Assembly: GCF_006970865.1 (NCBI RefSeq)
Contig: NZ_CP035503.1
Span: 3,237,001-3,301,000 of the forward strand
Reading direction: 5' to 3'
Length of the DNA stretch: 64,000 nucleotides
DNA from: Rhodoferax sediminis
GTDB taxonomy: Bacteria; Pseudomonadota; Gammaproteobacteria; Burkholderiales; Burkholderiaceae_C
Below are positions 1 to 64,000 of the stretch, piece by piece (position 1 is the stretch's first letter; each line of letters opens with the position of its first letter). The translations under genes were made by a program, and so were the position numbers. The notes below the pieces were generated by a model that did no database searches, was not told where the DNA came from, and saw only the letters and a list, made by a program, of their open reading frames with translations.

Positions 1-195
1 CTGGGCAAACGAGTCGCCTACCGCCATACCCCGCGCGTAGATGGCGCGGGCACCGGGGTGCGCCGCCGCCTTGCTGGTCAAAACCTTGATGCCGGCGCGG
101 ATTTTGCCGCCGGTGGGAATCCGTGCCAGGCCTTGCCCGAGCACGGTGGGCAGCATTGCCTGGCCGCCATTGACCTTGACCACTGCATTCGACAT
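1..195 (-). CDS. ICE-associated Gp3-like / 'hydrolase or metal-binding' family protein, N-terminal part
   Basis: The first 65 codons of a gene that runs off the left edge of the window. The ATG at 195 is preceded by a good AAGGAG ribosome binding site. The N-terminus contains IPTGGKIRAGIKVL, which I recall from a family carried by clc/PAGI-type integrative conjugative elements, annotated either as 'hydrolase or metal-binding protein' or as a recombination directionality factor-like (Gp3) protein. The nearby DUF1173 gene supports an element setting. Function cannot be judged from this part; the family assignment rests on memory of similar N-termini. Confidence 0.5.
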   Translation of the reverse strand, partial: MSNAVVKVNGGQAMLPTVLGQGLARIPTGGKIRAGIKVLTSKAAAHPGARAIYARGMAVGDSFAQ

Positions 196-351
196 GGTTG
201 CACTCCTTCATGAATCGCGAAACAACTCGCAAGTTCATGCTCTCGTGCAAAACGCCTGTGTCAACCGGACTGTCTGGCGCGGTGGGGGGCGACAAGTGAT
301 ATCCAATTTATCGATTCGCAAGCAGAAACCTGCGCTCGGGCTGTTCTGCCT

Positions 352-807
352 CTATGACACGGACTCCACCTTCTGAAGGCCATTCACCTTGGTCGCAATT
401 TTCGACTCCATCGATGCACGGTCTGCCGCCACCAGCGTCACCTTGCCATCGCAAACGAGTTCATGATCGTCGTAAGCCCTGATGTAAAACGTTGCGCTGT
501 GCTGACTCAGCCGCTCCACCCAACCCAATAGCCGAATCGTTGCACCAGAGGGTATCGGGCCGCAATGCTCGACGTGAATGGTCCGGCCGACAACCACCTC
601 CACCGAAGGATCGATCTGTCGCTGCATTTCCCGGATGCAAATCGATTCGACGACCGCGATCAGGTACCCGGTGGCCAGGCACTCGATGAGCGTTTCGGCA
701 TAGGGCTTCCCATGCGGCAAGCGCGTGAACAGCGAACGTGCCGTCTGATAGGTGGGCACGGTGTAGGTCTCTTCGAAACATATCTCGCTGACCTGTTGGT
801 GATTCAT
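352..807 (-). CDS. FlK-like hotdog thioesterase
   Basis: A 151-residue single hotdog-domain protein resembling fluoroacetyl-CoA thioesterase FlK and its broad family of small acyl-CoA thioesterases. The Thr-Glu-His triad known from FlK (T42, E50, H76) appears here as T46, E54 and H81 with nearly the same spacing, so a thioesterase reaction on a short acyl-CoA is plausible. I chose the ATG at 807 because the longer frame adds 38 residues of cysteine- and proline-rich sequence unlike the family. No strong Shine-Dalgarno precedes it. It sits between element-type genes, so it may be cargo. The natural substrate cannot be read from the sequence; fluoroacetyl-CoA specificity is not implied. Confidence 0.75.
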   Translation of the reverse strand: MNHQQVSEICFEETYTVPTYQTARSLFTRLPHGKPYAETLIECLATGYLIAVVESICIREMQRQIDPSVEVVVGRTIHVEHCGPIPSGATIRLLGWVERLSQHSATFYIRAYDDHELVCDGKVTLVAADRASMESKIATKVNGLQKVESVS

Positions 808-979
808 AAAGTGCTGTTGAGTTGGTTGGGGTGGTCTTGGCAACCGAAGCAGCACGATGTTCACGGATGCACAGCAAACGCACCAGAGACAACCAGCGCG
901 AAAGAAGCGATGTTTCGGCATCGGCAGACGCGGTGTCTACAGCACAGTTCCACCCGACGCGCGCGAATCTGCAAGCGCG

Positions 980-2185
980 CTATGTACCCGCTCTGGCCGG
1001 TAATTTCGGCATGGACTCACTCGTATGCCATACCCACAGCGTGTCGTCGCCAGATCTCAGGGCGAGTGCCTTCGCCGCTTGTTCTTTCGGATCCAAATAG
1101 GCACTGACCACATGCAAGGGAACAGGCGAGTCTCCTGCGTCCAGCAATAGGGCGTTCGGAAACCTTGCTGCATTCCTGGCATCGTAGCGCAAGGGTTTGA
1201 CGAATCGCCGCTGCTGATCCACCAAGGCCTGTACCAACGGCAACTCGTGAATACCTTCGACCGGGATCCAGTGCTCGCTGGTCAGCATCAGGCTCGCAAC
1301 ATCGATTTCGTAGGTATGCTCGCGGCGCGCACGGATTAAAGCGGCCAGCATCAGCCGCGCCTTCTGCCCCACGTCGGCATCCCGCGCCTCCCACAGAGGA
1401 GCAAACACCCGCTCGATCCGTTCCCATGCCTTGGCGGCAATCAGCAGCGGCGCGTCCGGCATGTGTTTGATCCACACCCGGCGCCCCAATGGCGTCACAT
1501 CGCTCGCCTTGAACTCGCCCATGACCACAGCCAGTGGGCTCTGCCCTTCCCTTGGTCGCAATACCGCCAGCTTTTCGCGACGTCGCCGGGCGGCATCCGC
1601 CTTGCCCGCCTCGCTGAAGGGTTCGGGCACGTACAGCCTCTCAGCCAGTGCCACGCCCTTGACTGCTACGTTCTCCGCCGCTTCCTGCAGGTACTTGTGC
1701 AGCACGCCCTGGTTGCGCTTGCCCTCCATGGCGGGACTCCAGCGGTTGAACCCCGCGCGCTCGAACAGAAAATGCATCAGCGCCCGCAGGCTCATGCGTC
1801 GACGCGACACCTCTACCTCGGACATGTCCTGTGGCTGCCCGCGTGGCACACCTCGTCCGGTGGATCTGGTCCACGGAAAATCCACCCGCAGTTCTATGGA
1901 CCCCATCTCAGACTCCAACACTGCTTCACCAACCAGTTCACCCAGGCCAGACTGCTGCAGCTCAGGTTCGTAGGACGGGCAGCCGGGGTGATGCCGACTG
2001 CCGGTTTCCGGCATGCGCTTGACCACGAACTGCCGGTGGTGCGCCACGTACATCTCCACCCCGCCCGAAACACATAAACAGCGGGGACGTTCTGGCGTTT
2101 CATGAACATGCGCGAGTACAGCCTGCAACTGTGGGTCGTCGACGCCAAGTACACGACCTTTGATGGAGAAACGCTGAATGTCCAT
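980..2185 (-). CDS. DUF1173 family protein of integrative conjugative elements
   Basis: A 401-residue protein matching the DUF1173 family, typically found in conserved regions of clc/PAGI-like integrative conjugative elements. Biochemical role is unknown. The N-terminal part has C36, C38, H65, H66 and C69, a spacing that could bind a metal ion, though this is only inference. A conserved-looking C-terminal region holds an HEL motif and an LLLDAG motif. The start at 2185 (MDIQRFSIKG) fits the family; the frame is open 23 codons further upstream. Together with the flanking genes it is the main reason to read the left end of the window as the edge of a mobile element. Confidence 0.8.
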   Translation of the reverse strand: MDIQRFSIKGRVLGVDDPQLQAVLAHVHETPERPRCLCVSGGVEMYVAHHRQFVVKRMPETGSRHHPGCPSYEPELQQSGLGELVGEAVLESEMGSIELRVDFPWTRSTGRGVPRGQPQDMSEVEVSRRRMSLRALMHFLFERAGFNRWSPAMEGKRNQGVLHKYLQEAAENVAVKGVALAERLYVPEPFSEAGKADAARRRREKLAVLRPREGQSPLAVVMGEFKASDVTPLGRRVWIKHMPDAPLLIAAKAWERIERVFAPLWEARDADVGQKARLMLAALIRARREHTYEIDVASLMLTSEHWIPVEGIHELPLVQALVDQQRRFVKPLRYDARNAARFPNALLLDAGDSPVPLHVVSAYLDPKEQAAKALALRSGDDTLWVWHTSESMPKLPARAGT

Positions 2186-2290
2186 TCTTGACAGGCTCCT
2201 GACCCACCATGCTGTACCGCTCAGCCTCAACGCGTCAATGAATACAGCACCCAATGTGACGGGATTTCAGCATCGGATAGGCCCGATGAA

Positions 2291-3253
2291 TCAGATCAGT
2301 TCATTGACAAGAACCGCAATGGTCGGCTTGGGCCTGGAAAGCAGCGCCCGCACGGCGCTGCGCTCGCTGATGCCCAGCAGCAGTCCAACCTGGTCTTCAT
2401 TGGCGCCGCGTTCATACAACCGGGATATCACAGTGCGCCGTGCCGATAGTGCAGACACGCCCTTGAGCTCGGCATACCGGAACAGCTTGTCGTAGGTCTC
2501 CAGAATGGGGCGGCATAGAAAGCGCAGTTGCCCTTCTTTACCATAGGGCGTGACCTTGAAGCCTTCGCCCGTCGCTGACAGGAACAGGCGACTGTCAGGA
2601 TCAAGGCCTCGGTAAGCCCCCGCCGTATGTACGCCCAACTGCAGCGCCAGCCGCTCCTTCAAATAGAGCGTCAGTACCTCGTCGAGTCGCGTGCTGGTGA
2701 AATACAAAGATCGGGGTTTTCTGGTGATCGCCACCTCCGCGCGCATCTGCGATTCCCGGCGCACGCTGCCGTCCGCATCAAGGTAGTCCCGAACCTCCAG
2801 TCGGGCGATTTCCAGAGGCCTGGCGCCAGTGGCAAACAGCAAGTAGAACAGGGCGATATCGTGCCAAGGCCGACTGCTGCGGCCCTTGATGCGCAGGACT
2901 GCCTGAGCGATTTCCTCACTGGAGAGGATGCGGGTCTCCCGAGACCCACAAGGTAAGCTTGGTTCGAAAGATTCCAACGCCATCAGGATAGCATCCTGGT
3001 GCAAGCGAAGACGACGAACAAAGGCGGCCCCCTCCTCGTTGAGTCCCTGGATGCCCACTTCCTTGCTCAACTGGGCCGCTATGGCCTTGATGCGCCGTTC
3101 GACAGCGGTACGGGATTTGCCAAACCTGGCGGCGACAGCCTCATACGTCTCGCCACTGATCACCGCTTTGAGCATTCCGACGGATTGCGCTGCCGTCTCG
3201 TTTACTTCAATAGCATCTTGATCTCCATCGCGTGGTTTGGTGTCTTTTCCCAT
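2291..3253 (-). CDS. Integrase-like protein with degenerate tyrosine-recombinase active site
   Basis: A 320-residue protein with an N-terminal helix-turn-helix-like stretch (about residues 37-60) followed by a phage-integrase fold. Box I is recognisable as GARPLEIARL with R145. In box II, residues 268-273 read ALSARR: an arginine is present but the histidine is not. The later LGH motif reads LGI (I295), and the position of the nucleophilic tyrosine is a leucine (about L304). It therefore probably cannot cut and rejoin DNA, and may act as a DNA-binding or regulatory relative of the element's recombinase. The start at 3253 has an AGGAG 12 bases upstream; the frame is open to 3373, so an earlier start is possible. 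Confidence 0.7.
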   Translation of the reverse strand: MGKDTKPRDGDQDAIEVNETAAQSVGMLKAVISGETYEAVAARFGKSRTAVERRIKAIAAQLSKEVGIQGLNEEGAAFVRRLRLHQDAILMALESFEPSLPCGSRETRILSSEEIAQAVLRIKGRSSRPWHDIALFYLLFATGARPLEIARLEVRDYLDADGSVRRESQMRAEVAITRKPRSLYFTSTRLDEVLTLYLKERLALQLGVHTAGAYRGLDPDSRLFLSATGEGFKVTPYGKEGQLRFLCRPILETYDKLFRYAELKGVSALSARRTVISRLYERGANEDQVGLLLGISERSAVRALLSRPKPTIAVLVNELI

Positions 3254-3647
3254 ACTGAATCGATGCTCCTGATACGTCTCTATGCTCAAGTGCTTTTCGT
3301 GGGTCTGCCAGGGAAAATTCCCAGAAAACACAGCGGATTTCGACATCGGACATTCACAGCCCCGTTCCGACAAAAGGCCAGGATCAGCAGCGCGCTTTTC
3401 TATCGGAGGTGCCGTTGATCTTGCCCCTGTACCTCCTCAGGGGCCGTGATGCCGTGGATAGCTCATGCTCCAATCATCGTGACAAACAACTGCGGCATTG
3501 CGGGTGTCCTGCGTCAATTGAAGGCGCACGACAGCAGGCTGCGCTCATCATAGCCATGGCGCATTCTGACCCTGACCCAGGAAACCTGACCATTCAAAAG
3601 TAGGAAATCCGGCATGATTTTTCACCTTAGGTGAATGGAAACATGTC
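3254..3647. other. Non-coding junction between element genes and chromosomal genes
   Basis: About 390 bases without a supportable gene. No tRNA fragment, clear direct repeat or recognisable att core was found by eye, although a boundary between the element-like left end and the catabolic region should lie here or in the next 300 bases. A short open frame at 3409-3603 has no protein-like features. Confidence 0.4.
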
Positions 3648-3797
3648 GTGAAGACAAGCAGATTTACAGAGGGACAATTCGCCTTTGGCCTCAAACAGGC
3701 GGAGCTGGGCACCAAAGTCGAGGAGATCTGTCGCAAGCCGGGCATCAGCGATGCCACGTTCAAACTCGGCAATCGTAGGACAAATGCGAGAAGGTGA
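3648..3797 (+). pseudogene. IS3-family transposase OrfA remnant (5' end)
   Basis: Starting at GTG 3648 the frame reads VKTSRFTEGQFAFGLKQAEL and later VEEICRKPGISDATF, the classic N-terminus and helix-turn-helix of OrfA from IS3-family elements (KTSRF start, GIS.ATFYKW motif). After about 38 codons the similarity stops where a Tyr-Lys-Trp should follow, and the frame ends at 3797. The rest of orfA, all of orfB and the terminal repeats were not found. It is a scar of an old insertion between the element-like genes and the NUDIX gene. The following 150 bases to 3949 show nothing recognisable. Confidence 0.75.
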
Positions 3798-3949
3798 TCA
3801 ATTCGCGCGACGGCAGCGTACGCTACCCGATCTGCGTGTAGCCGCTGCATACGACGCGGAAGGGCACCGGCTCTTCCGAGGAGGCGGGGACCTGCGCCTG
3901 CCGATAGGACTCGGCATTCGCAGCGCCACGGGGTGGGAAAACGGCTGTC

Positions 3950-4813
3950 TCAGCCGAAGAGCGCGTCGAGGCCGCCCTCGGGTTCGTAGCGATCGTTGCG
4001 CCAGGAAAGCCGCGTCGGTCCGGGTATTACCCGCGAGCGCATCGAGTGGCCCTCGTCGCCCGGGTAGCACACTATGTGTATGCCACCTTGATCAAAAACC
4101 TCGGGATGGATGCAGGGCGGCTTGCGGCCGCGCGCTTCGGCCAACACGCCGGCAACGTCCCGGTACCGCGAGAGAAGAGCCAGGCTCATGATTTGAGGCG
4201 CTGCGAGCTGGATCCGCCCCTCCCAGTACTCGCGCAGGGCTCTCTGCGGCGCCAACCATACGCTTTCGGTTGCTTCATGTTGATCGTGCACCGGCTCCTG
4301 GCCTGGCGGCACGGCAGCGACGAAGAAGCGCGCATCGAAGTGCTTGCGCGCCCGAACACTGGCGACGGGCGTGATCCAACGGGACCACGGAACAAGGCCA
4401 GCTACCGCCAATGGCGCGTCGACAAGATCCAGCACTTCCCCGAAGGGGCGCCCTGCGTGCAGAGACGCCCACGATTCTGGCGTAAGGACGGCTTCGAGCG
4501 CTGCAAACAGCACACCGGCCTCCTCGAACACCTCGCGAATGGCGGCAACATACAACGCCGCGGCCTGCGCTTCGCTCAGTTGCGGCTCGCCGAGAGTTTC
4601 ATGCAGCACCCTCGTTGGCTGGTCGAGCCGGCCGACAAACCCCATATCCTGGCGGTCCATCTTGCCGCCAGGGAACACATAGGCGCCACCCAGCACGTCG
4701 GACAGGCCATGCCGCTTCAGAAGAAAAACCTCCAGGCCGTGCGGCGCATCGCGCAGCATCAAGACGGTCGCCGAAGGGATGGGGCACAGAGGACTGCCGT
4801 CGCCGAAATTCAT
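3950..4813 (-). CDS. NUDIX hydrolase (NUDT19/CoA-pyrophosphatase-like)
   Basis: A 287-residue NUDIX protein. The NUDIX box is split: the leading GG is at residues 49-50 (FPGGK) and the REVFEEAG half at residues 93-100, about 45 residues apart, as in the peroxisomal NUDT7/NUDT19-type subgroup that hydrolyses CoA and acyl-CoA diphosphates. The RE..EE core needed for Mg2+ binding is present. A role in trimming acyl-CoA or nucleotide diphosphates is inferred from the subgroup and suits the acyl-CoA-rich neighbourhood. It is the only intact gene between the IS3 remnant and the broken hydrolase. The ATG at 4813 is the natural start. Confidence 0.85.
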   Translation of the reverse strand: MNFGDGSPLCPIPSATVLMLRDAPHGLEVFLLKRHGLSDVLGGAYVFPGGKMDRQDMGFVGRLDQPTRVLHETLGEPQLSEAQAAALYVAAIREVFEEAGVLFAALEAVLTPESWASLHAGRPFGEVLDLVDAPLAVAGLVPWSRWITPVASVRARKHFDARFFVAAVPPGQEPVHDQHEATESVWLAPQRALREYWEGRIQLAAPQIMSLALLSRYRDVAGVLAEARGRKPPCIHPEVFDQGGIHIVCYPGDEGHSMRSRVIPGPTRLSWRNDRYEPEGGLDALFG

Positions 4814-4864
4814 CGAGCAAGCGTATCACTATCAGGCGGAGCGATATCCAGCTCCGGTCGCTGA

Positions 4865-5765
4865 CTATCTCGCGTCGAGGCCATGCCGCGCAAGAAAGGC
4901 GGACCAACTGGTCCGCCACCTCCACGTTGTTCAAATCCGAGAACATGAAATCCGAGTTGCCGCACAGACCTGCGTCGGGCAGATGCAGTACGCTGGCCTG
5001 GCCGCCTCTCCTGTTGAGCGCCTCGATGAACAGGTTGCAGGCGAGTACTTGCACGCGGCGGTCGTCGGCGGCCAGATCGGGTCCCGGTTCCTTCGGAATG
5101 TTGTCGCCGTAAACCACCTGCAACGGAACCTTCGCGAGCTCGCTGAATTCCCCTTGGCTGACCGCCGTGCCCGGGGACTGAGTACCTTTATAGAGCGGCA
5201 GAGCCGGGGGCACTTCGCCCTGAGGAAGCAGGAAGCCGGGCTCGTAACTCACGATCCCCTTCACTTTCGGCGAACGGCAACCGGCGAGCCAGCATGGCAG
5301 GCCGGAATTCGAATGCGTCACCAACACTGTGGGGCCGATCTTGTCGAGCAGCGCCAGCAGCGCGCCGCTGATGACTTCCGCATCGTCGGACATCATGGGC
5401 CGCACGTGCTGCAGGAACTGGTCCAGTGCGTCCATCGGGAACGCCTGCACCGGGAACACATCGGGATACTTCGGCCCCAGCCGCCAACGGGACCAGATTT
5501 TTTCACGACCGGGTCACCTGGTGCGGTTGGGCACAAGCTGCTGCCAGTCATCCAGCTTGCCGAATTCACCGTCGAAGCTTGGGAAACCGGAGCGCCCACC
5601 TCGTGGCGAATCGACGATGTACACCGGAAAACCCCGACGCAGGAAGATCGTCTGGTAGCCCTCGCACCCGTCGGGCGTCGTTTCCCACACGCGCCCTGTG
5701 CCACCGCCTCCGTGCCCGAGTACCAGCGGCAGCTTGCACGCATTCACCGGTATCTGGTACTGCAC
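4865..5765 (-). pseudogene. Alpha/beta-hydrolase pseudogene
   Basis: The frame beginning near 5765 encodes an alpha/beta-hydrolase start (LVLGHGGGGTGRVWE, then VYIVDSPRGGRSG) and continues after an in-frame TGA at 5512-5514 in the same frame with the nucleophile region THSNSG and a VVYGDNIP strand. Near 4900 one extra base shifts the frame; without it the protein would end in FLARHGLDAR with a stop at 4865-4867. Two independent lesions argue against a single sequencing error. The family's usual signal peptide is missing, because the gene start is fused to a Bug-receptor tail on the opposite strand. A former secreted esterase or lipase-like enzyme is plausible. Confidence 0.75.
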
Positions 5766-5814
5766 GTGCTGGTGCCGCGTCCTGCACGGCCTGGCTGCGC
5801 GAGTGGTTCAAGTG

Positions 5815-6077
5815 ATCCGCATCGATGCGGTGTGGCTGAACGCGGGCCCTTTTTGGAACAGCTACCTGGTTCCGGCTGACACGCCGGCTGCGGTCGTGGA
5901 CCGCCTCTACAAGGGCTTCGCCCACGCCTCCGCCAATCCCGCAGTGCATGAGCGGCTTGCGAAAGTGGGCGTGATGATCAAGGCGAGGAACGGAGTCGAG
6001 ACGGGCAAGTTCGTGCACTCGGAGATCGTCCGCTGGCGGGGGTGATCGAGAGCAACGGCATCAAGCTGCAGAACTGA
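5815..6077 (+). pseudogene. C-terminal fragment of a Bug/TctC-type receptor
   Basis: The plus-strand frame reads VPADTPAAVVDRLYKGFAHA and continues with ANPAVHERLAKVGV, the typical C-terminal lobe of tripartite tricarboxylate transporter receptors (Bug proteins). No N-terminus, signal peptide or binding lobe precedes it; it abuts the truncated start of the hydrolase pseudogene on the other strand. A run of five Gs near 6040 shifts the frame, so the natural ending (ESNGIKLQN, stop at 6075-6077) is out of frame. It is a decayed leftover of a rearrangement. Confidence 0.75.
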
Positions 6078-6080
6078 GCC

Positions 6081-6575
6081 TCAGTTCGCTGCGGCCGGCG
6101 CCTTCAGCAACATGCCCTGACGCCGGACCTCGCCGATCAGCTTGCCCTCCTGGTTGTAGGCACGGTGCCGGAAGTCCACAATGCCGCGGTCGGGATGGCT
6201 CTTCGATTCGCGGGCGCCCACGATCTGCGTCTCAACGCGCACCGTGTCGCCGTCGAACAGCGGCGTGTAGAAGCGCACGTCCGTCATCCCCAGGTTGGCG
6301 GCGGTGGTGCCCATCGTCGTGTCATACACCGAAATGCCCATCATCAGGCCGAGGGTGTAGAACGAATTCACCACCGGCTTGCCCCATTGTGTTTCGGTCG
6401 CGCAGAAGTGCGCGTCGATGTGCAGCGGTTGCGGGTTCAAAGTCATGTTGCAGAACAGCATGTTGTCCATCTGCGTGACGGTTTTCGTCACGCCGTGGCG
6501 GAACACGCGTCCGACGTAGAAGGACTCGAAGTAAAGGCCGCCGCGCGGATGACGTTGTTCAGTGGTCTGTGTCAT
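6081..6575 (-). CDS. MaoC-like hotdog hydratase family protein
   Basis: A 164-residue MaoC-domain protein resembling the enoyl-/mesaconyl-CoA hydratase-like branch. The conserved loop reads LNPQPLHID (residues 46-54): His52 aligns with the catalytic histidine of R-specific enoyl-CoA hydratases, but the usual Asp is Asn47, a variation seen in part of the family. It is the last gene of the minus-strand catabolic series starting at 14.7 kb, just downstream of a crotonase. Hydration or dehydration of a branched or dicarboxylic acyl-CoA is the likely reaction. The start at 6575 gives the usual family length. Confidence 0.8.
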   Translation of the reverse strand: MTQTTEQRHPRGGLYFESFYVGRVFRHGVTKTVTQMDNMLFCNMTLNPQPLHIDAHFCATETQWGKPVVNSFYTLGLMMGISVYDTTMGTTAANLGMTDVRFYTPLFDGDTVRVETQIVGARESKSHPDRGIVDFRHRAYNQEGKLIGEVRRQGMLLKAPAAAN

Positions 6576-6622
6576 CGCTGCTCCGTTTGCATGGAATGGG
6601 TCTTGGGCCTTGGTTCGCGCGG

Positions 6623-7432
6623 TCAGACCGGCGTGTCCGGGTCGAAGGCCGGCTTGCGCTTCTGCAGGAATGCATCCATGCCTTCCATCCCCTCGGGACC
6701 GCCCATGCCCATGAATTCCAGTGCGAGGGAGGCATCGAAGATCGGCGCGGCCTGCTTGATCCAGTGATTCAGCATCGTCTTGGTCCAGCGCAGCGCCGCC
6801 GGGGCGCCCTGCGCCAGGCCGGTGGCAACCTTCACGGCGCGCTCCTCAACCTCCTCGTCCGGCAGGGCCAGGGAGATCAGGTTCATCCGCTCGGCCTCCT
6901 CGCCCGTGAAGGTCTCGGCCGTCATCAGGTAGTACTTGGCCTTGGCCATGCCACACAGGATCGGCCACACGATGGTGGCGTGGTCACCGGCGGCGATGCC
7001 GATCTTCAAGTGGCCGTCAGAGAACTTGGCGTCCTTCGAGGCGATGGAGATATCCGCCAGGATCAGGCAGGCCAGTCCGGCGCCGACGGCCCAGCCGCGG
7101 GCAGCTCCCACGATCGGCTTGCGGCAGTCGAGCATGCCGGTGACGAGCCTCCTCGCCTCGGACATGGCCTGCATGCGCAGCTTGTAGTCGTCGCAGACCT
7201 TGCGCTCGTGGTTCAGGTCGCCGCCGGCGGAAAAGGACTTGCCTTCCCCGGTGATGATCACGGCGGAGACGCTGTCATCGGCGTCGACATCGGCCCAGAT
7301 CTCGGAGACCTCCTTGTGCATCTGCGCGTCCATGGCGCCCATCTTCAGCGGCGACGACAGGGTGATGCGCAGCACGCGCTCGGCGGGGCGGTCGAATTTC
7401 AGACGGGTGTAGCGGGTGTAGCGATCTTGCAT
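6623..7432 (-). CDS. Enoyl-CoA hydratase/isomerase (crotonase) family protein
   Basis: A 269-residue crotonase. The oxyanion-hole segments SAGGDL (68-73) and VGAGLACL (about 116-123) are present, so acyl-CoA binding is likely. The two glutamates that define hydratases (E144 and E164 in rat mitochondrial enoyl-CoA hydratase) align with A121 and H141. It is thus not a classical hydratase and may be an isomerase, hydrolase or lyase of the superfamily. It lies 21 bases downstream of the citrate synthase gene and 47 bases upstream of the MaoC gene, on the same strand. Confidence 0.85.
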   Translation of the reverse strand: MQDRYTRYTRLKFDRPAERVLRITLSSPLKMGAMDAQMHKEVSEIWADVDADDSVSAVIITGEGKSFSAGGDLNHERKVCDDYKLRMQAMSEARRLVTGMLDCRKPIVGAARGWAVGAGLACLILADISIASKDAKFSDGHLKIGIAAGDHATIVWPILCGMAKAKYYLMTAETFTGEEAERMNLISLALPDEEVEERAVKVATGLAQGAPAALRWTKTMLNHWIKQAAPIFDASLALEFMGMGGPEGMEGMDAFLQKRKPAFDPDTPV

Positions 7433-7453
7433 GGTGGAACCTTTCAGGGAAAT

Positions 7454-8764
7454 TCAGCGCATCGCCATCGGCTTCACCTCGCGCCGGATGGCGCCTGTGA
7501 ACAGTTGGCGCGGGCGCCCGATCTTGTATTCGGGGTCGGCGATCATCTCGTTCAATTGCGCGATCCAGCCCACGGTGCGGGCGAGCGCGAAGATCGCAGT
7601 GAAGAGCGACACCGGGATGCCGATGGCGCGCTGCACGATGCCGGAGTAGAAGTCCACGTTCGGGTAGAGCTTGCGCGAGACGAAGTATTCGTCTTCCAGC
7701 GCCACCTTCTCCAGCGCCATGGCCAGCTCCAGCAACGGATCGTTCTTGACGCCGAGGTAACCGAGCACCTCACGGCAGGTCTCCTGCATCAGCGTGGCGC
7801 GCGGGTCGTAGTTTTTGTACACGCGGTGGCCGAAGCCCATTAGCTTCACGCCGGAGTTCTTGTCCTTCACCTTGGTGACGAATTCGCCGATCTTGGCCAC
7901 GCCGCCCATGGCCTGGATCTCCTCCAGCATGTTCAGGCAGGCCTCGTTGGCGCCGCCGTGGGCCGGCCCCCACAAGCAGGCGACGCCGGCCGCGATGGCC
8001 GCGAATGGGTTGGTGCCGGAGGAGCCGCACAGGCGCACCGTGGAGGTGGAGGCGTTCTGCTCGTGATCGGCATGCAGGATGAAGATGCGGTCCATCGCTC
8101 GCACCAGCACGTCGTTCGGCACGTATTCCTCGCACGGCGTGGCAAACATCATGTGCATAAAGTTCCCCGTGTACGACAGCGAATTCTTCGGGTACATGTA
8201 GAGCTGGCCGATGGAGTACTTGTACGCCATCGCCACCAGCGTCGGCATCTTGGCGATCAGCCGGATCGCGGAGATCTCCCGGTGCCGCGCGTTGTTGATG
8301 TCGATGCTGTCATGGTAGAAGGCCGATAACGCCCCGACCAGGCCGGTCATCACGGCCATCGGGTGGGCGTCGCGGCGGAATCCGCGCAGGAAGAACTGCA
8401 TCTGCTCGTTCACCATGGTGTGGTTGGTGACGAGGCTGACGAAATCCTCCTTCTGCTGCTCATTCGGCAGTTCGCCGTTCAGGATCAGGTAACAGGTCTC
8501 CAGGAAGTCGCATTGCGTCGCCACCTGCTCGATCGGGTAGCCCCGGTACAGCAACTCGCCCTTGTCGCCGTCGATGTAGGTGATGGAGGACTGGCAGGCC
8601 GCGGTGGAGAGGAAGCCCGGGTCGTAGGTGAACATGCCGGTCTGCGCATAGAGCTTGCGGATATCGATGACGTCCGACCCGGTGCTGCCGTGGTAGACCG
8701 GCAGCTCGACGCTGGGGCTGCCGCTGCTGAAGGACAGAGTGGCTTTGTTGTCGGCGAGCTTCAT
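7454..8764 (-). CDS. gltA: Citrate synthase
   Basis: A 436-residue type II (bacterial, allosteric-type length) citrate synthase, condensing acetyl-CoA with oxaloacetate. The catalytic histidines lie in [12 protein letters not shown] and [15 protein letters not shown], and the aspartate in NVDFYSG. The start at 8764 ([10 protein letters not shown]) matches GltA proteins; the longer open frame adds unlike sequence. It is embedded in a catabolic series rather than near TCA-cycle genes, so it may be an extra copy drawing acetyl-CoA from the pathway, or a 2-methylcitrate-type variant. The window alone cannot tell whether it is the housekeeping gene. The 267 bases upstream to the Bug gene contain no gene and probably hold its promoter. 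Confidence 0.9.
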
Positions 8765-9031
8765 CGGTGTCTTGCAGGAATTGAGCATGCCAATCCAGTA
8801 GCAGAACTCGGGCCAGGCCGCTGCCCGCTGCGCGCGGCGGCAGCAGCGACCATCTGTTCTCCAGCCCGACAACTTTGTTCTCCCGGAGGACACGGAGGTC
8901 TTGTGCGCGGGACACGCAGCGACATGCATTTGCAGAAAGTCCCGCCGTGCCACTCTTCAACGGGCACCGGCGACCCGCGCCAGACCACCAGCTATTCCTG
9001 TGTGAGAGTAGCAGCGCTGGCGTGCCGCGGC

Positions 9032-9988
9032 TTACTGCTTCTGCAATCCCAGTTCCGCGGCCAGCTTGCCCATCTGCACCGTCTCACGCTTGAGCGCTTC
9101 CGTGTACTCCTGGGGCTTGATGGGGACCATCTCCGCGCCGGCGCCTTCGAAGCGCTCGCGCACTTCCTTGCTCGTGATCGCGGCCTGCAGCGCGGCAGAC
9201 AGCTTGTCGACGGCGTCCTTGGGCGTGCCGCTCGGCACCAGCAGGCCGATGTCCACATAGGAGCTGAAATTGGGCAGCCCCTGTTCCGCGATCGTCGGGA
9301 TCTCCGGAAAGGCCGGCAGGCGCTGCAGCGAGCTGACGCCCAGCGCGCGCAACTGGCCTCCGCGGATCTTGCCGGCGCCGCTGCCCAGGCCCTCGAAAAT
9401 CATGGTCACGCGGCCGCTGATTACGTCAGGGATGGCGGCGCCGTTGCCCTTGTAAGGCACGTGCAGCAGCTTCACTCCCGCGCGCTGCAGGAACATGGCG
9501 GCGGCCATGTAGGGTGTCGTGCCCACGCCGCCCGAGGCGAAGGACATCTCCGCGGGCTTCGCGTTGGCGCGCGCTATGAAGTCGGCGACGCTGCGGTCCA
9601 GCTGGCTCGGGCCCACCACCATCACCCAGGGCGAGCGCACCACCAGCCCGATGCCCAGGAAGTCCTTGGCGAGGTCGTAGCCCGGATCCAGCTTCACGGC
9701 GGGCTGGCTGGCGATGCTGTTGGAAGTGGCCAACACGGTGTAGCCATCGGCCGGGGCGCCCTTCACATAGCGGATGCCGAGCAGCGTGTCGGCGCCCGCG
9801 CGGTTCTCCACGATCACCGGCTGCCCCAGCTTCTCCGCCATCTTCTGGGCCACGAGCCGCGTGGAGATGTCCACGAGCCCACCGGGCGAGGCGGCCACGA
9901 CGATGCGCACCGGCCGCGCGGGGAACACCTCCGCAGCGGGGGCCGTGCACGCCACGGCCACCAGCAGGGCGGCAACTACCTTCTTCAT
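9032..9988 (-). CDS. Bug/TctC-type tripartite tricarboxylate transporter receptor
   Basis: A 318-residue periplasmic binding protein. The N-terminus MKKVVAALLVAVACTAPAA is a clear signal peptide, followed by FPARPVRIVV, the N-terminal signature of Bug proteins. Later landmarks are ENRAGADT, VPYKGNGAA and VPSGTPKDAV. An AAGGAG seven bases before ATG 9988 fixes the start. Bug proteins capture carboxylates or related small organic ions and either feed TctAB-type membrane transporters or act as orphan sensors. No TctA or TctB gene is present, so this one is an orphan here. It sits downstream of two carboxylesterase genes, suggesting an ester or its acid as ligand. Confidence 0.92.
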   Translation of the reverse strand: MKKVVAALLVAVACTAPAAEVFPARPVRIVVAASPGGLVDISTRLVAQKMAEKLGQPVIVENRAGADTLLGIRYVKGAPADGYTVLATSNSIASQPAVKLDPGYDLAKDFLGIGLVVRSPWVMVVGPSQLDRSVADFIARANAKPAEMSFASGGVGTTPYMAAAMFLQRAGVKLLHVPYKGNGAAIPDVISGRVTMIFEGLGSGAGKIRGGQLRALGVSSLQRLPAFPEIPTIAEQGLPNFSSYVDIGLLVPSGTPKDAVDKLSAALQAAITSKEVRERFEGAGAEMVPIKPQEYTEALKRETVQMGKLAAELGLQKQ

Positions 9989-10017
9989 CCTTGTCTCCTT
10001 GAGGGGTCTGAAATACT

Positions 10018-10173
10018 TCAATCGATCGAGTTAAACAGCGGCCCCGCCTGCAACACGGAGGTCTCCACCTTCAGGTAGTCCGTGCCGCCCGGTGCCAGTC
10101 GTTCACTGGCCGGCTCCGCTTGTCGATCAGCCGCGAATTCACGCCGCTCGAGCCAGTCGTGCGGGGGTTCCAT
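10018..10173 (-). CDS. 51-residue ORF, possible C-terminal remnant of a third carboxylesterase
   Basis: An ATG at 10173, seven bases after the stop of the upstream carboxylesterase, opens a 51-codon frame ending at 10018. Its last residues, VLQAGPLFNSID, resemble the end of the neighbouring carboxylesterase (LNRGPLYNYME). It could be the tail of a third esterase copy that kept a start codon, or a small translated protein coupled to the esterase gene. There is no other similarity I recognise. Confidence 0.35.
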   Translation of the reverse strand: MEPPHDWLERREFAADRQAEPASERLAPGGTDYLKVETSVLQAGPLFNSID

Positions 10174-10179
10174 CTCGTC

Positions 10180-11787
10180 TCACTCCATGTAGTTGTAGAG
10201 GGGGCCGCGGTTCAGCGTCGGGCCGTCCAGGGTTGGCAATTGCGCGCTCGCCACCCGCGCCGCGCCGTGGTAGTCGCTGGCTGCGCGGCAGTCCGCATCC
10301 ACCACCATCGAAGTGCGGCTGGCGGAGTCGTACGCTTTCCATTGCGGCATGCGCGGGTTGTTCGGGTCGCCGCTGCGGGCGAAGGCGACGAAGGCCGAAG
10401 CCAGGCTGCGCGAGACCTCCAGCGCCTCGGGGCTGCCACCGGTGAGGTCCGCGGTCTTGTCCACGTTGGCGAAGGCGAAAGGAATGTCCACCGTGTGGGG
10501 CGAGCCCCAGATGCCACCATCCACCGGCGCCTTCCACGCGAAGTTGTAGACATAGACCAGCGCGCGGCCTGCGTCCGCCTTGGGCTCCACGGCGCTAATC
10601 ATGGGCGTGCGAAAACGCACGTCGCTCGCGAACGCGGCCAGGATCTGCGGCGGCGTCGCGCGCGGCTCGTCGTGCAGATAGGCATCGACGATGCCCTGTA
10701 CGCCCGTGTCGTCGAGGCCATACTGGGCGCGGATGCGCGCACGCATCTGGTTTGCGCTCACCTCGAAATTGCGCCTGTCGCGCCGGAAGTAAAAGGTCGC
10801 CTCGGTGTCCACGCTGCCCATCAGCAGTGGCACGTCGGCGTGCAGGGCCAGGCCCTGCGACGACATGATGGCTGCGGGCAGGTGGTGACCATCGATCACC
10901 GGGCGTGCGGCTTCGAAGCGCGCGGCCGCCACTGCTTTGGCCCGCGCGCGCAGCAAGGCGTCGGCGGCCACATGCTGCAGCTTGCGGGCATCGCCGCGGG
11001 CAAGGCCGAACGTCTTCAGGATCTCCTCGGTGTAGCGCTCGGTGCTAGCCGCCGTCACGTGGCTCCACGGCCCGCTCATGTTGATCGCCCGGTGGAACAG
11101 GCCGCTGGCCGCCGGCATGCCCATGAGGGCCATCACCTTTCCGCCACCGCCGGACTGGCCGAAGAGAGTGACATTGCCGGAATCGCCACCAAATTCAGCG
11201 ATGTTGTCCTTCACCCAGCGCAGCGCCGCCACCAGGTCCAGCTGGCCGGCATTGCCGGCGTCGGCGAAAGCCGGATCGAAAGCGCCGAGGTGCGTGTACC
11301 CGAAGGCGTTGAGGCGGTGGTTCACCGTGACCACCACCACATCGCCAAAGCGGGCAAGATGGCTGCCGTCCAGGATGCTTTCGCCGCCGCTGCCGCTGAT
11401 GTAGCCGCCGCCGTGCATGTAGACCATCACTGGCCGGCGCGCGCCGGTGTCGAGGCCGGGCGTGTACACGTTGAGTACGCAGCAGTTCTCGCTGAAAGGC
11501 GAGGGATCACCGCCCTCCCAGGAGAACACGGGCGTCACCGGCATGCGCTCGGTGGACTGCGGACTCTGGTCGCCCAGGGTGAAGGCGTCGCGCACGCCGC
11601 TCCAGCCGGCAACCGGGCGCGGTGCCTGGAAGCGCCCGTCGCCGCCGGTGTCCGCCGCATAGGGAATGCCCTTGAAGCTGATGGCGGTGTCACCGCGCAC
11701 GCCGCGCAGGCGGCCGTGCGTGGTGGTGACGGTCACCGGCTCGGCAGCGTGGCGCGCGCCAACCAGGGCGCAGGCAGCGAGCTTCAC
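10180..11787 (-). CDS. Type-B carboxylesterase (copy A)
   Basis: About 535 residues of a type-B carboxylesterase/para-nitrobenzyl esterase, hydrolysing carboxylic esters. The oxyanion motif HGGG is at residues 125-128, the nucleophile elbow GQSGG has Ser212, the acid is the Glu in SVDTEATF and the histidine lies in GSPHTVDIPFAF. The start is uncertain: there is no ATG in the right place, and the best choice is GTG at 11787, giving VKLAACALVG, a weak signal-peptide-like start without a clear ribosome binding site. The gene lies downstream of paralogue B, with only about 75 bases between them. Copy pairs of this kind often arise by tandem duplication. Confidence 0.85.
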   Translation of the reverse strand: MKLAACALVGARHAAEPVTVTTTHGRLRGVRGDTAISFKGIPYAADTGGDGRFQAPRPVAGWSGVRDAFTLGDQSPQSTERMPVTPVFSWEGGDPSPFSENCCVLNVYTPGLDTGARRPVMVYMHGGGYISGSGGESILDGSHLARFGDVVVVTVNHRLNAFGYTHLGAFDPAFADAGNAGQLDLVAALRWVKDNIAEFGGDSGNVTLFGQSGGGGKVMALMGMPAASGLFHRAINMSGPWSHVTAASTERYTEEILKTFGLARGDARKLQHVAADALLRARAKAVAAARFEAARPVIDGHHLPAAIMSSQGLALHADVPLLMGSVDTEATFYFRRDRRNFEVSANQMRARIRAQYGLDDTGVQGIVDAYLHDEPRATPPQILAAFASDVRFRTPMISAVEPKADAGRALVYVYNFAWKAPVDGGIWGSPHTVDIPFAFANVDKTADLTGGSPEALEVSRSLASAFVAFARSGDPNNPRMPQWKAYDSASRTSMVVDADCRAASDYHGAARVASAQLPTLDGPTLNRGPLYNYME

Positions 11788-11861
11788 GCGCCCAGGGACG
11801 CGACAACGACGCGCCACCGGAGCCCGAGATGAAAACGGTCCACGCAAAAACTTCCTATTCT

Positions 11862-13439
11862 TCAGGCTTCCCCGATGGCGGGGACGTAACGGGGAAAGGG
11901 TTCGAAGGCAATGCGCTCCTCGCGCAACGGGTCCGCCTGCAGGCGCGAGTGCCGGTCGAACACCATGGTGGCGCGTTCGGCCAGCGCATAGGGACGCCAC
12001 GAAACGAGGCCTGCGTGGTTGGGGTTGCCACTGCGTGCGAAGGCGAGCCACGCGCCGGACATCTCCTCCTGCAGCGGGTCACGATCTGCGCCCGCGCCCA
12101 CGATGCCACCGGGCACATCCACGTTGCCGAATGCGAAGGCGATGCACAGCGTATGCGGCGTTCGCAGCATGCCGTCCAGCACCGGCGTCTTCCAGCGCAG
12201 CAGGTAAGCGTAGACCGGGGCGCCGCCCTGCTCCGTCTGCAGCTCGGCCGCACGCGTGACGCTGCGGCGGTAACGGTGGTCGCCATAGACCTGCGCGTAG
12301 AGGTCGCCCGGGGCGTCGCCGGGGCGGCCGCTGCGATAGGTCTCCAGCAGGCGTTCGGCATCGGCGGCAGGCACGCCGAGCGCGCGCGCGGTGCTCGCCA
12401 GCGCCTGTTGCGCGCTCTGCCGGTACACGGCCGGCGTGGCGGCGAAGGTGAGGCGCTGCTCGTTTTCGCACCAGCCGGTCATGAGCGGCACGGCGGCCGA
12501 GAGCTGCACCGCCTCGGCGCTGAAGGGCTGCCACGGCAACGTGCGGCCATCGACCACGGGACGGTAATCGTCGCGATGGGTGGCTTTCACCGCGGCGAGC
12601 ATGGCCTTGACCAGGGTCTCGGCCGGCAGCTCGTGCAAGGCACGCAGCCGGTTGCGGTTCAGGCCCAGCTGGGCCAGGAACTGCTCCGTGTTGCGCTCGG
12701 CCTCCTCCTCGGTTGCGAGCCGCAGCAGCGACGAGGCGCTCTGGATGATGGCCTTATGGAACAGGCCTCGCGCGCGTGGCATGGCCATCAGCACCGCCGC
12801 CTTGGAGCCGCCACCGGACTGCCCGAAGATCGTGACGTTGCCCGGGTCGCCGCCGAAGCGCGCAACGTTGTCGCGCACCCATTCGAGCGCGGCCACCAGG
12901 TCCAGCATGCCGGCGTTGCCGGCGTCCGCATAGCGCCCCCCATCGGCATCGCCGAGGTACAGATGGCCGAACACATTGAGCCGGTGGTTCATGGAGACCA
13001 CCACCGCGCCCCGCCTGGCGAGGTTGCCACCATCCACGCCGGGGCCGCCTGCCGAACCGACCTTGAACCCGCCACCATGGATGTAGACCATCACCGGGAG
13101 CTTCGCGCCGCCATCCAGGCTGGGCGTGAACACGTTCAGCGCCAGGCAGTCCTCGGACATCGGCCGCGCGTCGCGCAGCCACGTGATGTTCAGCCGTTCC
13201 TCGTCCCGAGCCTCTTGGGGGGCGCGTGGCCCGCAGTCGAGCGCGTCGCGCACGCCAGCCCAGGAGCGGGGCCGCGGCGGCTGGAAGCGATGGATGCCGC
13301 CGGTATCCGCGCCATACGGGATGCCCTTGAAAATGTGGATGCCGGCCGCCGAGGTGCCGCGCACCCTGCCGGAGACTGTTTCCACCACGGGCCGCCTGGC
13401 CGCGGCGCCAGTGCCGGCACATTCGGACAGACCGGTCAT
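11862..13439 (-). CDS. Type-B carboxylesterase (copy B)
   Basis: A 525-residue type-B carboxylesterase, paralogous to its downstream neighbour. HGGG is at residues 121-124, nucleophile Ser208 in GQSGGG, a Glu in GWCENEQRL, and the histidine in [12 protein letters not shown]. Unlike most secreted relatives it has no clear signal peptide. The ATG at 13439 lies just after the stop of the CoA-transferase gene (13445); a GTG at 13448 overlapping that stop is an alternative that would couple translation. An ester-hydrolase step next to a CoA-transferase suggests a pathway in which an ester is opened and the acid is then activated. Confidence 0.87.
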
Positions 13440-13444
13440 TCGAT

Positions 13445-14689
13445 TCACAGCACGCCCGCGGACCGCAATTCGTCGATCCGCTGCGCGCTGTAGCCAAGCT
13501 CGCCCAGAATCGCTTCCGAATCGGCCCCGCCGTCGGGCGTGGGGCGGCGGACGCGGCGCGTCGCGCCGTCGAAGTTCATGGGCGAAGCCAGCACGTGCAG
13601 GGTGCCCAGCTTCGGGTGCTCCATCGGCAGAGCCATGCCGAGGTGCCGCACCTGGGCATCCTCGAAGACCTGGTCCATGCTGTAGATCGGGCCACAGGTG
13701 ACGCCGGCGCCATTGAGCTTCTCGATCCAGTGCAGCGTGCCGCGGGTGCGGGTGACTTCGGCGATGCCCGCGTGGATCGCCACCTTGTGCTTGCGGCGGC
13801 CGTCGCGCGAGGTCCAGCCCGGCTGCTCTGCCCACTCGGGGTGCCCCAACGCCGCGCACAGACGCGGCCACAGGCGCGAGCTCGCTGCGCAGATCGTGAC
13901 GTGGCCGTCCTGCGTCGGGAACACGTCGGTCGGGATCGCGGTGGGATGCTCGTTGCCCACCCGCTTCGGCACCTCCTTGTCCACGAGCCAGCGGGTCGCC
14001 TGGAAGTCCATCATGAACAGCAGGCTCTCCATCAGACTGGTGTGCACCCAGCGGCCGCGGCCGGTGCGCTGCCGCTCGAAGAGCGCCATCATCACGGCCA
14101 GAGCCAGCATGTTGCCGGCGGTGAGGTCGCCCACCGCGATGCCGGTGCGCAGCGGTTGCCCATCGGGCAGACCCGTCACCGACATCAGGCCCGTCATGCC
14201 CTGAGCGATCTGGTCAAGGCCGGGGCGCTCGCGGTAGGGCCCGTCCTGGCCGAAGCCGCTGATGCTGCCGTAGACGAGGCGCGGGTTCACCGCGCTCAGG
14301 TCCTCCCAGGCGATGCCCAGCCGGTGCTTCACGGCCGGCCGCATGTTCTCGATCACCACGTCCGCCTCGCGCACCAGGTCCAGCAGCACGGCGCGGCCGG
14401 CCGGATCCTTCAGGTTCAGGCGCAGCGAGCGCTTGTTGCGGTGCAGGTTCTGGTAGTCGGAGCCGCGCTCCTTGCCCACCACGTCCTCGTGGGCCGGCGT
14501 GCCGGCCGGTGCCAGCGGCGGGTCGATGCGGATCACGTCCGCCCCCCAGTCGGCGAGGTGCCGCACCGCGGTGGGGCCGGCACGCGCCAGGGTGAGGTCG
14601 ATCACCTTCAGCCCGGCCAAAGGCAGCGACCCTTGGTCGTTATCCCGCCTGGCGCCGGCGGCGCGCGCTGCTCCGCTCATGTCGGTCAT
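13445..14689 (-). CDS. Family III (CaiB/BaiF) CoA-transferase
   Basis: A 414-residue family III CoA-transferase, moving CoA between carboxylic acids. The catalytic aspartate is Asp159 in RPGLDQIAQ, aligned with Asp169 of formyl-CoA transferase. AGGAA precedes ATG 14689. It is the first gene of a minus-strand series of about 8.6 kb (CoA-transferase, two esterases, small ORF, Bug receptor, citrate synthase, crotonase, MaoC) and is divergent from the crotonase gene at 14820. The CoA donor is unknown; succinyl-CoA is common in the family. Confidence 0.9.
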
Positions 14690-14745
14690 CGGAGTTCCTG
14701 TTCGATTCGCATGGGCCGAATTCTCACGGCAGCGCGCACCGGCGT

Positions 14746-14759
14746 CCAATTCCAATTGG
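14746..14759. promoter_or_regulatory. Palindromic element in a divergent promoter region
   Basis: The 130 bases between two divergent genes contain CCAATTCCAATTGG, which includes the perfect palindrome CCAATTGG, in a locally AT-richer stretch. It is a plausible operator, but no regulator gene is directly adjacent and no promoter was resolved. Confidence 0.25.
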
Positions 14760-14819
14760 TTTGGCCTGCCCAACGAATGGCAGGTTTACCGCCTGCCGCG
14801 CTGCGCCGAGAATGCGGAC

Positions 14820-15653
14820 ATGGAAATTGGAAAAACTCTCGAGGACACGATGTGCGTGGTGGACCGTCACGCGGACGGCAAGCTGCTCGCGGGCCGCATT
14901 GACCGCATCGGCGTGGTGCTGTTCAACCAGCCGGAAAAGCGCAACGCCCTGAACCTGGCCATGTGGAACGGCGTGTGCGACGTCCTGGACGCCTTCGCCG
15001 CGGACGGCGAGGTGCGCGCGGTCGTGTACGCTGGCGCCGGCGGCGAGGCCTTCGCCTCGGGCGCTGACATCAGCGAGTTCGCCAGCAAGCGCAACAGCGC
15101 GGACGCCAACCTGGAGTACACGCGCATCACAGGGCGGGGCCGCGACAAGATGCGCGACTTCCCCAAGCCGACCCTCGCCTGCGTCCAGGGCTACTGCCTC
15201 GGCGGCGGACTCAACGTCGCATTGCAGGCGGACCTGCGGGTGGCGTCGCGCGATTCCGTGTTCGGCATCCCGGCGGCGCGCATGGGCATCGCCTACGGCA
15301 TCGAGCCCATGGAGAAGCTCGTCTCGCTCGTCGGCCCCGCCCGCGCGCACCTCTTGCTCTACACGGCCCGTCGCTTCACGGGCGAGGAGGCGTTGGCCAT
15401 GGGCCTCGTCGAAGTGCTCGCCGCCGAAGACGTGGTCACGGAAACACTGAAGCTCGCCGCCGCCATCGCGGAGAACGCACCACTGTCGCTGCAGGCCAGC
15501 CGCTTCGCGATCCAACAGGTGCTGAAGCCGCCGGCTGAGCGCAACCATGACCACATGGCGGAGCTTACCCGTCGCTGCATGGACAGCGCCGACTACCGCG
15601 AAGGGCGCGCCGCCTTCGCCGAAAAGCGCAAGCCCCGGTTCACCGGCGCCTGA
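14820..15653 (+). CDS. Crotonase family protein lacking both canonical glutamates
   Basis: A 277-residue enoyl-CoA hydratase/isomerase family protein. The oxyanion segments FASGADIS (about 78-85) and YCLGGGLN (about 125-132) are present. The two hydratase glutamates align with N132 and A152 (PAARMGIA), 20 residues apart as expected, so classical hydration is unlikely. The ATG at 14820 is taken; an ATG ten codons later is an alternative. It is divergent from the CoA-transferase gene and 29 bases upstream of a DUF2889 gene on the same strand. Confidence 0.85.
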   Translation: MEIGKTLEDTMCVVDRHADGKLLAGRIDRIGVVLFNQPEKRNALNLAMWNGVCDVLDAFAADGEVRAVVYAGAGGEAFASGADISEFASKRNSADANLEYTRITGRGRDKMRDFPKPTLACVQGYCLGGGLNVALQADLRVASRDSVFGIPAARMGIAYGIEPMEKLVSLVGPARAHLLLYTARRFTGEEALAMGLVEVLAAEDVVTETLKLAAAIAENAPLSLQASRFAIQQVLKPPAERNHDHMAELTRRCMDSADYREGRAAFAEKRKPRFTGA

Positions 15654-15682
15654 ATACGCCCTGCCCGAAGAGAAAGCACCGC

Positions 15683-16309
15683 ATGCCACTGTCTGCCATC
15701 GCCGACCGCGAGGAAGTCCACCACCGCGTGATTGATATGAAGACCTATGCCCGCGCCAACGGGCTGTTCGACGCCGAAGCGCACCTGGTCGACCGCAAGC
15801 CCTTCGAGTTCACCCGCGCCGGCGCGACCGACACCGTCGCGGCCGGGGAAGCCTTCCACGACCTCTGGATCCGCGTGACGGTGGACCGCGACTTCGTCGT
15901 GCGCGCCATCGAGGCCGCGTCGGACGTGACGCCCTGGGCCGTGTGCAAGCAGGCCGGCGCCGCCTTGCAAGCGCTGGTGGGGGAGGCGCTGGTGAAGGGC
16001 TGGACCGGCAAGGTCAAGGAAAAGCTGCGCGGCGCGGCCAGCTGCACGCACCTGGCCGAAATGCTGATCCCGCTGGCGACCACCGCGCTGCAGGGCATCT
16101 ACGGGCTGCGCACGCTGGCCGAACGCGAGGCTAAGATCGGCGCGATGGTAGACAGCTGCTATGCCTTCGGCAGCAGCCGGGACGTGATCAAGCGGCTCGC
16201 ACCCCTGCACTACCAGGCGGCCGTCCAGGCCTATGAACCGTCCTCGAACACCAGCTGCTCCAGCCGCCGCTGCTCCAGCGAGGGATGCAGCTCCTCGAGG
16301 AAGCGGTAG
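15683..16309 (+). CDS. DUF2889 protein (copy 1) with antisense-encoded tail
   Basis: A 208-residue protein of the DUF2889 family, function unknown. The core (VHHRVIDMKTYAR, IEAASDVTP, GAASCTHLAEML, LATTALQGI) is shared with the paralogue at 17168-17734. The last 25 residues, rich in Ser, Cys and Arg, are encoded in the 79 bases that overlap the end of the convergent LysR gene and do not look like family sequence; the original stop may have been lost. DUF2889 genes often accompany acyl-CoA catabolic genes, as here. Confidence 0.8.
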   Translation: MPLSAIADREEVHHRVIDMKTYARANGLFDAEAHLVDRKPFEFTRAGATDTVAAGEAFHDLWIRVTVDRDFVVRAIEAASDVTPWAVCKQAGAALQALVGEALVKGWTGKVKEKLRGAASCTHLAEMLIPLATTALQGIYGLRTLAEREAKIGAMVDSCYAFGSSRDVIKRLAPLHYQAAVQAYEPSSNTSCSSRRCSSEGCSSSRKR

Positions 16310-17160
16310 ACGTATTTCTGCAGATGGCTCTGCCGGCGCAGCAGCACCACCGATTCCGATGGCTCGAACAGGTGGCCGACGTCGCGAGCCCGCACCGCGC
16401 GATCCCGCGACGCCGACCAGGTGAAGGCGGGGATGATGCCGACGCCCAGGCCCGCGCCAACGTAGGTCTTGATCACGTCGGAATCGAGCGCCTGCACGAC
16501 GACGTTCACCTCCAGCCCGGCCTCCACGAACTTGCGAACGATCCGCGAGCCCCGCGGCCGGGCCGAGTGCTGCACGATCAGCGCAGACTGCGCGATCTTC
16601 TCCAGTGTCAGCGCCTTGGTCTTGAGCAGCGGGTGGCCGGGCGGCGTCACCAGCACGCGCGGCGAGGTCAGGAAGGGCACGGGCACCGTCTCGCGCGGCA
16701 GTTGCTCCGGCGCGTGTGTCACGCCCAGCGTGGCCTTGCCGTCGCGCACGAGTTCAGCGATCTGCCCCGGCGTGCCCTGCAGCACCGTGATGCGCACCTT
16801 CGGGAAGCGGCGGCTGAACGCGACGATCGCGGGCAGCAACAGATGGTTGGCGTGGGCGTGGCTGGTGGCCAGCGCGATGCTTCCTTCGCCCCCGCCGCGC
16901 CCCTCGCGGGCAATGCCCCGGATGTTGTCCGCGGCCTGCAATGCGCGGCGGGCCCACAGCAGCGTGCGTTGTCCCTCTTCCGTCAGCGCGACGGGGCGGC
17001 CGCGCTGGCGCAACAGCAGATCGACGCCGAGCTCCTCCTCGAACTGCCGCAGCTGCTTGCTGACGGCGGGCTGGGTGGCGTGCAGGACGCTGGCGGCGCG
17101 CGAGATGTTGAAGCCCGCATCGACCACCGCGCACAGGCACTGCAGCTGCCGCAGCTTCAT
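16231..17160 (-). CDS. LysR-type transcriptional regulator (CysB-like branch)
   Basis: A 309-residue LysR regulator. The N-terminal winged helix (MKLRQLQCLCAVVDAGFNIS, ATQPAVSKQLRQFEEELGV) is followed by a substrate-binding domain with IVQHSARPRGS and GAGLGVGIIPAFTW, features that recall the CysB/Cbl branch. It starts seven bases after the stop of the upstream DUF2889 gene on the same strand, so the two are probably co-transcribed. It may control the flanking crotonase/DUF2889 genes; the ligand is unknown. Confidence 0.9.
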   Translation of the reverse strand: MKLRQLQCLCAVVDAGFNISRAASVLHATQPAVSKQLRQFEEELGVDLLLRQRGRPVALTEEGQRTLLWARRALQAADNIRGIAREGRGGGEGSIALATSHAHANHLLLPAIVAFSRRFPKVRITVLQGTPGQIAELVRDGKATLGVTHAPEQLPRETVPVPFLTSPRVLVTPPGHPLLKTKALTLEKIAQSALIVQHSARPRGSRIVRKFVEAGLEVNVVVQALDSDVIKTYVGAGLGVGIIPAFTWSASRDRAVRARDVGHLFEPSESVVLLRRQSHLQKYVYRFLEELHPSLEQRRLEQLVFEDGS

Positions 17161-17167
17161 GCCGGGA

Positions 17168-17734
17168 TCAGGACGGTTGCTTCTCCGCCGGCACGTAGTG
17201 CTGCGGCCACAGGCGCTGCACGACCTCGCGGCTGCGGCCGTAGGTGTAGCAGGTATCGAGCTGGGACGGCACGCCGCCGACGACAGGCCTGCGCTCGTCC
17301 TTCGGTTGCAGCCCGCGGATCCCCTGGAAGGCCGTGGTCGCCAGGGGGATCAGCATTTCCATCAGGTGGGTGCAGCTGGCGGCGCCGCGCAGCCGCTCTT
17401 TGACCTTGGCGGACCAGCCGCGGGCGATGCGTTCGCCTACGAGGACCTGAAGCGTCGTCTCGGCGCCCTTGCACAGCGGGTAAGGCGTCACGTCGGAGGA
17501 GGCTTCGATCGCCCGCACGAGGTAGTCCGCGTCCACCGTCATCCGCACCGAAATATCATGCAGCGGCTGGCCGGCCGGGGTCGGATGCGGCTGGGCCAGG
17601 CGCTCGAAATCGAAGGGTTTCGTGTCGACCAGGTGCGCCTCGATGTCGTAGAGGCCGTCCTCGCGGGCGTAGGCGCGCATGTCGATGACGCGATGGTGGG
17701 CTTCACGGCGGGCGACGGGTGGAGACAGGGGCAT
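17168..17734 (-). CDS. DUF2889 protein (copy 2)
   Basis: A 188-residue DUF2889 protein of the expected length, paralogous to the gene at 15683. Shared segments include HHRVIDMRAYAR, IEASSDVTPYP, GAASCTHLMEML and LATTAFQGI. The invariant-looking ASCTH and the N-terminal HHR could be metal or ligand contacts, but nothing is known to me about catalysis. It is followed after seven bases by the LysR gene. Confidence 0.85.
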   Translation of the reverse strand: MPLSPPVARREAHHRVIDMRAYAREDGLYDIEAHLVDTKPFDFERLAQPHPTPAGQPLHDISVRMTVDADYLVRAIEASSDVTPYPLCKGAETTLQVLVGERIARGWSAKVKERLRGAASCTHLMEMLIPLATTAFQGIRGLQPKDERRPVVGGVPSQLDTCYTYGRSREVVQRLWPQHYVPAEKQPS

Positions 17735-17772
17735 GGCGCGGCTTTCGGTTCGGCAGACCTGCGTATTGTGGA

Positions 17773-18516
17773 CTACAGGCCCAGTTCTTCGCCGACCAGC
17801 ACCACGTTGATGCGGTCGCTCATGCGCGGCAGCGCGCCCTCGAGGATGCCGGTGTAGTTGCAGATGCGCCGCGGATGGTCGCAGTCGGTGCAGATGCCGG
17901 TGGAGGCACAGGGCAGCTCGCCGTACCAGGGCCGGTTGTGCATGTCGAGGTGGCGCTTGACGTTCACCGGCGCGCAGAACTCGTGGATGCGGTCGAAGGC
18001 CGCGTCCAGGCCCTTCACGATCTTGTTGACGCCGACCACGATGACGACCTTGCGCGGGCCGAAGATCATGGCAGCCACGCGGTTGCCGGCGCCGTCGGTG
18101 CTGACGATCTTGCCATCCAGCGTGACGGCGTTGGCGCCGGTCAGGTAGACGTCGGCCATAAACACGTCACGCTGCAGCTTGAAATACAGGTCCTTGTTCT
18201 TCTCGTAGTCGCCGTTGATGTTGTTGCCCGGGCCGTCCTTCTCCTGCGGATACATGATCGTGTTGGCGGCGCGCGCGCGCAGCGCCGGGATCACCTCCAG
18301 CTGGTCCAGGGTGACGGAGTCGGAACGGAACACCGACACGTCGCGGGGCACGAGCGCCATGACGGCCGCGAGCGCGGCCTCCCGGTCGGGTACGTACTGC
18401 GCCTGGAAGTGCCGGCGCTTCATGGCCGCGACCACCGTGTTGGCGCGCTGCTCCTTCACCCAGTTGATGGGGCGGGAGATGTTCTTTTCGTCGACGGCGG
18501 TGAGCACGGCGCTCAT
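17773..18516 (-). CDS. LUD-domain (lactate utilization/DUF162) protein
   Basis: A 247-residue LUD-domain protein of the LutC/YkgG type. The DUF162 core includes DVYLTGANAVTLDGKIV, RVAAMIFGP and VVGVNKIV. A C-terminal cysteine cluster (PCASTGICTDCDHPRRICN) could bind an iron-sulfur centre. In the Lut system such proteins take part in L-lactate oxidation, but no LutA or LutB gene is nearby, so an electron-transfer or redox role in another acid oxidation is as likely. Its first seven codons and upstream region are repeated at 19753-19859. Confidence 0.85.
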   Translation of the reverse strand: MSAVLTAVDEKNISRPINWVKEQRANTVVAAMKRRHFQAQYVPDREAALAAVMALVPRDVSVFRSDSVTLDQLEVIPALRARAANTIMYPQEKDGPGNNINGDYEKNKDLYFKLQRDVFMADVYLTGANAVTLDGKIVSTDGAGNRVAAMIFGPRKVVIVVGVNKIVKGLDAAFDRIHEFCAPVNVKRHLDMHNRPWYGELPCASTGICTDCDHPRRICNYTGILEGALPRMSDRINVVLVGEELGL

Positions 18517-18601
18517 GTCAGGTCTCCTGGTCGTTGGTCGCGGTCATTCTGCGGCCGCCGGCGCGACCGCGGGGTCGGGAATTGCTGCCAGCCGGTTAGC
18601 C
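18494..18601. repeat. Direct repeat copy A: promoter and first codons of the LUD gene
   Basis: Two blocks, 18494-18529 (36 bases, containing the LUD start codon and first codons) and 18573-18601 (29 bases), recur with the same spacing and identical sequence at 19753-19788 and 19831-19859. The 42-43-base spacer has diverged. The conserved blocks probably mark the ribosome binding region and an upstream control or promoter element. Confidence 0.85.
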
Positions 18602-18634
18602 GGACTTACGCAGCAAGCGCCGCGCCGCACTGCT

Positions 18635-19609
18635 TCACTCCCTGGGTAGCTTCAGATCGCTCGCCACCTTCGCCATCTGGGAATACTCCTTGGCGAGGTA
18701 CTGGTCGAAAGCTTGCGGCGTGACGAAGGACGGGTCGGAACCCTCGGAGCGGAACCGCTCGCTGAGCTCCTTGCTCGTCAAGGCATAGTGCAGCGCGTCC
18801 GACAGCTTCTGCACCACATCCTTCGGCGTACCCGCCTTCACCAGCAACCCCAGCCACAGGGAGTATGTGTAGTTCACACCCTGCTCGACGAAGGTCGGCA
18901 CGTTGGGCAGCGGTGCGATTCGCTCGGGGGACGTGACGGCGAGGGCTCGCAGCCTGCCCGACTGGAGGAACGCCGCGCTGCTGATGTAGCCGTCGCAGAT
19001 CATGTTGACGCGATCGGCGACGACGTCCGGCAACGCCGCCCCGTTGCCCTTGTAAGGCACGTGCAGCATGTTGACGCCCGCGGCCTGCAGGAACATCGCA
19101 CAGGCGATGTGCGGCGGGCCTCCGGTGCCGCCGGAGGCGAACGTCAGGGGCTCCTTTTTCGCGCGTGCGATCAGGTCGGGCAAGGTGCGGTCCGGCTGCC
19201 CGGCGCCGGTGTCCAGGATCATGGCGGAGCGCGTCATGAAGCCCAGGCCGGAGAAGTCCTTCACCGGGTCGTAGCCGGGTTCCCGCTTCGTGAACGGCAG
19301 CAACGTGAAGCCGTTGGCCTGCGCAAGGAGGGTGTAGCCGTCCGCCGGTGCGTCCTTGACCATGCGCGTGCCGAGCAGGGTGTCGCCGCCCGGGCGGTTG
19401 TCCACGATCACCGACTGCCCCAGCTTCTCCGCCATCTTCTGCGCCACCAGGCGGGTGGTCATATCGAGCGCGCCGGCCGCCGCGGCCGGCACAATGATGC
19501 GGATCGGCCGGGTTGGCCAAGCGTCGGCCGCGGCAGACCAGACGCTCGGTAACGCAAGCGAAAACGCGACGGCGCCGCGCGCCAGCAGGTGAAGAGTTCG
19601 TCTTTTCAT
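18635..19609 (-). CDS. Bug/TctC-type tripartite tricarboxylate transporter receptor
   Basis: A 324-residue periplasmic receptor with a signal peptide (MKRRTLHLLARGAVAFSLAL), then WPTRPIRIIVPAAAAG, DNRPGGDTLLGT, VPYKGNGAALPD and KAGTPKDVVQKL, all Bug landmarks. AGGAG lies eight bases before ATG 19609. It is an orphan with no TctAB genes nearby. Flanked by the LUD gene and the gene-start scar at 20.0 kb, it probably once belonged to a larger cluster. Confidence 0.92.
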   Translation of the reverse strand: MKRRTLHLLARGAVAFSLALPSVWSAAADAWPTRPIRIIVPAAAAGALDMTTRLVAQKMAEKLGQSVIVDNRPGGDTLLGTRMVKDAPADGYTLLAQANGFTLLPFTKREPGYDPVKDFSGLGFMTRSAMILDTGAGQPDRTLPDLIARAKKEPLTFASGGTGGPPHIACAMFLQAAGVNMLHVPYKGNGAALPDVVADRVNMICDGYISSAAFLQSGRLRALAVTSPERIAPLPNVPTFVEQGVNYTYSLWLGLLVKAGTPKDVVQKLSDALHYALTSKELSERFRSEGSDPSFVTPQAFDQYLAKEYSQMAKVASDLKLPRE

Positions 19610-19752
19610 GGTTTGTCTCCTAATATCTTTGAATTGATTCAAACTTCAGTCGTCAAGCCTGCGGTCACGGGCTTGATTGCTGAACCGGTTGACTCACCGC
19701 CGTGCAGCTTGAGTCTCCTTTGGGCACGAGCCCGTACACAAGCACAAGGCGC

Positions 19753-19859
19753 ACGGCGGTGAGCACGGCGCTCATGTCAGGTCTCCTGATCTTGGTTCGC
19801 CCGATTCTGGGGCGAAGCCGTGCAACGCGCGGTCGGGAATTGCTGCCAGCCGGTTAGCC
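19753..19859. repeat. Direct repeat copy B: orphan copy of the LUD promoter and first codons
   Basis: Repeats 18494-18601 as two identical blocks. Here the ATG at 19775 (minus strand) keeps the first seven codons (MSAVLTA) and then runs into unrelated sequence, ending after about 37 codons. It is a stub left by duplication or by recombination between two related promoter regions, and it may still promote transcription leftwards into the Bug gene. The surrounding 19610-19940 holds no other gene. Confidence 0.8.
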
Positions 19860-19940
19860 AAACTTACCCAGCAGACACCCCATCGCGGGAACAATGCCAC
19901 GGCTGTCGCGAGCCTTTCGGCAGCAACAAGGAAGCAAATC

Positions 19941-20010
19941 ATGATGGTCCAGACGGTGACCGGACTGATCCCCCTCGAACGCTTCGGCCGCACGCTGATG
20001 CACGAGCACA
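19941..20010 (+). pseudogene. N-terminal stub of a phosphotriesterase-family gene
   Basis: From ATG 19941, preceded by a GGAAG ribosome binding site, the frame reads MMVQTVTGLIPLERFGRTLM followed by HEH, the signature start of phosphotriesterase-related metal hydrolases (QTVTG..., LMHEH with two metal-binding histidines). Similarity ends at about 20010, where it meets the start of a crotonase gene coming from the other strand. The rest of the gene is deleted. Confidence 0.7.
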
Positions 20011-20119
20011 GGGCTTCCCGCATGACGTTGCTCAGCGAGTTGCGCGTCTGCTCCGCAGCCAGGCGGATGACGCCCACAGAGCCGATGCGCTCGGTCTCTA
20101 GATATTGTTCCTGGTCCAT
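20003..20119 (-). pseudogene. N-terminal stub of an enoyl-CoA hydratase-family gene
   Basis: From ATG 20119 the minus-strand frame reads SVGVIRLAAEQTRNSLSNVM and then REAL, a crotonase N-terminus, and loses similarity at about 20010, where the phosphotriesterase stub begins on the other strand. It lies 18 bases downstream of the MaoC gene, so it was probably the last gene of the 12-kb operon before a deletion removed its body. Confidence 0.65.
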
Positions 20120-20137
20120 GCGCCGTGCCTCCCGGCC

Positions 20138-20608
20138 TCAAATCTTCGGGCGCCGCTTGAACATCAGCGTCGCCTTCATCTCCTGCACCACGCTACCGTC
20201 CTGCTTGACGCACTGGCGCTGGAAGCTCACCACGCCGCGGTCCGGCTTGCTGGTCTCCTTCTTCTCCACAACCTTGGCCACCACGCGGATGGTGTCGCCG
20301 TGCTTCACGGGGGCCAGCATGCGCCACTGGTCGATGCCCAGCAGGCCGATCAGCGTGCCGTCGTTGACCCCGCTGGCGTAGGTCAGGCCACCCATGATCC
20401 CGTAGATCAGCGGCCCGTGCGCGATCGGCTCGCCGAAGGGCGTGGTCTTGCAGTACTCGAAGTTGGTGTGCACCTCGTTGAAGTCGCCCGTGAGGCAGGC
20501 GAAGTTCACGATGTCGGTGGACGTGATGGTGCGCGCCGGGGTCACGATCTCCTCGCCGACCTCGAAGTCCTCGAAGTAGCGGCCGCGCGGCTGGACGTTG
20601 ATGTTCAT
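20138..20608 (-). CDS. MaoC-family hydratase (copy 1)
   Basis: A 156-residue single-hotdog MaoC protein with the complete hydratase motif: GDFNEVH with Asp42 and His47, then PIAHG. It should hydrate a 2-enoyl-CoA, as R-specific hydratases do. It is close to identical over most of its length to the protein at 52671-53144, the two differing mainly near the N-terminus. It is 23 bases downstream of the thiolase-like gene. In steroid side-chain degradation MaoC proteins (ChsH1/ChsH2) supply the hydroxyacyl-CoA to a DUF35/Ltp2 aldolase; the same partners are adjacent here, so a matching role is possible. Confidence 0.9.
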   Translation of the reverse strand: MNINVQPRGRYFEDFEVGEEIVTPARTITSTDIVNFACLTGDFNEVHTNFEYCKTTPFGEPIAHGPLIYGIMGGLTYASGVNDGTLIGLLGIDQWRMLAPVKHGDTIRVVAKVVEKKETSKPDRGVVSFQRQCVKQDGSVVQEMKATLMFKRRPKI

Positions 20609-20631
20609 GGCAATCCTTTCAGTCGGGACAC

Positions 20632-21810
20632 TCAGCCCTTGTCATTGGCCAGGATCAGGGTGCAGTGCGAGGACAGGATGCCGCCCTCGTTGTGCACCAG
20701 TGCCACCTCGGCGCCCTGCACCTGGCGCTCGCCGAGGCCGCCGCGCAGCTGGCGCACGGCCTCGACGATGCCGAACAGGCCGCCGGCGGCGCCGGCATGG
20801 GCGTGCGAGAGCATGCCGCCATGGGTGTTGACCGGAAGCTTGCCGCCGATGCGCGCATGGCCTTCGGCGAAGAAGGCGCCGCCCTCGCCCGGCTTCACGA
20901 AGCCCAGCTCCTCCAGCTCGATGATGGGGACGATGGTGAAGCAGTCGTAGAGCTGCGCGACGTCGACGTCCTGCGGGCCCAGGCCAGCCATCTGGTAGGC
21001 TGTCTTGCCGGACTCGGTGGCGCCGAACTCGGTGAGGCTGGGTGCGCACATCAGGTGTTCGTGCGTGTGGTACTCGCCGATGCCCTGCAAGTACACGGGC
21101 TTGGACTTCAAGTCACGTGCGCGCTCGGCGGAGGTGACGATGAAGGCGCCACCGGCGTCCGAAATCAGGCAGCAGTCCAGCATACCCAGGGGGTCGGCGA
21201 TCGGCTTGGCCTCCAGCACCTGCTCCAGCGTGATCGCCCTCTTCATGTGCGCGTTGGGGTGCCGCAGCGCGTGCGCACGCGTGTTCACCGCGACGTGCGC
21301 CAGTTGCTCGCGCTTCGTGCCGTACACGTGCATGTGCCGCTGCGCGATCATCGCGTAGTAGCCGGGAATCGACCCGCCGTAGGGCTGTTCGAAATACGGA
21401 TGGCCCACGGCCAGTAGCGCGGACAGCGCGGCGTCGCGCGTGAGACCGGTGGCCCGGTTCTCGCCGGCGCACACCAGGATGGTCTCGGCCTGGCCGGAGG
21501 CGATGGCTTCGGCCGCGTGCTTGAGCATCACCGCAGGGCTGGCGCCGCCGGAGACGACGGAGGCATTGAAGCGCGGCTTGACGCCCAGGTACTCGCACAA
21601 CACCGAACCGAGCATGAAGTACGGCTCGGTGAAGGAGTAGGCGGTGAGCACGCCGTCGATGTCCGACACCTTGAGGCCGGACTCGTCCAGCGCGCGCTTG
21701 GCGGCCTGCGCGTTCAGCCCCAGGCCAGTCATGTTGGGAACCTTGCCGATGTCGGATTCGCCAACACCGACGATGGCGATCTTGTTCTTCAGGGATGCGG
21801 GGGTCTTCAT
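20632..21810 (-). CDS. Thiolase-like (SCP2/Ltp2-type) protein without nucleophilic cysteine
   Basis: A 392-residue thiolase-superfamily protein. The N-terminal landmarks (IAIVGVGESD, ALDESGLKVSDIDGV) and the C-terminal HGGMLSHAHAGAAGG loop are typical of SCP2-like thiolases. Where thiolases have the CASG nucleophile the sequence reads VVSGGAS (about residues 85-91), with no Cys. That matches the non-thiolytic, Ltp2/DitF-type branch, some members of which work with DUF35 proteins as retro-aldolases. A DUF35 protein is encoded directly upstream. The start at 21810 is preferred over the ATG at 21816 because AGGAA then sits six bases away. Confidence 0.88.
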   Translation of the reverse strand: MKTPASLKNKIAIVGVGESDIGKVPNMTGLGLNAQAAKRALDESGLKVSDIDGVLTAYSFTEPYFMLGSVLCEYLGVKPRFNASVVSGGASPAVMLKHAAEAIASGQAETILVCAGENRATGLTRDAALSALLAVGHPYFEQPYGGSIPGYYAMIAQRHMHVYGTKREQLAHVAVNTRAHALRHPNAHMKRAITLEQVLEAKPIADPLGMLDCCLISDAGGAFIVTSAERARDLKSKPVYLQGIGEYHTHEHLMCAPSLTEFGATESGKTAYQMAGLGPQDVDVAQLYDCFTIVPIIELEELGFVKPGEGGAFFAEGHARIGGKLPVNTHGGMLSHAHAGAAGGLFGIVEAVRQLRGGLGERQVQGAEVALVHNEGGILSSHCTLILANDKG

Positions 21811-21821
21811 GGACATTTCCT

Positions 21822-22229
21822 TCAGGCGCGCTGGAACTGCGGTAGCAGGGCGCCGTCGCCCCGGTCTTCGAACGTCACCTTGACCCGGTCGCCGATCTTC
21901 ACCTCCAGGGCATCGGCACCCAGGATGTTGGCCATCATGCGCGGTCCCTCTTCCAACTCGATAAGCGCCACGACATAAGGAACGAGCGCGGTGAACGCCG
22001 GGTCCGAAGCGCGCCGCACGACGGTGAAGCTGTGGACCGTGCCAGTGCCCTTGGCGTCGACCCATTCCAGCTGGTCGGACCAGCATTGGGGGCACAGGTG
22101 CCGCGGCATGAAGTGCAGCTGACTGCAGGCCTTGCACTTGCGGATGACGAGCCGGCGCTCGCGCGCGGCGTCCCAATAAGGCTTCGAGTCGGCGTTGGCG
22201 ACGGGCGTGGGGAGGGTGTTTTGTTCCAT
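21822..22229 (-). CDS. DUF35 zinc-ribbon/OB-fold protein
   Basis: A 135-residue DUF35 protein. The zinc ribbon has C32, C35, C46 and C49, followed by an OB-fold segment with GTGTVHSFTVV. Such proteins bind thiolase-like partners and are thought to hold or channel the acyl-CoA; the DUF35 domain of ChsH2 is required by the aldolase Ltp2. Gene order here, DUF35 then Cys-less thiolase then MaoC, supports a protein complex. The start at 22229 is the only good ATG. Confidence 0.9.
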   Translation of the reverse strand: MEQNTLPTPVANADSKPYWDAARERRLVIRKCKACSQLHFMPRHLCPQCWSDQLEWVDAKGTGTVHSFTVVRRASDPAFTALVPYVVALIELEEGPRMMANILGADALEVKIGDRVKVTFEDRGDGALLPQFQRA

Positions 22230-22252
22230 GCTTTGTCTCGGGTTCTCCGGGC

Positions 22253-22349
22253 TCAGTTCAGCCGGCTGCGCGCGAGGGCGGCCGGCACGTTGCGCTGCAG
22301 GAAATCGACTGCGGCGCGTCCAAAAACATCATTGCGTTCGCCGGCCACC
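22253..22349 (-). pseudogene. Possible C-terminal gene fragment in an operon gap
   Basis: The 123-base gap between the ETF alpha gene and the DUF35 gene contains an open stretch ending RAAVDFLQRNVPAALARSRL before a TGA at 22253-22255. It looks like the amphipathic C-terminus of an enzyme (for example an alpha/beta-hydrolase) and may be the tail of a deleted gene. There is no start codon or other similarity. Confidence 0.3.
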
Positions 22350-22352
22350 TGC

Positions 22353-23285
22353 TTACAGCGTCTTCACCAGTTCCGGCACGGCCTGGAACAGGTCGGCCAC
22401 CAGGCCGTAGTCGGCAACGCTGAAGATCGGCGCTTCCTCGTCCTTGTTGATCGCGACGATCACCTTGGAGTCCTTCATGCCGGCCAGGTGCTGGATCGCG
22501 CCGCTGATGCCGCAAGCCACGTAGAGCTGCGGCGCGACGATCTTGCCGGTCTGGCCAACCTGCAGGTCGTTGGCCGCGTAGCCGGCGTCCACCGCGGCGC
22601 GGCTAGCACCGATGGCGGCGTTAAGCTTGTCGGCCAGGGGCGTCAGCACTTCCTGGAACTTCTCGGAAGAACCCAGAGCGCGGCCGCCAGAGACGATGAT
22701 CTTGGCGGCGGTCAGCTCCGGGCGATCGCTCTTGGCAATTTCCTGGCCCACGAACTTGCTCTTGCCGGCATCGGCGACGACAGGGACGGCCTCGACGGCC
22801 GCGTTGCCGCCGCTGGCCGGCGCGGGATCGAAGGCCGTGGTGCGGATAGTCAGCACCTTGACCTTGTCGCTGCTCTGCACGGTGGCGATGGCGTTGCCGG
22901 CGTAGATGGGTCGTTCGAAGGTGTATGCGCCGTGGATCTTGGTGACGTCGCTGACCTGCGCGACGTCGAGCTTGGCGGCCACGCGCGGAGCGGCGTTCTT
23001 GCCGCTGGCGGTGGCCGGGAACAGCACGTGCGTGTAGTCGCGCGCGATGGCCAGCACCTGGGCGGCCACGTTCTCGGCGAGGCCGTGTTCGAACTGCGCG
23101 CCGTCGGCGTGCAGCACCTTGGCGACGCCGGCGATCCGGGCGGCGGCCTTGGCGGCTTCCGCGGCATTCGCGCCGGCCACCAGCACGTGCACGTCGCCAC
23201 CGCAGGCAGCGGCCGCGGTGACGGTGTTCAGGGTCGCGGCCTTGATGGTCGCGTTGTCGTGTTCGGCAATGACGAGGGCGGCCAT
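22353..23285 (-). CDS. etfA: Electron transfer flavoprotein alpha subunit
   Basis: A 310-residue ETF alpha subunit. The C-terminal FAD domain shows [39 protein letters not shown] and [10 protein letters not shown]. It takes electrons from acyl-CoA dehydrogenases in the cytoplasm and passes them to ETF:quinone oxidoreductase. It is directly downstream of etfB (one base between them) and in the same operon as the acyl-CoA dehydrogenase at 25594, suggesting a dedicated electron carrier for the pathway. Confidence 0.97.
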
Positions 23286-23286
23286 C

Positions 23287-24042
23287 TCAGATCACCTTGG
23301 CTTCAGTTTTAAGTTTCACAACGAGGGTGGCCACGTCGGGCACCTTCACGCCGGCGCTGCGCTTGGCGGGCTCGGTCACCTTCAGCGTCTTCAGTCGCGG
23401 CTTCACGTCGACGCCCAGGTCCTCGGGCTTAACGACGTCCAGCTGCTTCTTCTTCGCCTTCATGATGTTGGGCAGCGTCACGTAGCGTGGCTCGTTCAGG
23501 CGCAGGTCGGTCGTGATCACCGCCGGTAGCGAGATTGAGAGTGTCTCCAGGCCGCCATCCACTTCCCTCGTGACCTTCGCCCGGCCGTCGGCCACTTCCA
23601 CCTTCGAAGCGAAAGTGGCTTGCGGCAGGTCCGCCAGCGCCGCCAGCATCTGGCCGGTCTGGTTGCAGTCGTCGTCGATCGCCTGCTTGCCGAGGATGAC
23701 GAGATCGGGCTGTTCCTTGTCGACCAGCGCTTTCAACAGCTTGGCCACGGCCAACGGCTCCAGCGCCTCGTCGGTCTGGACCAGGATGGCGCGGTCGGCG
23801 CCGATGGCCATCGCCGTGCGCAGCGTCTCCTGGCATTGCTGCACGCCGCAGGACACGGCGATGACCTCGCTGACCACGCCCTTTTCCTTCAGGCGGACCG
23901 CTTCCTCCACCGCGATTTCGTCGAAGGGGTTCATCGACATCTTCACGTTCGCTATGTCGATCCCGGTGCCGTCCGACTTGACCCGGACCTTCACGTTGAA
24001 GTCAACGACACGCTTGACGGCGACCAATGCTTTCACTGTCAT
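23287..24042 (-). CDS. etfB: Electron transfer flavoprotein beta subunit
   Basis: A 251-residue ETF beta subunit. Landmarks are [56 protein letters not shown] and the C-terminal [11 protein letters not shown] signature. It forms the AMP-binding partner of EtfA. The start at 24042 follows the stop of the upstream gene by one base. Confidence 0.97.
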
Positions 24043-24043
24043 G

Positions 24044-24694
24044 TCAGAACTGCTCCCTTGCTTTTGCGACCTGCGCGCGGCGTGCCGGCGCATAAGGTTC
24101 TTGACCCAGGGCCTCGTACAGGGCCTGCGTCACATCGTGGTGTTCTGCGAGCCCGGTGCGCTCCAGCAGCGAGATCGGTCCTTCGGGGTAACCGAGGCCC
24201 AGGCAAAGCGTCTTGTCCATGTCTTCGGCGCTGGCCAGCTTCTCGTCCAGGCGGCGCAGGGCAGCATTCAGGTAAGGGCGGATCAGGCGATCCACGATGC
24301 GGCCCGGGAAGTCGCCGCAGACCGCGACCTTCAGGCCGGCGGCCTCGAAGGCCGCCTTGGCCGCGGCGATCGCGCTGTCGCGCGTCTGCGGCTGACGCAC
24401 CAGCTCCACCAGCGGCGTCGGATCGGCGCGGCCCAGGCGGAAGCGGGCGAAGCCCACGACGTTGGCGCCTTCGTGGCCCTTTTGTTCGCCCGTGTGCACG
24501 CCCAGGCACTCGGTGCCCAGCTCGATGGCGACGAAGGGGCAGGCAGCCAGCTCGCCGGCCGCTGCAAAGGCAGCGCCGGCATCCTTGCCGGTGAAGACGC
24601 GTGACGCTCCCTTGGCGTCCGCCTGCTCGGTGAAGGCGTGGCTGGCGGGGAAGGAACGGCTGTCGCCGGAGGAAACGATTCGATAGTTGCTCAT
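24044..24694 (-). CDS. 3-hydroxyacyl-CoA dehydrogenase C-terminal-domain protein
   Basis: A 216-residue protein whose second half matches the C-terminal dimerisation domain of 3-hydroxyacyl-CoA dehydrogenases ([35 protein letters not shown]). The first part has no NAD-binding glycine motif and seems a decayed remnant of the preceding domain (TPLVELV is still visible). It may pair with the full-length enzyme encoded just upstream, whose stop overlaps its start region, or be a free second-half unit as in double-domain PaaH-type proteins. Activity on its own is unlikely. Confidence 0.75.
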
Positions 24695-24698
24695 GGGC

Positions 24699-25574
24699 TC
24701 AGGCTCCATACATCTTGCTGTCGGCGTACTTGAGGAGGCCGCGACCGGTCTTCTTGCCCAGCCAGCCGGCGGCGATCATGCGTTTCACGAGCGGCGGACA
24801 CGCCGCGCGCGGCTCGTTGGTCACGCCATACATCGCTTCGCACAGCAGCTTCTGCGTGTCCATGCCGACCAGGTCCAGCAGCTCCATCGGGCCCATCGCG
24901 TAACCCATCGCCGTCTTGATCGCCAGGTCGATGTCCGCGGGCTCTGCCACGCCCTGCTCCACCAGCCGGATGGCGTCGTTGTTGAACGGAATCAGGAAGT
25001 AATTCAGCACGAAACCGGGCGTGTCCTGGGTCTTCACCGGCTTCTGGCCCATGGCTTCGCAGGTGGCCCAGGCGCGGGAGAAGGTCTCCTCGCTGGTCGT
25101 CAGGCCGGGGGACATCTCGACCAGCTTCATCAGCTGCGCCGGCAGGCAGAAGTGCATGCCGACGAATTGGTCCGGTCGGCCGCAGCCGCCGGCAATCTCC
25201 GTGATGCTGATGGTGGAGGTGTTGCTGGCGAAGATGGCTTCGGGCTTGCAGATGGTATTGAGCTTGCCGAACAGGTCGTGCTTGACCGGCAGGCTCTCGA
25301 ACACCGCCTCGATCACCAGGTCGCAGTCGGCGAAGTCTTCCAGTTGGGTCGTGCCGCTCCAGGCGCCCATGATTTCGGGCAGCTTCTCCGCGGCCAGCTT
25401 GCCGCGCTCCACGCTCTTGCGAAGGAAGCCTTCGGTCTGCTTGCGCGCGCGCTCCAGCGCGTCCTGCTTCAGGTCGAACACGCGGGTCTTGAAGCCCGCG
25501 CGCGCGCAGACGATGGCAATGCCCGCGCCCATGGTGCCCGCGCCGGCAATGCCGATGGTCTTGATTTCGTTCAT
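24699..25574 (-). CDS. 3-hydroxyacyl-CoA (3-hydroxybutyryl-CoA-type) dehydrogenase
   Basis: A 291-residue single-unit 3-hydroxyacyl-CoA dehydrogenase. NAD motif GAGTMG is at residues 10-15, SNTS is present, and His141 is the catalytic base. The motif around it reads HFCLPA instead of the usual HFFNPP, so the Asn is a Leu, hinting at an altered substrate pocket. The C-terminal domain has DTPGFVLNYFLIPFNNDAI and AMGYAMGPMELLDLVG. It oxidises an (S)-3-hydroxyacyl-CoA formed by the crotonase of the same operon. Confidence 0.93.
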   Translation of the reverse strand: MNEIKTIGIAGAGTMGAGIAIVCARAGFKTRVFDLKQDALERARKQTEGFLRKSVERGKLAAEKLPEIMGAWSGTTQLEDFADCDLVIEAVFESLPVKHDLFGKLNTICKPEAIFASNTSTISITEIAGGCGRPDQFVGMHFCLPAQLMKLVEMSPGLTTSEETFSRAWATCEAMGQKPVKTQDTPGFVLNYFLIPFNNDAIRLVEQGVAEPADIDLAIKTAMGYAMGPMELLDLVGMDTQKLLCEAMYGVTNEPRAACPPLVKRMIAAGWLGKKTGRGLLKYADSKMYGA

Positions 25575-25593
25575 GCTTTCTCCTTGGAGGGCC

Positions 25594-26760
25594 TCAGCGT
25601 TGCAGGAAGCTGCGGCCGATCAGTTGGCGATGGACCTGGTTGGTCCCTTCCCAGATCTGGGTGATCTTCGCGTCGCGCATCAGGCGCTCGACGCGGAAGT
25701 CCTTGCAGTACCCATAGCCACCCAGCAGCTGTACGGCGTCGGTGGTGACGCGCATCGCGAGGTCGGTGGCGCGCATCTTCAGCAGCGAGGCTTCGATGCC
25801 GAAGTCCTTGGCGCCGGCGTCGACCCAGCTCGCCACCTGCCACAGCCAGCTCTCGACCAGCGCGAGTTCGGACGCCAGGTCGGCGACCATGAACTGGATG
25901 CCCTGGAACTCAAGAATCTTGCGGCCGGACTGCCTGCGCTCGTTGATGTAGGCCACGCTGTCCTCGAACGCGGCCCGGGCGATGCCCAGGGCATGCGCCG
26001 CCACGCTGGGGCGCGACTTGTTCAGCGAGGCGAACAGGATCTTCAGGCCATCGCCGGGGTTGCCCAGTAGGTTAGCGCGCGGGACGCGGCAGTTGTCGAA
26101 GGCCAGGGTGGCGGTGCTCGACGCGCGCGTGCCCATCTTGTCCTCCAGCCGCACCACCGACAATCCCGGCGTGCCCTTCTCCAGCACCAGCACCGAGATA
26201 CTTTCCTTGGCACCGGCGATGCCTTCCCATTTGCCGAACAGCAGGTAGAGGTCGGCCACGTCGCCATTGGTGATGAAGGTCTTGCCGCCGTTTACGACGA
26301 TCTCGCCGCCCTCTTCGCGGAACGACGTGCGCATGCCGGTGGCGTCGGAGCCGGCGCCCGGCTCCGTGATCGCCAGCGCGCCCAGGCCGCCTTCGGCGAT
26401 GCGCGGCAGCAGGCGCTGCTTCTGCTCCTCGGTACCCCAGTCGATCAGGGGCTTCATGCCATGGTAGTTGGTGGCCCAGATAATGCCCGTGGCCGCGCAA
26501 GCCTTGCTGATCTCGCGCGCGCAGGCCAGGTAGGCCGTATACGACATCTGGGCGCCGCCGTAGGCCTCGGGGATGAACATCGCGTTCAGCCCGAGCTCGT
26601 TGATGGCCTTGACGTTCTCCCAGGGAAACTCCGCCGTGCGGTCGAAGTGCTCGGCACGTGGCGCGATCTGCTCGCGCGCCAGGATCTGCACGCTCTCGAG
26701 CAGCATCTTTTCTTCGTCCGCGAGCGCGATGCGGGAGTCGAGTCGTTCCAGGATGTTCAT
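25594..26760 (-). CDS. Acyl-CoA dehydrogenase
   Basis: A 388-residue acyl-CoA dehydrogenase. Signatures are ALAITEPGAGSDATGMRTS, FITNGDVADLYLL, QLLGGYGYCKDFRVERLMRD and IWEGTNQ, with the catalytic Glu371 in the position typical for short- and medium-chain enzymes. Electrons should go to the EtfBA pair encoded in the same operon. In the cyclohexanecarboxylate pathway the comparable enzyme is AliB, which fits the operon's content, though sequence alone does not fix the substrate. An eight-base gap separates it from the SDR gene. Confidence 0.93.
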   Translation of the reverse strand: MNILERLDSRIALADEEKMLLESVQILAREQIAPRAEHFDRTAEFPWENVKAINELGLNAMFIPEAYGGAQMSYTAYLACAREISKACAATGIIWATNYHGMKPLIDWGTEEQKQRLLPRIAEGGLGALAITEPGAGSDATGMRTSFREEGGEIVVNGGKTFITNGDVADLYLLFGKWEGIAGAKESISVLVLEKGTPGLSVVRLEDKMGTRASSTATLAFDNCRVPRANLLGNPGDGLKILFASLNKSRPSVAAHALGIARAAFEDSVAYINERRQSGRKILEFQGIQFMVADLASELALVESWLWQVASWVDAGAKDFGIEASLLKMRATDLAMRVTTDAVQLLGGYGYCKDFRVERLMRDAKITQIWEGTNQVHRQLIGRSFLQR

Positions 26761-26768
26761 GGTGCTCT

Positions 26769-27521
26769 CTAGTGTGCGATGCCTTGACCGCCGTCGATGT
26801 AGATGGTCTCGCCCGTGAGGAAGCCTCCGGCGGGCGTGAAGAGGGAGGCCACCAGCGCGCCGACGTCGGCGGCGGTGCCCGGCTCGCGGCCCGGGATGCG
26901 TTTGTCCAGGTAGGCCCGCAGCGGCCCGCCCGCAGCCATGGCGTCGGCGTTGAGGTCGGTAACGATGTAGCCGGGCGCCACGTCCATCACACGGATGCCC
27001 TTGCCGGCCCATTCCACCGCCAGGCAACGCGTGATGGCACCCACCGCGGCCTTGCTGGCGCAGTACGCGAGGTTGCGCTTCACGCCCAGCTTGTCGAAGA
27101 AGGAGCCGATGTTGACGATCATCCCGCCGCCGGTCGCCACCAGGTGCGGGTACGCCGCCTGGCAGGCGCTCACCACCGAGGTGGCATTGGTGTCCATCAC
27201 CTCCTGCCAGTGCTCCAGTGAGATCTCCGCCGACGGACCGTCCAGGTGCACGCCCGCGTTGTTCACCAAGCCCTTGATGCGCCAGCCTTCATCGGCCAGC
27301 TTGCGCATGGCGGCGGCGAGCGCCGCCGGGTCGGTGACATCGGCCTTGGCCCCGATCCAGCGCGCGGACACTTCCGCCGGCACCCCCGGGCAGGCCGGCA
27401 GCGCGCCGGAGCGCGAGAAGCAGGCCACGTGCCGGCCCTGCTGCGCCAGCGCCAGCGCGATGGCGGCGCCGATGCCCCGGCTGGCGCCAGTGACGACGAT
27501 GCATTCCCGTTGTTCACTCAT
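26769..27521 (-). CDS. Short-chain dehydrogenase/reductase
   Basis: A 250-residue SDR. The cofactor motif TGASRGIG (11-18), NNAG (87-90) and the catalytic Ser140, Tyr153 and Lys157 are all present. It most likely oxidises a hydroxyacyl-CoA or a ring alcohol. In the alicyclic acid pathway BadH, also an SDR, makes 2-ketocyclohexanecarboxyl-CoA, the substrate of BadI; a BadI-like protein is encoded in this operon. Its start overlaps the stop of the upstream crotonase gene by eight bases. Confidence 0.9.
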   Translation of the reverse strand: MSEQRECIVVTGASRGIGAAIALALAQQGRHVACFSRSGALPACPGVPAEVSARWIGAKADVTDPAALAAAMRKLADEGWRIKGLVNNAGVHLDGPSAEISLEHWQEVMDTNATSVVSACQAAYPHLVATGGGMIVNIGSFFDKLGVKRNLAYCASKAAVGAITRCLAVEWAGKGIRVMDVAPGYIVTDLNADAMAAGGPLRAYLDKRIPGREPGTAADVGALVASLFTPAGGFLTGETIYIDGGQGIAH

Positions 27522-28278
27522 CGCGGAACTCCGCCTTGCGTTTCTCGACGAAGGCCTGCATGCCTGCCTCGGCGTCGCGGGTGCGATAGGCCAGCGTCGA
27601 CAGGTCAGCCTCCACGCGCAGGCCCTCGTGCAGCGGCCCGTCCAGCGCACGCTGCACCGCCTCGCGGGCGAACTGCAGCGCGAGCAGGCCGTGGCCGCTG
27701 AACTCGCGGGCATAGGCCTTGGCGGCGGCCAGGCCGGGCGCCTGGACGATGCGGTTGACGAGGCCGATCGCGAGCGCCTCCTCGGCATTCACCGTGCGGC
27801 CGGTCATCACCAGCTCCAGGGCGCGGCCCGGTCCGACCAGGCGCGGCAGGCGCTGCGTGCCGCCGTAGCCGGGGATCAGGCCGAGCTTCACTTCGGGCAG
27901 GCCGAACTTGGCATGGGGCAGCGCCAGGCGCAGCGTACAGGCCAGCGCCAGCTCGCAGCCGCCGCCGAAGGCGAAGCCGTTGACCAGCGCAATGGACGGA
28001 ATGGGCAGGCGATCGAGCTGCGCGAACACCGCCTGGCCCAGCTGCGCACCTTCGCGCTGCGCGGCCAGCCCGCGCTGCTGCAGTTCCTTGATGTCGGCGC
28101 CGGCGCAGAAGGCCTTTTCGCCTTCGCCGGTGACGATCAACGCGCGAGCCTTGGAGTGGCCCGCTTCCTTGATGCGCTCGCCGATCTGGGCGATCAGCTC
28201 GAAGCTGAGCGCGTTCAGCGCCTGCGGCCGCCGGAGGGTGAGGACGGCGAATTCCTCGTCGTGGGTGAGTTCTATCAT
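27514..28278 (-). CDS. Enoyl-CoA hydratase (canonical crotonase)
   Basis: A 254-residue enoyl-CoA hydratase with both catalytic glutamates in place: Glu109 in GGGCELALA and Glu129 in FGLPEVKLG, 20 residues apart. The oxyanion segment FCAGADI is at 57-63. It hydrates a 2-enoyl-CoA, which could be a ring-conjugated one as for BadK. The ATG overlaps the stop of the ligase gene (ATGA), indicating translational coupling. Confidence 0.93.
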   Translation of the reverse strand: MIELTHDEEFAVLTLRRPQALNALSFELIAQIGERIKEAGHSKARALIVTGEGEKAFCAGADIKELQQRGLAAQREGAQLGQAVFAQLDRLPIPSIALVNGFAFGGGCELALACTLRLALPHAKFGLPEVKLGLIPGYGGTQRLPRLVGPGRALELVMTGRTVNAEEALAIGLVNRIVQAPGLAAAKAYAREFSGHGLLALQFAREAVQRALDGPLHEGLRVEADLSTLAYRTRDAEAGMQAFVEKRKAEFRDE

Positions 28279-29960
28279 TTGGCAGTGGCGGGCGCGCGGT
28301 AACGCACCGGTTCGGGTTGCAGGCGGCCGCTGGCGACCCATTGCACGAGCTCGCGCTTCAGGATCTTGCCGCTGGCGGTCAGGGGGAACTCCGTCACCAC
28401 GGCGTAGAACTCGGGCATGTCGAACTTGGACAGGCCTTCCTTCGCCAGGTGCTGCAGGATCTCGTCCGGCGCGGGCGACTTGCCCTCGTGGCAGATGATG
28501 GCCAGGCAGACCTTCTCGCCCAGTCGCTCGTCGGGCACCCCGAAGGCCGCTGCCTTCTTGACCGCGGCGTGCCGGTGCGCGTATTCCTCGATGTGGGCGG
28601 GGTGGATGTTGTGGCCACCGCGAATGATCAGGTCCTTCTTGCGGCCCACGATCTGCAGGTTGCCCTGCTCGTCGAAGCGACCGAGGTCGCCGCTCAGGAA
28701 CCAGCCGCTGGAGTTGAAGGAGTTCTCCGTGGCCGACTGGTTGTTGAAGTAGCCAAGCATCAGCACGCCGCCGCGGCCGCCGATCTCGCCCACTTCGCCG
28801 GGGCCGGGTTCCAGGTCCGGCTTCTCCTGGTTCCACAGCCGCACCTCGTAGCCGGCGCAGGCCTTGCCGCAGGTGCTGGTGATCACCTCGACCGGATCAT
28901 TGGGTTTGGTGTACTGGTGCGAGCCGTTCTCGGTCATGCCGTAGACGTTCTGCGGCTTGGCGCCGAGCGACAGCAGGCGGCGCGCCACCTCGGTGGGAAT
29001 CGGCGTGCCCGCCATGTAGAACACCTTCACGGCCCCCAGCTTCTTGAGCCCGCGCTTGTCCGCCTCCTGCAGCAGGTCCATGGCGTGCGTGGGCACGCCC
29101 ATCACGTAGGTGGCGCCGGTCTGCTCGATCCAGTCCAGGGCACCAACACCCGCGGAGGCGTCGTGCATCACCAGTTCGCAGCCGGCCACCAGCGCCTGGT
29201 CCAGTGCCACGGTGCCGATGTGGTGGCTCATGGGGCTGAGCGTGAGCAGCACGGTCGCGGCGTTGTGGCCCCAGTCGGCGACCATCGCCCGGGAATTGGC
29301 CAGCAGCGTGTTGTCGCTGTGCATCACCCCCTTCGGCGTGCCGGTGGTGCCGCTGGTGAAGGCCAGGTAGACGATCTGGTCCGGGTGCGTGCTGGCAGGC
29401 GGCGCCGGCACGCGCGGCGCTGGGCCGGCCTGCGGCATGGCGCGGGTACCGGCCGGAATGGCGGCAGCAGGTGTGCGCAGTGCCGGCAACGCATACACGC
29501 CCTTCATGTGGCCCAGCTCCGCGGCGCGCGCGAAGATATCTGCCGTCTTCGCATCCGAGCCGTAGCCGGGCTGCGTGAACAGGGCGCGGCACTCGATGCG
29601 GTCCAGCAGGGTCACGATCTCCGCGACCGTGTAGTTCTGGTGTAGCGAGGGGTTGCAGACGTAGCCGTTGCGCGAGCAGGCCAGCAGGATGACCACGCTC
29701 TCCAGGCGGTTGGGCAGCCAGATCGATACGCGGTCGCCGCGGCGCAGGCCGGCCTCGTGCAGGTCCGCTGCCAGTGCGTCGACCCAGGCGACGAGCGTGC
29801 TCCAGGTGAGGCGGCGCGCGCTGTCGCGCACCGCATAGGCGCTGCCGCGCTCGGTCGCATGCCGGCGCGCCAGGGAATACAGCGTGTCCGTCTGCCAGAT
29901 GCCCGAGAGATAGTTCTCCCGGGCCCGGGCCGGATCATGCAAGGTCAGCAGGTGCGACAT
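28275..29960 (-). CDS. Acyl-CoA ligase (AMP-forming)
   Basis: A 561-residue ANL-superfamily acyl-CoA synthetase. The AMP motif TSGTTGTPKG, then YGMTENG (A5), SGDLGRFDEQGNL and GRKKDLIIRGG (A8), and the C-terminal TASGKILKRELV with the catalytic lysine, are all present. It activates a carboxylic acid to its CoA ester with ATP. With the CoA-transferase at the head of the operon it gives the pathway two ways to load CoA. The cyclohexanecarboxylate counterpart would be AliA. AGGAGGATT precedes the start at 29960. Confidence 0.93.
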   Translation of the reverse strand: MSHLLTLHDPARARENYLSGIWQTDTLYSLARRHATERGSAYAVRDSARRLTWSTLVAWVDALAADLHEAGLRRGDRVSIWLPNRLESVVILLACSRNGYVCNPSLHQNYTVAEIVTLLDRIECRALFTQPGYGSDAKTADIFARAAELGHMKGVYALPALRTPAAAIPAGTRAMPQAGPAPRVPAPPASTHPDQIVYLAFTSGTTGTPKGVMHSDNTLLANSRAMVADWGHNAATVLLTLSPMSHHIGTVALDQALVAGCELVMHDASAGVGALDWIEQTGATYVMGVPTHAMDLLQEADKRGLKKLGAVKVFYMAGTPIPTEVARRLLSLGAKPQNVYGMTENGSHQYTKPNDPVEVITSTCGKACAGYEVRLWNQEKPDLEPGPGEVGEIGGRGGVLMLGYFNNQSATENSFNSSGWFLSGDLGRFDEQGNLQIVGRKKDLIIRGGHNIHPAHIEEYAHRHAAVKKAAAFGVPDERLGEKVCLAIICHEGKSPAPDEILQHLAKEGLSKFDMPEFYAVVTEFPLTASGKILKRELVQWVASGRLQPEPVRYRAPATAK

Positions 29961-29985
29961 GGCGAATCCTCCTTCGTGCAAGAGC

Positions 29986-30765
29986 TCAGTGGCCGAACTT
30001 GTCGGCGTCCGGCTTGCGGCGCTGCGCGAAGGAAGCAGCCAGCTCCTTGGACTCCTTCGTTTCCAGGTAGCCGCGCAGCAACAGGTCGTGCGCCATGCGC
30101 GACAGGCCCGAGACGCCGCCGTGGCGCGCATTGAAGGCGCCCTTGATGGAGGCGAGAGCGAAGGCGCCCCGATCCGCGATCTCCAGCGCGATCTTGCGGG
30201 TGAACTCCCACAGCTCGGCGTCGGGGACGACGTGATTGACCAGGCCCCAATCCAGCGCCTCGCGCGCCGTCAGTTTCGGATTGCGGTACCACATTTCCTT
30301 CGCGCGCTTCTTCCCGATGATGTCTTCCAGGTACCAGGTGCCGTAGCCGCCGTCGAAGCTGCCGACCATGGGGCCGACCTGGCGGAACACGGCGCTTTCC
30401 TTGGCGATGGTGATGTCGCACACCACGTGCAGCACGTGGCCGCCGCCGACGGCGAAGCCGTTGACCATGGCGATCACCGGCTTTTGCAGACGGTCGATGG
30501 ACTCGTACATCTCCAGCGTCGGCAGCGTGCCGGCGTAGAGCATCGAGTCCTCCATGCCGTCCTTTTTGCCGCCGGTGCAAAAGACCTTGTCGCCCGCGCC
30601 GGTGATGATGAGGACGCGGGTGCGCGTCTCGCGCCGGATCTCGTTGATGCAATCGCGGATCTCGTGGCACATGCGCTCGGTAAACATGTTGCCGTCTTTG
30701 GGACGGTTCAGCGTGAGGATGCCGAGGGGGCCTTCTTCACGGTAGATGATTTCCTGGAACTGCAT
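29986..30765 (-). CDS. BadI/MenB-like crotonase, candidate ring-cleaving hydrolase
   Basis: A 259-residue crotonase of the 1,4-dihydroxynaphthoyl-CoA synthase / 2-ketocyclohexanecarboxyl-CoA hydrolase branch. The N-terminus MQFQEIIYREEG, the segment GAGDKVFCTGG, VGGGHVLHVVCDITI and GSFDGGYGTWYL resemble BadI and MenB. The two hydratase glutamates are replaced, and Ser136 and Asp138 of GSFDGG take the place used by MenB. No menaquinone genes are nearby, while a ligase, acyl-CoA dehydrogenase, hydratase and SDR are, so a hydrolytic C-C cleavage of a cyclic 2-oxoacyl-CoA is the better guess. Confidence 0.85.
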   Translation of the reverse strand: MQFQEIIYREEGPLGILTLNRPKDGNMFTERMCHEIRDCINEIRRETRTRVLIITGAGDKVFCTGGKKDGMEDSMLYAGTLPTLEMYESIDRLQKPVIAMVNGFAVGGGHVLHVVCDITIAKESAVFRQVGPMVGSFDGGYGTWYLEDIIGKKRAKEMWYRNPKLTAREALDWGLVNHVVPDAELWEFTRKIALEIADRGAFALASIKGAFNARHGGVSGLSRMAHDLLLRGYLETKESKELAASFAQRRKPDADKFGH

Positions 30766-30777
30766 GGTGTCTTCCTC

Positions 30778-32022
30778 TCAGATGATTTGTTGGTTGCGGA
30801 GTTGGTCGATCTGCGTGGCGTCGCAAGCCAGCCACGTGCGCAGTATCTGCTCGGTATGCGCCCCGAGCTTCGGGGGCGGGACGGCCGTGCCTTCGGTGCG
30901 GCCGTCGAAGCGGATGCCCAGGCCCACCTGCGGGATCTCGCCGTCGGGGCCCTGGGTGCGGTAAATGAAGCCGGACTCGTGCAGCGCCGGGTCCTGCGCC
31001 ACTTCGTCCACGCGCTGGATCGGGCCGGCCGGCACGCGGGCGTTGACCAACAGGTCCAGCCAATGGGCGCGCGGCTGGGTCTTCAGCAGCTCGCCGATGA
31101 CCTTGACGATCTCCTCGCGCTTGGCGCGGCGATCCTTGTTGCTGGCGTACGCCGGGTTGGCGCCGACTTCCGGGCACCCCACGGCCTCCCAGAAGCGCTT
31201 CCAGATCGCGTCGTTGCCCAGCCCCAGGGTCATGGGAGCGTCAGCCGTGTCGAACACCTGGTAAATCGCGATGACGCTGTCGCGCCCGCCCTGGCGCCGC
31301 GCCAGTTCGCCGGAACCCAGGTAGGGCATCAGCTTGGGCGCCATGAAGCGCGACATGCTCTCCACCATGGAAATGTCGATGTCGCAGCCCTTGCCCTCGC
31401 GCTCGCGCCGCAGCAGCGCGGCCAGCACCGCCATCGCGGCGTCGTTGCCGGCCAGCAGGTCGGCGGCGGGCGTGCCTACTTTCTGCGGCCCGTTCTCAGG
31501 CTCGCCGGTCAGGTCCATCACGCCGGAATAGCCCTCGGCGATCAGGTCGTAGCACGGCAGGTCGGCACGGCTGCCCTGCAGGCCGAAGCCGCTGATGGAG
31601 ACGTGGACGAGCCGCGGGTTCAGCGGCCGCAGCGTCGCGGCATCGAGGCCCAGCTTGCGCTGCGCACGCGCCACCAGGTTCAGCAGGATCACGTCGCACT
31701 GCGCCACCAGCTTCTTCAGGACCTCCCGGCCCTGCGGCGCGGCGATGTCGAGCGTGAGGCTCTGCTTGCCCCGGTTGACGCTCATGAACCAGAGCGACTC
31801 GCCGTGCAGGAACGGGGGTCCCCAGGCGCGCGCGTCGTCGCCGCCCTTGGGTTTTTCGATCTTGACGACGGTGGCACCCATGTCGGCCAGCAGTTGGCCG
31901 GCGTAGGGCCCCGCGACCGAGGAGGTGAGGTCGAGGACCTTCACGCCTGCGAGCAGGTCGAGCGCGGGCGCAGACCTCGCGGGGAGGCCACGCAGGGGGA
32001 TTCGGGATTCTGGCGTAAACAT
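30778..32022 (-). CDS. Family III CoA-transferase, first gene of the sigma-54 operon
   Basis: A 414-residue CaiB/BaiF-type CoA-transferase with the catalytic Asp159 in LPCYDLIAEG. It heads the 12-kb operon. The ATG at 32022 lies only 13 bases from the -12 box of a consensus sigma-54 promoter, so the transcript would begin about two bases before the start codon; either the mRNA is nearly leaderless or translation begins at a later non-ATG codon, since the first 20 residues are not typical of the family. It transfers CoA to the pathway's starting acid or between intermediates. Confidence 0.9.
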   Translation of the reverse strand: MFTPESRIPLRGLPARSAPALDLLAGVKVLDLTSSVAGPYAGQLLADMGATVVKIEKPKGGDDARAWGPPFLHGESLWFMSVNRGKQSLTLDIAAPQGREVLKKLVAQCDVILLNLVARAQRKLGLDAATLRPLNPRLVHVSISGFGLQGSRADLPCYDLIAEGYSGVMDLTGEPENGPQKVGTPAADLLAGNDAAMAVLAALLRREREGKGCDIDISMVESMSRFMAPKLMPYLGSGELARRQGGRDSVIAIYQVFDTADAPMTLGLGNDAIWKRFWEAVGCPEVGANPAYASNKDRRAKREEIVKVIGELLKTQPRAHWLDLLVNARVPAGPIQRVDEVAQDPALHESGFIYRTQGPDGEIPQVGLGIRFDGRTEGTAVPPPKLGAHTEQILRTWLACDATQIDQLRNQQII

Positions 32023-32034
32023 TGCATGGTTTTA

Positions 32035-32050
32035 TGCAAGCTGCGTGCCA
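32035..32050 (-). promoter_or_regulatory. Sigma-54 (RpoN) promoter, consensus -24/-12
   Basis: On the minus strand the sequence TGGCAC, five bases (GCAGC), TTGCA matches the sigma-54 consensus TGGCAC-N5-TTGCW exactly, with the obligatory GG and GC. It points at the first gene of the 12-kb operon. A sigma-54 activator gene starts 135 bases away on the other strand. Confidence 0.88.
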
Positions 32051-32099
32051 CCTCGCCAGACCCTCCGGAAACCGTGAAAAGGTGCGATTCCGCGCGCTT

Positions 32100-32145
32100 C
32101 TGCGGGTGCGCAGGCCCTCCTGGAGCTGAGCCGGTGTCTTCACCG
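32100..32145. promoter_or_regulatory. Two inverted repeats, candidate activator binding sites
   Basis: Two perfect 5-4-5 inverted repeats lie upstream of the sigma-54 promoter: CTGCG-GGTG-CGCAG (32100-32113) and CGGTG-TCTT-CACCG (32132-32145). Their centres are 32 bases apart, about three helical turns, and 50-95 bases upstream of the -24 box, a usual place for enhancer sites of sigma-54 activators. The two differ in sequence, so they may not bind the same protein. Confidence 0.45.
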
Positions 32146-32184
32146 AGGACAGGCCAGCACTCGACGGAAGTATCATTGCCCTCA

Positions 32185-33909
32185 ATGGAAACACAAGACA
32201 CAAGCGCGAAGGACACTTCCCTGAACGACCTTCGCGGCGTTCTGGTACTCGGGCCCGACGGCAAGCAGGTCGCGGCCAGCGGAATCGCGCTTCAGCCCGA
32301 GATTGCGAACCGCATCACCAGCGGCTGGCAGGACGTCCGCCGCCGCCAGCGCCGCCTGTTTTCGGTGGAGGCGCCCGATGGCGACCCCGTGGTCGTGGTG
32401 GTCCTGCCTTCTTCGGATGCCACCGTGTTCGTGGCCATGGAACGGGACAGCCGCGATGCCCTGTTCGAGTTCGTCGGCGCCGTGGATTTCGCGGGGGACA
32501 TCCTCGCCCACTTCCTCACCAACCCGTTCGAGGCGCTGGCCGTGGTCGATCGCGACGCGATCATCCGCTATATGAGCCCGGTGCACGAGCGCTTCTTCGG
32601 CCTGCGGCCCGGGGCCGGCGTCGGCCGCCACACGACCGAGGTGATCGAGAACTCGCGCTTGGACCGTGTGGTGGAAACCGGCAAGTCGGAGATCGGCCTG
32701 CTGCACGAGATGCGCGGCGTCACCCGCGTGGTGGCGCGCCACCCCATCCGCAACAGCCGCGGCGAGTTGGTGGCCGCCATCGGCCAGATCATGTTCAAGG
32801 GGCCGGAGCAGTTGCAGGCGCTGTCCAGCGAGGTCTCCAAGCTCAAGTCCGAAGTGGCCTTTTACCGCCGCGAGCTGAGCGATCTGCGCAACCGCAGCTA
32901 CGGTCTGGACCAGATGGTCGGCGACAGCTTGGCCATGCAGCGCCTGAAGCAGCAGATCGTGAAGGTGGCGCCGTTGGACGTGCCGGTGCTTCTCACCGGC
33001 GAGAGCGGCACCGGCAAGGAACTCGCCGCGCACGCCATCCACAAGCTGAGCCCGCGGCGCGACGGCACCATGGTGATGGTGAACGCGGCCGCCCTGCCGG
33101 CCACGCTGGTGGAGAGCGAACTGTTCGGCTATGAGGCTGGCTCCTTTACTGGCGCCGAGCGCAAGGGCCGCAAGGGCAAGATCGAGCAGGCCGACGGCGG
33201 ATCGCTGTTCTTCGACGAGGTGGGCGACACGCCGGCTGAGGTTCAGGTGAAGCTGCTGCGCGTCCTGCAGGACGGCACGTTCCAGCGGGTGGGCGGGAAC
33301 GACCTGCGGCGCTCGAACTTCCGCCTGATCAGTGCCAGCAACCGCAACTTCGAGGCAATGATCGCCGAGGGCACCTTCCGCCTCGACCTGTTCTACCGCA
33401 TCGGCGGGGTGACGATCCGTCTGCCGGCGCTGCGCGAGCGCCTTGAGGACATCCCGCTGCTGGCCGACCTGGCCTTGAAGCAGTTCGCCGACCGCCACGG
33501 ACAGCGTGCGAAGAAGCTCTCGGACGATGCCCTCGTGCTCCTGCAGAGCCAGCGCTGGCCCGGCAACGTGCGCCAGTTGATGCACACGGTGGAGCGCGCC
33601 GCGATCTTCGGCGAAGGCGATGTGATCGAGCCCAGCGACTTCGGCATCATCGACGCCGAGCCGGGGGATACCCTGGCCACGCCCGTGCCCCAGGCAACCG
33701 ACAGCTTGCCGGCGCCCCTGATTTCCGGTGCGCGCCAACCCATGCTTGTCAGCAGCGCGGTGGAGCAGGTGGAAGAGCAGCTGATCCGCCAGGCCATGGC
33801 GAAGTTCAACGGCAACAAGAAGCGCGTGGCCGCCGAACTGGGGATTTCGCGCTCCTACCTGTACAAGCGCCTGGCGCAGATGGGTTTCGGCGCCGAAGCG
33901 GAAACCTGA
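32185..33909 (+). CDS. Sigma-54-dependent transcriptional activator with PAS domain
   Basis: A 574-residue enhancer-binding protein. A PAS-like sensor domain spans about residues 110-200 (VVDRDAIIRYMSPVHERFFG), then a coiled stretch (206-235), the AAA+ domain with Walker A GESGTGKE (272-279), Walker B FFDE (343-346), and a C-terminal Fis-type helix-turn-helix (KKRVAAELGISRSYLYKRL). The sigma-54 contact loop reads GSFTGA (319-324) instead of GAFTGA; Ser is a tolerated but uncommon change. It lies divergent from the operon with the sigma-54 promoter and is its obvious regulator, probably sensing an acid or acyl-CoA through the N-terminal part. Confidence 0.95.
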   Translation: METQDTSAKDTSLNDLRGVLVLGPDGKQVAASGIALQPEIANRITSGWQDVRRRQRRLFSVEAPDGDPVVVVVLPSSDATVFVAMERDSRDALFEFVGAVDFAGDILAHFLTNPFEALAVVDRDAIIRYMSPVHERFFGLRPGAGVGRHTTEVIENSRLDRVVETGKSEIGLLHEMRGVTRVVARHPIRNSRGELVAAIGQIMFKGPEQLQALSSEVSKLKSEVAFYRRELSDLRNRSYGLDQMVGDSLAMQRLKQQIVKVAPLDVPVLLTGESGTGKELAAHAIHKLSPRRDGTMVMVNAAALPATLVESELFGYEAGSFTGAERKGRKGKIEQADGGSLFFDEVGDTPAEVQVKLLRVLQDGTFQRVGGNDLRRSNFRLISASNRNFEAMIAEGTFRLDLFYRIGGVTIRLPALRERLEDIPLLADLALKQFADRHGQRAKKLSDDALVLLQSQRWPGNVRQLMHTVERAAIFGEGDVIEPSDFGIIDAEPGDTLATPVPQATDSLPAPLISGARQPMLVSSAVEQVEEQLIRQAMAKFNGNKKRVAAELGISRSYLYKRLAQMGFGAEAET

Positions 33910-33910
33910 A

Positions 33911-35047
33911 TCAGCCCTGGAACGAAGCGGGATCCGCTTCTCCCAACGCCGGCGCACCGCCTCCGCCATCGTGCCGCAAGGCGGGCGCGATCGGCAGCGG
34001 CAGCGCCGGGATCTCCCGGCCGTCGCCGCTCGCAAGGCGGGCCTGGAACAGCCCGCGCTCGCGGAAATGCGGCGTCTGCACGGCCTCCTGCAGCGATTTC
34101 ACCACCGAGACGCAGGCATCCACGCCGGCGAAGCGCTGCAGCCACTCGTCGGCCGTGCGCGTGACGATGATGGCGGCGACGGCGTCACGCGTACGCGCCG
34201 CATTGCTGTCGTCCAGCAGCTGCGGCGCCTCCAGCACGCGCAGGAAGTTCTTCCAGAACTTTTGCTCCAGCGGCGCGGCCGCCAGGTAGCGCCCGTCCCC
34301 GGTGCGGTAGACCTGATAGCGCGCCGTGCCGCCCGTGACGAGGTCGCCGCCCGGCGTGGGCCATTCTCCCGCCGCGAAACCGTTGCCCAGGCCCCAGTAC
34401 ACCAGGGGGAACAGGTTGTCGGCCATGGCGACGTCGATGAAGCAACCGGGGCCCCCGGCGTCGCGGGTGCGCAACGCGAGCAGGATGTTCATCATCGCCG
34501 GGTACGCGCCCGCCGCAAGGTCCGCCACCAGCACGTTGGGCAGGCCGGGGGCGCCATCGGCTCCGGCCGTCAGCGCCATCAGCCCCGTCTCGGCCTGGTA
34601 GTTGAGGTCGTGGGCTGCGACGGCGGCAAGCGGCCCGTCCTGGCCCCAGCCGGTGATGGCGCAGTAGACCAGGCCGGGGTTGAGGATGCGCATCGCCTCG
34701 TAGCCCAGGCCCAGGCGGTCCATCACGCCCGGACGGAACTGCTCGATCAGCACGTCGGCATCGCGCACCAGCTCGATGGCCTGCCGCACGCCGGCGGGAT
34801 CCTTCAGGTCCAGCGCGACCGAGCGCTTGCCCTGGTTGAGCAGCGCGAAGTTCACGCTGTCGTCGCCGAATTTCGGCACGTACGATCGCATCTCGTCGCC
34901 GCGGCCCGGCCGCTCGATCTTGATCACTTCCGCGCCGGCCTGCGCCAGCAGCAGGCTGCACATCGGCCCGGGCAGCAGCGTGCTGAAGTCGACGACACGG
35001 ATGCCGGCCAGGGGGGCGCGTCGCGCCGGAGTGATTTGCGTGTTCAT
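33911..35047 (-). CDS. CaiB/BaiF family protein, alpha-methylacyl-CoA racemase-like
   Basis: A 378-residue family III CoA-transferase fold protein. The active-site segment AAHDLNYQAETG carries His146 and Asp147, the pattern of alpha-methylacyl-CoA racemases (GHDINY), rather than the xGxD pattern of the other CoA-transferases here. Epimerising a 2-methyl-branched acyl-CoA is therefore as likely as CoA transfer. Its stop is one base from that of the convergent sigma-54 activator gene. Confidence 0.85.
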   Translation of the reverse strand: MNTQITPARRAPLAGIRVVDFSTLLPGPMCSLLLAQAGAEVIKIERPGRGDEMRSYVPKFGDDSVNFALLNQGKRSVALDLKDPAGVRQAIELVRDADVLIEQFRPGVMDRLGLGYEAMRILNPGLVYCAITGWGQDGPLAAVAAHDLNYQAETGLMALTAGADGAPGLPNVLVADLAAGAYPAMMNILLALRTRDAGGPGCFIDVAMADNLFPLVYWGLGNGFAAGEWPTPGGDLVTGGTARYQVYRTGDGRYLAAAPLEQKFWKNFLRVLEAPQLLDDSNAARTRDAVAAIIVTRTADEWLQRFAGVDACVSVVKSLQEAVQTPHFRERGLFQARLASGDGREIPALPLPIAPALRHDGGGGAPALGEADPASFQG

Positions 35048-35234
35048 GCGATGCCCGCTGCAAGCGCTATGCCAGGGCATTCTGCCGCAGGGCAGGCTCA
35101 ACATGTTCGCGGCGGGGACACGGCGTGTCAAGCGCACACACAGTCGGACGCAGACACGGGGGGCGCAGCAGGCGAAGGTGCTCGGCACGCACCTTGCATC
35201 ACCAGGCGTTCCGACCATTCCAAGGAGTTTCCCC

Positions 35235-36224
35235 ATGCTTGCCGTCCAGGTTAGAAAACCAGGGCCCATCGACAGCCATTGCACCGAGGACATCCCGAAC
35301 CTCACGCCAGGCGCCGGCCAAGTCCTAGTCGACGTCCAGGCCGCCGCGGTCAATTACCCCGACCTGCTGGTCGTCACCGGCCGCTACCAGACCGTCCCGC
35401 CGCTGCCGTTCACGCCGGGCAAGGATGCCGCGGGCGTCGTGCGCGCGGTGGGCGCGGGGGTGAACCGCGTGAAGCCGGGTGACCGCGTGCTGCTCCACGT
35501 GGAATACGGCACCTTCGCCACCCAGGCGCTGGCCCGCGAAGACCAGTGCCTGCCCTTGCCGGCCGGCATGAACTTTGTCGATGCCGTGTCGCTCGGCTTG
35601 GCCGCGCAGACCGCCTGGTTCGCGCTGCTGGAGCGCGGCGCCTTCGAACCGGGCGACCGGGTCCTGGTGACCGGCGCCAGCGGTGCGGTGGGCCAGGCGG
35701 CCGTGCAAATCGCCAGCGCGCTGGGCGGCACCGTGCTCGCTGCCGCCAGCAACCTGGAGCGGGCGCGCTCGGTGCTCGCGGGAACGCAGTGCCACTTCAT
35801 AGACCTGTCCGCGCCCGACCTGCGCAACAGCCTGCGCGACCAGGTGCATGCCGCCACTGGCGGCCAGGGCGTGGACGTCGTGATCGAAACCCTGGGCGGC
35901 GACGCCTTCGACGCCGCCCTGCGCGCCATGGCCTGGTGTGGCCGCATCGTCGCGGTGGGCTTCGCCGCCGGTCGCATTCCCGACATCAAGGCCGGCCACC
36001 TGCTGGTGAAGAACATTGCGGCGCTGGGCCTGCAATGGACGGACTACCGGGACCGTCAGCCCCAGCGCGTCGCCCGGGCCCATGCCGCCCTGTCGGCACT
36101 GTGGGAGCGCGGGGCGCTGCGCGCACCGGTCATGAAGACGCTGCCGCTGCGCGAGTTCGCCGAGGCTTTCCGGTTGATCGACACGCGCCAGGCCAGCGGG
36201 CGGCTGGTGCTGACGATGGACTGA
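35235..36224 (+). CDS. Zinc-type/quinone-oxidoreductase-like dehydrogenase (MDR family)
   Basis: A 329-residue medium-chain dehydrogenase/reductase of the NADPH:quinone oxidoreductase group. AAAVNYPDLLV, TPGKDAAGVV and the nucleotide motif VTGASGAVGQAAVQIAS are present; no structural-zinc cysteine set is seen. Members reduce quinones or enones, including 2-enoyl-CoAs. AAGGAG lies seven bases before ATG 35235. It is divergent from the racemase-like gene and convergent with the MFS gene. Confidence 0.9.
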   Translation: MLAVQVRKPGPIDSHCTEDIPNLTPGAGQVLVDVQAAAVNYPDLLVVTGRYQTVPPLPFTPGKDAAGVVRAVGAGVNRVKPGDRVLLHVEYGTFATQALAREDQCLPLPAGMNFVDAVSLGLAAQTAWFALLERGAFEPGDRVLVTGASGAVGQAAVQIASALGGTVLAAASNLERARSVLAGTQCHFIDLSAPDLRNSLRDQVHAATGGQGVDVVIETLGGDAFDAALRAMAWCGRIVAVGFAAGRIPDIKAGHLLVKNIAALGLQWTDYRDRQPQRVARAHAALSALWERGALRAPVMKTLPLREFAEAFRLIDTRQASGRLVLTMD

Positions 36225-36258
36225 GGGTCGAAGAGTCGGGGTCGCGCGGCTCACCTTT

Positions 36259-36277
36259 CGGCCGCCGCTGGCGGCCG
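36259..36277. terminator. Hairpin between convergent genes
   Basis: CGGCCGCC, GCT, GGCGGCCG forms an 8-bp GC-only stem with a 3-base loop between the stop codons of two convergent genes. There is no U-tract, so its efficiency as an intrinsic terminator is uncertain. Confidence 0.5.
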
Positions 36278-36282
36278 CCGGC

Positions 36283-37467
36283 CTACGGCTCTGCCGCGTC
36301 CTCCCCGAGGTGGCGCAGCCCCGTGCCCAGGTGGCTACCCACGCCGATGATCGTGCCCATTGCCCAGAACACGCCGCTCGCGCCCAGCACGCCGCCCACC
36401 GCACCGAACATCATGGGCATGCCGACGCTGGACAGGTTGACCAGGATCAGCCGCACGGCGAGAGCCTCGCCGTGGCGGTGCCTGGGCGTGATCTGGTGCA
36501 GCATGCTCATGACCATCGGCTGCACCAGCCCGAGCGCCGCGCCGATGGCGACCGAGCACAGGCCCATGGTGGCCGCCGAAGGCGTGAAGGGATAGAGCAG
36601 GAAGCCCAGGCCCGCCACGGCGGTGGCGCCGGTGATCAGCGCCCACTCGCGCACCCGGCGGGCGAACACCGGGATCAACACGCGCACGATGGCCGCGCCG
36701 ATGGCGAAGCTGCCCAGGATGCTGCCGATCACCGAAGCCGGCAGGCCTCGCTCGTGCCCGAGCAGCGGCACCATGAAGCCGTGCAGATCCCAGGAGGAGT
36801 TCATGAACCAGTTCATGATCAACAGCCGCCGCAGGCCGGGATCGCGCAGCAGGTCCCAGGCCGCCGTCTTCTGCCCAGCCGGTGCGCCTTCGATCGGCAG
36901 TTCGCGCACGCGCAGCAGCAGCACCCCGGCCAGCAGCGGCAGCGCCGCGAGCAGCGCGAAGGCCGGACGATAGCCGCCATGGTCGATCATGAGGCCCGCC
37001 GCGAGCGGGCCCAGGAAGCCGGAGGCGGCCGGCGCGACGGAGATCCAGGCGAACACCTGGCGCAACTCGCGGGGGCTCGCCGCCATGCGGCCGACGTGGC
37101 GCTGCAGCGCGATGGTTGCCGCGCCGACCGCGCCGCCGCAGAGCAGGGCCGTCACGCACAGCACGGGAAAGACCGGCCAGATTGCCGCGAGGCCGACGCC
37201 CAGCGACGTGACCACCACGCTTAGCCGCACCGGCTTCTTCAGCCCGTTCCGGTCGGCGAAACGCCCGGCCGGCAGCGACAGGAAAATCTGGGTCGCAGCG
37301 AACAGCGCCACCAGCACGCCGGCGGCGGCCTTGCCGTAGCCATGGCCCAAGGCGAACAGCGGCGCGGCCATGCGCGCCCCGGTCATGGCGGCGTGCAGGC
37401 AGATGTGCGCCGCGATGACGGGGCCGAGTTCCGAGCGCAGTTGGCTCGCGCTGCGGGGCGTGCTCAC
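36283..37467 (-). CDS. MFS transporter
   Basis: A 394-residue major facilitator protein with about 12 hydrophobic segments in two halves. The loop motif PAGRFADRNGLKKP (between TM2 and TM3) is the MFS signature. It probably moves an aromatic or aliphatic acid or exports a metabolite; no closer family is evident. A Bug-receptor tail lies just upstream on the same strand. Confidence 0.88.
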   Translation of the reverse strand: MSTPRSASQLRSELGPVIAAHICLHAAMTGARMAAPLFALGHGYGKAAAGVLVALFAATQIFLSLPAGRFADRNGLKKPVRLSVVVTSLGVGLAAIWPVFPVLCVTALLCGGAVGAATIALQRHVGRMAASPRELRQVFAWISVAPAASGFLGPLAAGLMIDHGGYRPAFALLAALPLLAGVLLLRVRELPIEGAPAGQKTAAWDLLRDPGLRRLLIMNWFMNSSWDLHGFMVPLLGHERGLPASVIGSILGSFAIGAAIVRVLIPVFARRVREWALITGATAVAGLGFLLYPFTPSAATMGLCSVAIGAALGLVQPMVMSMLHQITPRHRHGEALAVRLILVNLSSVGMPMMFGAVGGVLGASGVFWAMGTIIGVGSHLGTGLRHLGEDAAEP

Positions 37468-37477
37468 TGGCGCGGGC

Positions 37478-37775
37478 TCATTGCTTCTGGATGCCCTGCT
37501 CGTTGACGAGCTTGTTCAGTGCGCCACGTCGCGCTTCAGGAACTCGTTGTACTCGTCCGGCGACATGATCATGGGCTCGGCGCCGTCGTCGCGCATGCGG
37601 TCCTGCAGCTCCTTGGTGTTCAGGGCATAGTGCAGCGTATCCGACAGCTTGGCCAAGACGTCCTTCGGCGTGCCGGCCGGCGCCAGCAGGCCGAGCCAGA
37701 GGTAATCGCTGTAGCCCGGCACGCCCTGTTCGGCGATCGTGGGCACATTCGGCAGGTCGGCTGGATTCTCCGCGG
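37478..37775 (-). pseudogene. C-terminal fragment of a Bug/TctC-type receptor
   Basis: From about 37775 the minus strand encodes NVPTIAEQGVPGYSDYLWLG, APAGTPKDVLAKLSDTLHYA and DEYNEFLKRDVA, the C-terminal third of a Bug receptor closest in wording to the one at 18635-19609. There is no N-terminal lobe or signal peptide. One base change near 37520 shifts the frame before the natural end (LVNEQGIQKQ). It lies directly downstream of an intact Bug gene, so it may be the remnant of a tandem copy. Confidence 0.8.
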
Positions 37776-37839
37776 CGGAGCAGGACGAGCTTGTGCATGG
37801 TCAGGGACTCGGGAAGGCCCGCCGCGCGGGCCGGAAGGG

Positions 37840-38811
37840 TTACTGCTTGGGAATGCTGAGATCCGCCACCAGCTTCGAGTACCGGGCGAGGTCGGCGCGC
37901 AGCAACTGGGTGAATTCTTCGGGTGTCTGCTGCATCGGCTCCGAACCCCATTCGTGCAGCCGCTCCTGCACTTCTTTGCTGGAGGTCGCGCTGTGCAGCG
38001 CCTGCGACAGGCGCTGCACGACGTCTTTCGGCGTGCCGGCGGGGGCGACGATGCCGAGCCACAGCTCGTAGCTGTAGTTGGGAATACCTTGCTCGGCGAC
38101 GGTCGGCATTTCCGGCATGGCGGACAGCCGCTTCTTCGACGTGACAGCGAGCGCCCGCAGCTTGCCGCCCTTGACCTGCGCGGCGCTGCTGCCATAGGCA
38201 TCGAAGATGATGGTGACGCGGCCGGAGAGCACGTCCGGGAACGCAGCGCCGTTGCCCTTGTACGGGACATGCATCATCTTCAGGCCGCTTTCCTGCAGGA
38301 ACAGGGCTGCCGCGAGGTGCGTGGTGGTGCCGACACCCGCCGATGCGTAGGTCAGCTTATTCGGGTTAGCCTTGACCCGCGCCATCAGGTCGCCGAGCGT
38401 CTTGTCACTCTGGCTGGTGGCCTCCACGATCAGCAGCGGCGACTGCGACATTGGGCCGACGCCGGTGAAGTCCTTCAGCAGATCGTAGCCCGGGTCCAGC
38501 TTCACCGCGGGCTGGATGGCGATCGTGGAGGCGGTTCCGAGGAGCGTGTAGCCGTCGGCTCGCGCCTGCTTCACCGCCCGGATGCCGATCAGGCCGTCAC
38601 CGCCGGCGCGGTTTTCGACTATGACCGACTGACCCAGGTTTTCGCTCATCTTCTGCGCGACCAGGCGCGTGGTGATGTCGGTGAGGCCGCCCGGCGCAGT
38701 GTTCACGACGATGCGAATGGGGTGCGAGGGGAACGCGTCGGCCGCGACGGCGGCCGACGTGGCGAGGGCAATGCCCAGCGCAAGCAGCGAATGGATGAAG
38801 CGGTGTTTCAT
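37840..38811 (-). CDS. Bug/TctC-type tripartite tricarboxylate transporter receptor
   Basis: A 323-residue periplasmic receptor with signal peptide MKHRFIHSLLALGIALATS, then FPSHPIRIVVNTAPGG, ENRAGGDGLIG, VPYKGNGAAFPDVL and PAGTPKDVVQRL. A GGAGA ribosome binding site precedes ATG 38811. It is 28 bases downstream of the aldehyde dehydrogenase gene, in an operon GMC oxidoreductase - aldehyde dehydrogenase - Bug, suggesting that its ligand is the substrate or product of alcohol oxidation. Confidence 0.92.
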   Translation of the reverse strand: MKHRFIHSLLALGIALATSAAVAADAFPSHPIRIVVNTAPGGLTDITTRLVAQKMSENLGQSVIVENRAGGDGLIGIRAVKQARADGYTLLGTASTIAIQPAVKLDPGYDLLKDFTGVGPMSQSPLLIVEATSQSDKTLGDLMARVKANPNKLTYASAGVGTTTHLAAALFLQESGLKMMHVPYKGNGAAFPDVLSGRVTIIFDAYGSSAAQVKGGKLRALAVTSKKRLSAMPEMPTVAEQGIPNYSYELWLGIVAPAGTPKDVVQRLSQALHSATSSKEVQERLHEWGSEPMQQTPEEFTQLLRADLARYSKLVADLSIPKQ

Positions 38812-38839
38812 TCTCGGGTCTCCTAGGGAATAAGGGGGG

Positions 38840-40345
38840 TTACAGCCGCATGAGGACGGACTTGGTCTGGGTGTAGGCCTCGATGGACTCCGCGCCCATC
38901 TCGCGGCCGAAGCCGGACTGCTTGTAGCCGCCCATGGACATCACAGGATCGCTCTCCGCATAGGTGTTGATCCAGACGCGGCCGGCCTTCAGCGCGCGCG
39001 CCACGCGGTGCGCGCGGCTCGCGTCGCGCGTCCACACGGCCGCGGCCAGGCCGTATTCGGTGTCGTTGCCTTGCAGGACGGCGTCGTCTTCATCCTTGAA
39101 GGGGATGATCGACAGCACCGGGCCGAAAATCTCCTCGCGCGCGATGGTCATCCTGTTGGACACCGAGGCGAACACTGTGGGCTGCACGAAATAACCGACA
39201 TCGCCGATCCGCGCACCGCCCAGGGTGAGCCGCGCGCCTTCGCTGCGGCCCGCATCCATGTACGACAACACGCGGCCCATCTGGCGGCCGGAGATCAGCG
39301 GGCCCATGTTGGTGTTGGGGTCGAACGGCGAGCCCACCTTGTAGGTGGCGGCGAGCTTCGCCACCCGTTCGGTCACTTCGTCCTGCAGGCTCTCGTGCAC
39401 GAACAGGCGGGTGCCCGCCGAGCAGATCTGCCCGGAGTTGCGGCAGAACGCGACCACCGCGGTCTCCACGGCGCGGTCCAGGTCGGCATCGGGGAAGACG
39501 ATGTTCGGCGATTTGCCACCCAGCTCCAGGGTCACCTTCTTCATGTTGCCGGCCGCAGCCTGCATGATCTGGCGGCCGACGGCGGTGGAACCGGTGAAGG
39601 CGATCTTGTCGATGTCCGGGTGCGCCGACATGGCCGCGCCGGCCTTGGCACCATATCCCGGCACCACGTTCAGCACGCCGGACGGCAGGCCGATCTCCTC
39701 GATCAGCTCCGCCAGCCGCAGCGTCGTCAGCGGCGTCTGCTCCGCCGGCTTTAGTACCACCGTGTTGCCGCAGGCAAGCGCGGGCGCGATCTTGGTGGCG
39801 GCCATCACCAGCGGCACGTTCCAGGCGTTGATCAGGGCGCACACGCCCATCGGTTCGCGCAGCATGTAGATGAAGCGGGAGCCGTCGGTGGGATTGGTGG
39901 TGCCGAGGATCTTGGTCGGCCAGCCGGCGTAGTAGCGGAAGGTCTCCGCCACATGGGCCACGTGGCGCTGCGCGAAGGCCAGCGGCGCGCCGACGTCCAG
40001 CGCCTCCAGCACCGCGAGTTCCTCGGCGTTCTGCTCCACCGCCTCGGCGATCTTCAGCAGGAAGCGGGCGCGCGCATGCGGCGAGATGCCGCTCCAGGTC
40101 GGCGCCTCGAAGGCGCGGCGCGCGGCGGCCACTGCGAGGTCGACATCGGCGGCCGCCGCTTCCGCGACGTGTCCCAATGATTCCTCGGTGGCGGGGTCAA
40201 TGGTCTCGAAGGTCTTGCCGGACAGGGCCGGGACCCAGCGCCCGCCGATCAGCAGCTGCTTGGGTCCGGACCGCAGCCAGTCCATGGCCTTGCGGTAGCC
40301 GGCGGTGTTCCTCGCAGGCGCGGAGGTGGAGACGTCAGGTAGCAT
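38840..40345 (-). CDS. NAD(P)-dependent aldehyde dehydrogenase
   Basis: A 501-residue aldehyde dehydrogenase. The catalytic residues are Asn176 (AWNVP), Glu274 (LELGGKSPN) and Cys308 (GQICSAG). It oxidises an aldehyde to the acid. It follows the GMC oxidoreductase gene by 21 bases, so the aldehyde is probably made by that enzyme. A similar pair, in the opposite order, is at 57447-60619. Confidence 0.94.
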
Positions 40346-40366
40346 GGTCGTTGGATCCAGGGAATG

Positions 40367-42010
40367 TCAGGTGAGGGCCTGCGCGTTGGCGCGGGCCGGA
40401 AGGCGGTCGGCGCGGATCATGTCCGCGCCCTTCTCGCCGATCATGATGGTGGGCGCGTTGGTGTTGCCCGAGGTGACGACCGGCATGATGGAAGCGTCCA
40501 CGACACGCAGCCGCTCGACCCCGAGCACGCGCAGGCGCGCGTCGACCACCGCCAGTGGGTCGCTGCCCATCTTGCAGGTGCCCGCCGGATGGAAGGCGCA
40601 GTGCCCCTCCCGCTCCATGTAGTCGATCCACTGTTCGTCGGTCTGCACGCCGGGGCCTGGCACCAGTTCCCCGAGGACCCGCGACGCCATGGGCTCGGTC
40701 GCCACGATCGCGCGCAAGCGCCGCAGCCCCGAAAGCGTGGCTTCGACGTCCTCGGCGGTGCCCAGGTAATTGGGATGGAATGCCGGCGCCTGCATCGGGT
40801 CCGGCGAGCGCAGCGCCACCTCGCCGCGCGAGGCCGGCCGCACGCGGTACACGGAGGCCCCGACGGCATCGTAGCCGTCGACGTCCACCTGGCCGCTGTC
40901 CCTGTACGTGAAGGTCATCGGGCGGAAGCTGATCTCCAGGTCCGGATAGTCCACGCCTGGGCCGCTGCGGACGAAAGCCGCGGCCGAGGACGAGGGCATG
41001 GCGAGATAGCCGCCCCGGGTGACCAGGTAGCGTGCGCCCTGCCAGTATTTGCGCCAGCCGATGAGGTCGTGGTTGTAGGAGCTCTCGCGGGTGGTGCGGA
41101 ACTGCACCCGGACCGAGAAGTGGTCCTGCAGGTTCTGGCCGACGCCAGGCGCGTGCAGCACGGTGGAGATGCCGTGCCGCTGCAGTACCTCGCCATTGCC
41201 GATGCCGGACAGCATCAGCAGCTGCGGCGAGCTCAGCGCGCCGGCACAGACAATCACCTCCCGCGCCGCGGCGAAGCTGCGAACCTGGCCCTCGTGCAGC
41301 ACTTCAACGCCGGTCGCTTCGCGGCCGCGCATCAGAACGCGCCGGACATGAATGTTGGTGCGGACCATCAGGTTGGGCCGCTGGCGAATGGGCGCGAGAA
41401 AGGCGCCGTATGCCGAGTGGCGGACGCCTCGGCGGATGTTGGCCTGCAGCAAGCCCGCGCCTTCGTGCTCACCCGCATTGAAGTCGTCGACCAGCGGCAG
41501 GCCGGTCCGGCAGGCCGACGTGATGAAGTCGCAAAGCGATGGATGCCGCACGGCCGGGTCGCTGACGGCCAACGGGCCCTCGACACCATGGAAGGGGCCG
41601 GCGCCGCGAGTATTGCATTCCGACCGCTTGAAGTACGGCAGCACTTCATTCCAGCTCCAGCCCGGGTTCCCGAGTTGCGCCCAGTGGTCGAAATCGCGGC
41701 GGTCGCCGCGCACGTACACCATGCCGTTGATCGCGCTGCTGCCGCCCAGCGCCTTGCCGCGGGGCCAATAGAGCTTGCGGTTGCGCAGCGTCGGCACCGG
41801 CTCGGTGTGGAACTGCCAGTTGTAGCGCTCGGACTTGAACAGCTTCGCCATGCCCGCAGGCGTGCGCACCCAGAAGTCGTTGGCCGGCGGCCCGGCCTCC
41901 AGCAGCAGCACGCGCAACTGCGGGTCATCGGACAGGCGCCGGGCCACGGCGCAACCGGCCGAGCCGGCGCCGACGATGATGTAGTCGTATGTATCCGTCG
42001 ATGTGATCAC
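40367..42010 (-). CDS. GMC-family FAD oxidoreductase (alcohol dehydrogenase-like)
   Basis: A 547-residue GMC oxidoreductase. FAD-binding [17 protein letters not shown] at the N-terminus, the GMC signature [25 protein letters not shown], the active-site His in [10 protein letters not shown] and Asn in [10 protein letters not shown] are present. Choline dehydrogenase and polyethylene-glycol or other primary alcohol dehydrogenases belong here. It forms an operon with the aldehyde dehydrogenase and a Bug receptor. Confidence 0.93.
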
Positions 42011-42210
42011 ATGGATCTACGAGGCAAGAAGGATGCCAGACGAAATCGGGCCTTCCTGCGCCTGCGCGCGCACATCACGGCCAGCAAAACGTCCCCGCCG
42101 CGCACACCTGTCGTCAACGCGGACATACCCCTCGCAGCCTCGCCCCCCGCCTGCGATGGCATGGGTGTTGCTTCCAGCACCGCAACGCAAGTTCCAGGAG
42201 ACCAGCAACC

Positions 42211-42297
42211 ATGAGCGGGTTCAGCAATCGCATCGGCACCACAAACCGGCCGGTGTATGTCGGCGACGGCGGATTCACCACGGGCAAGGGGCACTGA
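42211..42297 (+). CDS. 28-residue leader ORF
   Basis: ATG 42211, with CAGGAG ten bases upstream, opens a 28-codon frame (N-terminus MSGFSNRIGTTNRPVYVGDG) whose TGA is immediately followed by the ATG of the next gene (TGAATG). The good ribosome binding site and the coupling suggest that it is translated. It has no similarity known to me; it may be a small protein, a coupling leader or the start of a deleted gene. Confidence 0.5.
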   Translation: MSGFSNRIGTTNRPVYVGDGGFTTGKGH

Positions 42298-43533
42298 ATG
42301 CGGATCGGCTACATCGGCCTGGGCGCGATGGGCAGCGCGCTTGCGCGCCGTCTGCTCGCCGGCCACGAACTGCGGGTGTGGGACCTGAATCCCGCAGCGA
42401 TGTCCGCCTTCGCGCAGCTCGGCGCCATGGCGGCTGCCTGCGCGGCCGAAGTCGCGCGCGACAGCGACATCGTGATGCTCTGCCTGCCGCGCAGCGCCGA
42501 CGTACGCCAGGTGATCTTCGGCGCCGGTGGGCTCGCGAACGAACTCGCCGCCGGCCAGCTGGTCATCGACCAGACCAGCGGCACGCCGCAGGAGACCGCG
42601 ACCATTGCGGACGAACTCGCCGTGCGCGGCGTCGCGATGGTAGATGCACCGGTCTCCGGCAATCCGGAGGTGGTGGCCGCCGGACGCGGCACGATCATGG
42701 TGTCCGGCACGGACGCGGCCTGCGAGCGCGCGCTGCCCGTGCTGCGGGAACTGGCGGCCCATGTGCTGCGCTGCGGCTCGCGCCTGGGTGATGCGCAGGC
42801 CATGAAGCTGGTCAACAACACCATCAACGCCGGGTGCCGGCTGGCAACGCTGGAGGCGGCGGCGCTGGGCCGCAAGCTGGGGCTCTCGCTGGCCGCGATC
42901 ACCGAAATGCTGAATCGCGGTGCTGCCAGGAACCGGACGACCCAGGTGATGCTGCCCGCCCTGGCCGAAGGCAAGGCCGCCAGCAATTTCGCGCTGGCCT
43001 TGATGCTGAAGGACCTTAACCAGTCCACGACGCTGGGCCGCGAACTGGGCGTGCCCATGCCGCTGGCGGGCTTGGTCCGGGGCCTACACCAGGTCGGCGT
43101 CAACACGCTCGGCGATCGGGCGCAACTCGACCAGGTTGCCCAGTTGATGGAAACGATGGCCAGCACGAAGGTCGCCGCGCCCGGCGGCGAGGCGGTCCCC
43201 GAAGCCCTGGCCACGGTCGAGGCGCTGGTCGCTGCCTCCAACATCGCGCTCACCTGGGAAGCCGTGGCTGTGGCGCGCCGCTACGGGCTGGCCCTGGATG
43301 CGATCGCCAGCGTTCTCGCGGTTGCCTCGGGCTCCAGCGCCGCGGCGAAGCGCTTGCTGCCCGAGTTCGTCGAAGGCGGTGACGCGACGGCCTTGCTGCA
43401 GCCCTGGATGGCCCACCTGCGGGGCGCCGCCGAAGAGGCGGTGCGGGCCGGAGCGCCGCTGCTGATCGCGAATGCGGTCCTCGCGCTTGCCGCCGCACCG
43501 GCTCTCAATCGATGCCAGCCAGCAGCGTCGTGA
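42298..43533 (+). CDS. 3-hydroxyisobutyrate dehydrogenase-like enzyme with extra helical domain
   Basis: A 411-residue beta-hydroxyacid dehydrogenase. The NAD motif GYIGLGAMGSALA begins at residue 4, substrate motif DAPVSG and the catalytic lysine in QAMKLVNN follow, then the all-helical domain to about residue 288. Instead of ending there it has about 120 more residues that look like a second copy of the helical domain (ALTWEAVAVARRYGLALDA, GAPLLIANAVL) without a second NAD domain. The protein at 44804 has the complete double arrangement. The substrate is probably a small 3-hydroxy acid. It overlaps the convergent hydrolase gene by 29 bases. Confidence 0.88.
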   Translation: MRIGYIGLGAMGSALARRLLAGHELRVWDLNPAAMSAFAQLGAMAAACAAEVARDSDIVMLCLPRSADVRQVIFGAGGLANELAAGQLVIDQTSGTPQETATIADELAVRGVAMVDAPVSGNPEVVAAGRGTIMVSGTDAACERALPVLRELAAHVLRCGSRLGDAQAMKLVNNTINAGCRLATLEAAALGRKLGLSLAAITEMLNRGAARNRTTQVMLPALAEGKAASNFALALMLKDLNQSTTLGRELGVPMPLAGLVRGLHQVGVNTLGDRAQLDQVAQLMETMASTKVAAPGGEAVPEALATVEALVAASNIALTWEAVAVARRYGLALDAIASVLAVASGSSAAAKRLLPEFVEGGDATALLQPWMAHLRGAAEEAVRAGAPLLIANAVLALAAAPALNRCQPAAS

Positions 43534-44218
43534 GTTCGCGCGGCATCAGCAGCATCGCGTCGTGGGCGGTGGGAATCTCCAGATAGCGCCATCCGGGCAT
43601 CGACTGCGCGATCTCGCGCGAAAGGACGGTGCTCGCGAAGTAGGGTTCAGAGCAGGCGATGTAGGTCGCCGGCAGCCCGTTGCCCAGCGGATGCTGCAAC
43701 TGCAGCCTGTCGTAGTAGGTCTGCAGCGGATGCGGCGTCAGCTTCGTGCGGACCCAGGCCGCCTGCTGCAGATCGGTGATGCCGAAATGCTCGGGCGGAC
43801 CGGGCGGGATGCCCACGCCGTCCCCCGCGGTGAAAGCGCGCTCACGGTAGGCGGCCGCGCGTTCGGGCGAGCGGCTGGCGGAGGACTCTCCTGCACGAAG
43901 CACCAGCGCGTCGAGATAAATCAGGTGGCGCAGGCGCTCCGGCATCCGGTCCGCCAGTGCCGACACCACGGATCCTGCGAAGCTGTGGCCGACCAGGACG
44001 ACATCCTGCAGGTCTTCGTAGCGGATCACCTGCGCGACGTCGTCAATGAAGGTCTGCAGCGTCGGTTCGAACTTCAGCAGGTGCGAACGTTCGCCGAGAC
44101 CGGTCCATGTCGGTGTGACCACTATATGGCCGAGCGCCCTCAGGCCGGACGCGACGTCTTTCCAGCACCAGGCGCCGTGGTAGGCGCCATGGATCAGCAC
44201 ATAGGTTTTTGCTGTCAT
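43505..44218 (-). CDS. Alpha/beta-hydrolase (EstC/hydroxynitrile-lyase-like group)
   Basis: A 237-residue alpha/beta-hydrolase. The oxyanion segment IHGAYHGAWCW (9-19), nucleophile Ser79 in GHSFAG and His219 in TAHDAM are present, the pattern of small plant-type esterases and hydroxynitrile lyases and bacterial EstC-like enzymes. It probably hydrolyses a short ester. It is divergent from the CMD-family gene and the ATG at 44218 fits the family start (TYVLIHG). Confidence 0.88.
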   Translation of the reverse strand: MTAKTYVLIHGAYHGAWCWKDVASGLRALGHIVVTPTWTGLGERSHLLKFEPTLQTFIDDVAQVIRYEDLQDVVLVGHSFAGSVVSALADRMPERLRHLIYLDALVLRAGESSASRSPERAAAYRERAFTAGDGVGIPPGPPEHFGITDLQQAAWVRTKLTPHPLQTYYDRLQLQHPLGNGLPATYIACSEPYFASTVLSREIAQSMPGWRYLEIPTAHDAMLLMPRELTTLLAGID

Positions 44219-44460
44219 CAGAACACTGGCCTCTTTGTTGTTGAGTGGCACGTAACAACGCAACTGCAGTGCCAGCCCACGTGCGCCTGCCGCAGCACGT
44301 TGCGTGCCCGCGAGATTGGCAGAAACGTCGTCGCGACAGACACATGTCCGCAGACAGGACATGACACAGGCCTGAATTCGCCGTCCGCTTTCGCACGACG
44401 ACGGGCACGTCTCTTGCACCCATCTCGACCATTCCCGCAATCATTTCCAGGAGCCAACGC

Positions 44461-44787
44461 ATGCAACCCACCTCTACAACCGATTCCGCCCGCGTCTACA
44501 AGAACGTGCCGCAACTCGCCCGCATTCGCGAGGAGGTGCTGTTGGGCGACGTATGGAAACAGCCTGAGTTGTCTTACCGCGACCGGATCCTGGTCACTTG
44601 CAGCGTGCTCGCCGCCGGCGGCAAGGTGGACGAACTCAAGGTGTGGATGCGTCGCGGGGTCGAAGCCGGCATCACGTTGGACGAGCTTCGCGGCCTGGTC
44701 GTGCAGGTCACCTTCTACGCAGGGTGGCCCGCGGGACTAGCCGCCGGGAAGGCGGCGCTGGATCTGTTCGAAGCCGATCAGAAGTAA
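44461..44787 (+). CDS. Carboxymuconolactone decarboxylase (CMD) family protein
   Basis: A 108-residue CMD-domain protein. The core RDRILVTCSVLAAGGKVDEL and the C-terminal LRGLVVQVTFYAGWPAG resemble gamma-carboxymuconolactone decarboxylase. There is only one cysteine and no CxxC, so it is not an AhpD-type peroxidase. The substrate is unknown. AGGAG is nine bases before the ATG. It is followed after 16 bases by the double dehydrogenase gene, implying an operon. Confidence 0.85.
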   Translation: MQPTSTTDSARVYKNVPQLARIREEVLLGDVWKQPELSYRDRILVTCSVLAAGGKVDELKVWMRRGVEAGITLDELRGLVVQVTFYAGWPAGLAAGKAALDLFEADQK

Positions 44788-44803
44788 CCCCGGAGCGCAC
44801 GAT

Positions 44804-46621
44804 ATGCAGATCGGCTACATCGGCCTTGGCGCCATGGGCAGCGCGCTGGCGGGAAGGTTCCTGCCCACGCACCAGCTCGTCGTCTGGGACCTCAACGGCG
44901 CGGCCGTCGCCGCTTTCGGGAAACATGGCGCCAAGGCGGCGCCCAGCGCCGCGGAACTCGCGCGCCAGTGCGACGTCGTCCTGCTGTGCCTGCCGCGCAG
45001 CGCCGACGTGCGCCAGGTGATCTTCGGCGCCGGCGGCCTGGCGGAAGGACTTGCGCCGGGCAAGCTGGTCATCGACCAGACCAGCGGCGTCCCCGGCGAG
45101 ACGCGCGAGATCGCGCGCCAGCTGGCGGAGCGCGGCGTCGCGATGATCGATGCGCCGGTGTCCGGCGGCGTCGCCGGCGCTGCCGGCGGCACCATCAGCA
45201 TCATGGCTTCCGGCTCCGACGCCGACTATGACCGCGCCCTGCCGGCGCTCACCGCGATCAGCCCCAACGTGTTCCGCTGCGGCAGCCGCGTCGGCGACGG
45301 CCAGGCGATGAAGCTGGTGAACAACGTGCTGAGCGCGGGCTGCCGCCTCGCGACGCTGGAAGTGGTGGCGATGGGCCGCAAGATGGGCCTCTCCCTCGCC
45401 GCGATCACCGACGTGGTCAACAAGGGGTCGGGCCGCAACCGCACCTCCAAGCTGATGCTGCAGAAGATGGTGGACGGCACCCCCTCCGCCTCCAGTTTCG
45501 CCATGTCGCTGATGCTCAAAGACATGAACCAGGCCGTCGCGCTGGGCATGGAAGCCGGGGCGCCGACGCCGATCACGAACGTCGTGCGCGGGCTACTGCA
45601 GATCGGCGTCAGCCAGCTGGGCGACCAGGCGCAGCTGGAAGAGGTGCTGGGCCTGATCGAAGGCATGGCGCGCACGCGCATTGCCGACGAGCACAAGGAC
45701 GCGCCGCCGCCGGCGGCGGCTGCCGACGCCAAGGAGATGCGCGTGGGCTACGTGGGCCTGGGCGCCATGGGCGGTGCACTCACGCGCCGCCTGATGCTCT
45801 CCCGCAAGATGCGCGTGTACGACGCGCGGCCCGAGGTCGTGCGGGCCTTCGAGGCGGAAGGCGCGATTGCGGCGCCCGACCTGCCGACGCTGGCCCGCGA
45901 ATGCGACGTGATCTTCGTCTGCGTCCCCACTTCGGCCATCGTGCGCGAGGTGGTATTCGGCAAGGGCGGCCTGGCCGAAGGCCTGGCGCCGGGCAAGGTC
46001 ATCGTGGACCAGACCACGGGCGACCCGACCGTCACGCGCGAGATCGCCGCGGGCCTGGAGAAGCTGGGCGTACCGCTGGTCGATGCGCCGGTGTCGGGCG
46101 GCCCGCGCGGCGCGGTGGCCGGCACGATCGCCATCATTTGCGGCGGCCCGGCGGAGCCGTTCGCCAAGGTGCGTCCCATCCTCGCAGGCATCAGCCCCAA
46201 CGTTGTGTACTGCGGCCAGACGGGCAATGGCCACGTCGCCAAGCTGATCCAGAACACCGTGGCTTCCTGCAACCGCCTGCTGACCTACGAAGCAGCGGCG
46301 CTGGGCGTGAAATACGGCCTGACCCTGGCCGATATGGCGACCGTAATCAACAAGAGCACCGGCTGGAGCGGCGCCTCCGAGCGCATCCTGCCCACGTTGT
46401 CCGAAGGCAAGGCCACGGCGGACTTCCAGCTGGCGCTCATGGCCAAGGACCTGCGGCTGGCAGCGCGGATGGCCATCGACTGCGGCGCGCCCATGCTGAT
46501 CGCGAATGCCGTGCGCAGCTACTTCGAGGCCGGCGCCAACGAGTTCGGCGGCACGGCCAACCTGGACGACATGAGGCACGTGGTGGAAGCCATGGCTGGC
46601 ATCGAGTTCAAGGGCGCTTGA
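44804..46621 (+). CDS. Tandem double 3-hydroxyisobutyrate dehydrogenase-like protein
   Basis: A 605-residue protein made of two complete beta-hydroxyacid dehydrogenase units in one chain. Unit 1 (about 1-300) has GYIGLGAMGSALA, DAPVSGGVAG and the lysine in QAMKLVNN. Unit 2 begins at Met312 (GYVGLGAMGGALT) with DAPVSGGPRG and the lysine in HVAKLIQN. A short Pro/Ala/Asp linker joins them. Single family members are about 290 residues and dimerise, so the fusion may form an intramolecular dimer or carry out two successive oxidations. Its stop overlaps the ATG of the amidohydrolase (TGATG). No frameshift is involved; the fusion is continuous. Confidence 0.92.
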   Translation: MQIGYIGLGAMGSALAGRFLPTHQLVVWDLNGAAVAAFGKHGAKAAPSAAELARQCDVVLLCLPRSADVRQVIFGAGGLAEGLAPGKLVIDQTSGVPGETREIARQLAERGVAMIDAPVSGGVAGAAGGTISIMASGSDADYDRALPALTAISPNVFRCGSRVGDGQAMKLVNNVLSAGCRLATLEVVAMGRKMGLSLAAITDVVNKGSGRNRTSKLMLQKMVDGTPSASSFAMSLMLKDMNQAVALGMEAGAPTPITNVVRGLLQIGVSQLGDQAQLEEVLGLIEGMARTRIADEHKDAPPPAAAADAKEMRVGYVGLGAMGGALTRRLMLSRKMRVYDARPEVVRAFEAEGAIAAPDLPTLARECDVIFVCVPTSAIVREVVFGKGGLAEGLAPGKVIVDQTTGDPTVTREIAAGLEKLGVPLVDAPVSGGPRGAVAGTIAIICGGPAEPFAKVRPILAGISPNVVYCGQTGNGHVAKLIQNTVASCNRLLTYEAAALGVKYGLTLADMATVINKSTGWSGASERILPTLSEGKATADFQLALMAKDLRLAARMAIDCGAPMLIANAVRSYFEAGANEFGGTANLDDMRHVVEAMAGIEFKGA

Positions 46622-47673
46622 TGGTTGCGCCCGGCCAAGCCGTCGTATTCGGCGCCACGCAGCGTCCCGACGAAGACTGGCTGGCTCGGGCCGCGCCCGA
46701 AGAGGCGCTGGAGCCCGCGCTGCCCATCGTCGATCCGCACGTGCACTTCTGGCACCACAAGAGCGGCTACAAATACTTCGTGGAGGAGTTCGCGCGCGAC
46801 ATCGCCGCCAGCGGCCATAACGTCGAAGCGAGCCTTTTCGTCGAGTGCAATGCCATGTACCGCGCGCACGGCCCCGAACACCTGAAGTCGGTGGGTGAAA
46901 CCGAGTTCGCGGTGGGACAGGCGGCGATGGCGGCCAGCGGCAAGTACACGAATTGCCGCGCGGCTGCCGGCATCGTCGCCTTTGCCGACCTGGCGCAGGG
47001 CGTTCGTACCCGCAAGGCGCTGCAAGCGCATCTGGAAGCCGCCAACGGCCGGCTGCGCGGCATCCGCCAGCGTGCCAAGTGGGACCCGGACCCGGTGGTG
47101 CGGGGCCCCGTCAGTGCGGATCGCCCGTACCTGTACCTCGACCCGGAGTTCAGCGAGGGCGTCGCCCTGCTCGCCTCCATGGGCCTGGCCCTCGACGCCA
47201 GCGTCTTCCACCCGCAGCTGCCCGACGTCGCCGCGCTGGCGCGCGCGCATCCGGATGCGCGGATCGTCGTGATCCACTCCGGCAGCCCGGTAGGCCACTC
47301 CTCCTATGCCGGGAAGGACGCCGAGGTGCACGCCACCTGGCTGGCCGGCATGAAGGAACTGGCGCAATGCCCGAACGTCTCCATCAAGATGGGCGGGCTG
47401 CTGATGTGCCTGGGCAACTTCGACTTCACGGCGGCCGAAGCGCCGCCGACATCGGAGCAGCTCGCCGCCCTGTGGCGGCCCTACATCGAGCCGTGCATCG
47501 AGCTGTTCGGCGCCAACCGCTGCATGGTGTCTTCCAACTATCCCGTGGACAAGGCGGGCGTGCCCTACGGCACGCTTTGGAACATGTTCAAGCGGATCAC
47601 GGCGGGCTGCTCGGCCGACGAAAAGCGGATGCTGTTCGCCGGCACCGCGAAGCGGGTGTACCGGCTGGATTGA
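46621..47673 (+). CDS. Amidohydrolase-family (amidohydro_2) protein
   Basis: A 350-residue TIM-barrel metal hydrolase of the amidohydrolase-2 group (ACMSD/LigI/LigJ-like). The metal motif HVH is His40-Val-His42 in DPHVHFW; later landmarks are VIHSGSPVG and SSNYPVDK. Such enzymes hydrolyse lactones or decarboxylate or hydrate keto acids in aromatic acid pathways. Translational coupling to the double dehydrogenase (TGATG) suggests successive steps. Confidence 0.88.
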   Translation: MVAPGQAVVFGATQRPDEDWLARAAPEEALEPALPIVDPHVHFWHHKSGYKYFVEEFARDIAASGHNVEASLFVECNAMYRAHGPEHLKSVGETEFAVGQAAMAASGKYTNCRAAAGIVAFADLAQGVRTRKALQAHLEAANGRLRGIRQRAKWDPDPVVRGPVSADRPYLYLDPEFSEGVALLASMGLALDASVFHPQLPDVAALARAHPDARIVVIHSGSPVGHSSYAGKDAEVHATWLAGMKELAQCPNVSIKMGGLLMCLGNFDFTAAEAPPTSEQLAALWRPYIEPCIELFGANRCMVSSNYPVDKAGVPYGTLWNMFKRITAGCSADEKRMLFAGTAKRVYRLD

Positions 47674-47688
47674 GGCTCACCGAGCCTC
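47672..47688 (+). terminator. Hairpin after the amidohydrolase gene
   Basis: GAGGCTC, ACC, GAGCCTC makes a perfect 7-bp stem with a 3-base loop immediately after the stop codon at 47671-47673. There is no long T-run behind it, but the position fits a transcription end for the operon. Confidence 0.55.
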
Positions 47689-47750
47689 CGGCCTCACGCG
47701 GATATTCGGATTCTTCACTGAATTCCACAACGTCCGCTGGAATAACTGCT

Positions 47751-47783
47751 GTAGGGTGGGTTCGCGCAGCGACCCCACCCTAC
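47751..47783. repeat. REP-like palindromic repeat, copy 1
   Basis: GTAGGGTGGGTTCGC, GCA, GCGACCCCACCCTAC: a 15-bp imperfect stem (one mismatch) with a 3-base loop. A perfect copy is at 52526-52558. The motif resembles widespread bacterial REP-type hairpins. Confidence 0.85.
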
Positions 47784-47876
47784 GCGGCCGGAACTGCGCG
47801 CGCCGGCAGCGCATCCTCGGCCACCATCGCGGCGCCCTTCTCACCGATCATCATGGTCGGCGCGTTCGTGTTGTCG
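47780..47876 (-). pseudogene. C-terminal remnant of a GMC oxidoreductase
   Basis: The minus strand encodes NTNAPTMMIGEKGAAMVAED and ends ALPARAVPAA before a TAG that overlaps the REP-like hairpin. This is the C-terminal FAD/active-site signature of GMC oxidoreductases (compare [10 protein letters not shown] in the gene at 40367). The gene is cut off at about 47877, where the IS6-type transposase remnant begins. Confidence 0.75.
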
Positions 47877-48415
47877 ACCACTCCTGCATCAACCGCTGGG
47901 CGATCCGGTTTCTACCCGTTCTTGAGAAAGCGTTCCGCAAGCACGCGCGCGCGGCGGGCGGCAACTGGCGCATGGACGACACCTATATCAAGGTCAAGGG
48001 CGTCTGGAAATACCTCTACCGTGCCGTAGACAAGGAAGGCAAGACTGTTGACTTCCTGCTGACGGCCATGCGCGACAGGGCCCTCCCAGCCCTGCGGTTC
48101 TTTGAAAAAGCCATGAAGGCCAGCGATGTTCCCGAGAAGGTCACAATGGACAACAGCGGCGCCAACAAAGCGGCCATGGATGAGATCAATGACAGAGGTG
48201 AAATGCCAATCATCGTGGAGCAGGGCCATCGGGCCATCAAACGCATCACCAGGCCGATGTTCAACTTCAAGTCATTTCGAGCCGCCAAAAATGTCCTGGC
48301 TGGCATCGAGTTGATGCACATGATTCGAAAAAGTCAGCTCATGATCAAGGACTGCAATGAAGGGTCGTTTGCCGAGCAATTTTATGCATTGGCAGGGCAA
48401 ATCCGTCCCGCCTGA
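47877..48415 (+). mobile_element. IS6-family transposase remnant
   Basis: The frame starts inside an IS6 (IS26-like) transposase: DHSCINRWAIRF, then MDDTYIKVKGVWKYLYRAVD (first catalytic Asp), TMDNSGANKAA (second Asp), EQGHRAIKRITRPM (Glu) and the C-terminal GIELMHMIRKSQ. About the first 60 residues and the left end are missing. Between MPIIV and EQGHR about ten residues (normally like RQVKYLNNIV) are absent in frame. With no start and no visible inverted repeats it is inactive. It truncates a GMC oxidoreductase gene. Confidence 0.85.
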
Positions 48416-48514
48416 GGAACTGGCATTCGTTCCCGTCCCCAACACGTTCATCAGCCGGCAACGCGACAGAACTCGTCTTCGTGAGCCATTCAAGAAACGG
48501 CATGCAGCGCGTGC

Positions 48515-48751
48515 TTATTTCGCAAGCGAGCCGTAGCTTGGCTTCCTCACCAGGGTGTCAGCCTTGCCCGCAATCTCGGGCTCATAGACTTTGGTCATCC
48601 AGTCGTCGGCCTCTACTTCCTCGATCGCGACCGAGACGGCCTTCTCGGGGACGCCCGCGCTCGACACGAGGGCCTGCGCGAGCGCCTGTGCGATTTCGGT
48701 CTTCAGTGAATCGGACCTGCCCGGCTTCATCTTGATCACGATATGCGGCAT
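48515..48751 (-). CDS. 4-oxalocrotonate tautomerase family protein (PptA-like)
   Basis: A 78-residue tautomerase. Pro2 (MPHIVIKMKPG), the N-terminal catalytic proline after Met removal, and an overall pattern ending in LVRKPSYGSLAK resemble PptA/YdcE and 4-oxalocrotonate tautomerases. It would isomerise an enol/keto acid. An AAAGGAG lies before ATG 48751, supporting this start over one eight codons upstream. It is an intact gene isolated among remnants. Confidence 0.88.
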   Translation of the reverse strand: MPHIVIKMKPGRSDSLKTEIAQALAQALVSSAGVPEKAVSVAIEEVEADDWMTKVYEPEIAGKADTLVRKPSYGSLAK

Positions 48752-48948
48752 GTTTTCTCCTTTTTGGTATTGCATTGAATTCGAAGATCTGCGCTGACTC
48801 TACAGCCTTCACTACTGCAAACCGTGTGCCAGCCCTACGTTGACGTAAGCGGTGCCCGCACGGAGGCGAAAAAGTGTCTTTGCGGTATAAGCCGGTGTTT
48901 TCTATAGAAGCAATGAGCCTCAGCTTATGCGTTTGCAGGTGAGCACGG

Positions 48949-49152
48949 CGCGGCGATGCGGTGCACCAGCGTGTTGAGCGCATCGTCGATCACCATCCGC
49001 GCATTGCACGGGCGTTCCGCGCCAGCGACCCGGCGCAGGTCCGATCGGAAATCGAGCACCATATCCAGGACATCAACGCCTTCTTGCTGGCAACCACGCC
49101 AGATGTCGGCGAAGGGGATGCAGTTTCTTCCACTTCGGGCCCGGCGGACTGA
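48949..49152 (+). pseudogene. C-terminal fragment of a GntR/FadR-type regulator
   Basis: The frame VHQRVERIVDHHPRIARAFR and then SEIEHHIQDINAFLLAT resembles the last helices of the FCD ligand-binding domain of GntR regulators (H..I..A...DP..VR..I..HI). No DNA-binding domain precedes it. The match is short and the call is tentative. Confidence 0.35.
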
Positions 49153-49230
49153 TGCGTGTCGAGCTCATTGACCGTGGCGTTCACCGCGCCGGAACCGCCT
49201 AGGGTGCGGCCCTGGCGCGCTCTGGGCCCC
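49150..49230 (-). pseudogene. Short GMC oxidoreductase remnant (signature 1 region)
   Basis: At 49211-49179 the minus strand reads GRTLGGSGAVN, which fits the GMC oxidoreductase signature 1, in a frame with no other similarity and surrounded by stop codons in the neighbouring frames. It is either a scrap of the gene whose C-terminus remains at 47780-47876 or of another copy. Confidence 0.4.
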
Positions 49231-49362
49231 CGGGTAAGCGCCGCTGACAAGCCGCCCCGCGCTGTGCGTCAGCGGAACTTACCGTCTCCCCCAAAAAATA
49301 CGACTCGACGCACGCAGCTCGCGCCCACAGAATCGGAGCGTCAACCACTCGCCCGTTTCGCC

Positions 49363-50622
49363 ATGCCACGCAGCACCACACCCCTGCCCCTCAAGGGTGT
49401 CAAGGTCATCGAACTCTGCCACCTCATTGCCGGCCCGTACTGCTGCCAGATGCTTGCCGACGAGGGAGCGCAGGTCATCAAGGTGGAGCCACCCGGCGGC
49501 GAGCTCACACGCCATCGCAAGCCGAGCCGCAAAAGTGCAGGCGGCGAGGTCACGGCCTACTACGCCTCCCTCAACCGGGACAAGGAAAGCGTCGTCCTCG
49601 ACCTCAAGCACCCCGAGGGCGCCGGCGTGTTCGAGAAGCTGCTCGCTTCCGCCGACGTGTTCGTCACCAACATGCGCGCCGCGGCGCTTGGGCGGCTGGG
49701 CTTTCATCCGAAGGCGCTGCACGAGCGCTTTCCGCGCCTCATCGTCGCCTGCATCTCGGGCTTCGGCCTGGAGGATGCCGGCGAGCACGCCGACCGCGCC
49801 GGCCTGGCGATGGTAGCCGAGGCCATGGCCGGCGCCACCGGCCTCACGCGCGACCACTCCGGCAACGCGGTCTGGTGCGGCTTCGCGCTGGGCGACATCA
49901 TGGCGGCCGTCTCCGCGCACGCCGGCATCCTGCTGGCGCTGCGCAACCAGGAAAGCCTGGGCCAGGGTAAGCTGCTGGACGTGGGCTTGGTCGAATGCAT
50001 GCTGCCGATGGTGTCGGTCGCCATGGGCCGCGTGCAGGTGGACGAGGAAGCGAAATCGGACTTCGCCGGTTCCAACAATTTCCACGGCGTGCCCTACGGC
50101 GCCTTCCCCGCGTCGGACGGCGCGGTCAACATCGGCTGCAACCGCGACGATTTCTGGGGCCGCCTTTGCGTCGCCATGGGCCGCCCGGAGCTGGGTACCG
50201 ACCCGCGCTTCGCCACCTACGTCGATCGCATCAAGCACCAGCGCGTAGTGCACGAGATTGTCGAGGCGTTCACCCGCGCGCATACGCGGGCCGAGATCAC
50301 GGCCAAGCTGGTCGACGCGGACGTGCCGACCGCGGGCGTGCTGAGCATGGAGGAAGTCGTGACCGACGACTACCTGCGCGGACGCGGCGCGCTGCGCGAG
50401 GTGGACGACGGCTTCGGCGGAACCTTCACCCTGCCGGCCAACGCCGCCTGGCCCGAGCACGACGGCCACCGCCCGCGCGTGCCGCGCCTGGGCGAGCAGC
50501 GCGATGCGGTGCTGCAGCGCGAGTTGCGCATGACGGCCGCCGACGTCGCGCGGCTGGAGCGCTCGGGCGCTTTCGGGGCCGCGACGGCACCCGTGCAGGC
50601 TACCGCCATCCCGGGCAAGTAA
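49363..50622 (+). CDS. CaiB/BaiF CoA-transferase family protein lacking the catalytic Asp
   Basis: A 419-residue family III CoA-transferase fold. The N-terminus (VKVIELCHLIAGPYCCQMLA) and CISGFG are typical, but the active-site segment reads ADRAGLAMVAEAM, so the Asp that forms the acyl anhydride in formyl-CoA transferase is Ala149. The other three family members in this window keep it. Classical CoA transfer is unlikely; a lyase, racemase-type or non-catalytic role is possible. The ATG at 49363 has no clear ribosome binding site. It precedes a MaoC gene by ten bases. Confidence 0.85.
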   Translation: MPRSTTPLPLKGVKVIELCHLIAGPYCCQMLADEGAQVIKVEPPGGELTRHRKPSRKSAGGEVTAYYASLNRDKESVVLDLKHPEGAGVFEKLLASADVFVTNMRAAALGRLGFHPKALHERFPRLIVACISGFGLEDAGEHADRAGLAMVAEAMAGATGLTRDHSGNAVWCGFALGDIMAAVSAHAGILLALRNQESLGQGKLLDVGLVECMLPMVSVAMGRVQVDEEAKSDFAGSNNFHGVPYGAFPASDGAVNIGCNRDDFWGRLCVAMGRPELGTDPRFATYVDRIKHQRVVHEIVEAFTRAHTRAEITAKLVDADVPTAGVLSMEEVVTDDYLRGRGALREVDDGFGGTFTLPANAAWPEHDGHRPRVPRLGEQRDAVLQRELRMTAADVARLERSGAFGAATAPVQATAIPGK

Positions 50623-50632
50623 GGGAGCGCGC

Positions 50633-51103
50633 ATGGATGAAGGCCTTTATTTCGAGGAATACGGCGAGGGCTGGACGCACGAGACCCGCCCGGCGCCGAT
50701 CACCGATGAGGGCATCCGCGCCTTCGTCGCCCTGCACGGCTTCAACACGCCCACCTACACCGACCCCAAGTACATGAAGATGTCCTACGGCGGGCGCATG
50801 GCGCCGGGGCTCATGGTGCTGTGCGCGGCCGAGGGCCTGGTGCTCGATGCGGGCTTGACGCGGCGGCGCGGCATCTTCCTGGTGGAGCTGACGCCGAAGT
50901 TCAAGAAACCGGTCTATGCCGGCGACAGCGTGCTGAACCGCATCCGCTTCAAGTCCAAGCGGCTGACCAGCAAGCCGGACCGGGGCATCGTGGTCACCGA
51001 GCATGAGGTGCTCACGCAGAAGGGCGAGCTCGCCATCGCCTACGACGCGGTGCGGATGATCCGCACCCGCGAGTTCATCGAAGCCGAGGCGCAGGCGGAC
51101 TGA
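50633..51103 (+). CDS. MaoC-like hotdog protein with altered active site
   Basis: A 156-residue MaoC-like protein. The loop that normally reads GDxNPxHxD is GFNTPTYTD (residues 36-44): Phe37 replaces Asp and Tyr42 replaces His. Tyr at the His position is known in a divergent subgroup that often keeps the Asp; loss of both is unusual. It follows the Asp-less CoA-transferase gene directly, and both probably belong to one operon. Its 3' end overlaps the end of the broken acyl-CoA dehydrogenase on the other strand. Confidence 0.83.
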   Translation: MDEGLYFEEYGEGWTHETRPAPITDEGIRAFVALHGFNTPTYTDPKYMKMSYGGRMAPGLMVLCAAEGLVLDAGLTRRRGIFLVELTPKFKKPVYAGDSVLNRIRFKSKRLTSKPDRGIVVTEHEVLTQKGELAIAYDAVRMIRTREFIEAEAQAD

Positions 51104-52370
51104 GCAGCCAAGGCGCGGGCCGTCCCTGCGCCCCTCCTCCACGCTTTCGCGAGTTCCGCGCCCACGTCATCCTTGCGGATCTCGCGCAGCCCCCTCCTGC
51201 CATGGTGGCATTCGGCGATCTTGTAGTCCAGGGCGTCCTCCGCAATCACGATCTTCTGCACGTTGGCCGAGCCCTCGCCGGTGAAGAACATGTCGGAGTA
51301 GGCGCGGTAGTAGGAGACCGGGTACTCCTCGGCGAGTCCGTAGCCGCCGAAGATGTGCACCGCCTTGTCGGCACACATCTTGGCGGTCTGCGACGCATGG
51401 TACTTCGCCATGGCTGCGATGCGATTGGAGGGCAGTCCGTTGTCCATGCAGATCGCGGCCTTGTAGACCAGCGCACGGCTGTTCTCGATGGCGGTCGCCA
51501 TTTCCGCGATGTCGGACTGGATCATCTGGAAGCGCCCAATGGCCTGGCCACACAACTCCCGCTCGTTGGCGTAGCGCACCGCTTCCTCAAAGCAGGCGCG
51601 CGCGACGCCGAGCGCATTGCCGGCGATGGTGACGCGGCCCGGCTGCAGGGCCCGGATGACGATCTTGAAGCCCTCGCCCTCCTCGCCCAGGTGGTCTTCC
51701 ACCGGCACGACGAAGTCGTCCAGGAACAGCACGTTGGTACGCATGGACTTGGACAGGCCCAGCATGGGCACGGGCTGGGCGTTCCAGCCGGGATACTTCT
51801 TCGGATGCACGATGAAGGCGGTGACGCCCTTCACACCGGCATTGCGGTCGGTCTTGGCGAGCAGCACCCCGACATCGGTCTCGCTGGCCATCGAGGCCCC
51901 CAGCTTCCCCGCTGATGCGGTAGACGTCGCCATCGCGCCGGGCGAAGGTCTTTATGTTGCCTTCGGGGTCGGAGCCCCCGCCCGGCTCGGTGAGCGACAT
52001 CATGCCGCTGGTCCTGCGGCAACCAGGTCGGGCACGTACTTCTTCACCTGCTCCGGCGTGCCGCCGAAGTAGATGCAGCTGGGGCAGGTGGAGCCCTGCT
52101 GGTTGCGGCAGGCGGCGAAGCGCACGTCCAGCCGCCCCATCTCCTCCTGGATAACGGTGGCCGCGAGGTAACCCACGTTGCTGCCGCCCACGGACTCGGG
52201 GAAAACGCCGCGCCGTAGAGGCCGGCCTCGCCGGCCTTGCGCACCAGCGCGCGCGGGAACTCGCCGCGCTTCTCATAGCCGTCCATCACGGGCAGCACCT
52301 CCGCCTGCATGTAGCTGTAGTGGATGACCATGTCGCGCGCGGCCTCGATCTCGGGGGACATCGCCGGATC
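51040..52370 (-). pseudogene. Acyl-CoA dehydrogenase pseudogene with three frameshifts
   Basis: The minus strand encodes a full acyl-CoA dehydrogenase only if frames are switched three times: the N-terminus (EIEARDMV-like start to GLYGAAF), then VGGSNVGYLAATVIQEEMGR from about 52200, then MMSLTEPGGGSDPEGNIK from about 52015, then ETDVGVLLAKTDRNAG from about 51910 to the C-terminus (FGGYGLAEEYPV, FTGEGSANVQKIVIAEDAL). A GTG at 52370 with AGAGGAG upstream is the likely former start. The C-terminal frame runs over the end of the MaoC gene. Loss of function is clear unless the sequence is of poor quality here. Confidence 0.85.
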
Positions 52371-52525
52371 CACGAACTGTTTCTCCTCTTGCAGTAGCGC
52401 TGGATTTTTGACGGCGGCCGGCGGCAACGGGGTCGTATTTAGTGTCCCGCGAGGTCAGAACTTCTTACCTCGCATGCGCTCAGGGCTGCTTGTCTTCACC
52501 GAATTCCGGGGATGTCATGGCTGGT

Positions 52526-52558
52526 GTAGGGTGGGTTCGCGCAGCGAACCCACCCTAC
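52526..52558. repeat. REP-like palindromic repeat, copy 2 (perfect)
   Basis: GTAGGGTGGGTTCGC, GCA, GCGAACCCACCCTAC: a perfect 15-bp stem with a 3-base loop, 32 of 33 bases identical to the copy at 47751. It lies in the 300-base gap (52371-52670) between the acyl-CoA dehydrogenase pseudogene and the MaoC gene, which shows nothing else. Confidence 0.9.
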
Positions 52559-52670
52559 GACTGAACATCCTTCACCACGAATTCGACACCGAACCGGCCG
52601 ACCGGGCAAAGGCTCCCCGCGAGTCCTCGGCGCCTCTGCGGTGAATGCATTTCTCAGCAGGGCCGAAACC

Positions 52671-53144
52671 TCAGCCCTTCGGTCGCCGCTTGTACATCAG
52701 CGTGGCCTTCATCTCCTGCACCACGCTGCCGTCCTGCTTCACGCACTGGCGCTGGAAGCTCACCACGCCGCGGTCGGGCTTGCTAGTTTCCTTCTTCTCG
52801 ACGACCTTCGACACCAGGCGAATGGTATCGCCGTGCTTCACCGGTCCCAGCATGCGCCAGGCGTCGATCTGCAGCAGGCCGATGAGGGTGCCGTCGTTGA
52901 CGCCGCTGGCGTACTGCAGCCCGCCCATGATCCCGTAGACAAGCGGGCCATGCGCGATGGGCTCGCCGAAAGGCGTGGTCTTGCAGTACTCGAAGTTGGT
53001 GTGCACCTCGTTGAAGTCGCCAGTCAGGCAGGCAAAGTTGACGATGTCGGTGGAAGTGACGGTGCGCGCGGGCGAGACGAACTCCTGGCCGATCTCGAAA
53101 TCCTCGAAGTAGCGGCCGCGCGGCTTGGCGGTGATGGCGGTCAT
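52671..53144 (-). CDS. MaoC-family hydratase (copy 2)
   Basis: A 157-residue MaoC protein, close to identical to copy 1 at 20138-20608, with Asp43 and His48 in GDFNEVH and PIAHG intact. It should hydrate a 2-enoyl-CoA. It is 21 bases downstream of an acyl-CoA dehydrogenase, so the two enzymes would oxidise and then hydrate the same acyl-CoA. Confidence 0.9.
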   Translation of the reverse strand: MTAITAKPRGRYFEDFEIGQEFVSPARTVTSTDIVNFACLTGDFNEVHTNFEYCKTTPFGEPIAHGPLVYGIMGGLQYASGVNDGTLIGLLQIDAWRMLGPVKHGDTIRLVSKVVEKKETSKPDRGVVSFQRQCVKQDGSVVQEMKATLMYKRRPKG

Positions 53145-53165
53145 GGTGTGGATCCTCCCGGGTCG

Positions 53166-54347
53166 TCAATAGGAACGCGGCAGGCCGAGCACGTGCTGGC
53201 TGACGTAGTTCAGCACCATGTTGGGCGAGATCGGCGCGATCTGGAACACCCGCGTGTCGCGGAACCGCCGCTCGATGTGGTACTCCCGGGCCAGGCCGAA
53301 GCCGCCATGCGTCTGCATGCACACGTTGGCAAGCTCCCAGGATGCGTCCGAGGCGAGCATCTTCGCGATGTTGGCATCGCCGCCGCACGGCTCGTTGCGA
53401 TCGAACTTCGCGGCTGCCTTCCAGCGCAGGGCGTCGGCCGCCTCGAGGTGCGCGTAGCCGAGCGCGATGGGGAACTGGACACCCTGGTTCGCGCCGATCG
53501 GCTTGCCGAACAGCACGCGCTCCTTGGCGTAGTTGACCGCCTTCTCGACGAACCAGCGGCCGTCGCCGATGGCTTCCGAGGCGATGATGATCCGCTCGGC
53601 GTTCAGGCCGTCGAGCAGGTACTTAAAGCCCTTGCCTTCCTCGCCGATCAGCGAGGTTTCCGGCACGCGCATGTTGTCGTAGAAGACTTCGTATGTGTGA
53701 TGGTTGAACATCACGTCGATCTTGCGGCTGGTGTACTGCTTGGGGTCGACCTGGCGCTTGTCGACGAGGAAGGAGGAGATGCCCTGGTGCGGCTTGGCCG
53801 GATCCTTGGGCGGGCTGGTGCGCGCAAACACCATGAACGCGTCGGTGTAGTCGAAACGCGAGGTCCAGAGCTTCTGGCCCTTGATGACCCACTCGCTGCC
53901 CTCCTTCCAGGCCTTGGTCTGCAGCTTGGCGGTGTCGGTGCCCGCGTTGGGCTCGGTCAGCGAGAAGGACTGCAGCCGCATCCGGCCGGCGCACACCTCC
54001 TCGAGGATCTTGCGCTTCTGTTCGTCGGTTCCGTGGCGCGCCAGGATGCCCATCATGAACATCTGGCCGTGGATCATGGAACCGACGCCGCCAGAGCGGT
54101 GCATCTCCTCCACGATCACGCAGGCCTCCTGCAAGCCCAGCCCCATGCCGCCATACTGCTCCGGGATCATCACCGTGTGCAACTTGGCATCCATCAGGGC
54201 CTTGATGTAGTCGTGCGGGTAGCCCTCCTCCTTGTCCAGTTTGTGGAAGTACTCGTCCCCGAAGCGGCTGGTCACGGCCTGCGTGGCTTGGAGGACTTCT
54301 TCGCGGCTGACGCTCAGGGAGTTGGAAGTGATTTCGTGGGGGTTCAT
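53166..54347 (-). CDS. Acyl-CoA dehydrogenase with relocated catalytic glutamate
   Basis: A 393-residue acyl-CoA dehydrogenase. FAD and substrate motifs are QSFSLTEPNAGTDTAKLQT, WTSRFDYTDAFMV, HGGFGLAREYHIERRFRD. Where most family members have the EGT catalytic Glu near the C-terminus it reads QIAPISPN, with no Glu. Glu251 in LNAERIIIA falls where isovaleryl-CoA dehydrogenase (E254) and long-chain acyl-CoA dehydrogenase keep their base, so branched or long substrates are suggested. It is divergent from the LysR gene at 54470. Confidence 0.9.
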   Translation of the reverse strand: MNPHEITSNSLSVSREEVLQATQAVTSRFGDEYFHKLDKEEGYPHDYIKALMDAKLHTVMIPEQYGGMGLGLQEACVIVEEMHRSGGVGSMIHGQMFMMGILARHGTDEQKRKILEEVCAGRMRLQSFSLTEPNAGTDTAKLQTKAWKEGSEWVIKGQKLWTSRFDYTDAFMVFARTSPPKDPAKPHQGISSFLVDKRQVDPKQYTSRKIDVMFNHHTYEVFYDNMRVPETSLIGEEGKGFKYLLDGLNAERIIIASEAIGDGRWFVEKAVNYAKERVLFGKPIGANQGVQFPIALGYAHLEAADALRWKAAAKFDRNEPCGGDANIAKMLASDASWELANVCMQTHGGFGLAREYHIERRFRDTRVFQIAPISPNMVLNYVSQHVLGLPRSY

Positions 54348-54469
54348 ATGGGTTCGGGTCCTTGGTGGCTCTAGTCTCGGCGCGGGGCCATGAAATGTCG
54401 AGTCGCTTTTTTTGGGCGGAGCGGTAAGCGCGGCTGACGCTTCGGCCTCCGGTAAAATCCGGGGCATCC

Positions 54470-55429
54470 ATGGATGTCCGCCGGTTGAAGTACTTCGTGC
54501 AGATCGTCGAGAGCGGCAGCCTCTCGAAGGCGTCGCGCCAGCTGTTCATCGTGCAGCCGGCACTCAGCCAGCAGATGACGCGGCTGGAGGAGGAGGTTGG
54601 CAAGCCCTTGCTGGTGCGCTCGGTGCGCGGCGTCGTGCCCACCGAGAACGGCGAGGCGCTGTACCACCACGCCAAGTTCGTGCTGCGCCAACTGGAGGAA
54701 GCCGTGCAGGTCGCGCGCCAGGACTATGCGAGCGTCCACGGCCGCGTGACCCTTGGGCTGGCGCCCTCTACGTCGGCCATAGTGGGCTTGCCGATGCTGC
54801 GCCACATCAAGGAAAAGTACCCGGGGATCCTGCTGAACGTCGTCGTCGGCCTCCCCATCTACATGGAAGAAAGGGCGCGCCAGAGCCAGGTGGACGTGGC
54901 CGTGCTTTTCAGCAAGACCGCGGCCAGCGAGTTCACCGTGGAGCCCTTGCTCGAGGAGGAGGTGTTCCTCGTGGTGCCCGTGGACAGCAAGCTGGTGCCG
55001 CCGGAGCGGGAGTCGCTGACGCTCGCGGAAGTGGCCGCCCTGCCCCTGGTGCTGGCGAGCCCGGGCCACAACCTGCGGCGACGGCTGAACGTGGAGTTCG
55101 AGCGGGCCAACGTCGAGCCGAACATGATGGCCGAGATCGATTCGCTGCAGTTGATGATGCGCTACGTGGCGGAAATTGGCGGCGCCACCATCCAAACCAT
55201 GGCCGGCACGCGCGCCGCCGGCTCACTGGACGGCTGGCGCTGCCTGTCGATCTCGGACGCGCGCATCATGCGTCCGAGCTATCTCTACGCCCTGCCGGTG
55301 CAAAAGCTGTCGCAGGCCTCGGCCGTGGTCCGCACGGAGCTTCGGCAGATAGTGCACTCGCTGGTGGAAAGCGGTGCGTGGCGCGGGGTGCGGCTCACCC
55401 CGCCGGCGCCCGAGGACGTGCAAGACTAG
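54470..55429 (+). CDS. LysR-type transcriptional regulator
   Basis: A 319-residue LysR regulator of the Nac/CynR-like branch, with MDVRRLKYFVQIVESGSLSK and FIVQPALSQQMTRLEEEVGK. The substrate-binding part follows from about residue 92. It is divergent from the acyl-CoA dehydrogenase - MaoC pair with 122 bases between, the usual arrangement for a regulator and its target. Its stop directly abuts that of the convergent hydrolase gene. Confidence 0.93.
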   Translation: MDVRRLKYFVQIVESGSLSKASRQLFIVQPALSQQMTRLEEEVGKPLLVRSVRGVVPTENGEALYHHAKFVLRQLEEAVQVARQDYASVHGRVTLGLAPSTSAIVGLPMLRHIKEKYPGILLNVVVGLPIYMEERARQSQVDVAVLFSKTAASEFTVEPLLEEEVFLVVPVDSKLVPPERESLTLAEVAALPLVLASPGHNLRRRLNVEFERANVEPNMMAEIDSLQLMMRYVAEIGGATIQTMAGTRAAGSLDGWRCLSISDARIMRPSYLYALPVQKLSQASAVVRTELRQIVHSLVESGAWRGVRLTPPAPEDVQD

Positions 55430-56260
55430 CTAGCCAACCCTGCGCGCGATCTCGCGCAGGAACTCCCGCGTATCGCGCGCGTACCGGTCGGGCTTCAGGT
55501 AGCAGTCGATGTGTTTGGCGTCCTCGTACCGGATCTGGCGGGCATCGGGGATGGCGTCCAGGATGGCCTGCTGTTCTTCCGGGTCAGTGTGCCGGCTGGC
55601 GCCCGGCGAAAGAAGCAGGGTCGACGCCCGGACACTTGCCAGCATGGGCTGCGCGGACACGGTCGGCACGAACCGCAGCAGCGCCTGTGCCACGTGCACC
55701 GGCGTACGGCCGCACTCCTCGGCGAACCAGTTGTCCTTGGCAGCATTGCCCGTGAGCTCGCCGGTGGCCGTGCGCGACCGCAGCCACCACTCCTTCATCC
55801 CGAGCGCCTGGATGGCTTCTGGCCAGGAGGGATAGCCGACGGCGTTCACCGCACCGGTTTTTTCCGGCCGGGCGCGGACGATGGCCGAGACCAGCGTCAG
55901 GCTCTTGACACGCTCCGGATGGCGGGCGGCCAGCGCGATCCCGAGGATGCTGCCCAGCGACTCGCCCACGTAGTGGACCCGCTCGATCTCCAGCGCATCC
56001 AGCAGGCCGATGAAGTCGGCCATGAAGCTCTCGAGCGTAAAGCGCACGTCCGGGCCCGGGTCGGCGCTCTGGCCCGTGCCGCGCAGGTCCATGCGGATGA
56101 CGCGGAAGTCACGGCTCAGATGGGGAACCCACCCGCGGTACATGTTGCCGCTGCGGCCGAAGCCATGCTGCAGCATGACCGTGTCATGCGCTTCCCAAGG
56201 GTCGGCAAAGTCGTCATCCCGATAGAAGAGGCCGGCGTCGCCGACGCGCATAAGAGGCAC
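55430..56260 (-). CDS. Alpha/beta-hydrolase
   Basis: A 276-residue alpha/beta-hydrolase. The oxyanion segment MLQHGFGRSG, the nucleophile Ser101 in GESLGS and His250 in DAKHID form the expected active site. The start is taken at GTG 56260, with TAAGGG seven bases upstream, which aligns the N-terminus with relatives; GTG 56278 and ATG 56251 are alternatives. It lies directly downstream of a Bug gene. It is distantly related to the protein at 60673 (similar DFADPW / STRPW starts). Confidence 0.85.
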   Translation of the reverse strand: MPLMRVGDAGLFYRDDDFADPWEAHDTVMLQHGFGRSGNMYRGWVPHLSRDFRVIRMDLRGTGQSADPGPDVRFTLESFMADFIGLLDALEIERVHYVGESLGSILGIALAARHPERVKSLTLVSAIVRARPEKTGAVNAVGYPSWPEAIQALGMKEWWLRSRTATGELTGNAAKDNWFAEECGRTPVHVAQALLRFVPTVSAQPMLASVRASTLLLSPGASRHTDPEEQQAILDAIPDARQIRYEDAKHIDCYLKPDRYARDTREFLREIARRVG

Positions 56261-56270
56261 GCCAATACCC

Positions 56271-57251
56271 TTAATCACGCTTGATGTTGGCGGCCTTGAT
56301 CACCGGTTCCCAGCGGGCGATCTCCGCTTTCATCTTGCTCGTCATCACGTCCGGCCCGCCCGCGCCGCGCGAGCTGGCGCCCACGGCCGCCAGGCGTTCC
56401 TGCATGGCGGGCGTGCCGAGCGCCTTGATCATCGCGTCCTGCAGTTGCTTCACCACGGCCGGGGGCGTGTTCCTGGGCGCCAGGAAGCCCCAGTTCACCA
56501 CCGGCGTGAAATCCTTGTAGCCCAGCTCCACCATCGTGGGCACGTCGGGCAGCATGGGATCGCGCTGCGTCGACGTGACGGCGAGCGCGTGCAGGTGGCC
56601 ACCCCTGATGTTCGGGAGCACTTCGTTGACGCTCGAGAAATAGTAGTCGAGGCGGCCGCCGATCAGGTCCGACATCGCCGGGGCGTTGCCCTTGTAGGCG
56701 ATGCTGACCGCATCGATGCCCACGTCGCGTTTGAACAGTTCGCCGGACAGGTGACTCATGGAACCCACGCCCCCGTGCCCGAAGGAAATTCCCTTGCTGT
56801 TCGCCTTTGCATACGCCACCAGGTCTGACACCTTCCGGTTAGGCGAAGTACCAGACGTTAGCAGCACCAGCGGCGCGCTGAAGGTGTAGGCGATCGGCGT
56901 GAAGTCGCGGAACAGGTCGTAGGGCACGGGCTGCAACACCGTGTTCACGGCGAGCGTCGTCGTGTACTCCATGATGGTGTAACCATCGGCTGGCGCCCTA
57001 GCCGCATATTCGGTGGCCGGGATGGCGCTGGCGCCCGGACGGTTCTCCACGATCACCTGCTGGCCGAGCGTCTGGCTCATCTGTTGCGCCAGAATGCGCG
57101 CCAGCAGGTCGCCCGAGCCGCCGGCGCCGAAGCCGACGATCATGCGCACGGGCCTGGACGGGAATTTTTCCTGGGCGATGGCCTGGCCAGCCAGCGCGAA
57201 GGTGGCCAGCCCCACCAGGCCGGCCCGAATGAAATGCGTTCTCTGTAACAT
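56271..57251 (-). CDS. Bug/TctC-type tripartite tricarboxylate transporter receptor
   Basis: A 326-residue periplasmic receptor with signal peptide (GLVGLATFALAGQAIAQ), then FPSRPVRMIVGFGAGG, ENRPGASAIPAT and AYKGNAPAMSDLIGG. AAGGAG lies seven bases before ATG 57251. It is divergent from the aldehyde dehydrogenase gene at 57447 and precedes the hydrolase gene. Its divergence from the VPYKGNGAA type suggests a different ligand from the other copies. Confidence 0.92.
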   Translation of the reverse strand: MLQRTHFIRAGLVGLATFALAGQAIAQEKFPSRPVRMIVGFGAGGSGDLLARILAQQMSQTLGQQVIVENRPGASAIPATEYAARAPADGYTIMEYTTTLAVNTVLQPVPYDLFRDFTPIAYTFSAPLVLLTSGTSPNRKVSDLVAYAKANSKGISFGHGGVGSMSHLSGELFKRDVGIDAVSIAYKGNAPAMSDLIGGRLDYYFSSVNEVLPNIRGGHLHALAVTSTQRDPMLPDVPTMVELGYKDFTPVVNWGFLAPRNTPPAVVKQLQDAMIKALGTPAMQERLAAVGASSRGAGGPDVMTSKMKAEIARWEPVIKAANIKRD

Positions 57252-57298
57252 AACTGTCTCCTTGGCCGCATTTTCCTGCGGGATCGTCGGCCGAGAAA

Positions 57299-57390
57299 GT
57301 ATTGTTTTCCGACAGGGGGTATAGCTCCCCGTGATGAATGGGCCGCCACCTCCATCATTTTCAGCGATGGAGGGCCACGGAAAACAGTAT
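57299..57390. promoter_or_regulatory. Nested inverted repeats in a divergent promoter region
   Basis: GTATTGTTTTCCG (57299-57311) is repeated inverted at 57378-57390 (CGGAAAACAGTAT, two mismatches). Inside lies a perfect hairpin CCTCCATC / GATGGAGG (57349-57356 and 57366-57373). Downstream, TATACT at 57415-57420 could be a -10 box for the aldehyde dehydrogenase gene. The right arm lies close to its -35 position, so a repressor or activator site is plausible. Confidence 0.45.
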
Positions 57391-57446
57391 TTCCGCTTCG
57401 GCTCGCTCGCTTCCTATACTGCCGCCACTACAGTGAGGATCAGTTC

Positions 57447-58934
57447 ATGAGCGAAACATCAGCGGCGGTGCGCCCGCCTTTCCTGGCCAACCCGAACAAA
57501 GGCCATTTCATTGACGGCAAGTGGCAGCCGGCCCTGACCGGCGAGACCATCCAGACCTTCAACCCGGCCACCGGGCAGGTGCTCGCGACCCTGGCGCGCG
57601 GCCGCAAGGAAGACGTGGATGCCGCCGTCGCCTGCGCCCGCAGAACCTTCGAGGGTCCCTGGAGCCGCTTCACGCCGCACCAGCGCAACGCCCTCATGCT
57701 GCGCGTGTGCGAAGTGCTGGAGCGCAACTACGAGGAACTGGCGACGCTGGAGTCGCTGGACATGGGCGCGCCCCTCGCCCGCACCCGGGCGATGAAGAAC
57801 GGCCTGATTCAGACCGTCATGTACTTCGCGAGCCAGGCGCTGAACTGGAGCGGCACGACCGTTCCCAACTCCCTCAATGGCAACTACACCACGCTGACGC
57901 TCAAGGCTCCGGTGGGCGTGGTCGGCGGCATCATCCCCTGGAACGCGCCGCTAATCAGCATGTGGTGGATCATGGGCGGCGTGCTCGCCACCGGCTGCAC
58001 CGGCGTGATCAAGACGGCGGAAGATGCGTCGCTGACGGTGCTGCGCACCGCCGAATTGCTGCTGGAAGCCGGCGTGCCGCCAGGGGTGATCAACGTCGTC
58101 ACCGGCCTGGGCAGCGAGGCCGGCGCCGCGCTGGCCGCGCACATGGACGTGGACCGCATCGCCTTCACCGGCTCCACGGTCACCGGGCGCGAGATCATCA
58201 AGGCCTCGGCGGGCAACATGAAGCGCATCCAGCTGGAGCTGGGCGGCAAGTCGCCGGACATCGTGTTCGCCGACGCCAACCTGGACAAGGCGGTGCCGGG
58301 CGCCGCGATGGGCGTGTTCAACAACTCCGGGCAGATCTGTTCTGCCGGCACGCGCATCTTCGTGCAGCGCGGCATCCAGGAGGAGTTCGTCGCGCGGCTG
58401 GTGGACTACACCCGGAAGATCAAGGTTGGCGATCCGTTCGACCCGGCGTCGCAGCTGGGGCCGCTGATCTCGCGCCGCCAGCTCGATCGCGTGCTGGGCT
58501 ACATGAGCATCGGCCAGGAGGACGGCGCGCGCCTGGAAGTGGGCGGCAACCGTCTCGGTGCCCAGCTCGCCGAGGGCTACTTCGTCGCGCCGACGGTGTT
58601 CAATAACGTGCGCAACGACATGCGGATCGCCCGCGAGGAGATCTTCGGCCCCGTGGCTTCGGTGATTCCCTTCGACACGGTGGACGAGGCCTTGAAGCTT
58701 GGGAACGATACCGACTACGGCCTGGGCGGCGCGGTCTGGACCTCCAATGTCGGCACGATGATGAAGGCGATGCACGGCATCAAGGCCGGGAAGATGTGGA
58801 TTAACTGCTACGGCCTGGCGGATCCGGCGGTGGGCTTCAGTGGCACCAAGCAGAGCGGCTACGGCATGAAAGGGGGAGCGCAGCACATCGACGGCTTCCT
58901 GTACGAGAAGAGCGTCTACATCAACGGGGACTGA
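57447..58934 (+). CDS. NAD(P)-dependent aldehyde dehydrogenase
   Basis: A 495-residue aldehyde dehydrogenase with Asn166 (IPWNAP), Glu264 (LELGGKSPD) and Cys298 (GQICSAG). The remaining landmarks (AFTGSTVTGREI, EEIFGPV) are normal. It heads an operon with the GMC oxidoreductase two bases downstream, so the pair should convert an alcohol to an acid through an aldehyde. Confidence 0.94.
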   Translation: MSETSAAVRPPFLANPNKGHFIDGKWQPALTGETIQTFNPATGQVLATLARGRKEDVDAAVACARRTFEGPWSRFTPHQRNALMLRVCEVLERNYEELATLESLDMGAPLARTRAMKNGLIQTVMYFASQALNWSGTTVPNSLNGNYTTLTLKAPVGVVGGIIPWNAPLISMWWIMGGVLATGCTGVIKTAEDASLTVLRTAELLLEAGVPPGVINVVTGLGSEAGAALAAHMDVDRIAFTGSTVTGREIIKASAGNMKRIQLELGGKSPDIVFADANLDKAVPGAAMGVFNNSGQICSAGTRIFVQRGIQEEFVARLVDYTRKIKVGDPFDPASQLGPLISRRQLDRVLGYMSIGQEDGARLEVGGNRLGAQLAEGYFVAPTVFNNVRNDMRIAREEIFGPVASVIPFDTVDEALKLGNDTDYGLGGAVWTSNVGTMMKAMHGIKAGKMWINCYGLADPAVGFSGTKQSGYGMKGGAQHIDGFLYEKSVYINGD

Positions 58935-58936
58935 CC

Positions 58937-60619
58937 ATGCAATCGAACAGCTACGACTTCATCGTGGTCGGATCCGGTTCGGCCGGCGGCGTGCTCGCCG
59001 CCCGCCTGAGCGAGAACGGCAAGTACAAGGTCCTCTGCCTCGAGGCCGGCACCAAGGACGCCAGCTACATCTGGACGCGCCCGCCGCTGGGCGTGGTGTA
59101 CCTGGTGGACAACCCGCTGGTGGACTGGCGCTACGAATCTGAGCCGAATGAAACGCACGCCAACCGCAAGATCCCGGTGCCGCGCGGCAAGATGCTGGGG
59201 GGCAGCAGCTCCATCAACGCCATCGTCTACAACCGCGGCCAGAAGCTCGACTACGACACCTGGAGCGAGCTGGGCTGCAAGGGCTGGAGCTACAACGAGG
59301 TGCTGCCCTACCTGAAGAAGCTGGAAAGCACCGAGATCGGCTCGGACGAGTACCGCGGCCGCACCGGGCCGATCAAGGTCACTCAGAGCAGGAAGCTGTG
59401 CTCCTTCTTCGACCTGTTCATCCAGTCCGCGGAGGCGGCGGCCATTCCCCACAACCCGGACTACAGCGGCGAGAAGCAGGAAGGCGTGGCGATGGCGCAG
59501 CTCACTGCCTGGCACGGCGAGCGCCAGAGCACCGCGACGTCCTACCTGCAGCCGGCGCGCAAGCGGCCCAACCTGACCATCCTCACCGGCGCCGAGACCA
59601 CGTCGTTGATCCTGGAGGGCAAGCGCTGCGTCGGTGTGCGCTATCGGCGCGACGGCGCGATGCACGAGGCCCGCGCGACGCGCGAGGTAATCGTCTCCAC
59701 CGGCACCGCCAACACGCCCAAGCTGCTGGAGCTGTCCGGTATCGGCAACCCGGACATCCTGCGCCAGCACGGCATCCCGGTCGCGCATGAGCTGCGCGGC
59801 GTGGGCGAGAACCTGCGCGACCACTTCGCCGCCACCATGAAATGGACCTTCAACCGGCCCGGCATTTCGCTGGCGAAGAAGGGCCGGGGCTGGCGCCTGT
59901 GGCTGGAGGTGCTGCGCTGGGTGTTCCTGCGCCAGGGCCTGATCGCCCAGGGGCACGGCGCGATGCGGGTGTTCGCGCGCTCGCGCCCGGAGCTGAAGGA
60001 ACCGGACGTGATGATGGTGGTCAGCCCCTACATCATCGAGCTCAAGACCGGCCGCGGCCGGCGCATGTCGGCCACCGAGGGCTTCTTCATGTACACGCAC
60101 GTGCAGCGCACCGAAAGCACGGGCAACATCCACATCCGCTCGGCCGACCCATTCGCGCCGCCGCTCATCAACTTCCGTTTCCTGGAGGCGGAATACGACC
60201 GCAAGACCGCCGTGGCCGCGGTGCGCCGCGCCCGCGACATCGCCGCGGTTGCTCCGATGCGGGACCTGATCGACGCGGAGACCACCCCGGGGCCGCAGGT
60301 GCAGAGCGACGAAGCCATCCTGGACGCCATCCGCCAGACCGGCCTGCCGACGCAGCACATGGTGGGCACCTGCAAGATGGGCAACGACCCCATGGCCGTG
60401 GTGGACGAGCGCCTGCGCGTGCACGGCCTCACGGGCCTGCGGGTGGCCGATGCGTCGATCATGCCCACCATTATTTCCGGCAACACCAGCGTGCCCTGCA
60501 TGATGATCGGCGAAAAGTGCGCCGACATGGTCCTCGCCGATGCTCAACGACCAGCCGCCACTGCCGCAGCTGCAACGGGCCGGCAATCAAAACGAGAGCT
60601 GGAGTCGGCCTCCTTCTGA
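58937..60619 (+). CDS. GMC-family FAD oxidoreductase (alcohol dehydrogenase-like)
   Basis: A 560-residue GMC oxidoreductase: FIVVGSGSAGGVLAARL, GKMLGGSSSINAI, SGIGNPDILRQHGI, the active-site His in QHMVGTCKMG and SGNTSVPCMM. It is one residue set apart from the gene at 40367 in the last motifs. The C-terminal tail is rich in Ala and Arg. It lies directly downstream of the aldehyde dehydrogenase gene, with a hairpin after its stop. Confidence 0.93.
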   Translation: MQSNSYDFIVVGSGSAGGVLAARLSENGKYKVLCLEAGTKDASYIWTRPPLGVVYLVDNPLVDWRYESEPNETHANRKIPVPRGKMLGGSSSINAIVYNRGQKLDYDTWSELGCKGWSYNEVLPYLKKLESTEIGSDEYRGRTGPIKVTQSRKLCSFFDLFIQSAEAAAIPHNPDYSGEKQEGVAMAQLTAWHGERQSTATSYLQPARKRPNLTILTGAETTSLILEGKRCVGVRYRRDGAMHEARATREVIVSTGTANTPKLLELSGIGNPDILRQHGIPVAHELRGVGENLRDHFAATMKWTFNRPGISLAKKGRGWRLWLEVLRWVFLRQGLIAQGHGAMRVFARSRPELKEPDVMMVVSPYIIELKTGRGRRMSATEGFFMYTHVQRTESTGNIHIRSADPFAPPLINFRFLEAEYDRKTAVAAVRRARDIAAVAPMRDLIDAETTPGPQVQSDEAILDAIRQTGLPTQHMVGTCKMGNDPMAVVDERLRVHGLTGLRVADASIMPTIISGNTSVPCMMIGEKCADMVLADAQRPAATAAAATGRQSKRELESASF

Positions 60620-60630
60620 AATGTGAACAG

Positions 60631-60654
60631 GCGCGCCGGGCTGATCCGGCGCGC
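60631..60654. terminator. Bidirectional hairpin between convergent genes
   Basis: GCGCGCCGG, a 6-base loop, CCGGCGCGC: a perfect 9-bp GC stem between the stop codons of two convergent genes. There is no U-tract, but the position fits a shared terminator. Confidence 0.6.
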
Positions 60655-60672
60655 GCCGTGCGCGGTTCATTC

Positions 60673-61482
60673 TCAGGCCGCGCCGAAGCGCCAGCGCAGG
60701 AAGGCGAGCACGTCATCCACACAACGCTCTGGCGCTGCGTCTGTCAGGTGGTGCGGCAGGCCTTCGTAAGTGATCAGCTGCGAATCGGGAATGCGCCGGT
60801 GCATCTCCTCGTACTGGTCGCCGCTACCGATGTTGGCCAGACCCGGACGCGCAATCAGCGTCGGGCAGCGAATTTCGTGCAGTCGCTCTGTCCAGTCCAA
60901 CTGCGTCATCAGCGTGACGAAGCGACCGCCGAAGTCGACGTCTAACTTGTCGGCTTCGTCCAGAAACCATTCAATGTGCTCTGGCTCGAGCTGATCCACC
61001 GGCAGTCGGTCCCGAATGTTTTCGGCCAGGAAGTTGCGCAGTCCGATCTCCGCCACGCGCTTCAGCCACTCGCCCCACTGACTCTGCCGCAAGCCGGGCG
61101 TGGAGCTGAAGAGCATCAGGCTCTTTACCCGGTCCGGATGCGTGAGTGCGAGGTTCTGCCCGATGTACCCGCCGGCGGAGTTGCCGGCAATGTGTGCCTG
61201 CTGGCAATTCGCGTGATCCAGCAACTCGACAACGTCCTGCACCAGCCGCTCCATGTTCAGCGGCTTGTCGGGGGCAGGAAGCTCGGACGCGCCGTGGCCG
61301 CGCATGTCCATGCGCAGCACACGGTAATGGCCGGACAAGCGCGGTACCCAGGCGAAATAGCGCTTTGCGCTTCCCATGGCCGCATGCAGCAGCAGCAGGG
61401 TGTCGGGCTTGCGCCAGGGGCGCGTGGAATCATCGATGTAGTAGCTGAGCTGGATTCCGTCGCTGGTAGTAAAGCTTGACAT
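60673..61482 (-). CDS. Alpha/beta-hydrolase
   Basis: A 269-residue alpha/beta-hydrolase with nucleophile Ser102 in GNSAGG, MRGHGAS before it and His245/His246 in LPHHLTD. The HAAMGSAK oxyanion region is unusual. It is the last gene of a minus-strand operon (MmgE/PrpD, SMP-30, Bug, hydrolase) and follows the Bug gene by ten bases. It may hydrolyse an enol-lactone or short ester, as 3-oxoadipate enol-lactonase-like members do. Confidence 0.88.
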   Translation of the reverse strand: MSSFTTSDGIQLSYYIDDSTRPWRKPDTLLLLHAAMGSAKRYFAWVPRLSGHYRVLRMDMRGHGASELPAPDKPLNMERLVQDVVELLDHANCQQAHIAGNSAGGYIGQNLALTHPDRVKSLMLFSSTPGLRQSQWGEWLKRVAEIGLRNFLAENIRDRLPVDQLEPEHIEWFLDEADKLDVDFGGRFVTLMTQLDWTERLHEIRCPTLIARPGLANIGSGDQYEEMHRRIPDSQLITYEGLPHHLTDAAPERCVDDVLAFLRWRFGAA

Positions 61483-61492
61483 GTGTTCCTTT

Positions 61493-62482
61493 CTAGTCCT
61501 CTGTGACGCCGACCTGGGCGACGATCTCGCCCCACGCCTTGTATTCGCGTTCCATGCGACTCTTGAAGGCCTCTGGCGTGCTGCCTTCTGCGGCGGCGCC
61601 GGCCGATTCGATGATCTTGCGGTTCTCGGGCACTGCGAGCGCCTTGAGCGCGGCGTCGTTGATACGCGCGACCACTTCTCGCGGCGTACCTCGCGGCACC
61701 AGCAATCCGTACCAGACCTCGGCCTGGAACCCTTTCAGGGTCTTGGCGATCGGCTCTACGTTTGGCACCAGTTCAGATGGTTCCAGCGATGCAACGCCCA
61801 GGTAGCGCAGCTTGCCGGCCTTGACGAACTCATTGATCTGCGGCGTGGTGGACGAGAGCATCAGCTTCACTTCGCCGGAGAGCAGCGCCTGCGTGATCGG
61901 GGCCATGCCCTTGTAGGGCACGTGGTTCATGCTGATGCCGGCCTGACGCATGAACTGCTCCGTGGCGAGCCGGCCGTTCGAGGCGGCGCCGGAGGACCCG
62001 AAATCGATCTGCCCGGGATGGGCCTTGGCGTAGTCGAGGAGTTCCTTGATGCTGCGCACCGGTAGTGACGGATTAGTCACCAGCACCATGGGCTGGGCCG
62101 CCAGCAGCGTGACGGGCTCGAAATCCCGGATGGGGTTGATACCCGCGCTCTTGATGATGTGCGGCGTGATCACGATGCCGTTGGTTTGCAACAGCACGGT
62201 GTAGCCATCCGCCGGTGCGCGGGCGACGAAACGCGTGGCGATCATGCCCGAAGCGCCTGTTTTCGCATCAACGACGATCGGCTGGCCAAGTTGGCTTTGC
62301 ATAGCGGGCTGAAGTGTCCGTGCGATCACGTCCGTGGTCCCACCCACCGGGTACGGAATGACGACGTTCACGGGCCGGGTCGGCCATGTCTGCGCCCAGG
62401 TGAGCGCCGGCAAAGCAACTGCAGCAGCGCCGGAAGTAAGGGTCGCGAGCGCCTGGCGGCGGCTCTTGTTTGGAAATTTCAT
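61493..62482 (-). CDS. Bug/TctC-type tripartite tricarboxylate transporter receptor
   Basis: A 329-residue periplasmic receptor. The N-terminus has a twin-arginine-like signal (KSRRQALATLTSGAAAVALP), unlike the ordinary signals of the other copies, so Tat export of a folded protein is possible. Bug landmarks are WPTRPVNVVIPYPVGG, KTGASGMIATRF, VPYKGMAPITQAL and PRGTPREVVARI. AGGAGA precedes ATG 62482, which overlaps the stop of the SMP-30 gene (ATGA). Confidence 0.92.
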   Translation of the reverse strand: MKFPNKSRRQALATLTSGAAAVALPALTWAQTWPTRPVNVVIPYPVGGTTDVIARTLQPAMQSQLGQPIVVDAKTGASGMIATRFVARAPADGYTVLLQTNGIVITPHIIKSAGINPIRDFEPVTLLAAQPMVLVTNPSLPVRSIKELLDYAKAHPGQIDFGSSGAASNGRLATEQFMRQAGISMNHVPYKGMAPITQALLSGEVKLMLSSTTPQINEFVKAGKLRYLGVASLEPSELVPNVEPIAKTLKGFQAEVWYGLLVPRGTPREVVARINDAALKALAVPENRKIIESAGAAAEGSTPEAFKSRMEREYKAWGEIVAQVGVTED

Positions 62483-63374
62483 GATTTGTCTCCTGATTTG
62501 GATGGACTGCCAAAACGAGGTTCGGGCAGGCCCTTCACGCCCACATTGATGGCGAGTACGGCACCGGCCAGTGGTTCGCTGGTCGCAGTCTCCTTTGCGA
62601 GGTGCATGCTTCCGGACGTGATGAACAACGTGTCCATTGCCGGGCCACCGAAACAGACGCTGGTCGGGTGCGTAACCGGCAGCGCAACGATGCGATCGAT
62701 GCGGCCGTCGGGTGCATAGCGCACGATCTGCCCACCAGCGTATTCGGCATTCCACAGGAACCCTTCGCTGTCCACACAAGAGCCATCTGGGCGACCAGGA
62801 CGACCGGTGGTCTGTGCGAAAACGGTCTGATCAGAGATGACCCCGCTGTCGATGTCGAGATCGAAGCGCCAGATCGCGAACCGGCGCGTATCGGCGAAGT
62901 AGAAGAAGCGTCCGTCCGGACTGAAGGCGATGCTGTTCGGCACGATGATGTCGCCGAAGCAATGCGTCAGCGAACCATCAGGGTCCACGCGATAGAGCGA
63001 GCCACCCGGTGTGATGGACTCGTTCATCGACCCGACCCAGAAGCGGCCCTGGCGGTCGCAACGCCCGTCGTTGTAGCGTTGCGCAGGCGCCAGTTGGACC
63101 TTCCCGCGAAGTACGTCTGCGTCCCGCTCTGCGGGTCATAGGTGTCGATGCCCTCGCTGGTGGCGAGCAGCAGCCCGCCGTCCTCGCGCAAGGCAATGCT
63201 GCCAAGACGCTCGCCACGTACAACGGCGCAGTGCGTTCGGCCTGTCGACGGCTCGAACCCGTGCAGGGCGCAGCGGATCACGTCCACCCACCACAGGGTC
63301 TGCGTGCGCTCGCTCCATAGAGGCACTTCACCCAGGTGGTTGCGACCTTCGGTGATGACGGAATACTCGACCAT
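62479..63374 (-). pseudogene. SMP-30/gluconolactonase-family gene with one frameshift
   Basis: From ATG 63374 the frame reads HLGEVPLWSERTQTLWWVD (metal-ligand Glu) and continues to TQTYFAG; near 63100 one base change shifts to the frame with QRYNDGRCDRQGRFWVGSM, PNSIAFSPDGRFFYFADT and the C-terminus. All expected metal ligands (Glu, Asn, Asp) are encoded across the two frames. Members hydrolyse lactones such as gluconolactone. A single lesion could be a real mutation or a sequencing error; if the latter, the gene is intact and would supply a lactonase to the operon. Confidence 0.8.
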
Positions 63375-63493
63375 GATGCTGAACTGTAGGTCCTTCGCGG
63401 AGCGCCGCAAACTACTGTTTTATGAGAGGGGCCATCACGGCAGGTGATGAGCAAGTCAGCGGCACAGGGTTAACCCTGGCGCTGGCTGTCCAT

Positions 63494-64000
63494 TCAGCGA
63501 TTCAGGCAGAGGGCGTCGACCAGCCGCGTGACGTCGGCGAGTTGGTCAACCGACCATATCGCCTCGAGCGTGCGGCGCGTCGCCACAGCGTCGCCCCAAG
63601 CTTCGTGGAGAGACGTGAATTTCTGTTCCAGCTCGTTGTCGCACAGCGGCTGGGCCGCATGACCCTTGGGCCATTCCTGCAGGTGGCTGTGGACGGACCC
63701 GTCCGCGCTGCTGAGCGTGACACGTGTCTGGACCTTGCCGGGGTATCCGCGCGTCAGCTCATCGGAGGCCGTCACGCGCACCTTGTCCATCAGGTGCTTC
63801 GTCAGCGCATCGTTCAATCGATCCTTCCCATACGCCGCCGAGCTCAGCCGGCCTTCCCGCAACGCCATGGCTACCGTGTACGGCAGGCTGTGGTCGGCGG
63901 TCTCACGCGTGGCCGGTGCCCACTTGCTGCTGTCGCTGCCCATGGCGCGATAGGCGGCCTCGTAGGTTTCCACGTGGATATCGACGACTTGCTCCAGGGG
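63494..64000 (-). CDS. MmgE/PrpD family protein, C-terminal part
   Basis: The last 168 codons of a gene running off the right edge of the window. LPYTVAMALREGRLSSAAYG, a VRVTASDEL segment and the small C-terminal domain match MmgE/PrpD proteins (2-methylcitrate dehydratase-like; cis-aconitate decarboxylase is a relative). The stop is at 63494. It would be the first known gene of the minus-strand operon with the SMP-30, Bug and hydrolase genes. Confidence 0.85.
   Translation of the reverse strand, partial: PLEQVVDIHVETYEAAYRAMGSDSSKWAPATRETADHSLPYTVAMALREGRLSSAAYGKDRLNDALTKHLMDKVRVTASDELTRGYPGKVQTRVTLSSADGSVHSHLQEWPKGHAAQPLCDNELEQKFTSLHEAWGDAVATRRTLEAIWSVDQLADVTRLVDALCLNR

Follow-up and report, generated by a model that had tools for sequence, protein, structure and literature searches.

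A probable sigma-54-type catabolic operon of Rhodoferax sediminis with a BadI/MenB-type protein of a third clade and a possible DUF35-aldolase end

The window (the whole 64,000-nt stretch of Rhodoferax sediminis contig NZ_CP035503.1 analysed here, to which all coordinates refer) carries a predicted minus-strand operon in which genes resembling those of alicyclic ring cleavage are combined with a possible retro-aldolase module, raising the question of which compound such an operon would degrade and how its two ends might work together. Judged from sequence, there is about an even chance that it is under sigma-54 control and breaks down an alicyclic carboxylic acid, not plain cyclohexanecarboxylate itself but one that probably leaves a branched chain. 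The gene set can be read directly: Pfam and NCBIfam searches, together with the coordinates, recovered the 13 intact genes (20138-32022) and the crotonase stub of the initial annotation (Table 1), which are co-directional and mostly gap-free, with overlaps or intergenic gaps of at most 25 nt, EtfA-DUF35 excepted. From the 5' end, CoAT1 lies 12 nt from the BadI/MenB-type gene, which lies 25 nt from LIG; LIG overlaps ECH by 4 nt and ECH overlaps SDR by 8 nt, followed by gaps of 8 nt (SDR-ACAD), 19 (ACAD-HBD), 4 (HBD-hHBD), 1 (hHBD-EtfB), 1 (EtfB-EtfA), 123 (EtfA-DUF35), 11 (DUF35-THL), 23 (THL-MaoC) and 18 (MaoC-stub). Between 19700 and 32300, two terminator-like sites were found versus 7.1 expected. 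The 123-nt gap holds what was judged by eye to be a small-ORF remnant, the ORF seeming whole in the related locus L012, and the stub has no Pfam or NCBIfam match.

Table 1. Features in and around the operon.
Feature	Position	Strand	Evidence or remark
DUF2889 protein	17168..17734	-	relatives directly after MaoC in L011, L012
Crotonase stub, N-terminal residues only	19990..20119 (lower end approximate)	-	identified by eye
MaoC hydratase	20138..20608	-	domain search
THL, Cys-less thiolase-fold protein, Gly89/Tyr288/His338	20632..21810	-	domains, alignment, tree
DUF35 protein, ChsH2-type zinc ribbon + OB fold	21822..22229	-	domain search
EtfA	22353..23285	-	Pfam, NCBIfam
EtfB	23287..24042	-	Pfam, NCBIfam
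hHBD, C-terminal half of split PaaH-type enzyme, without GxGxxG	24044..24694	-	alignment
HBD, 3-hydroxyacyl-CoA dehydrogenase, N-terminal half of split PaaH-type enzyme	24699..25574	-	Pfam, NCBIfam, alignment
ACAD, acyl-CoA dehydrogenase	25594..26760	-	Pfam, NCBIfam
SDR dehydrogenase	26769..27521	-	NCBIfam
ECH, enoyl-CoA hydratase	27514..28278	-	NCBIfam
LIG, AMP-forming acyl-CoA ligase	28275..29960	-	NCBIfam, Pfam, identity to bad/ali loci
BadI/MenB-type crotonase-fold protein, third clade, with GSFD	29986..30765	-	NCBIfam, tree, alignment
CoAT1, family III (CaiB) CoA-transferase	30778..32022	-	Pfam, NCBIfam
Sigma-54 -24/-12 box of main operon, TGGCACGCAGCTTGC	32036..32050	-	zero mismatches to -24/-12 pattern
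Divergent sigma-54-dependent activator, PAS + AAA+ + Fis-type HTH	32185..33909	+	Pfam, NCBIfam
CoAT2	33911..35038	-	47-67% identity to CaiB after hHBD in other loci
Sigma-54-type box before CoAT2, TGGCATAGCGCTTGC	35060..35074	-	pattern match
One-mismatch box before NQO, CGGCACGCACCTTGC	35183-35197		pattern match
NQO, NADPH:quinone oxidoreductase-type enzyme	35235..36224	+	54% identity to Cupriavidus-cluster NQO
Aldehyde dehydrogenase	38840-40345		behind box-bearing GMC gene
GMC oxidoreductase	40367-42010		downstream of 42024..42038 box
Sigma-54-type box before GMC oxidoreductase + aldehyde dehydrogenase	42024..42038	-	pattern match

Sigma-54 control, as first proposed, is predicted from the mismatch-free box before the first gene, the recurrence of the box before relatives and the divergent activator. 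Of 15 sequences (window counted in), 14 have a GG-N10-GC box ahead of the first gene, lying 28-33 bp upstream in 13 of them and 55 bp upstream in L039, with TCGC in place of TTGC in L018; the sequence without a box is L032, where the script had paired the wrong regulator. Within the window, TGGCAY-N5-TTGC occurs six times versus 0.4 expected, a count reached in none of 100 shuffles, while the C-only pattern with one mismatch permitted occurs 13 times versus 7.1 expected, as reached in two of 100 shuffles. Similar boxes are also found at two relocated core genes and at other nearby units. The box-bearing GMC oxidoreductase and aldehyde dehydrogenase genes were not supported as a conserved neighbour, since GMC relatives of 66-71% were found in just two of the four genomes searched, one at a distance of about 38 kb from the core provided that contig C7 is the L012 contig, and the other on a different contig number; the other two genomes gave GMC relatives of 47% only.

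The second gene product had been called a BadI/MenB-like hydrolase, of which the group held and the identity with BadI did not. In the tree it falls inside the MenB/BadI group and outside the operon's own enoyl-CoA hydratase, within a clade of 21 rows (100/100 support) apart from annotated BadI proteins; by sequence, it is neither BadI nor MenB and belongs to a third clade beside both. The Ser-x-Asp motif, the active-site motif of the MenB/BadI group, is retained as GSFD (alignment A1). Scores stay below the curated cut-offs both for BadI (TIGR03210, 205.8 vs 467.6 bits) and for MenB (TIGR01929, 212.8 vs 342.7; NF005637, 238.6 vs 380). As well, no men gene was found among the window proteins scanned, nor was canonical BadI found in the own genome at E<=1e-90. 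Cyclohexanecarboxylate is degraded by the bad/ali pathway (AliA, AliB, BadK, BadH and BadI), and its names could not be kept for the other operon proteins either: LIG reaches 257.1 bits vs 792.3 for AliA and is 30-32% identical to the best-matching protein of the bad/ali loci L089-L091, ACAD reaches 156.8 vs 575.35 for AliB, and the 25 best models listed for the SDR and for the hydratase include neither BadH nor BadK.

Nevertheless, the reaction types equal those of bad/ali, and the operon might degrade plain cyclohexanecarboxylate by ordinary beta-oxidation, with DUF35-THL-MaoC as a side matter and a thiolase drawn from elsewhere in the genome, where thiolases 67-68% identical to a PcaF are indeed encoded. 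The lack of canonical BadI in this genome would also agree, but the low AliA, AliB and BadI scores and the presence of both systems in Salipiger abyssi and four sampled genomes make this doubtful. The alternatives weighed here and below overlap, and their likelihoods are not meant to sum to one. In Salipiger abyssi, the first eight operon genes (the core) and a canonical bad/ali cluster are located on two plasmids, which makes plain cyclohexanecarboxylate an unlikely substrate and makes the core look like a pathway parallel to bad/ali; moreover, canonical BadI occurs in 4 of 15 core-bearing genomes in one 399-genome sample.

The core is found in Burkholderiales, Azospirillum, Aminobacter and Salipiger; of 30 loci read (window included), 16 have its eight genes complete. 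The gene order recurs among relatives, as does the box. What follows the core differs: EtfBA-DUF35-THL-MaoC is found in only 3 of the 30 (the window and two relatives), and other loci carry CoA-transferase, oxidoreductase, PaaH-like (8/30) or classical thiolase (5/30) genes. Core and THL co-occurred in 5 of the 399 genomes (15 with core, 7 with THL; p=7e-7), which hardly beats canonical BadI and THL (5, of 19 and 7; p=3e-6); genome co-occurrence was therefore rejected as proof of a partnership, and none specific to core and THL is indicated.

The last core gene, hHBD, had been described as a half-size partner of HBD. Collinearity shows instead that a PaaH-type dehydrogenase is split here and that hHBD is its C-terminal half, HBD and hHBD together being collinear with two single chains of about 500 residues (54-57% over 493-507 columns), and a novel half-size 3HCDH subunit was rejected because hHBD aligns to the C-terminal half of the PaaH-type chain. 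Its AlphaFold model (mean pLDDT 71; 72-96 per block over the first 120 residues) matches 3-hydroxyacyl-CoA dehydrogenases in Foldseek, but with a TM of only about 0.4.

THL was rightly described as Cys-less. Gly89 occupies the column of the nucleophilic Cys and Tyr288 that of the HDAF His (the Ltp2 Tyr294 column), both invariant in 12 THL rows; His338 occupies the Ltp2 Tyr344 column, and the GHP His is kept; in Ltp2, Tyr294 and Tyr344 are residues with a catalytic role. The Gly and Tyr are common to THL, 6ok1 (Ltp2), 4u4e and 9myr, but not to 7yvy and 7pxp. In the tree, THL stands apart from two Cys-bearing thiolases and joins Ltp2 and further proteins that lack the Cys (97/96, long branches). 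The adjoining DUF35 gene encodes both ChsH2 domains, and DUF35 lies within the stretch in all 11 fetched THL loci of at least 71% identity (3-6 kb from THL in L069, L071 and L072), MaoC in 10 of them (not L073). It was considered whether THL-DUF35 is another acyl-CoA enzyme, such as an unusual-nucleophile thiolase, a condensing enzyme or a lipid-binding protein, its tail having come behind the core through rearrangement. The GHP His is retained as in thiolases, and 4u4e, with the identical Gly/Tyr/His set, is labelled merely 'Thiolase'; however, the loss of both Cys and HDAF His, the grouping with Ltp2 and the company of DUF35 and MaoC render this improbable. The AlphaFold model of THL (mean pLDDT 42) was discarded. 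The idea that BadI and THL recur as neighbours, as in L068 and L071, was also rejected: the crotonases there, although they score closer to the MenB/BadI than to the hydratase profile, have no Ser-x-Asp motif, and a BadI-group protein next to a module of this kind occurs in L092 (THL of 42%) alone. The claim that the operon does without an ordinary thiolase holds for the operon, not for the genome, because of the PcaF-like thiolases mentioned above, and since PaaH-like genes also occur elsewhere in it, thiolysis is possible in trans.

From these features we infer a substrate, an order of steps and a chemistry, retro-aldol activity included. LIG and/or CoAT1 would form the CoA ester, which ACAD (passing electrons to EtfBA), ECH, and SDR and/or split HBD/hHBD would convert to a cyclic beta-keto-acyl-CoA, and the BadI/MenB-type enzyme would open the ring by hydrolysis, giving a dicarboxylyl-CoA. 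Dehydrogenation, with hydration by MaoC, may then yield a beta-hydroxyacyl-CoA, tertiary if the beta-carbon is substituted, for retro-aldol cleavage by the DUF35-THL pair to a ketone or aldehyde and acetyl-CoA. The pair would stand in the place that is taken, in some related loci, by a PaaH-like dehydrogenase and a thiolase of the classical kind. In L088, an ACAD after MaoC has glutaryl-CoA dehydrogenase as its best NCBIfam match (330 bits vs cut-off 470), which would fit a 3-substituted glutaryl-CoA. Counting against the route are the His of THL at the Tyr344 column and the nine fetched THL loci that lie apart from the core, none of which has a BadI-clade protein in its stretch. Conversely, ring opening by the core might come second, after MaoC and THL-DUF35 have shortened an alicyclic side chain; side chains are the targets of Ltp2 and bile-acid aldolases, and the window has an aldehyde dehydrogenase behind the box-bearing GMC gene. 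This order seems unlikely to us, as late beta-oxidation-type genes behind the core in some related loci suggest a late step.

Returning to the ring-first route, we tentatively suggest that a third ring-opening Dieckmann-type hydrolase family beside BadI and MenB may mark a widespread, often plasmid-borne pathway for a natural alicyclic acid, and that in one Burkholderiales lineage a hydratase/DUF35-aldolase end may have replaced the thiolytic end, allowing beta-branched (e.g., terpenoid) ring-opened products. If true, genes would be named for a widespread alicyclic-acid ring-opening route, with the third BadI/MenB clade and the split PaaH pair as its marker, and there would be a hint of how aerobic bacteria could handle branched products by giving up a thiolase end in favour of an aldolase end, with a bearing on terpenoid, naphthenic-acid and steroid-like waste.

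Compared with known systems, the operon shares with bad/ali the reaction types of ligase, acyl-CoA dehydrogenase, hydratase, SDR and ring-opening crotonase-fold hydrolase, and the canonical Salipiger cluster also has a PcaF-like thiolase and Etf. However, best matches in bad/ali loci are 25-44% identical and under curated cut-offs, MarR genes are seen in the bad/ali loci read where the operon has a sigma-54 activator, and the split PaaH-type dehydrogenase, CaiB CoA-transferases, NQO and aldolase-like tail are not bad/ali-like. MenB (1,4-dihydroxy-2-naphthoyl-CoA synthase) resembles the BadI/MenB-type protein in fold, GSFD motif and best NCBIfam score, but the latter is below the MenB cut-off, in a separate clade, and has GGK where MenB rows have GGD. 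Unlike single-chain PaaH-type 3-hydroxyacyl-CoA dehydrogenases, HBD/hHBD is encoded by two genes, and it shares 32% identity with a PaaH-like protein from a cluster of this type. Ltp2-ChsH2(DUF35) (PDB 6ok1) is a steroid side-chain aldolase working with MaoC-type hydratases; it matches in DUF35, Cys-less thiolase fold, MaoC, and Gly and Tyr columns, whereas the window pair has His at the Tyr344 column and shares its operon with genes for a BadI/MenB-type protein, a ligase and an ACAD. Finally, the benzoylsuccinyl-CoA thiolase BbsAB (PDB 7pxp) likewise joins a DUF35-type subunit to a thiolase fold, and the bbs operon, like that of the window, contains CaiB transferases, ACAD, hydratase and SDR, but BbsB keeps the Cys and the HDAF His, neither of which THL has.

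The alicyclic-acid-type core of the operon (CoAT1, the BadI/MenB-like hydrolase, LIG, ECH, SDR, ACAD, HBD and hHBD) is real and recurring, and its aldolase-like tail (EtfB, EtfA, DUF35, THL and MaoC) is lineage-specific. These thirteen genes lie on the minus strand of the window in the order given and are followed by a crotonase stub, so the gene list of the initial annotation was borne out by gene and domain matches, with the stub assigned by eye alone. The gene of a sigma-54 activator (PAS, AAA+ and Fis-type domains) diverges from the operon, and a GG-N10-GC box was present upstream of the first gene in 14 of the 15 sequences examined, the exception being locus L032, for which the wrong regulator had been taken. 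Together with the first-gene box of the window, this sequence pattern is consistent with the sigma-54 control proposed earlier. The motif TGGCAY-N5-TTGC was observed six times in the window (0.4 expected; six reached by 0 of 100 shuffles), and one-mismatch boxes showed a weak excess (13 vs 7.1 expected). Given these boxes across the window, including the one-mismatch box of NQO, an NADPH:quinone oxidoreductase-type enzyme, the operon may belong to a larger local regulon. The stub collides head-on with the opening ~24 residues of an ORF on the plus strand, whose motif resembles an amidohydrolase/phosphotriesterase start, and their meeting point is perhaps a deletion or recombination junction. 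As well, the gap between EtfA and DUF35 resembles what is left of a small ORF that in the related locus L012 seems whole.

Features of the window
Feature	Position	Strand	Remark
DUF2889 protein	15683-16309	+	
DUF2889 protein	17168-17734	-	
Crotonase stub and facing ORF	19941-20120		
EtfA-DUF35 gap	22230-22352		
Box TGGCACGCAGCTTGC	32036-32050		ahead of main operon; one of the six TGGCAY-N5-TTGC boxes
TGGCAY-N5-TTGC box	35060		upstream of CoAT2
One-mismatch box	35183		NQO
MFS transporter	36283-37467		
TGGCAY-N5-TTGC box	42024		upstream of GMC oxidoreductase
TGGCAY-N5-TTGC box	42157	+	pointing to 42298
TGGCAY-N5-TTGC box	44260-44274		within ORF, ahead of likely alpha/beta hydrolase start
TGGCAY-N5-TTGC box	48817-48831		without clear gene; close to IS240-type transposase ORF

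Homologues of the BadI-like protein (7947 at E<=1e-30 among 7997 proteins scored) and of hHBD (3990 at E<=0.001) were searched, and the named relatives near the top of the best 120 matches listed for each were Burkholderiales, e.g., Variovorax, Polaromonas and Ramlibacter. One genome scan seeded with hHBD gave 14 loci, and the BadI-like search gave 78 plasmid records at E<=1e-40, including MenB and BadI, of which the best 60 were listed and 10 of the first 16 plus nine others were read. In the order sample, hHBD (E<=1e-50) was found in 15 of 399 genomes and THL (E<=1e-140) in seven, and in the family sample each was found in three of 200, with the own genome in both samples for hHBD.

Gene content was tabulated for 32 sequences, 30 of them with hHBD, all but L034 and L035 (L009 and L013-L015 were omitted as partial, and by length L020 and L076 appear to be the same contig), and the counts are lower bounds because some stretches and contigs stop early. 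The complete core was present in at least 16 of the 30 loci, the activator in 15 (none in the Celeribacter, Salipiger and Ancylobacter plasmids), CoAT2, a CaiB-type CoA-transferase, immediately behind hHBD in 19, NQO farther along in 17, a second PaaH-like dehydrogenase (37% or more) in eight, a classical thiolase in five, and EtfBA-DUF35-THL-MaoC in three, namely the window, L011 and L012. From these differing genes behind the core, the tail appears to have been exchanged, with beta-oxidation-type genes in some loci and a hydratase/aldolase-like module in the window lineage. The use we favour for this module would be cleavage of a beta-branched dicarboxylyl-CoA following ring opening. In the three loci with the module, CoAT2 stands on the far side of the regulator, and in the window NQO lies past CoAT2. 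DUF2889 relatives, located farther downstream in the window, directly follow MaoC in L011 and L012, and thus may be part of the tail module. The partial locus L009 (4607-10651) carries the regulator, ligase, hydratase, HBD and hHBD, with no close BadI-like protein, CoAT1, SDR or ACAD within that stretch. The MFS transporter of the window is 63-64% identical to transporters next to the L009 core and next to a DUF35-THL-MaoC cluster of L088.

The BadI-like protein scored 239 and 213 bits against the NCBIfam MenB models and 206 against BadI, each below cut-off. In the 35-row tree, the window-type proteins (21 rows) formed a single clade (100/100) next to MenB and BadI and separate from the ECH of the same operon, with long branches flagged and the deep order among groups open. 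The protein belongs to a clade of its own, distinct from both MenB and BadI. Among 15 aligned rows, all six window-type rows retain GSFD, while the GGD column reads GGK, GGR or GGQ in their four proteobacterial members, GGE in L034 and GGD in L035. The BadI-like proteins of the latter two (Rhodococcus and Streptomyces plasmids) are more distant (50-52%), and HBD and hHBD are replaced there by a pair of full-length HBDs. Canonical BadI (E<=1e-90) was found in four of the 15 core-bearing genomes of the order sample and was absent from the own genome at that threshold, and one plasmid of Salipiger abyssi bears a cluster annotated as badI-aliB-aliA-pcaF while another bears a window-type cluster. 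The simplest reading is that the window-type pathway has a different substrate from the canonical one.

Single-chain relatives of 504 and 499 residues from Celeribacter and Salipiger align collinearly with HBD plus hHBD (54-57%), as does a PaaH-like protein of Aminobacter (32%). By this alignment hHBD is half of a split PaaH-type enzyme. The GxGxxG motif is absent from hHBD, which is probably non-catalytic.

Several observations weigh against joining ring opening to an aldolase step. PcaF-like thiolases occur twice in the own genome (67 and 68%), as do PaaH-like chains (49 and 57%), with one pair adjacent at 3.395-3.398 Mb; the proposed absence of an ordinary thiolase thus holds for the operon and does not extend to the genome. 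No BadI-clade protein was found in the nine THL loci examined away from the core (L067-L073, L085 and L088); crotonases of L068 and L071 were rejected as look-alikes without the motif. Core and THL co-occur (15 core, 7 THL, 5 both in 399 genomes, p=7e-7; by genus 7, 4 and 3 in 158, p=2e-4), and this is not specific, because canonical BadI and THL do so nearly equally (19, 7 and 5, p=3e-6; by genus 13, 4 and 3, p=2e-3).

Related modules were also seen elsewhere. L088 (5133-18538) has DUF35-THL-MaoC beside a ThDP enzyme related to acetolactate synthase and IolD, with that enzyme and a ketosteroid-dehydrogenase-like flavoprotein upstream, and L067 (1540-7625) has the module beside a similar ThDP enzyme (by eye); these gene sets are perhaps another alicyclic route. 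On a Paraburkholderia sprentiae plasmid (L092, 3286-9777), a BadI-group hydrolase is close to an OB-fold protein, a Cys-less thiolase and MaoC, along with ACAD, a CoA-transferase and SDR, so that here the two modules are paired independently.

The description of THL as Cys-less was confirmed: Gly89 occupies the Cys column, and a tree of 18 rows separated Cys-less from Cys-bearing proteins (97/96; PDB branches very long). Gly89, Tyr288 and His338 are invariant across 12 THL rows. When mapped on PDB rows, Gly at the Cys column and Tyr at the HDAF His column are shared with 4u4e, 9myr and Ltp2 (6ok1), whereas 7yvy and BbsAB (7pxp) have Cys, one column off in 7pxp, and the HDAF His. At the GHP His column, THL has His338, as do 4u4e, 7yvy and 7pxp, and 9myr has Gln. 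Ltp2, whose Tyr294 and Tyr344 we take to be catalytic, resembles THL at the first two columns but differs at the third, with Tyr344 in place of His338.
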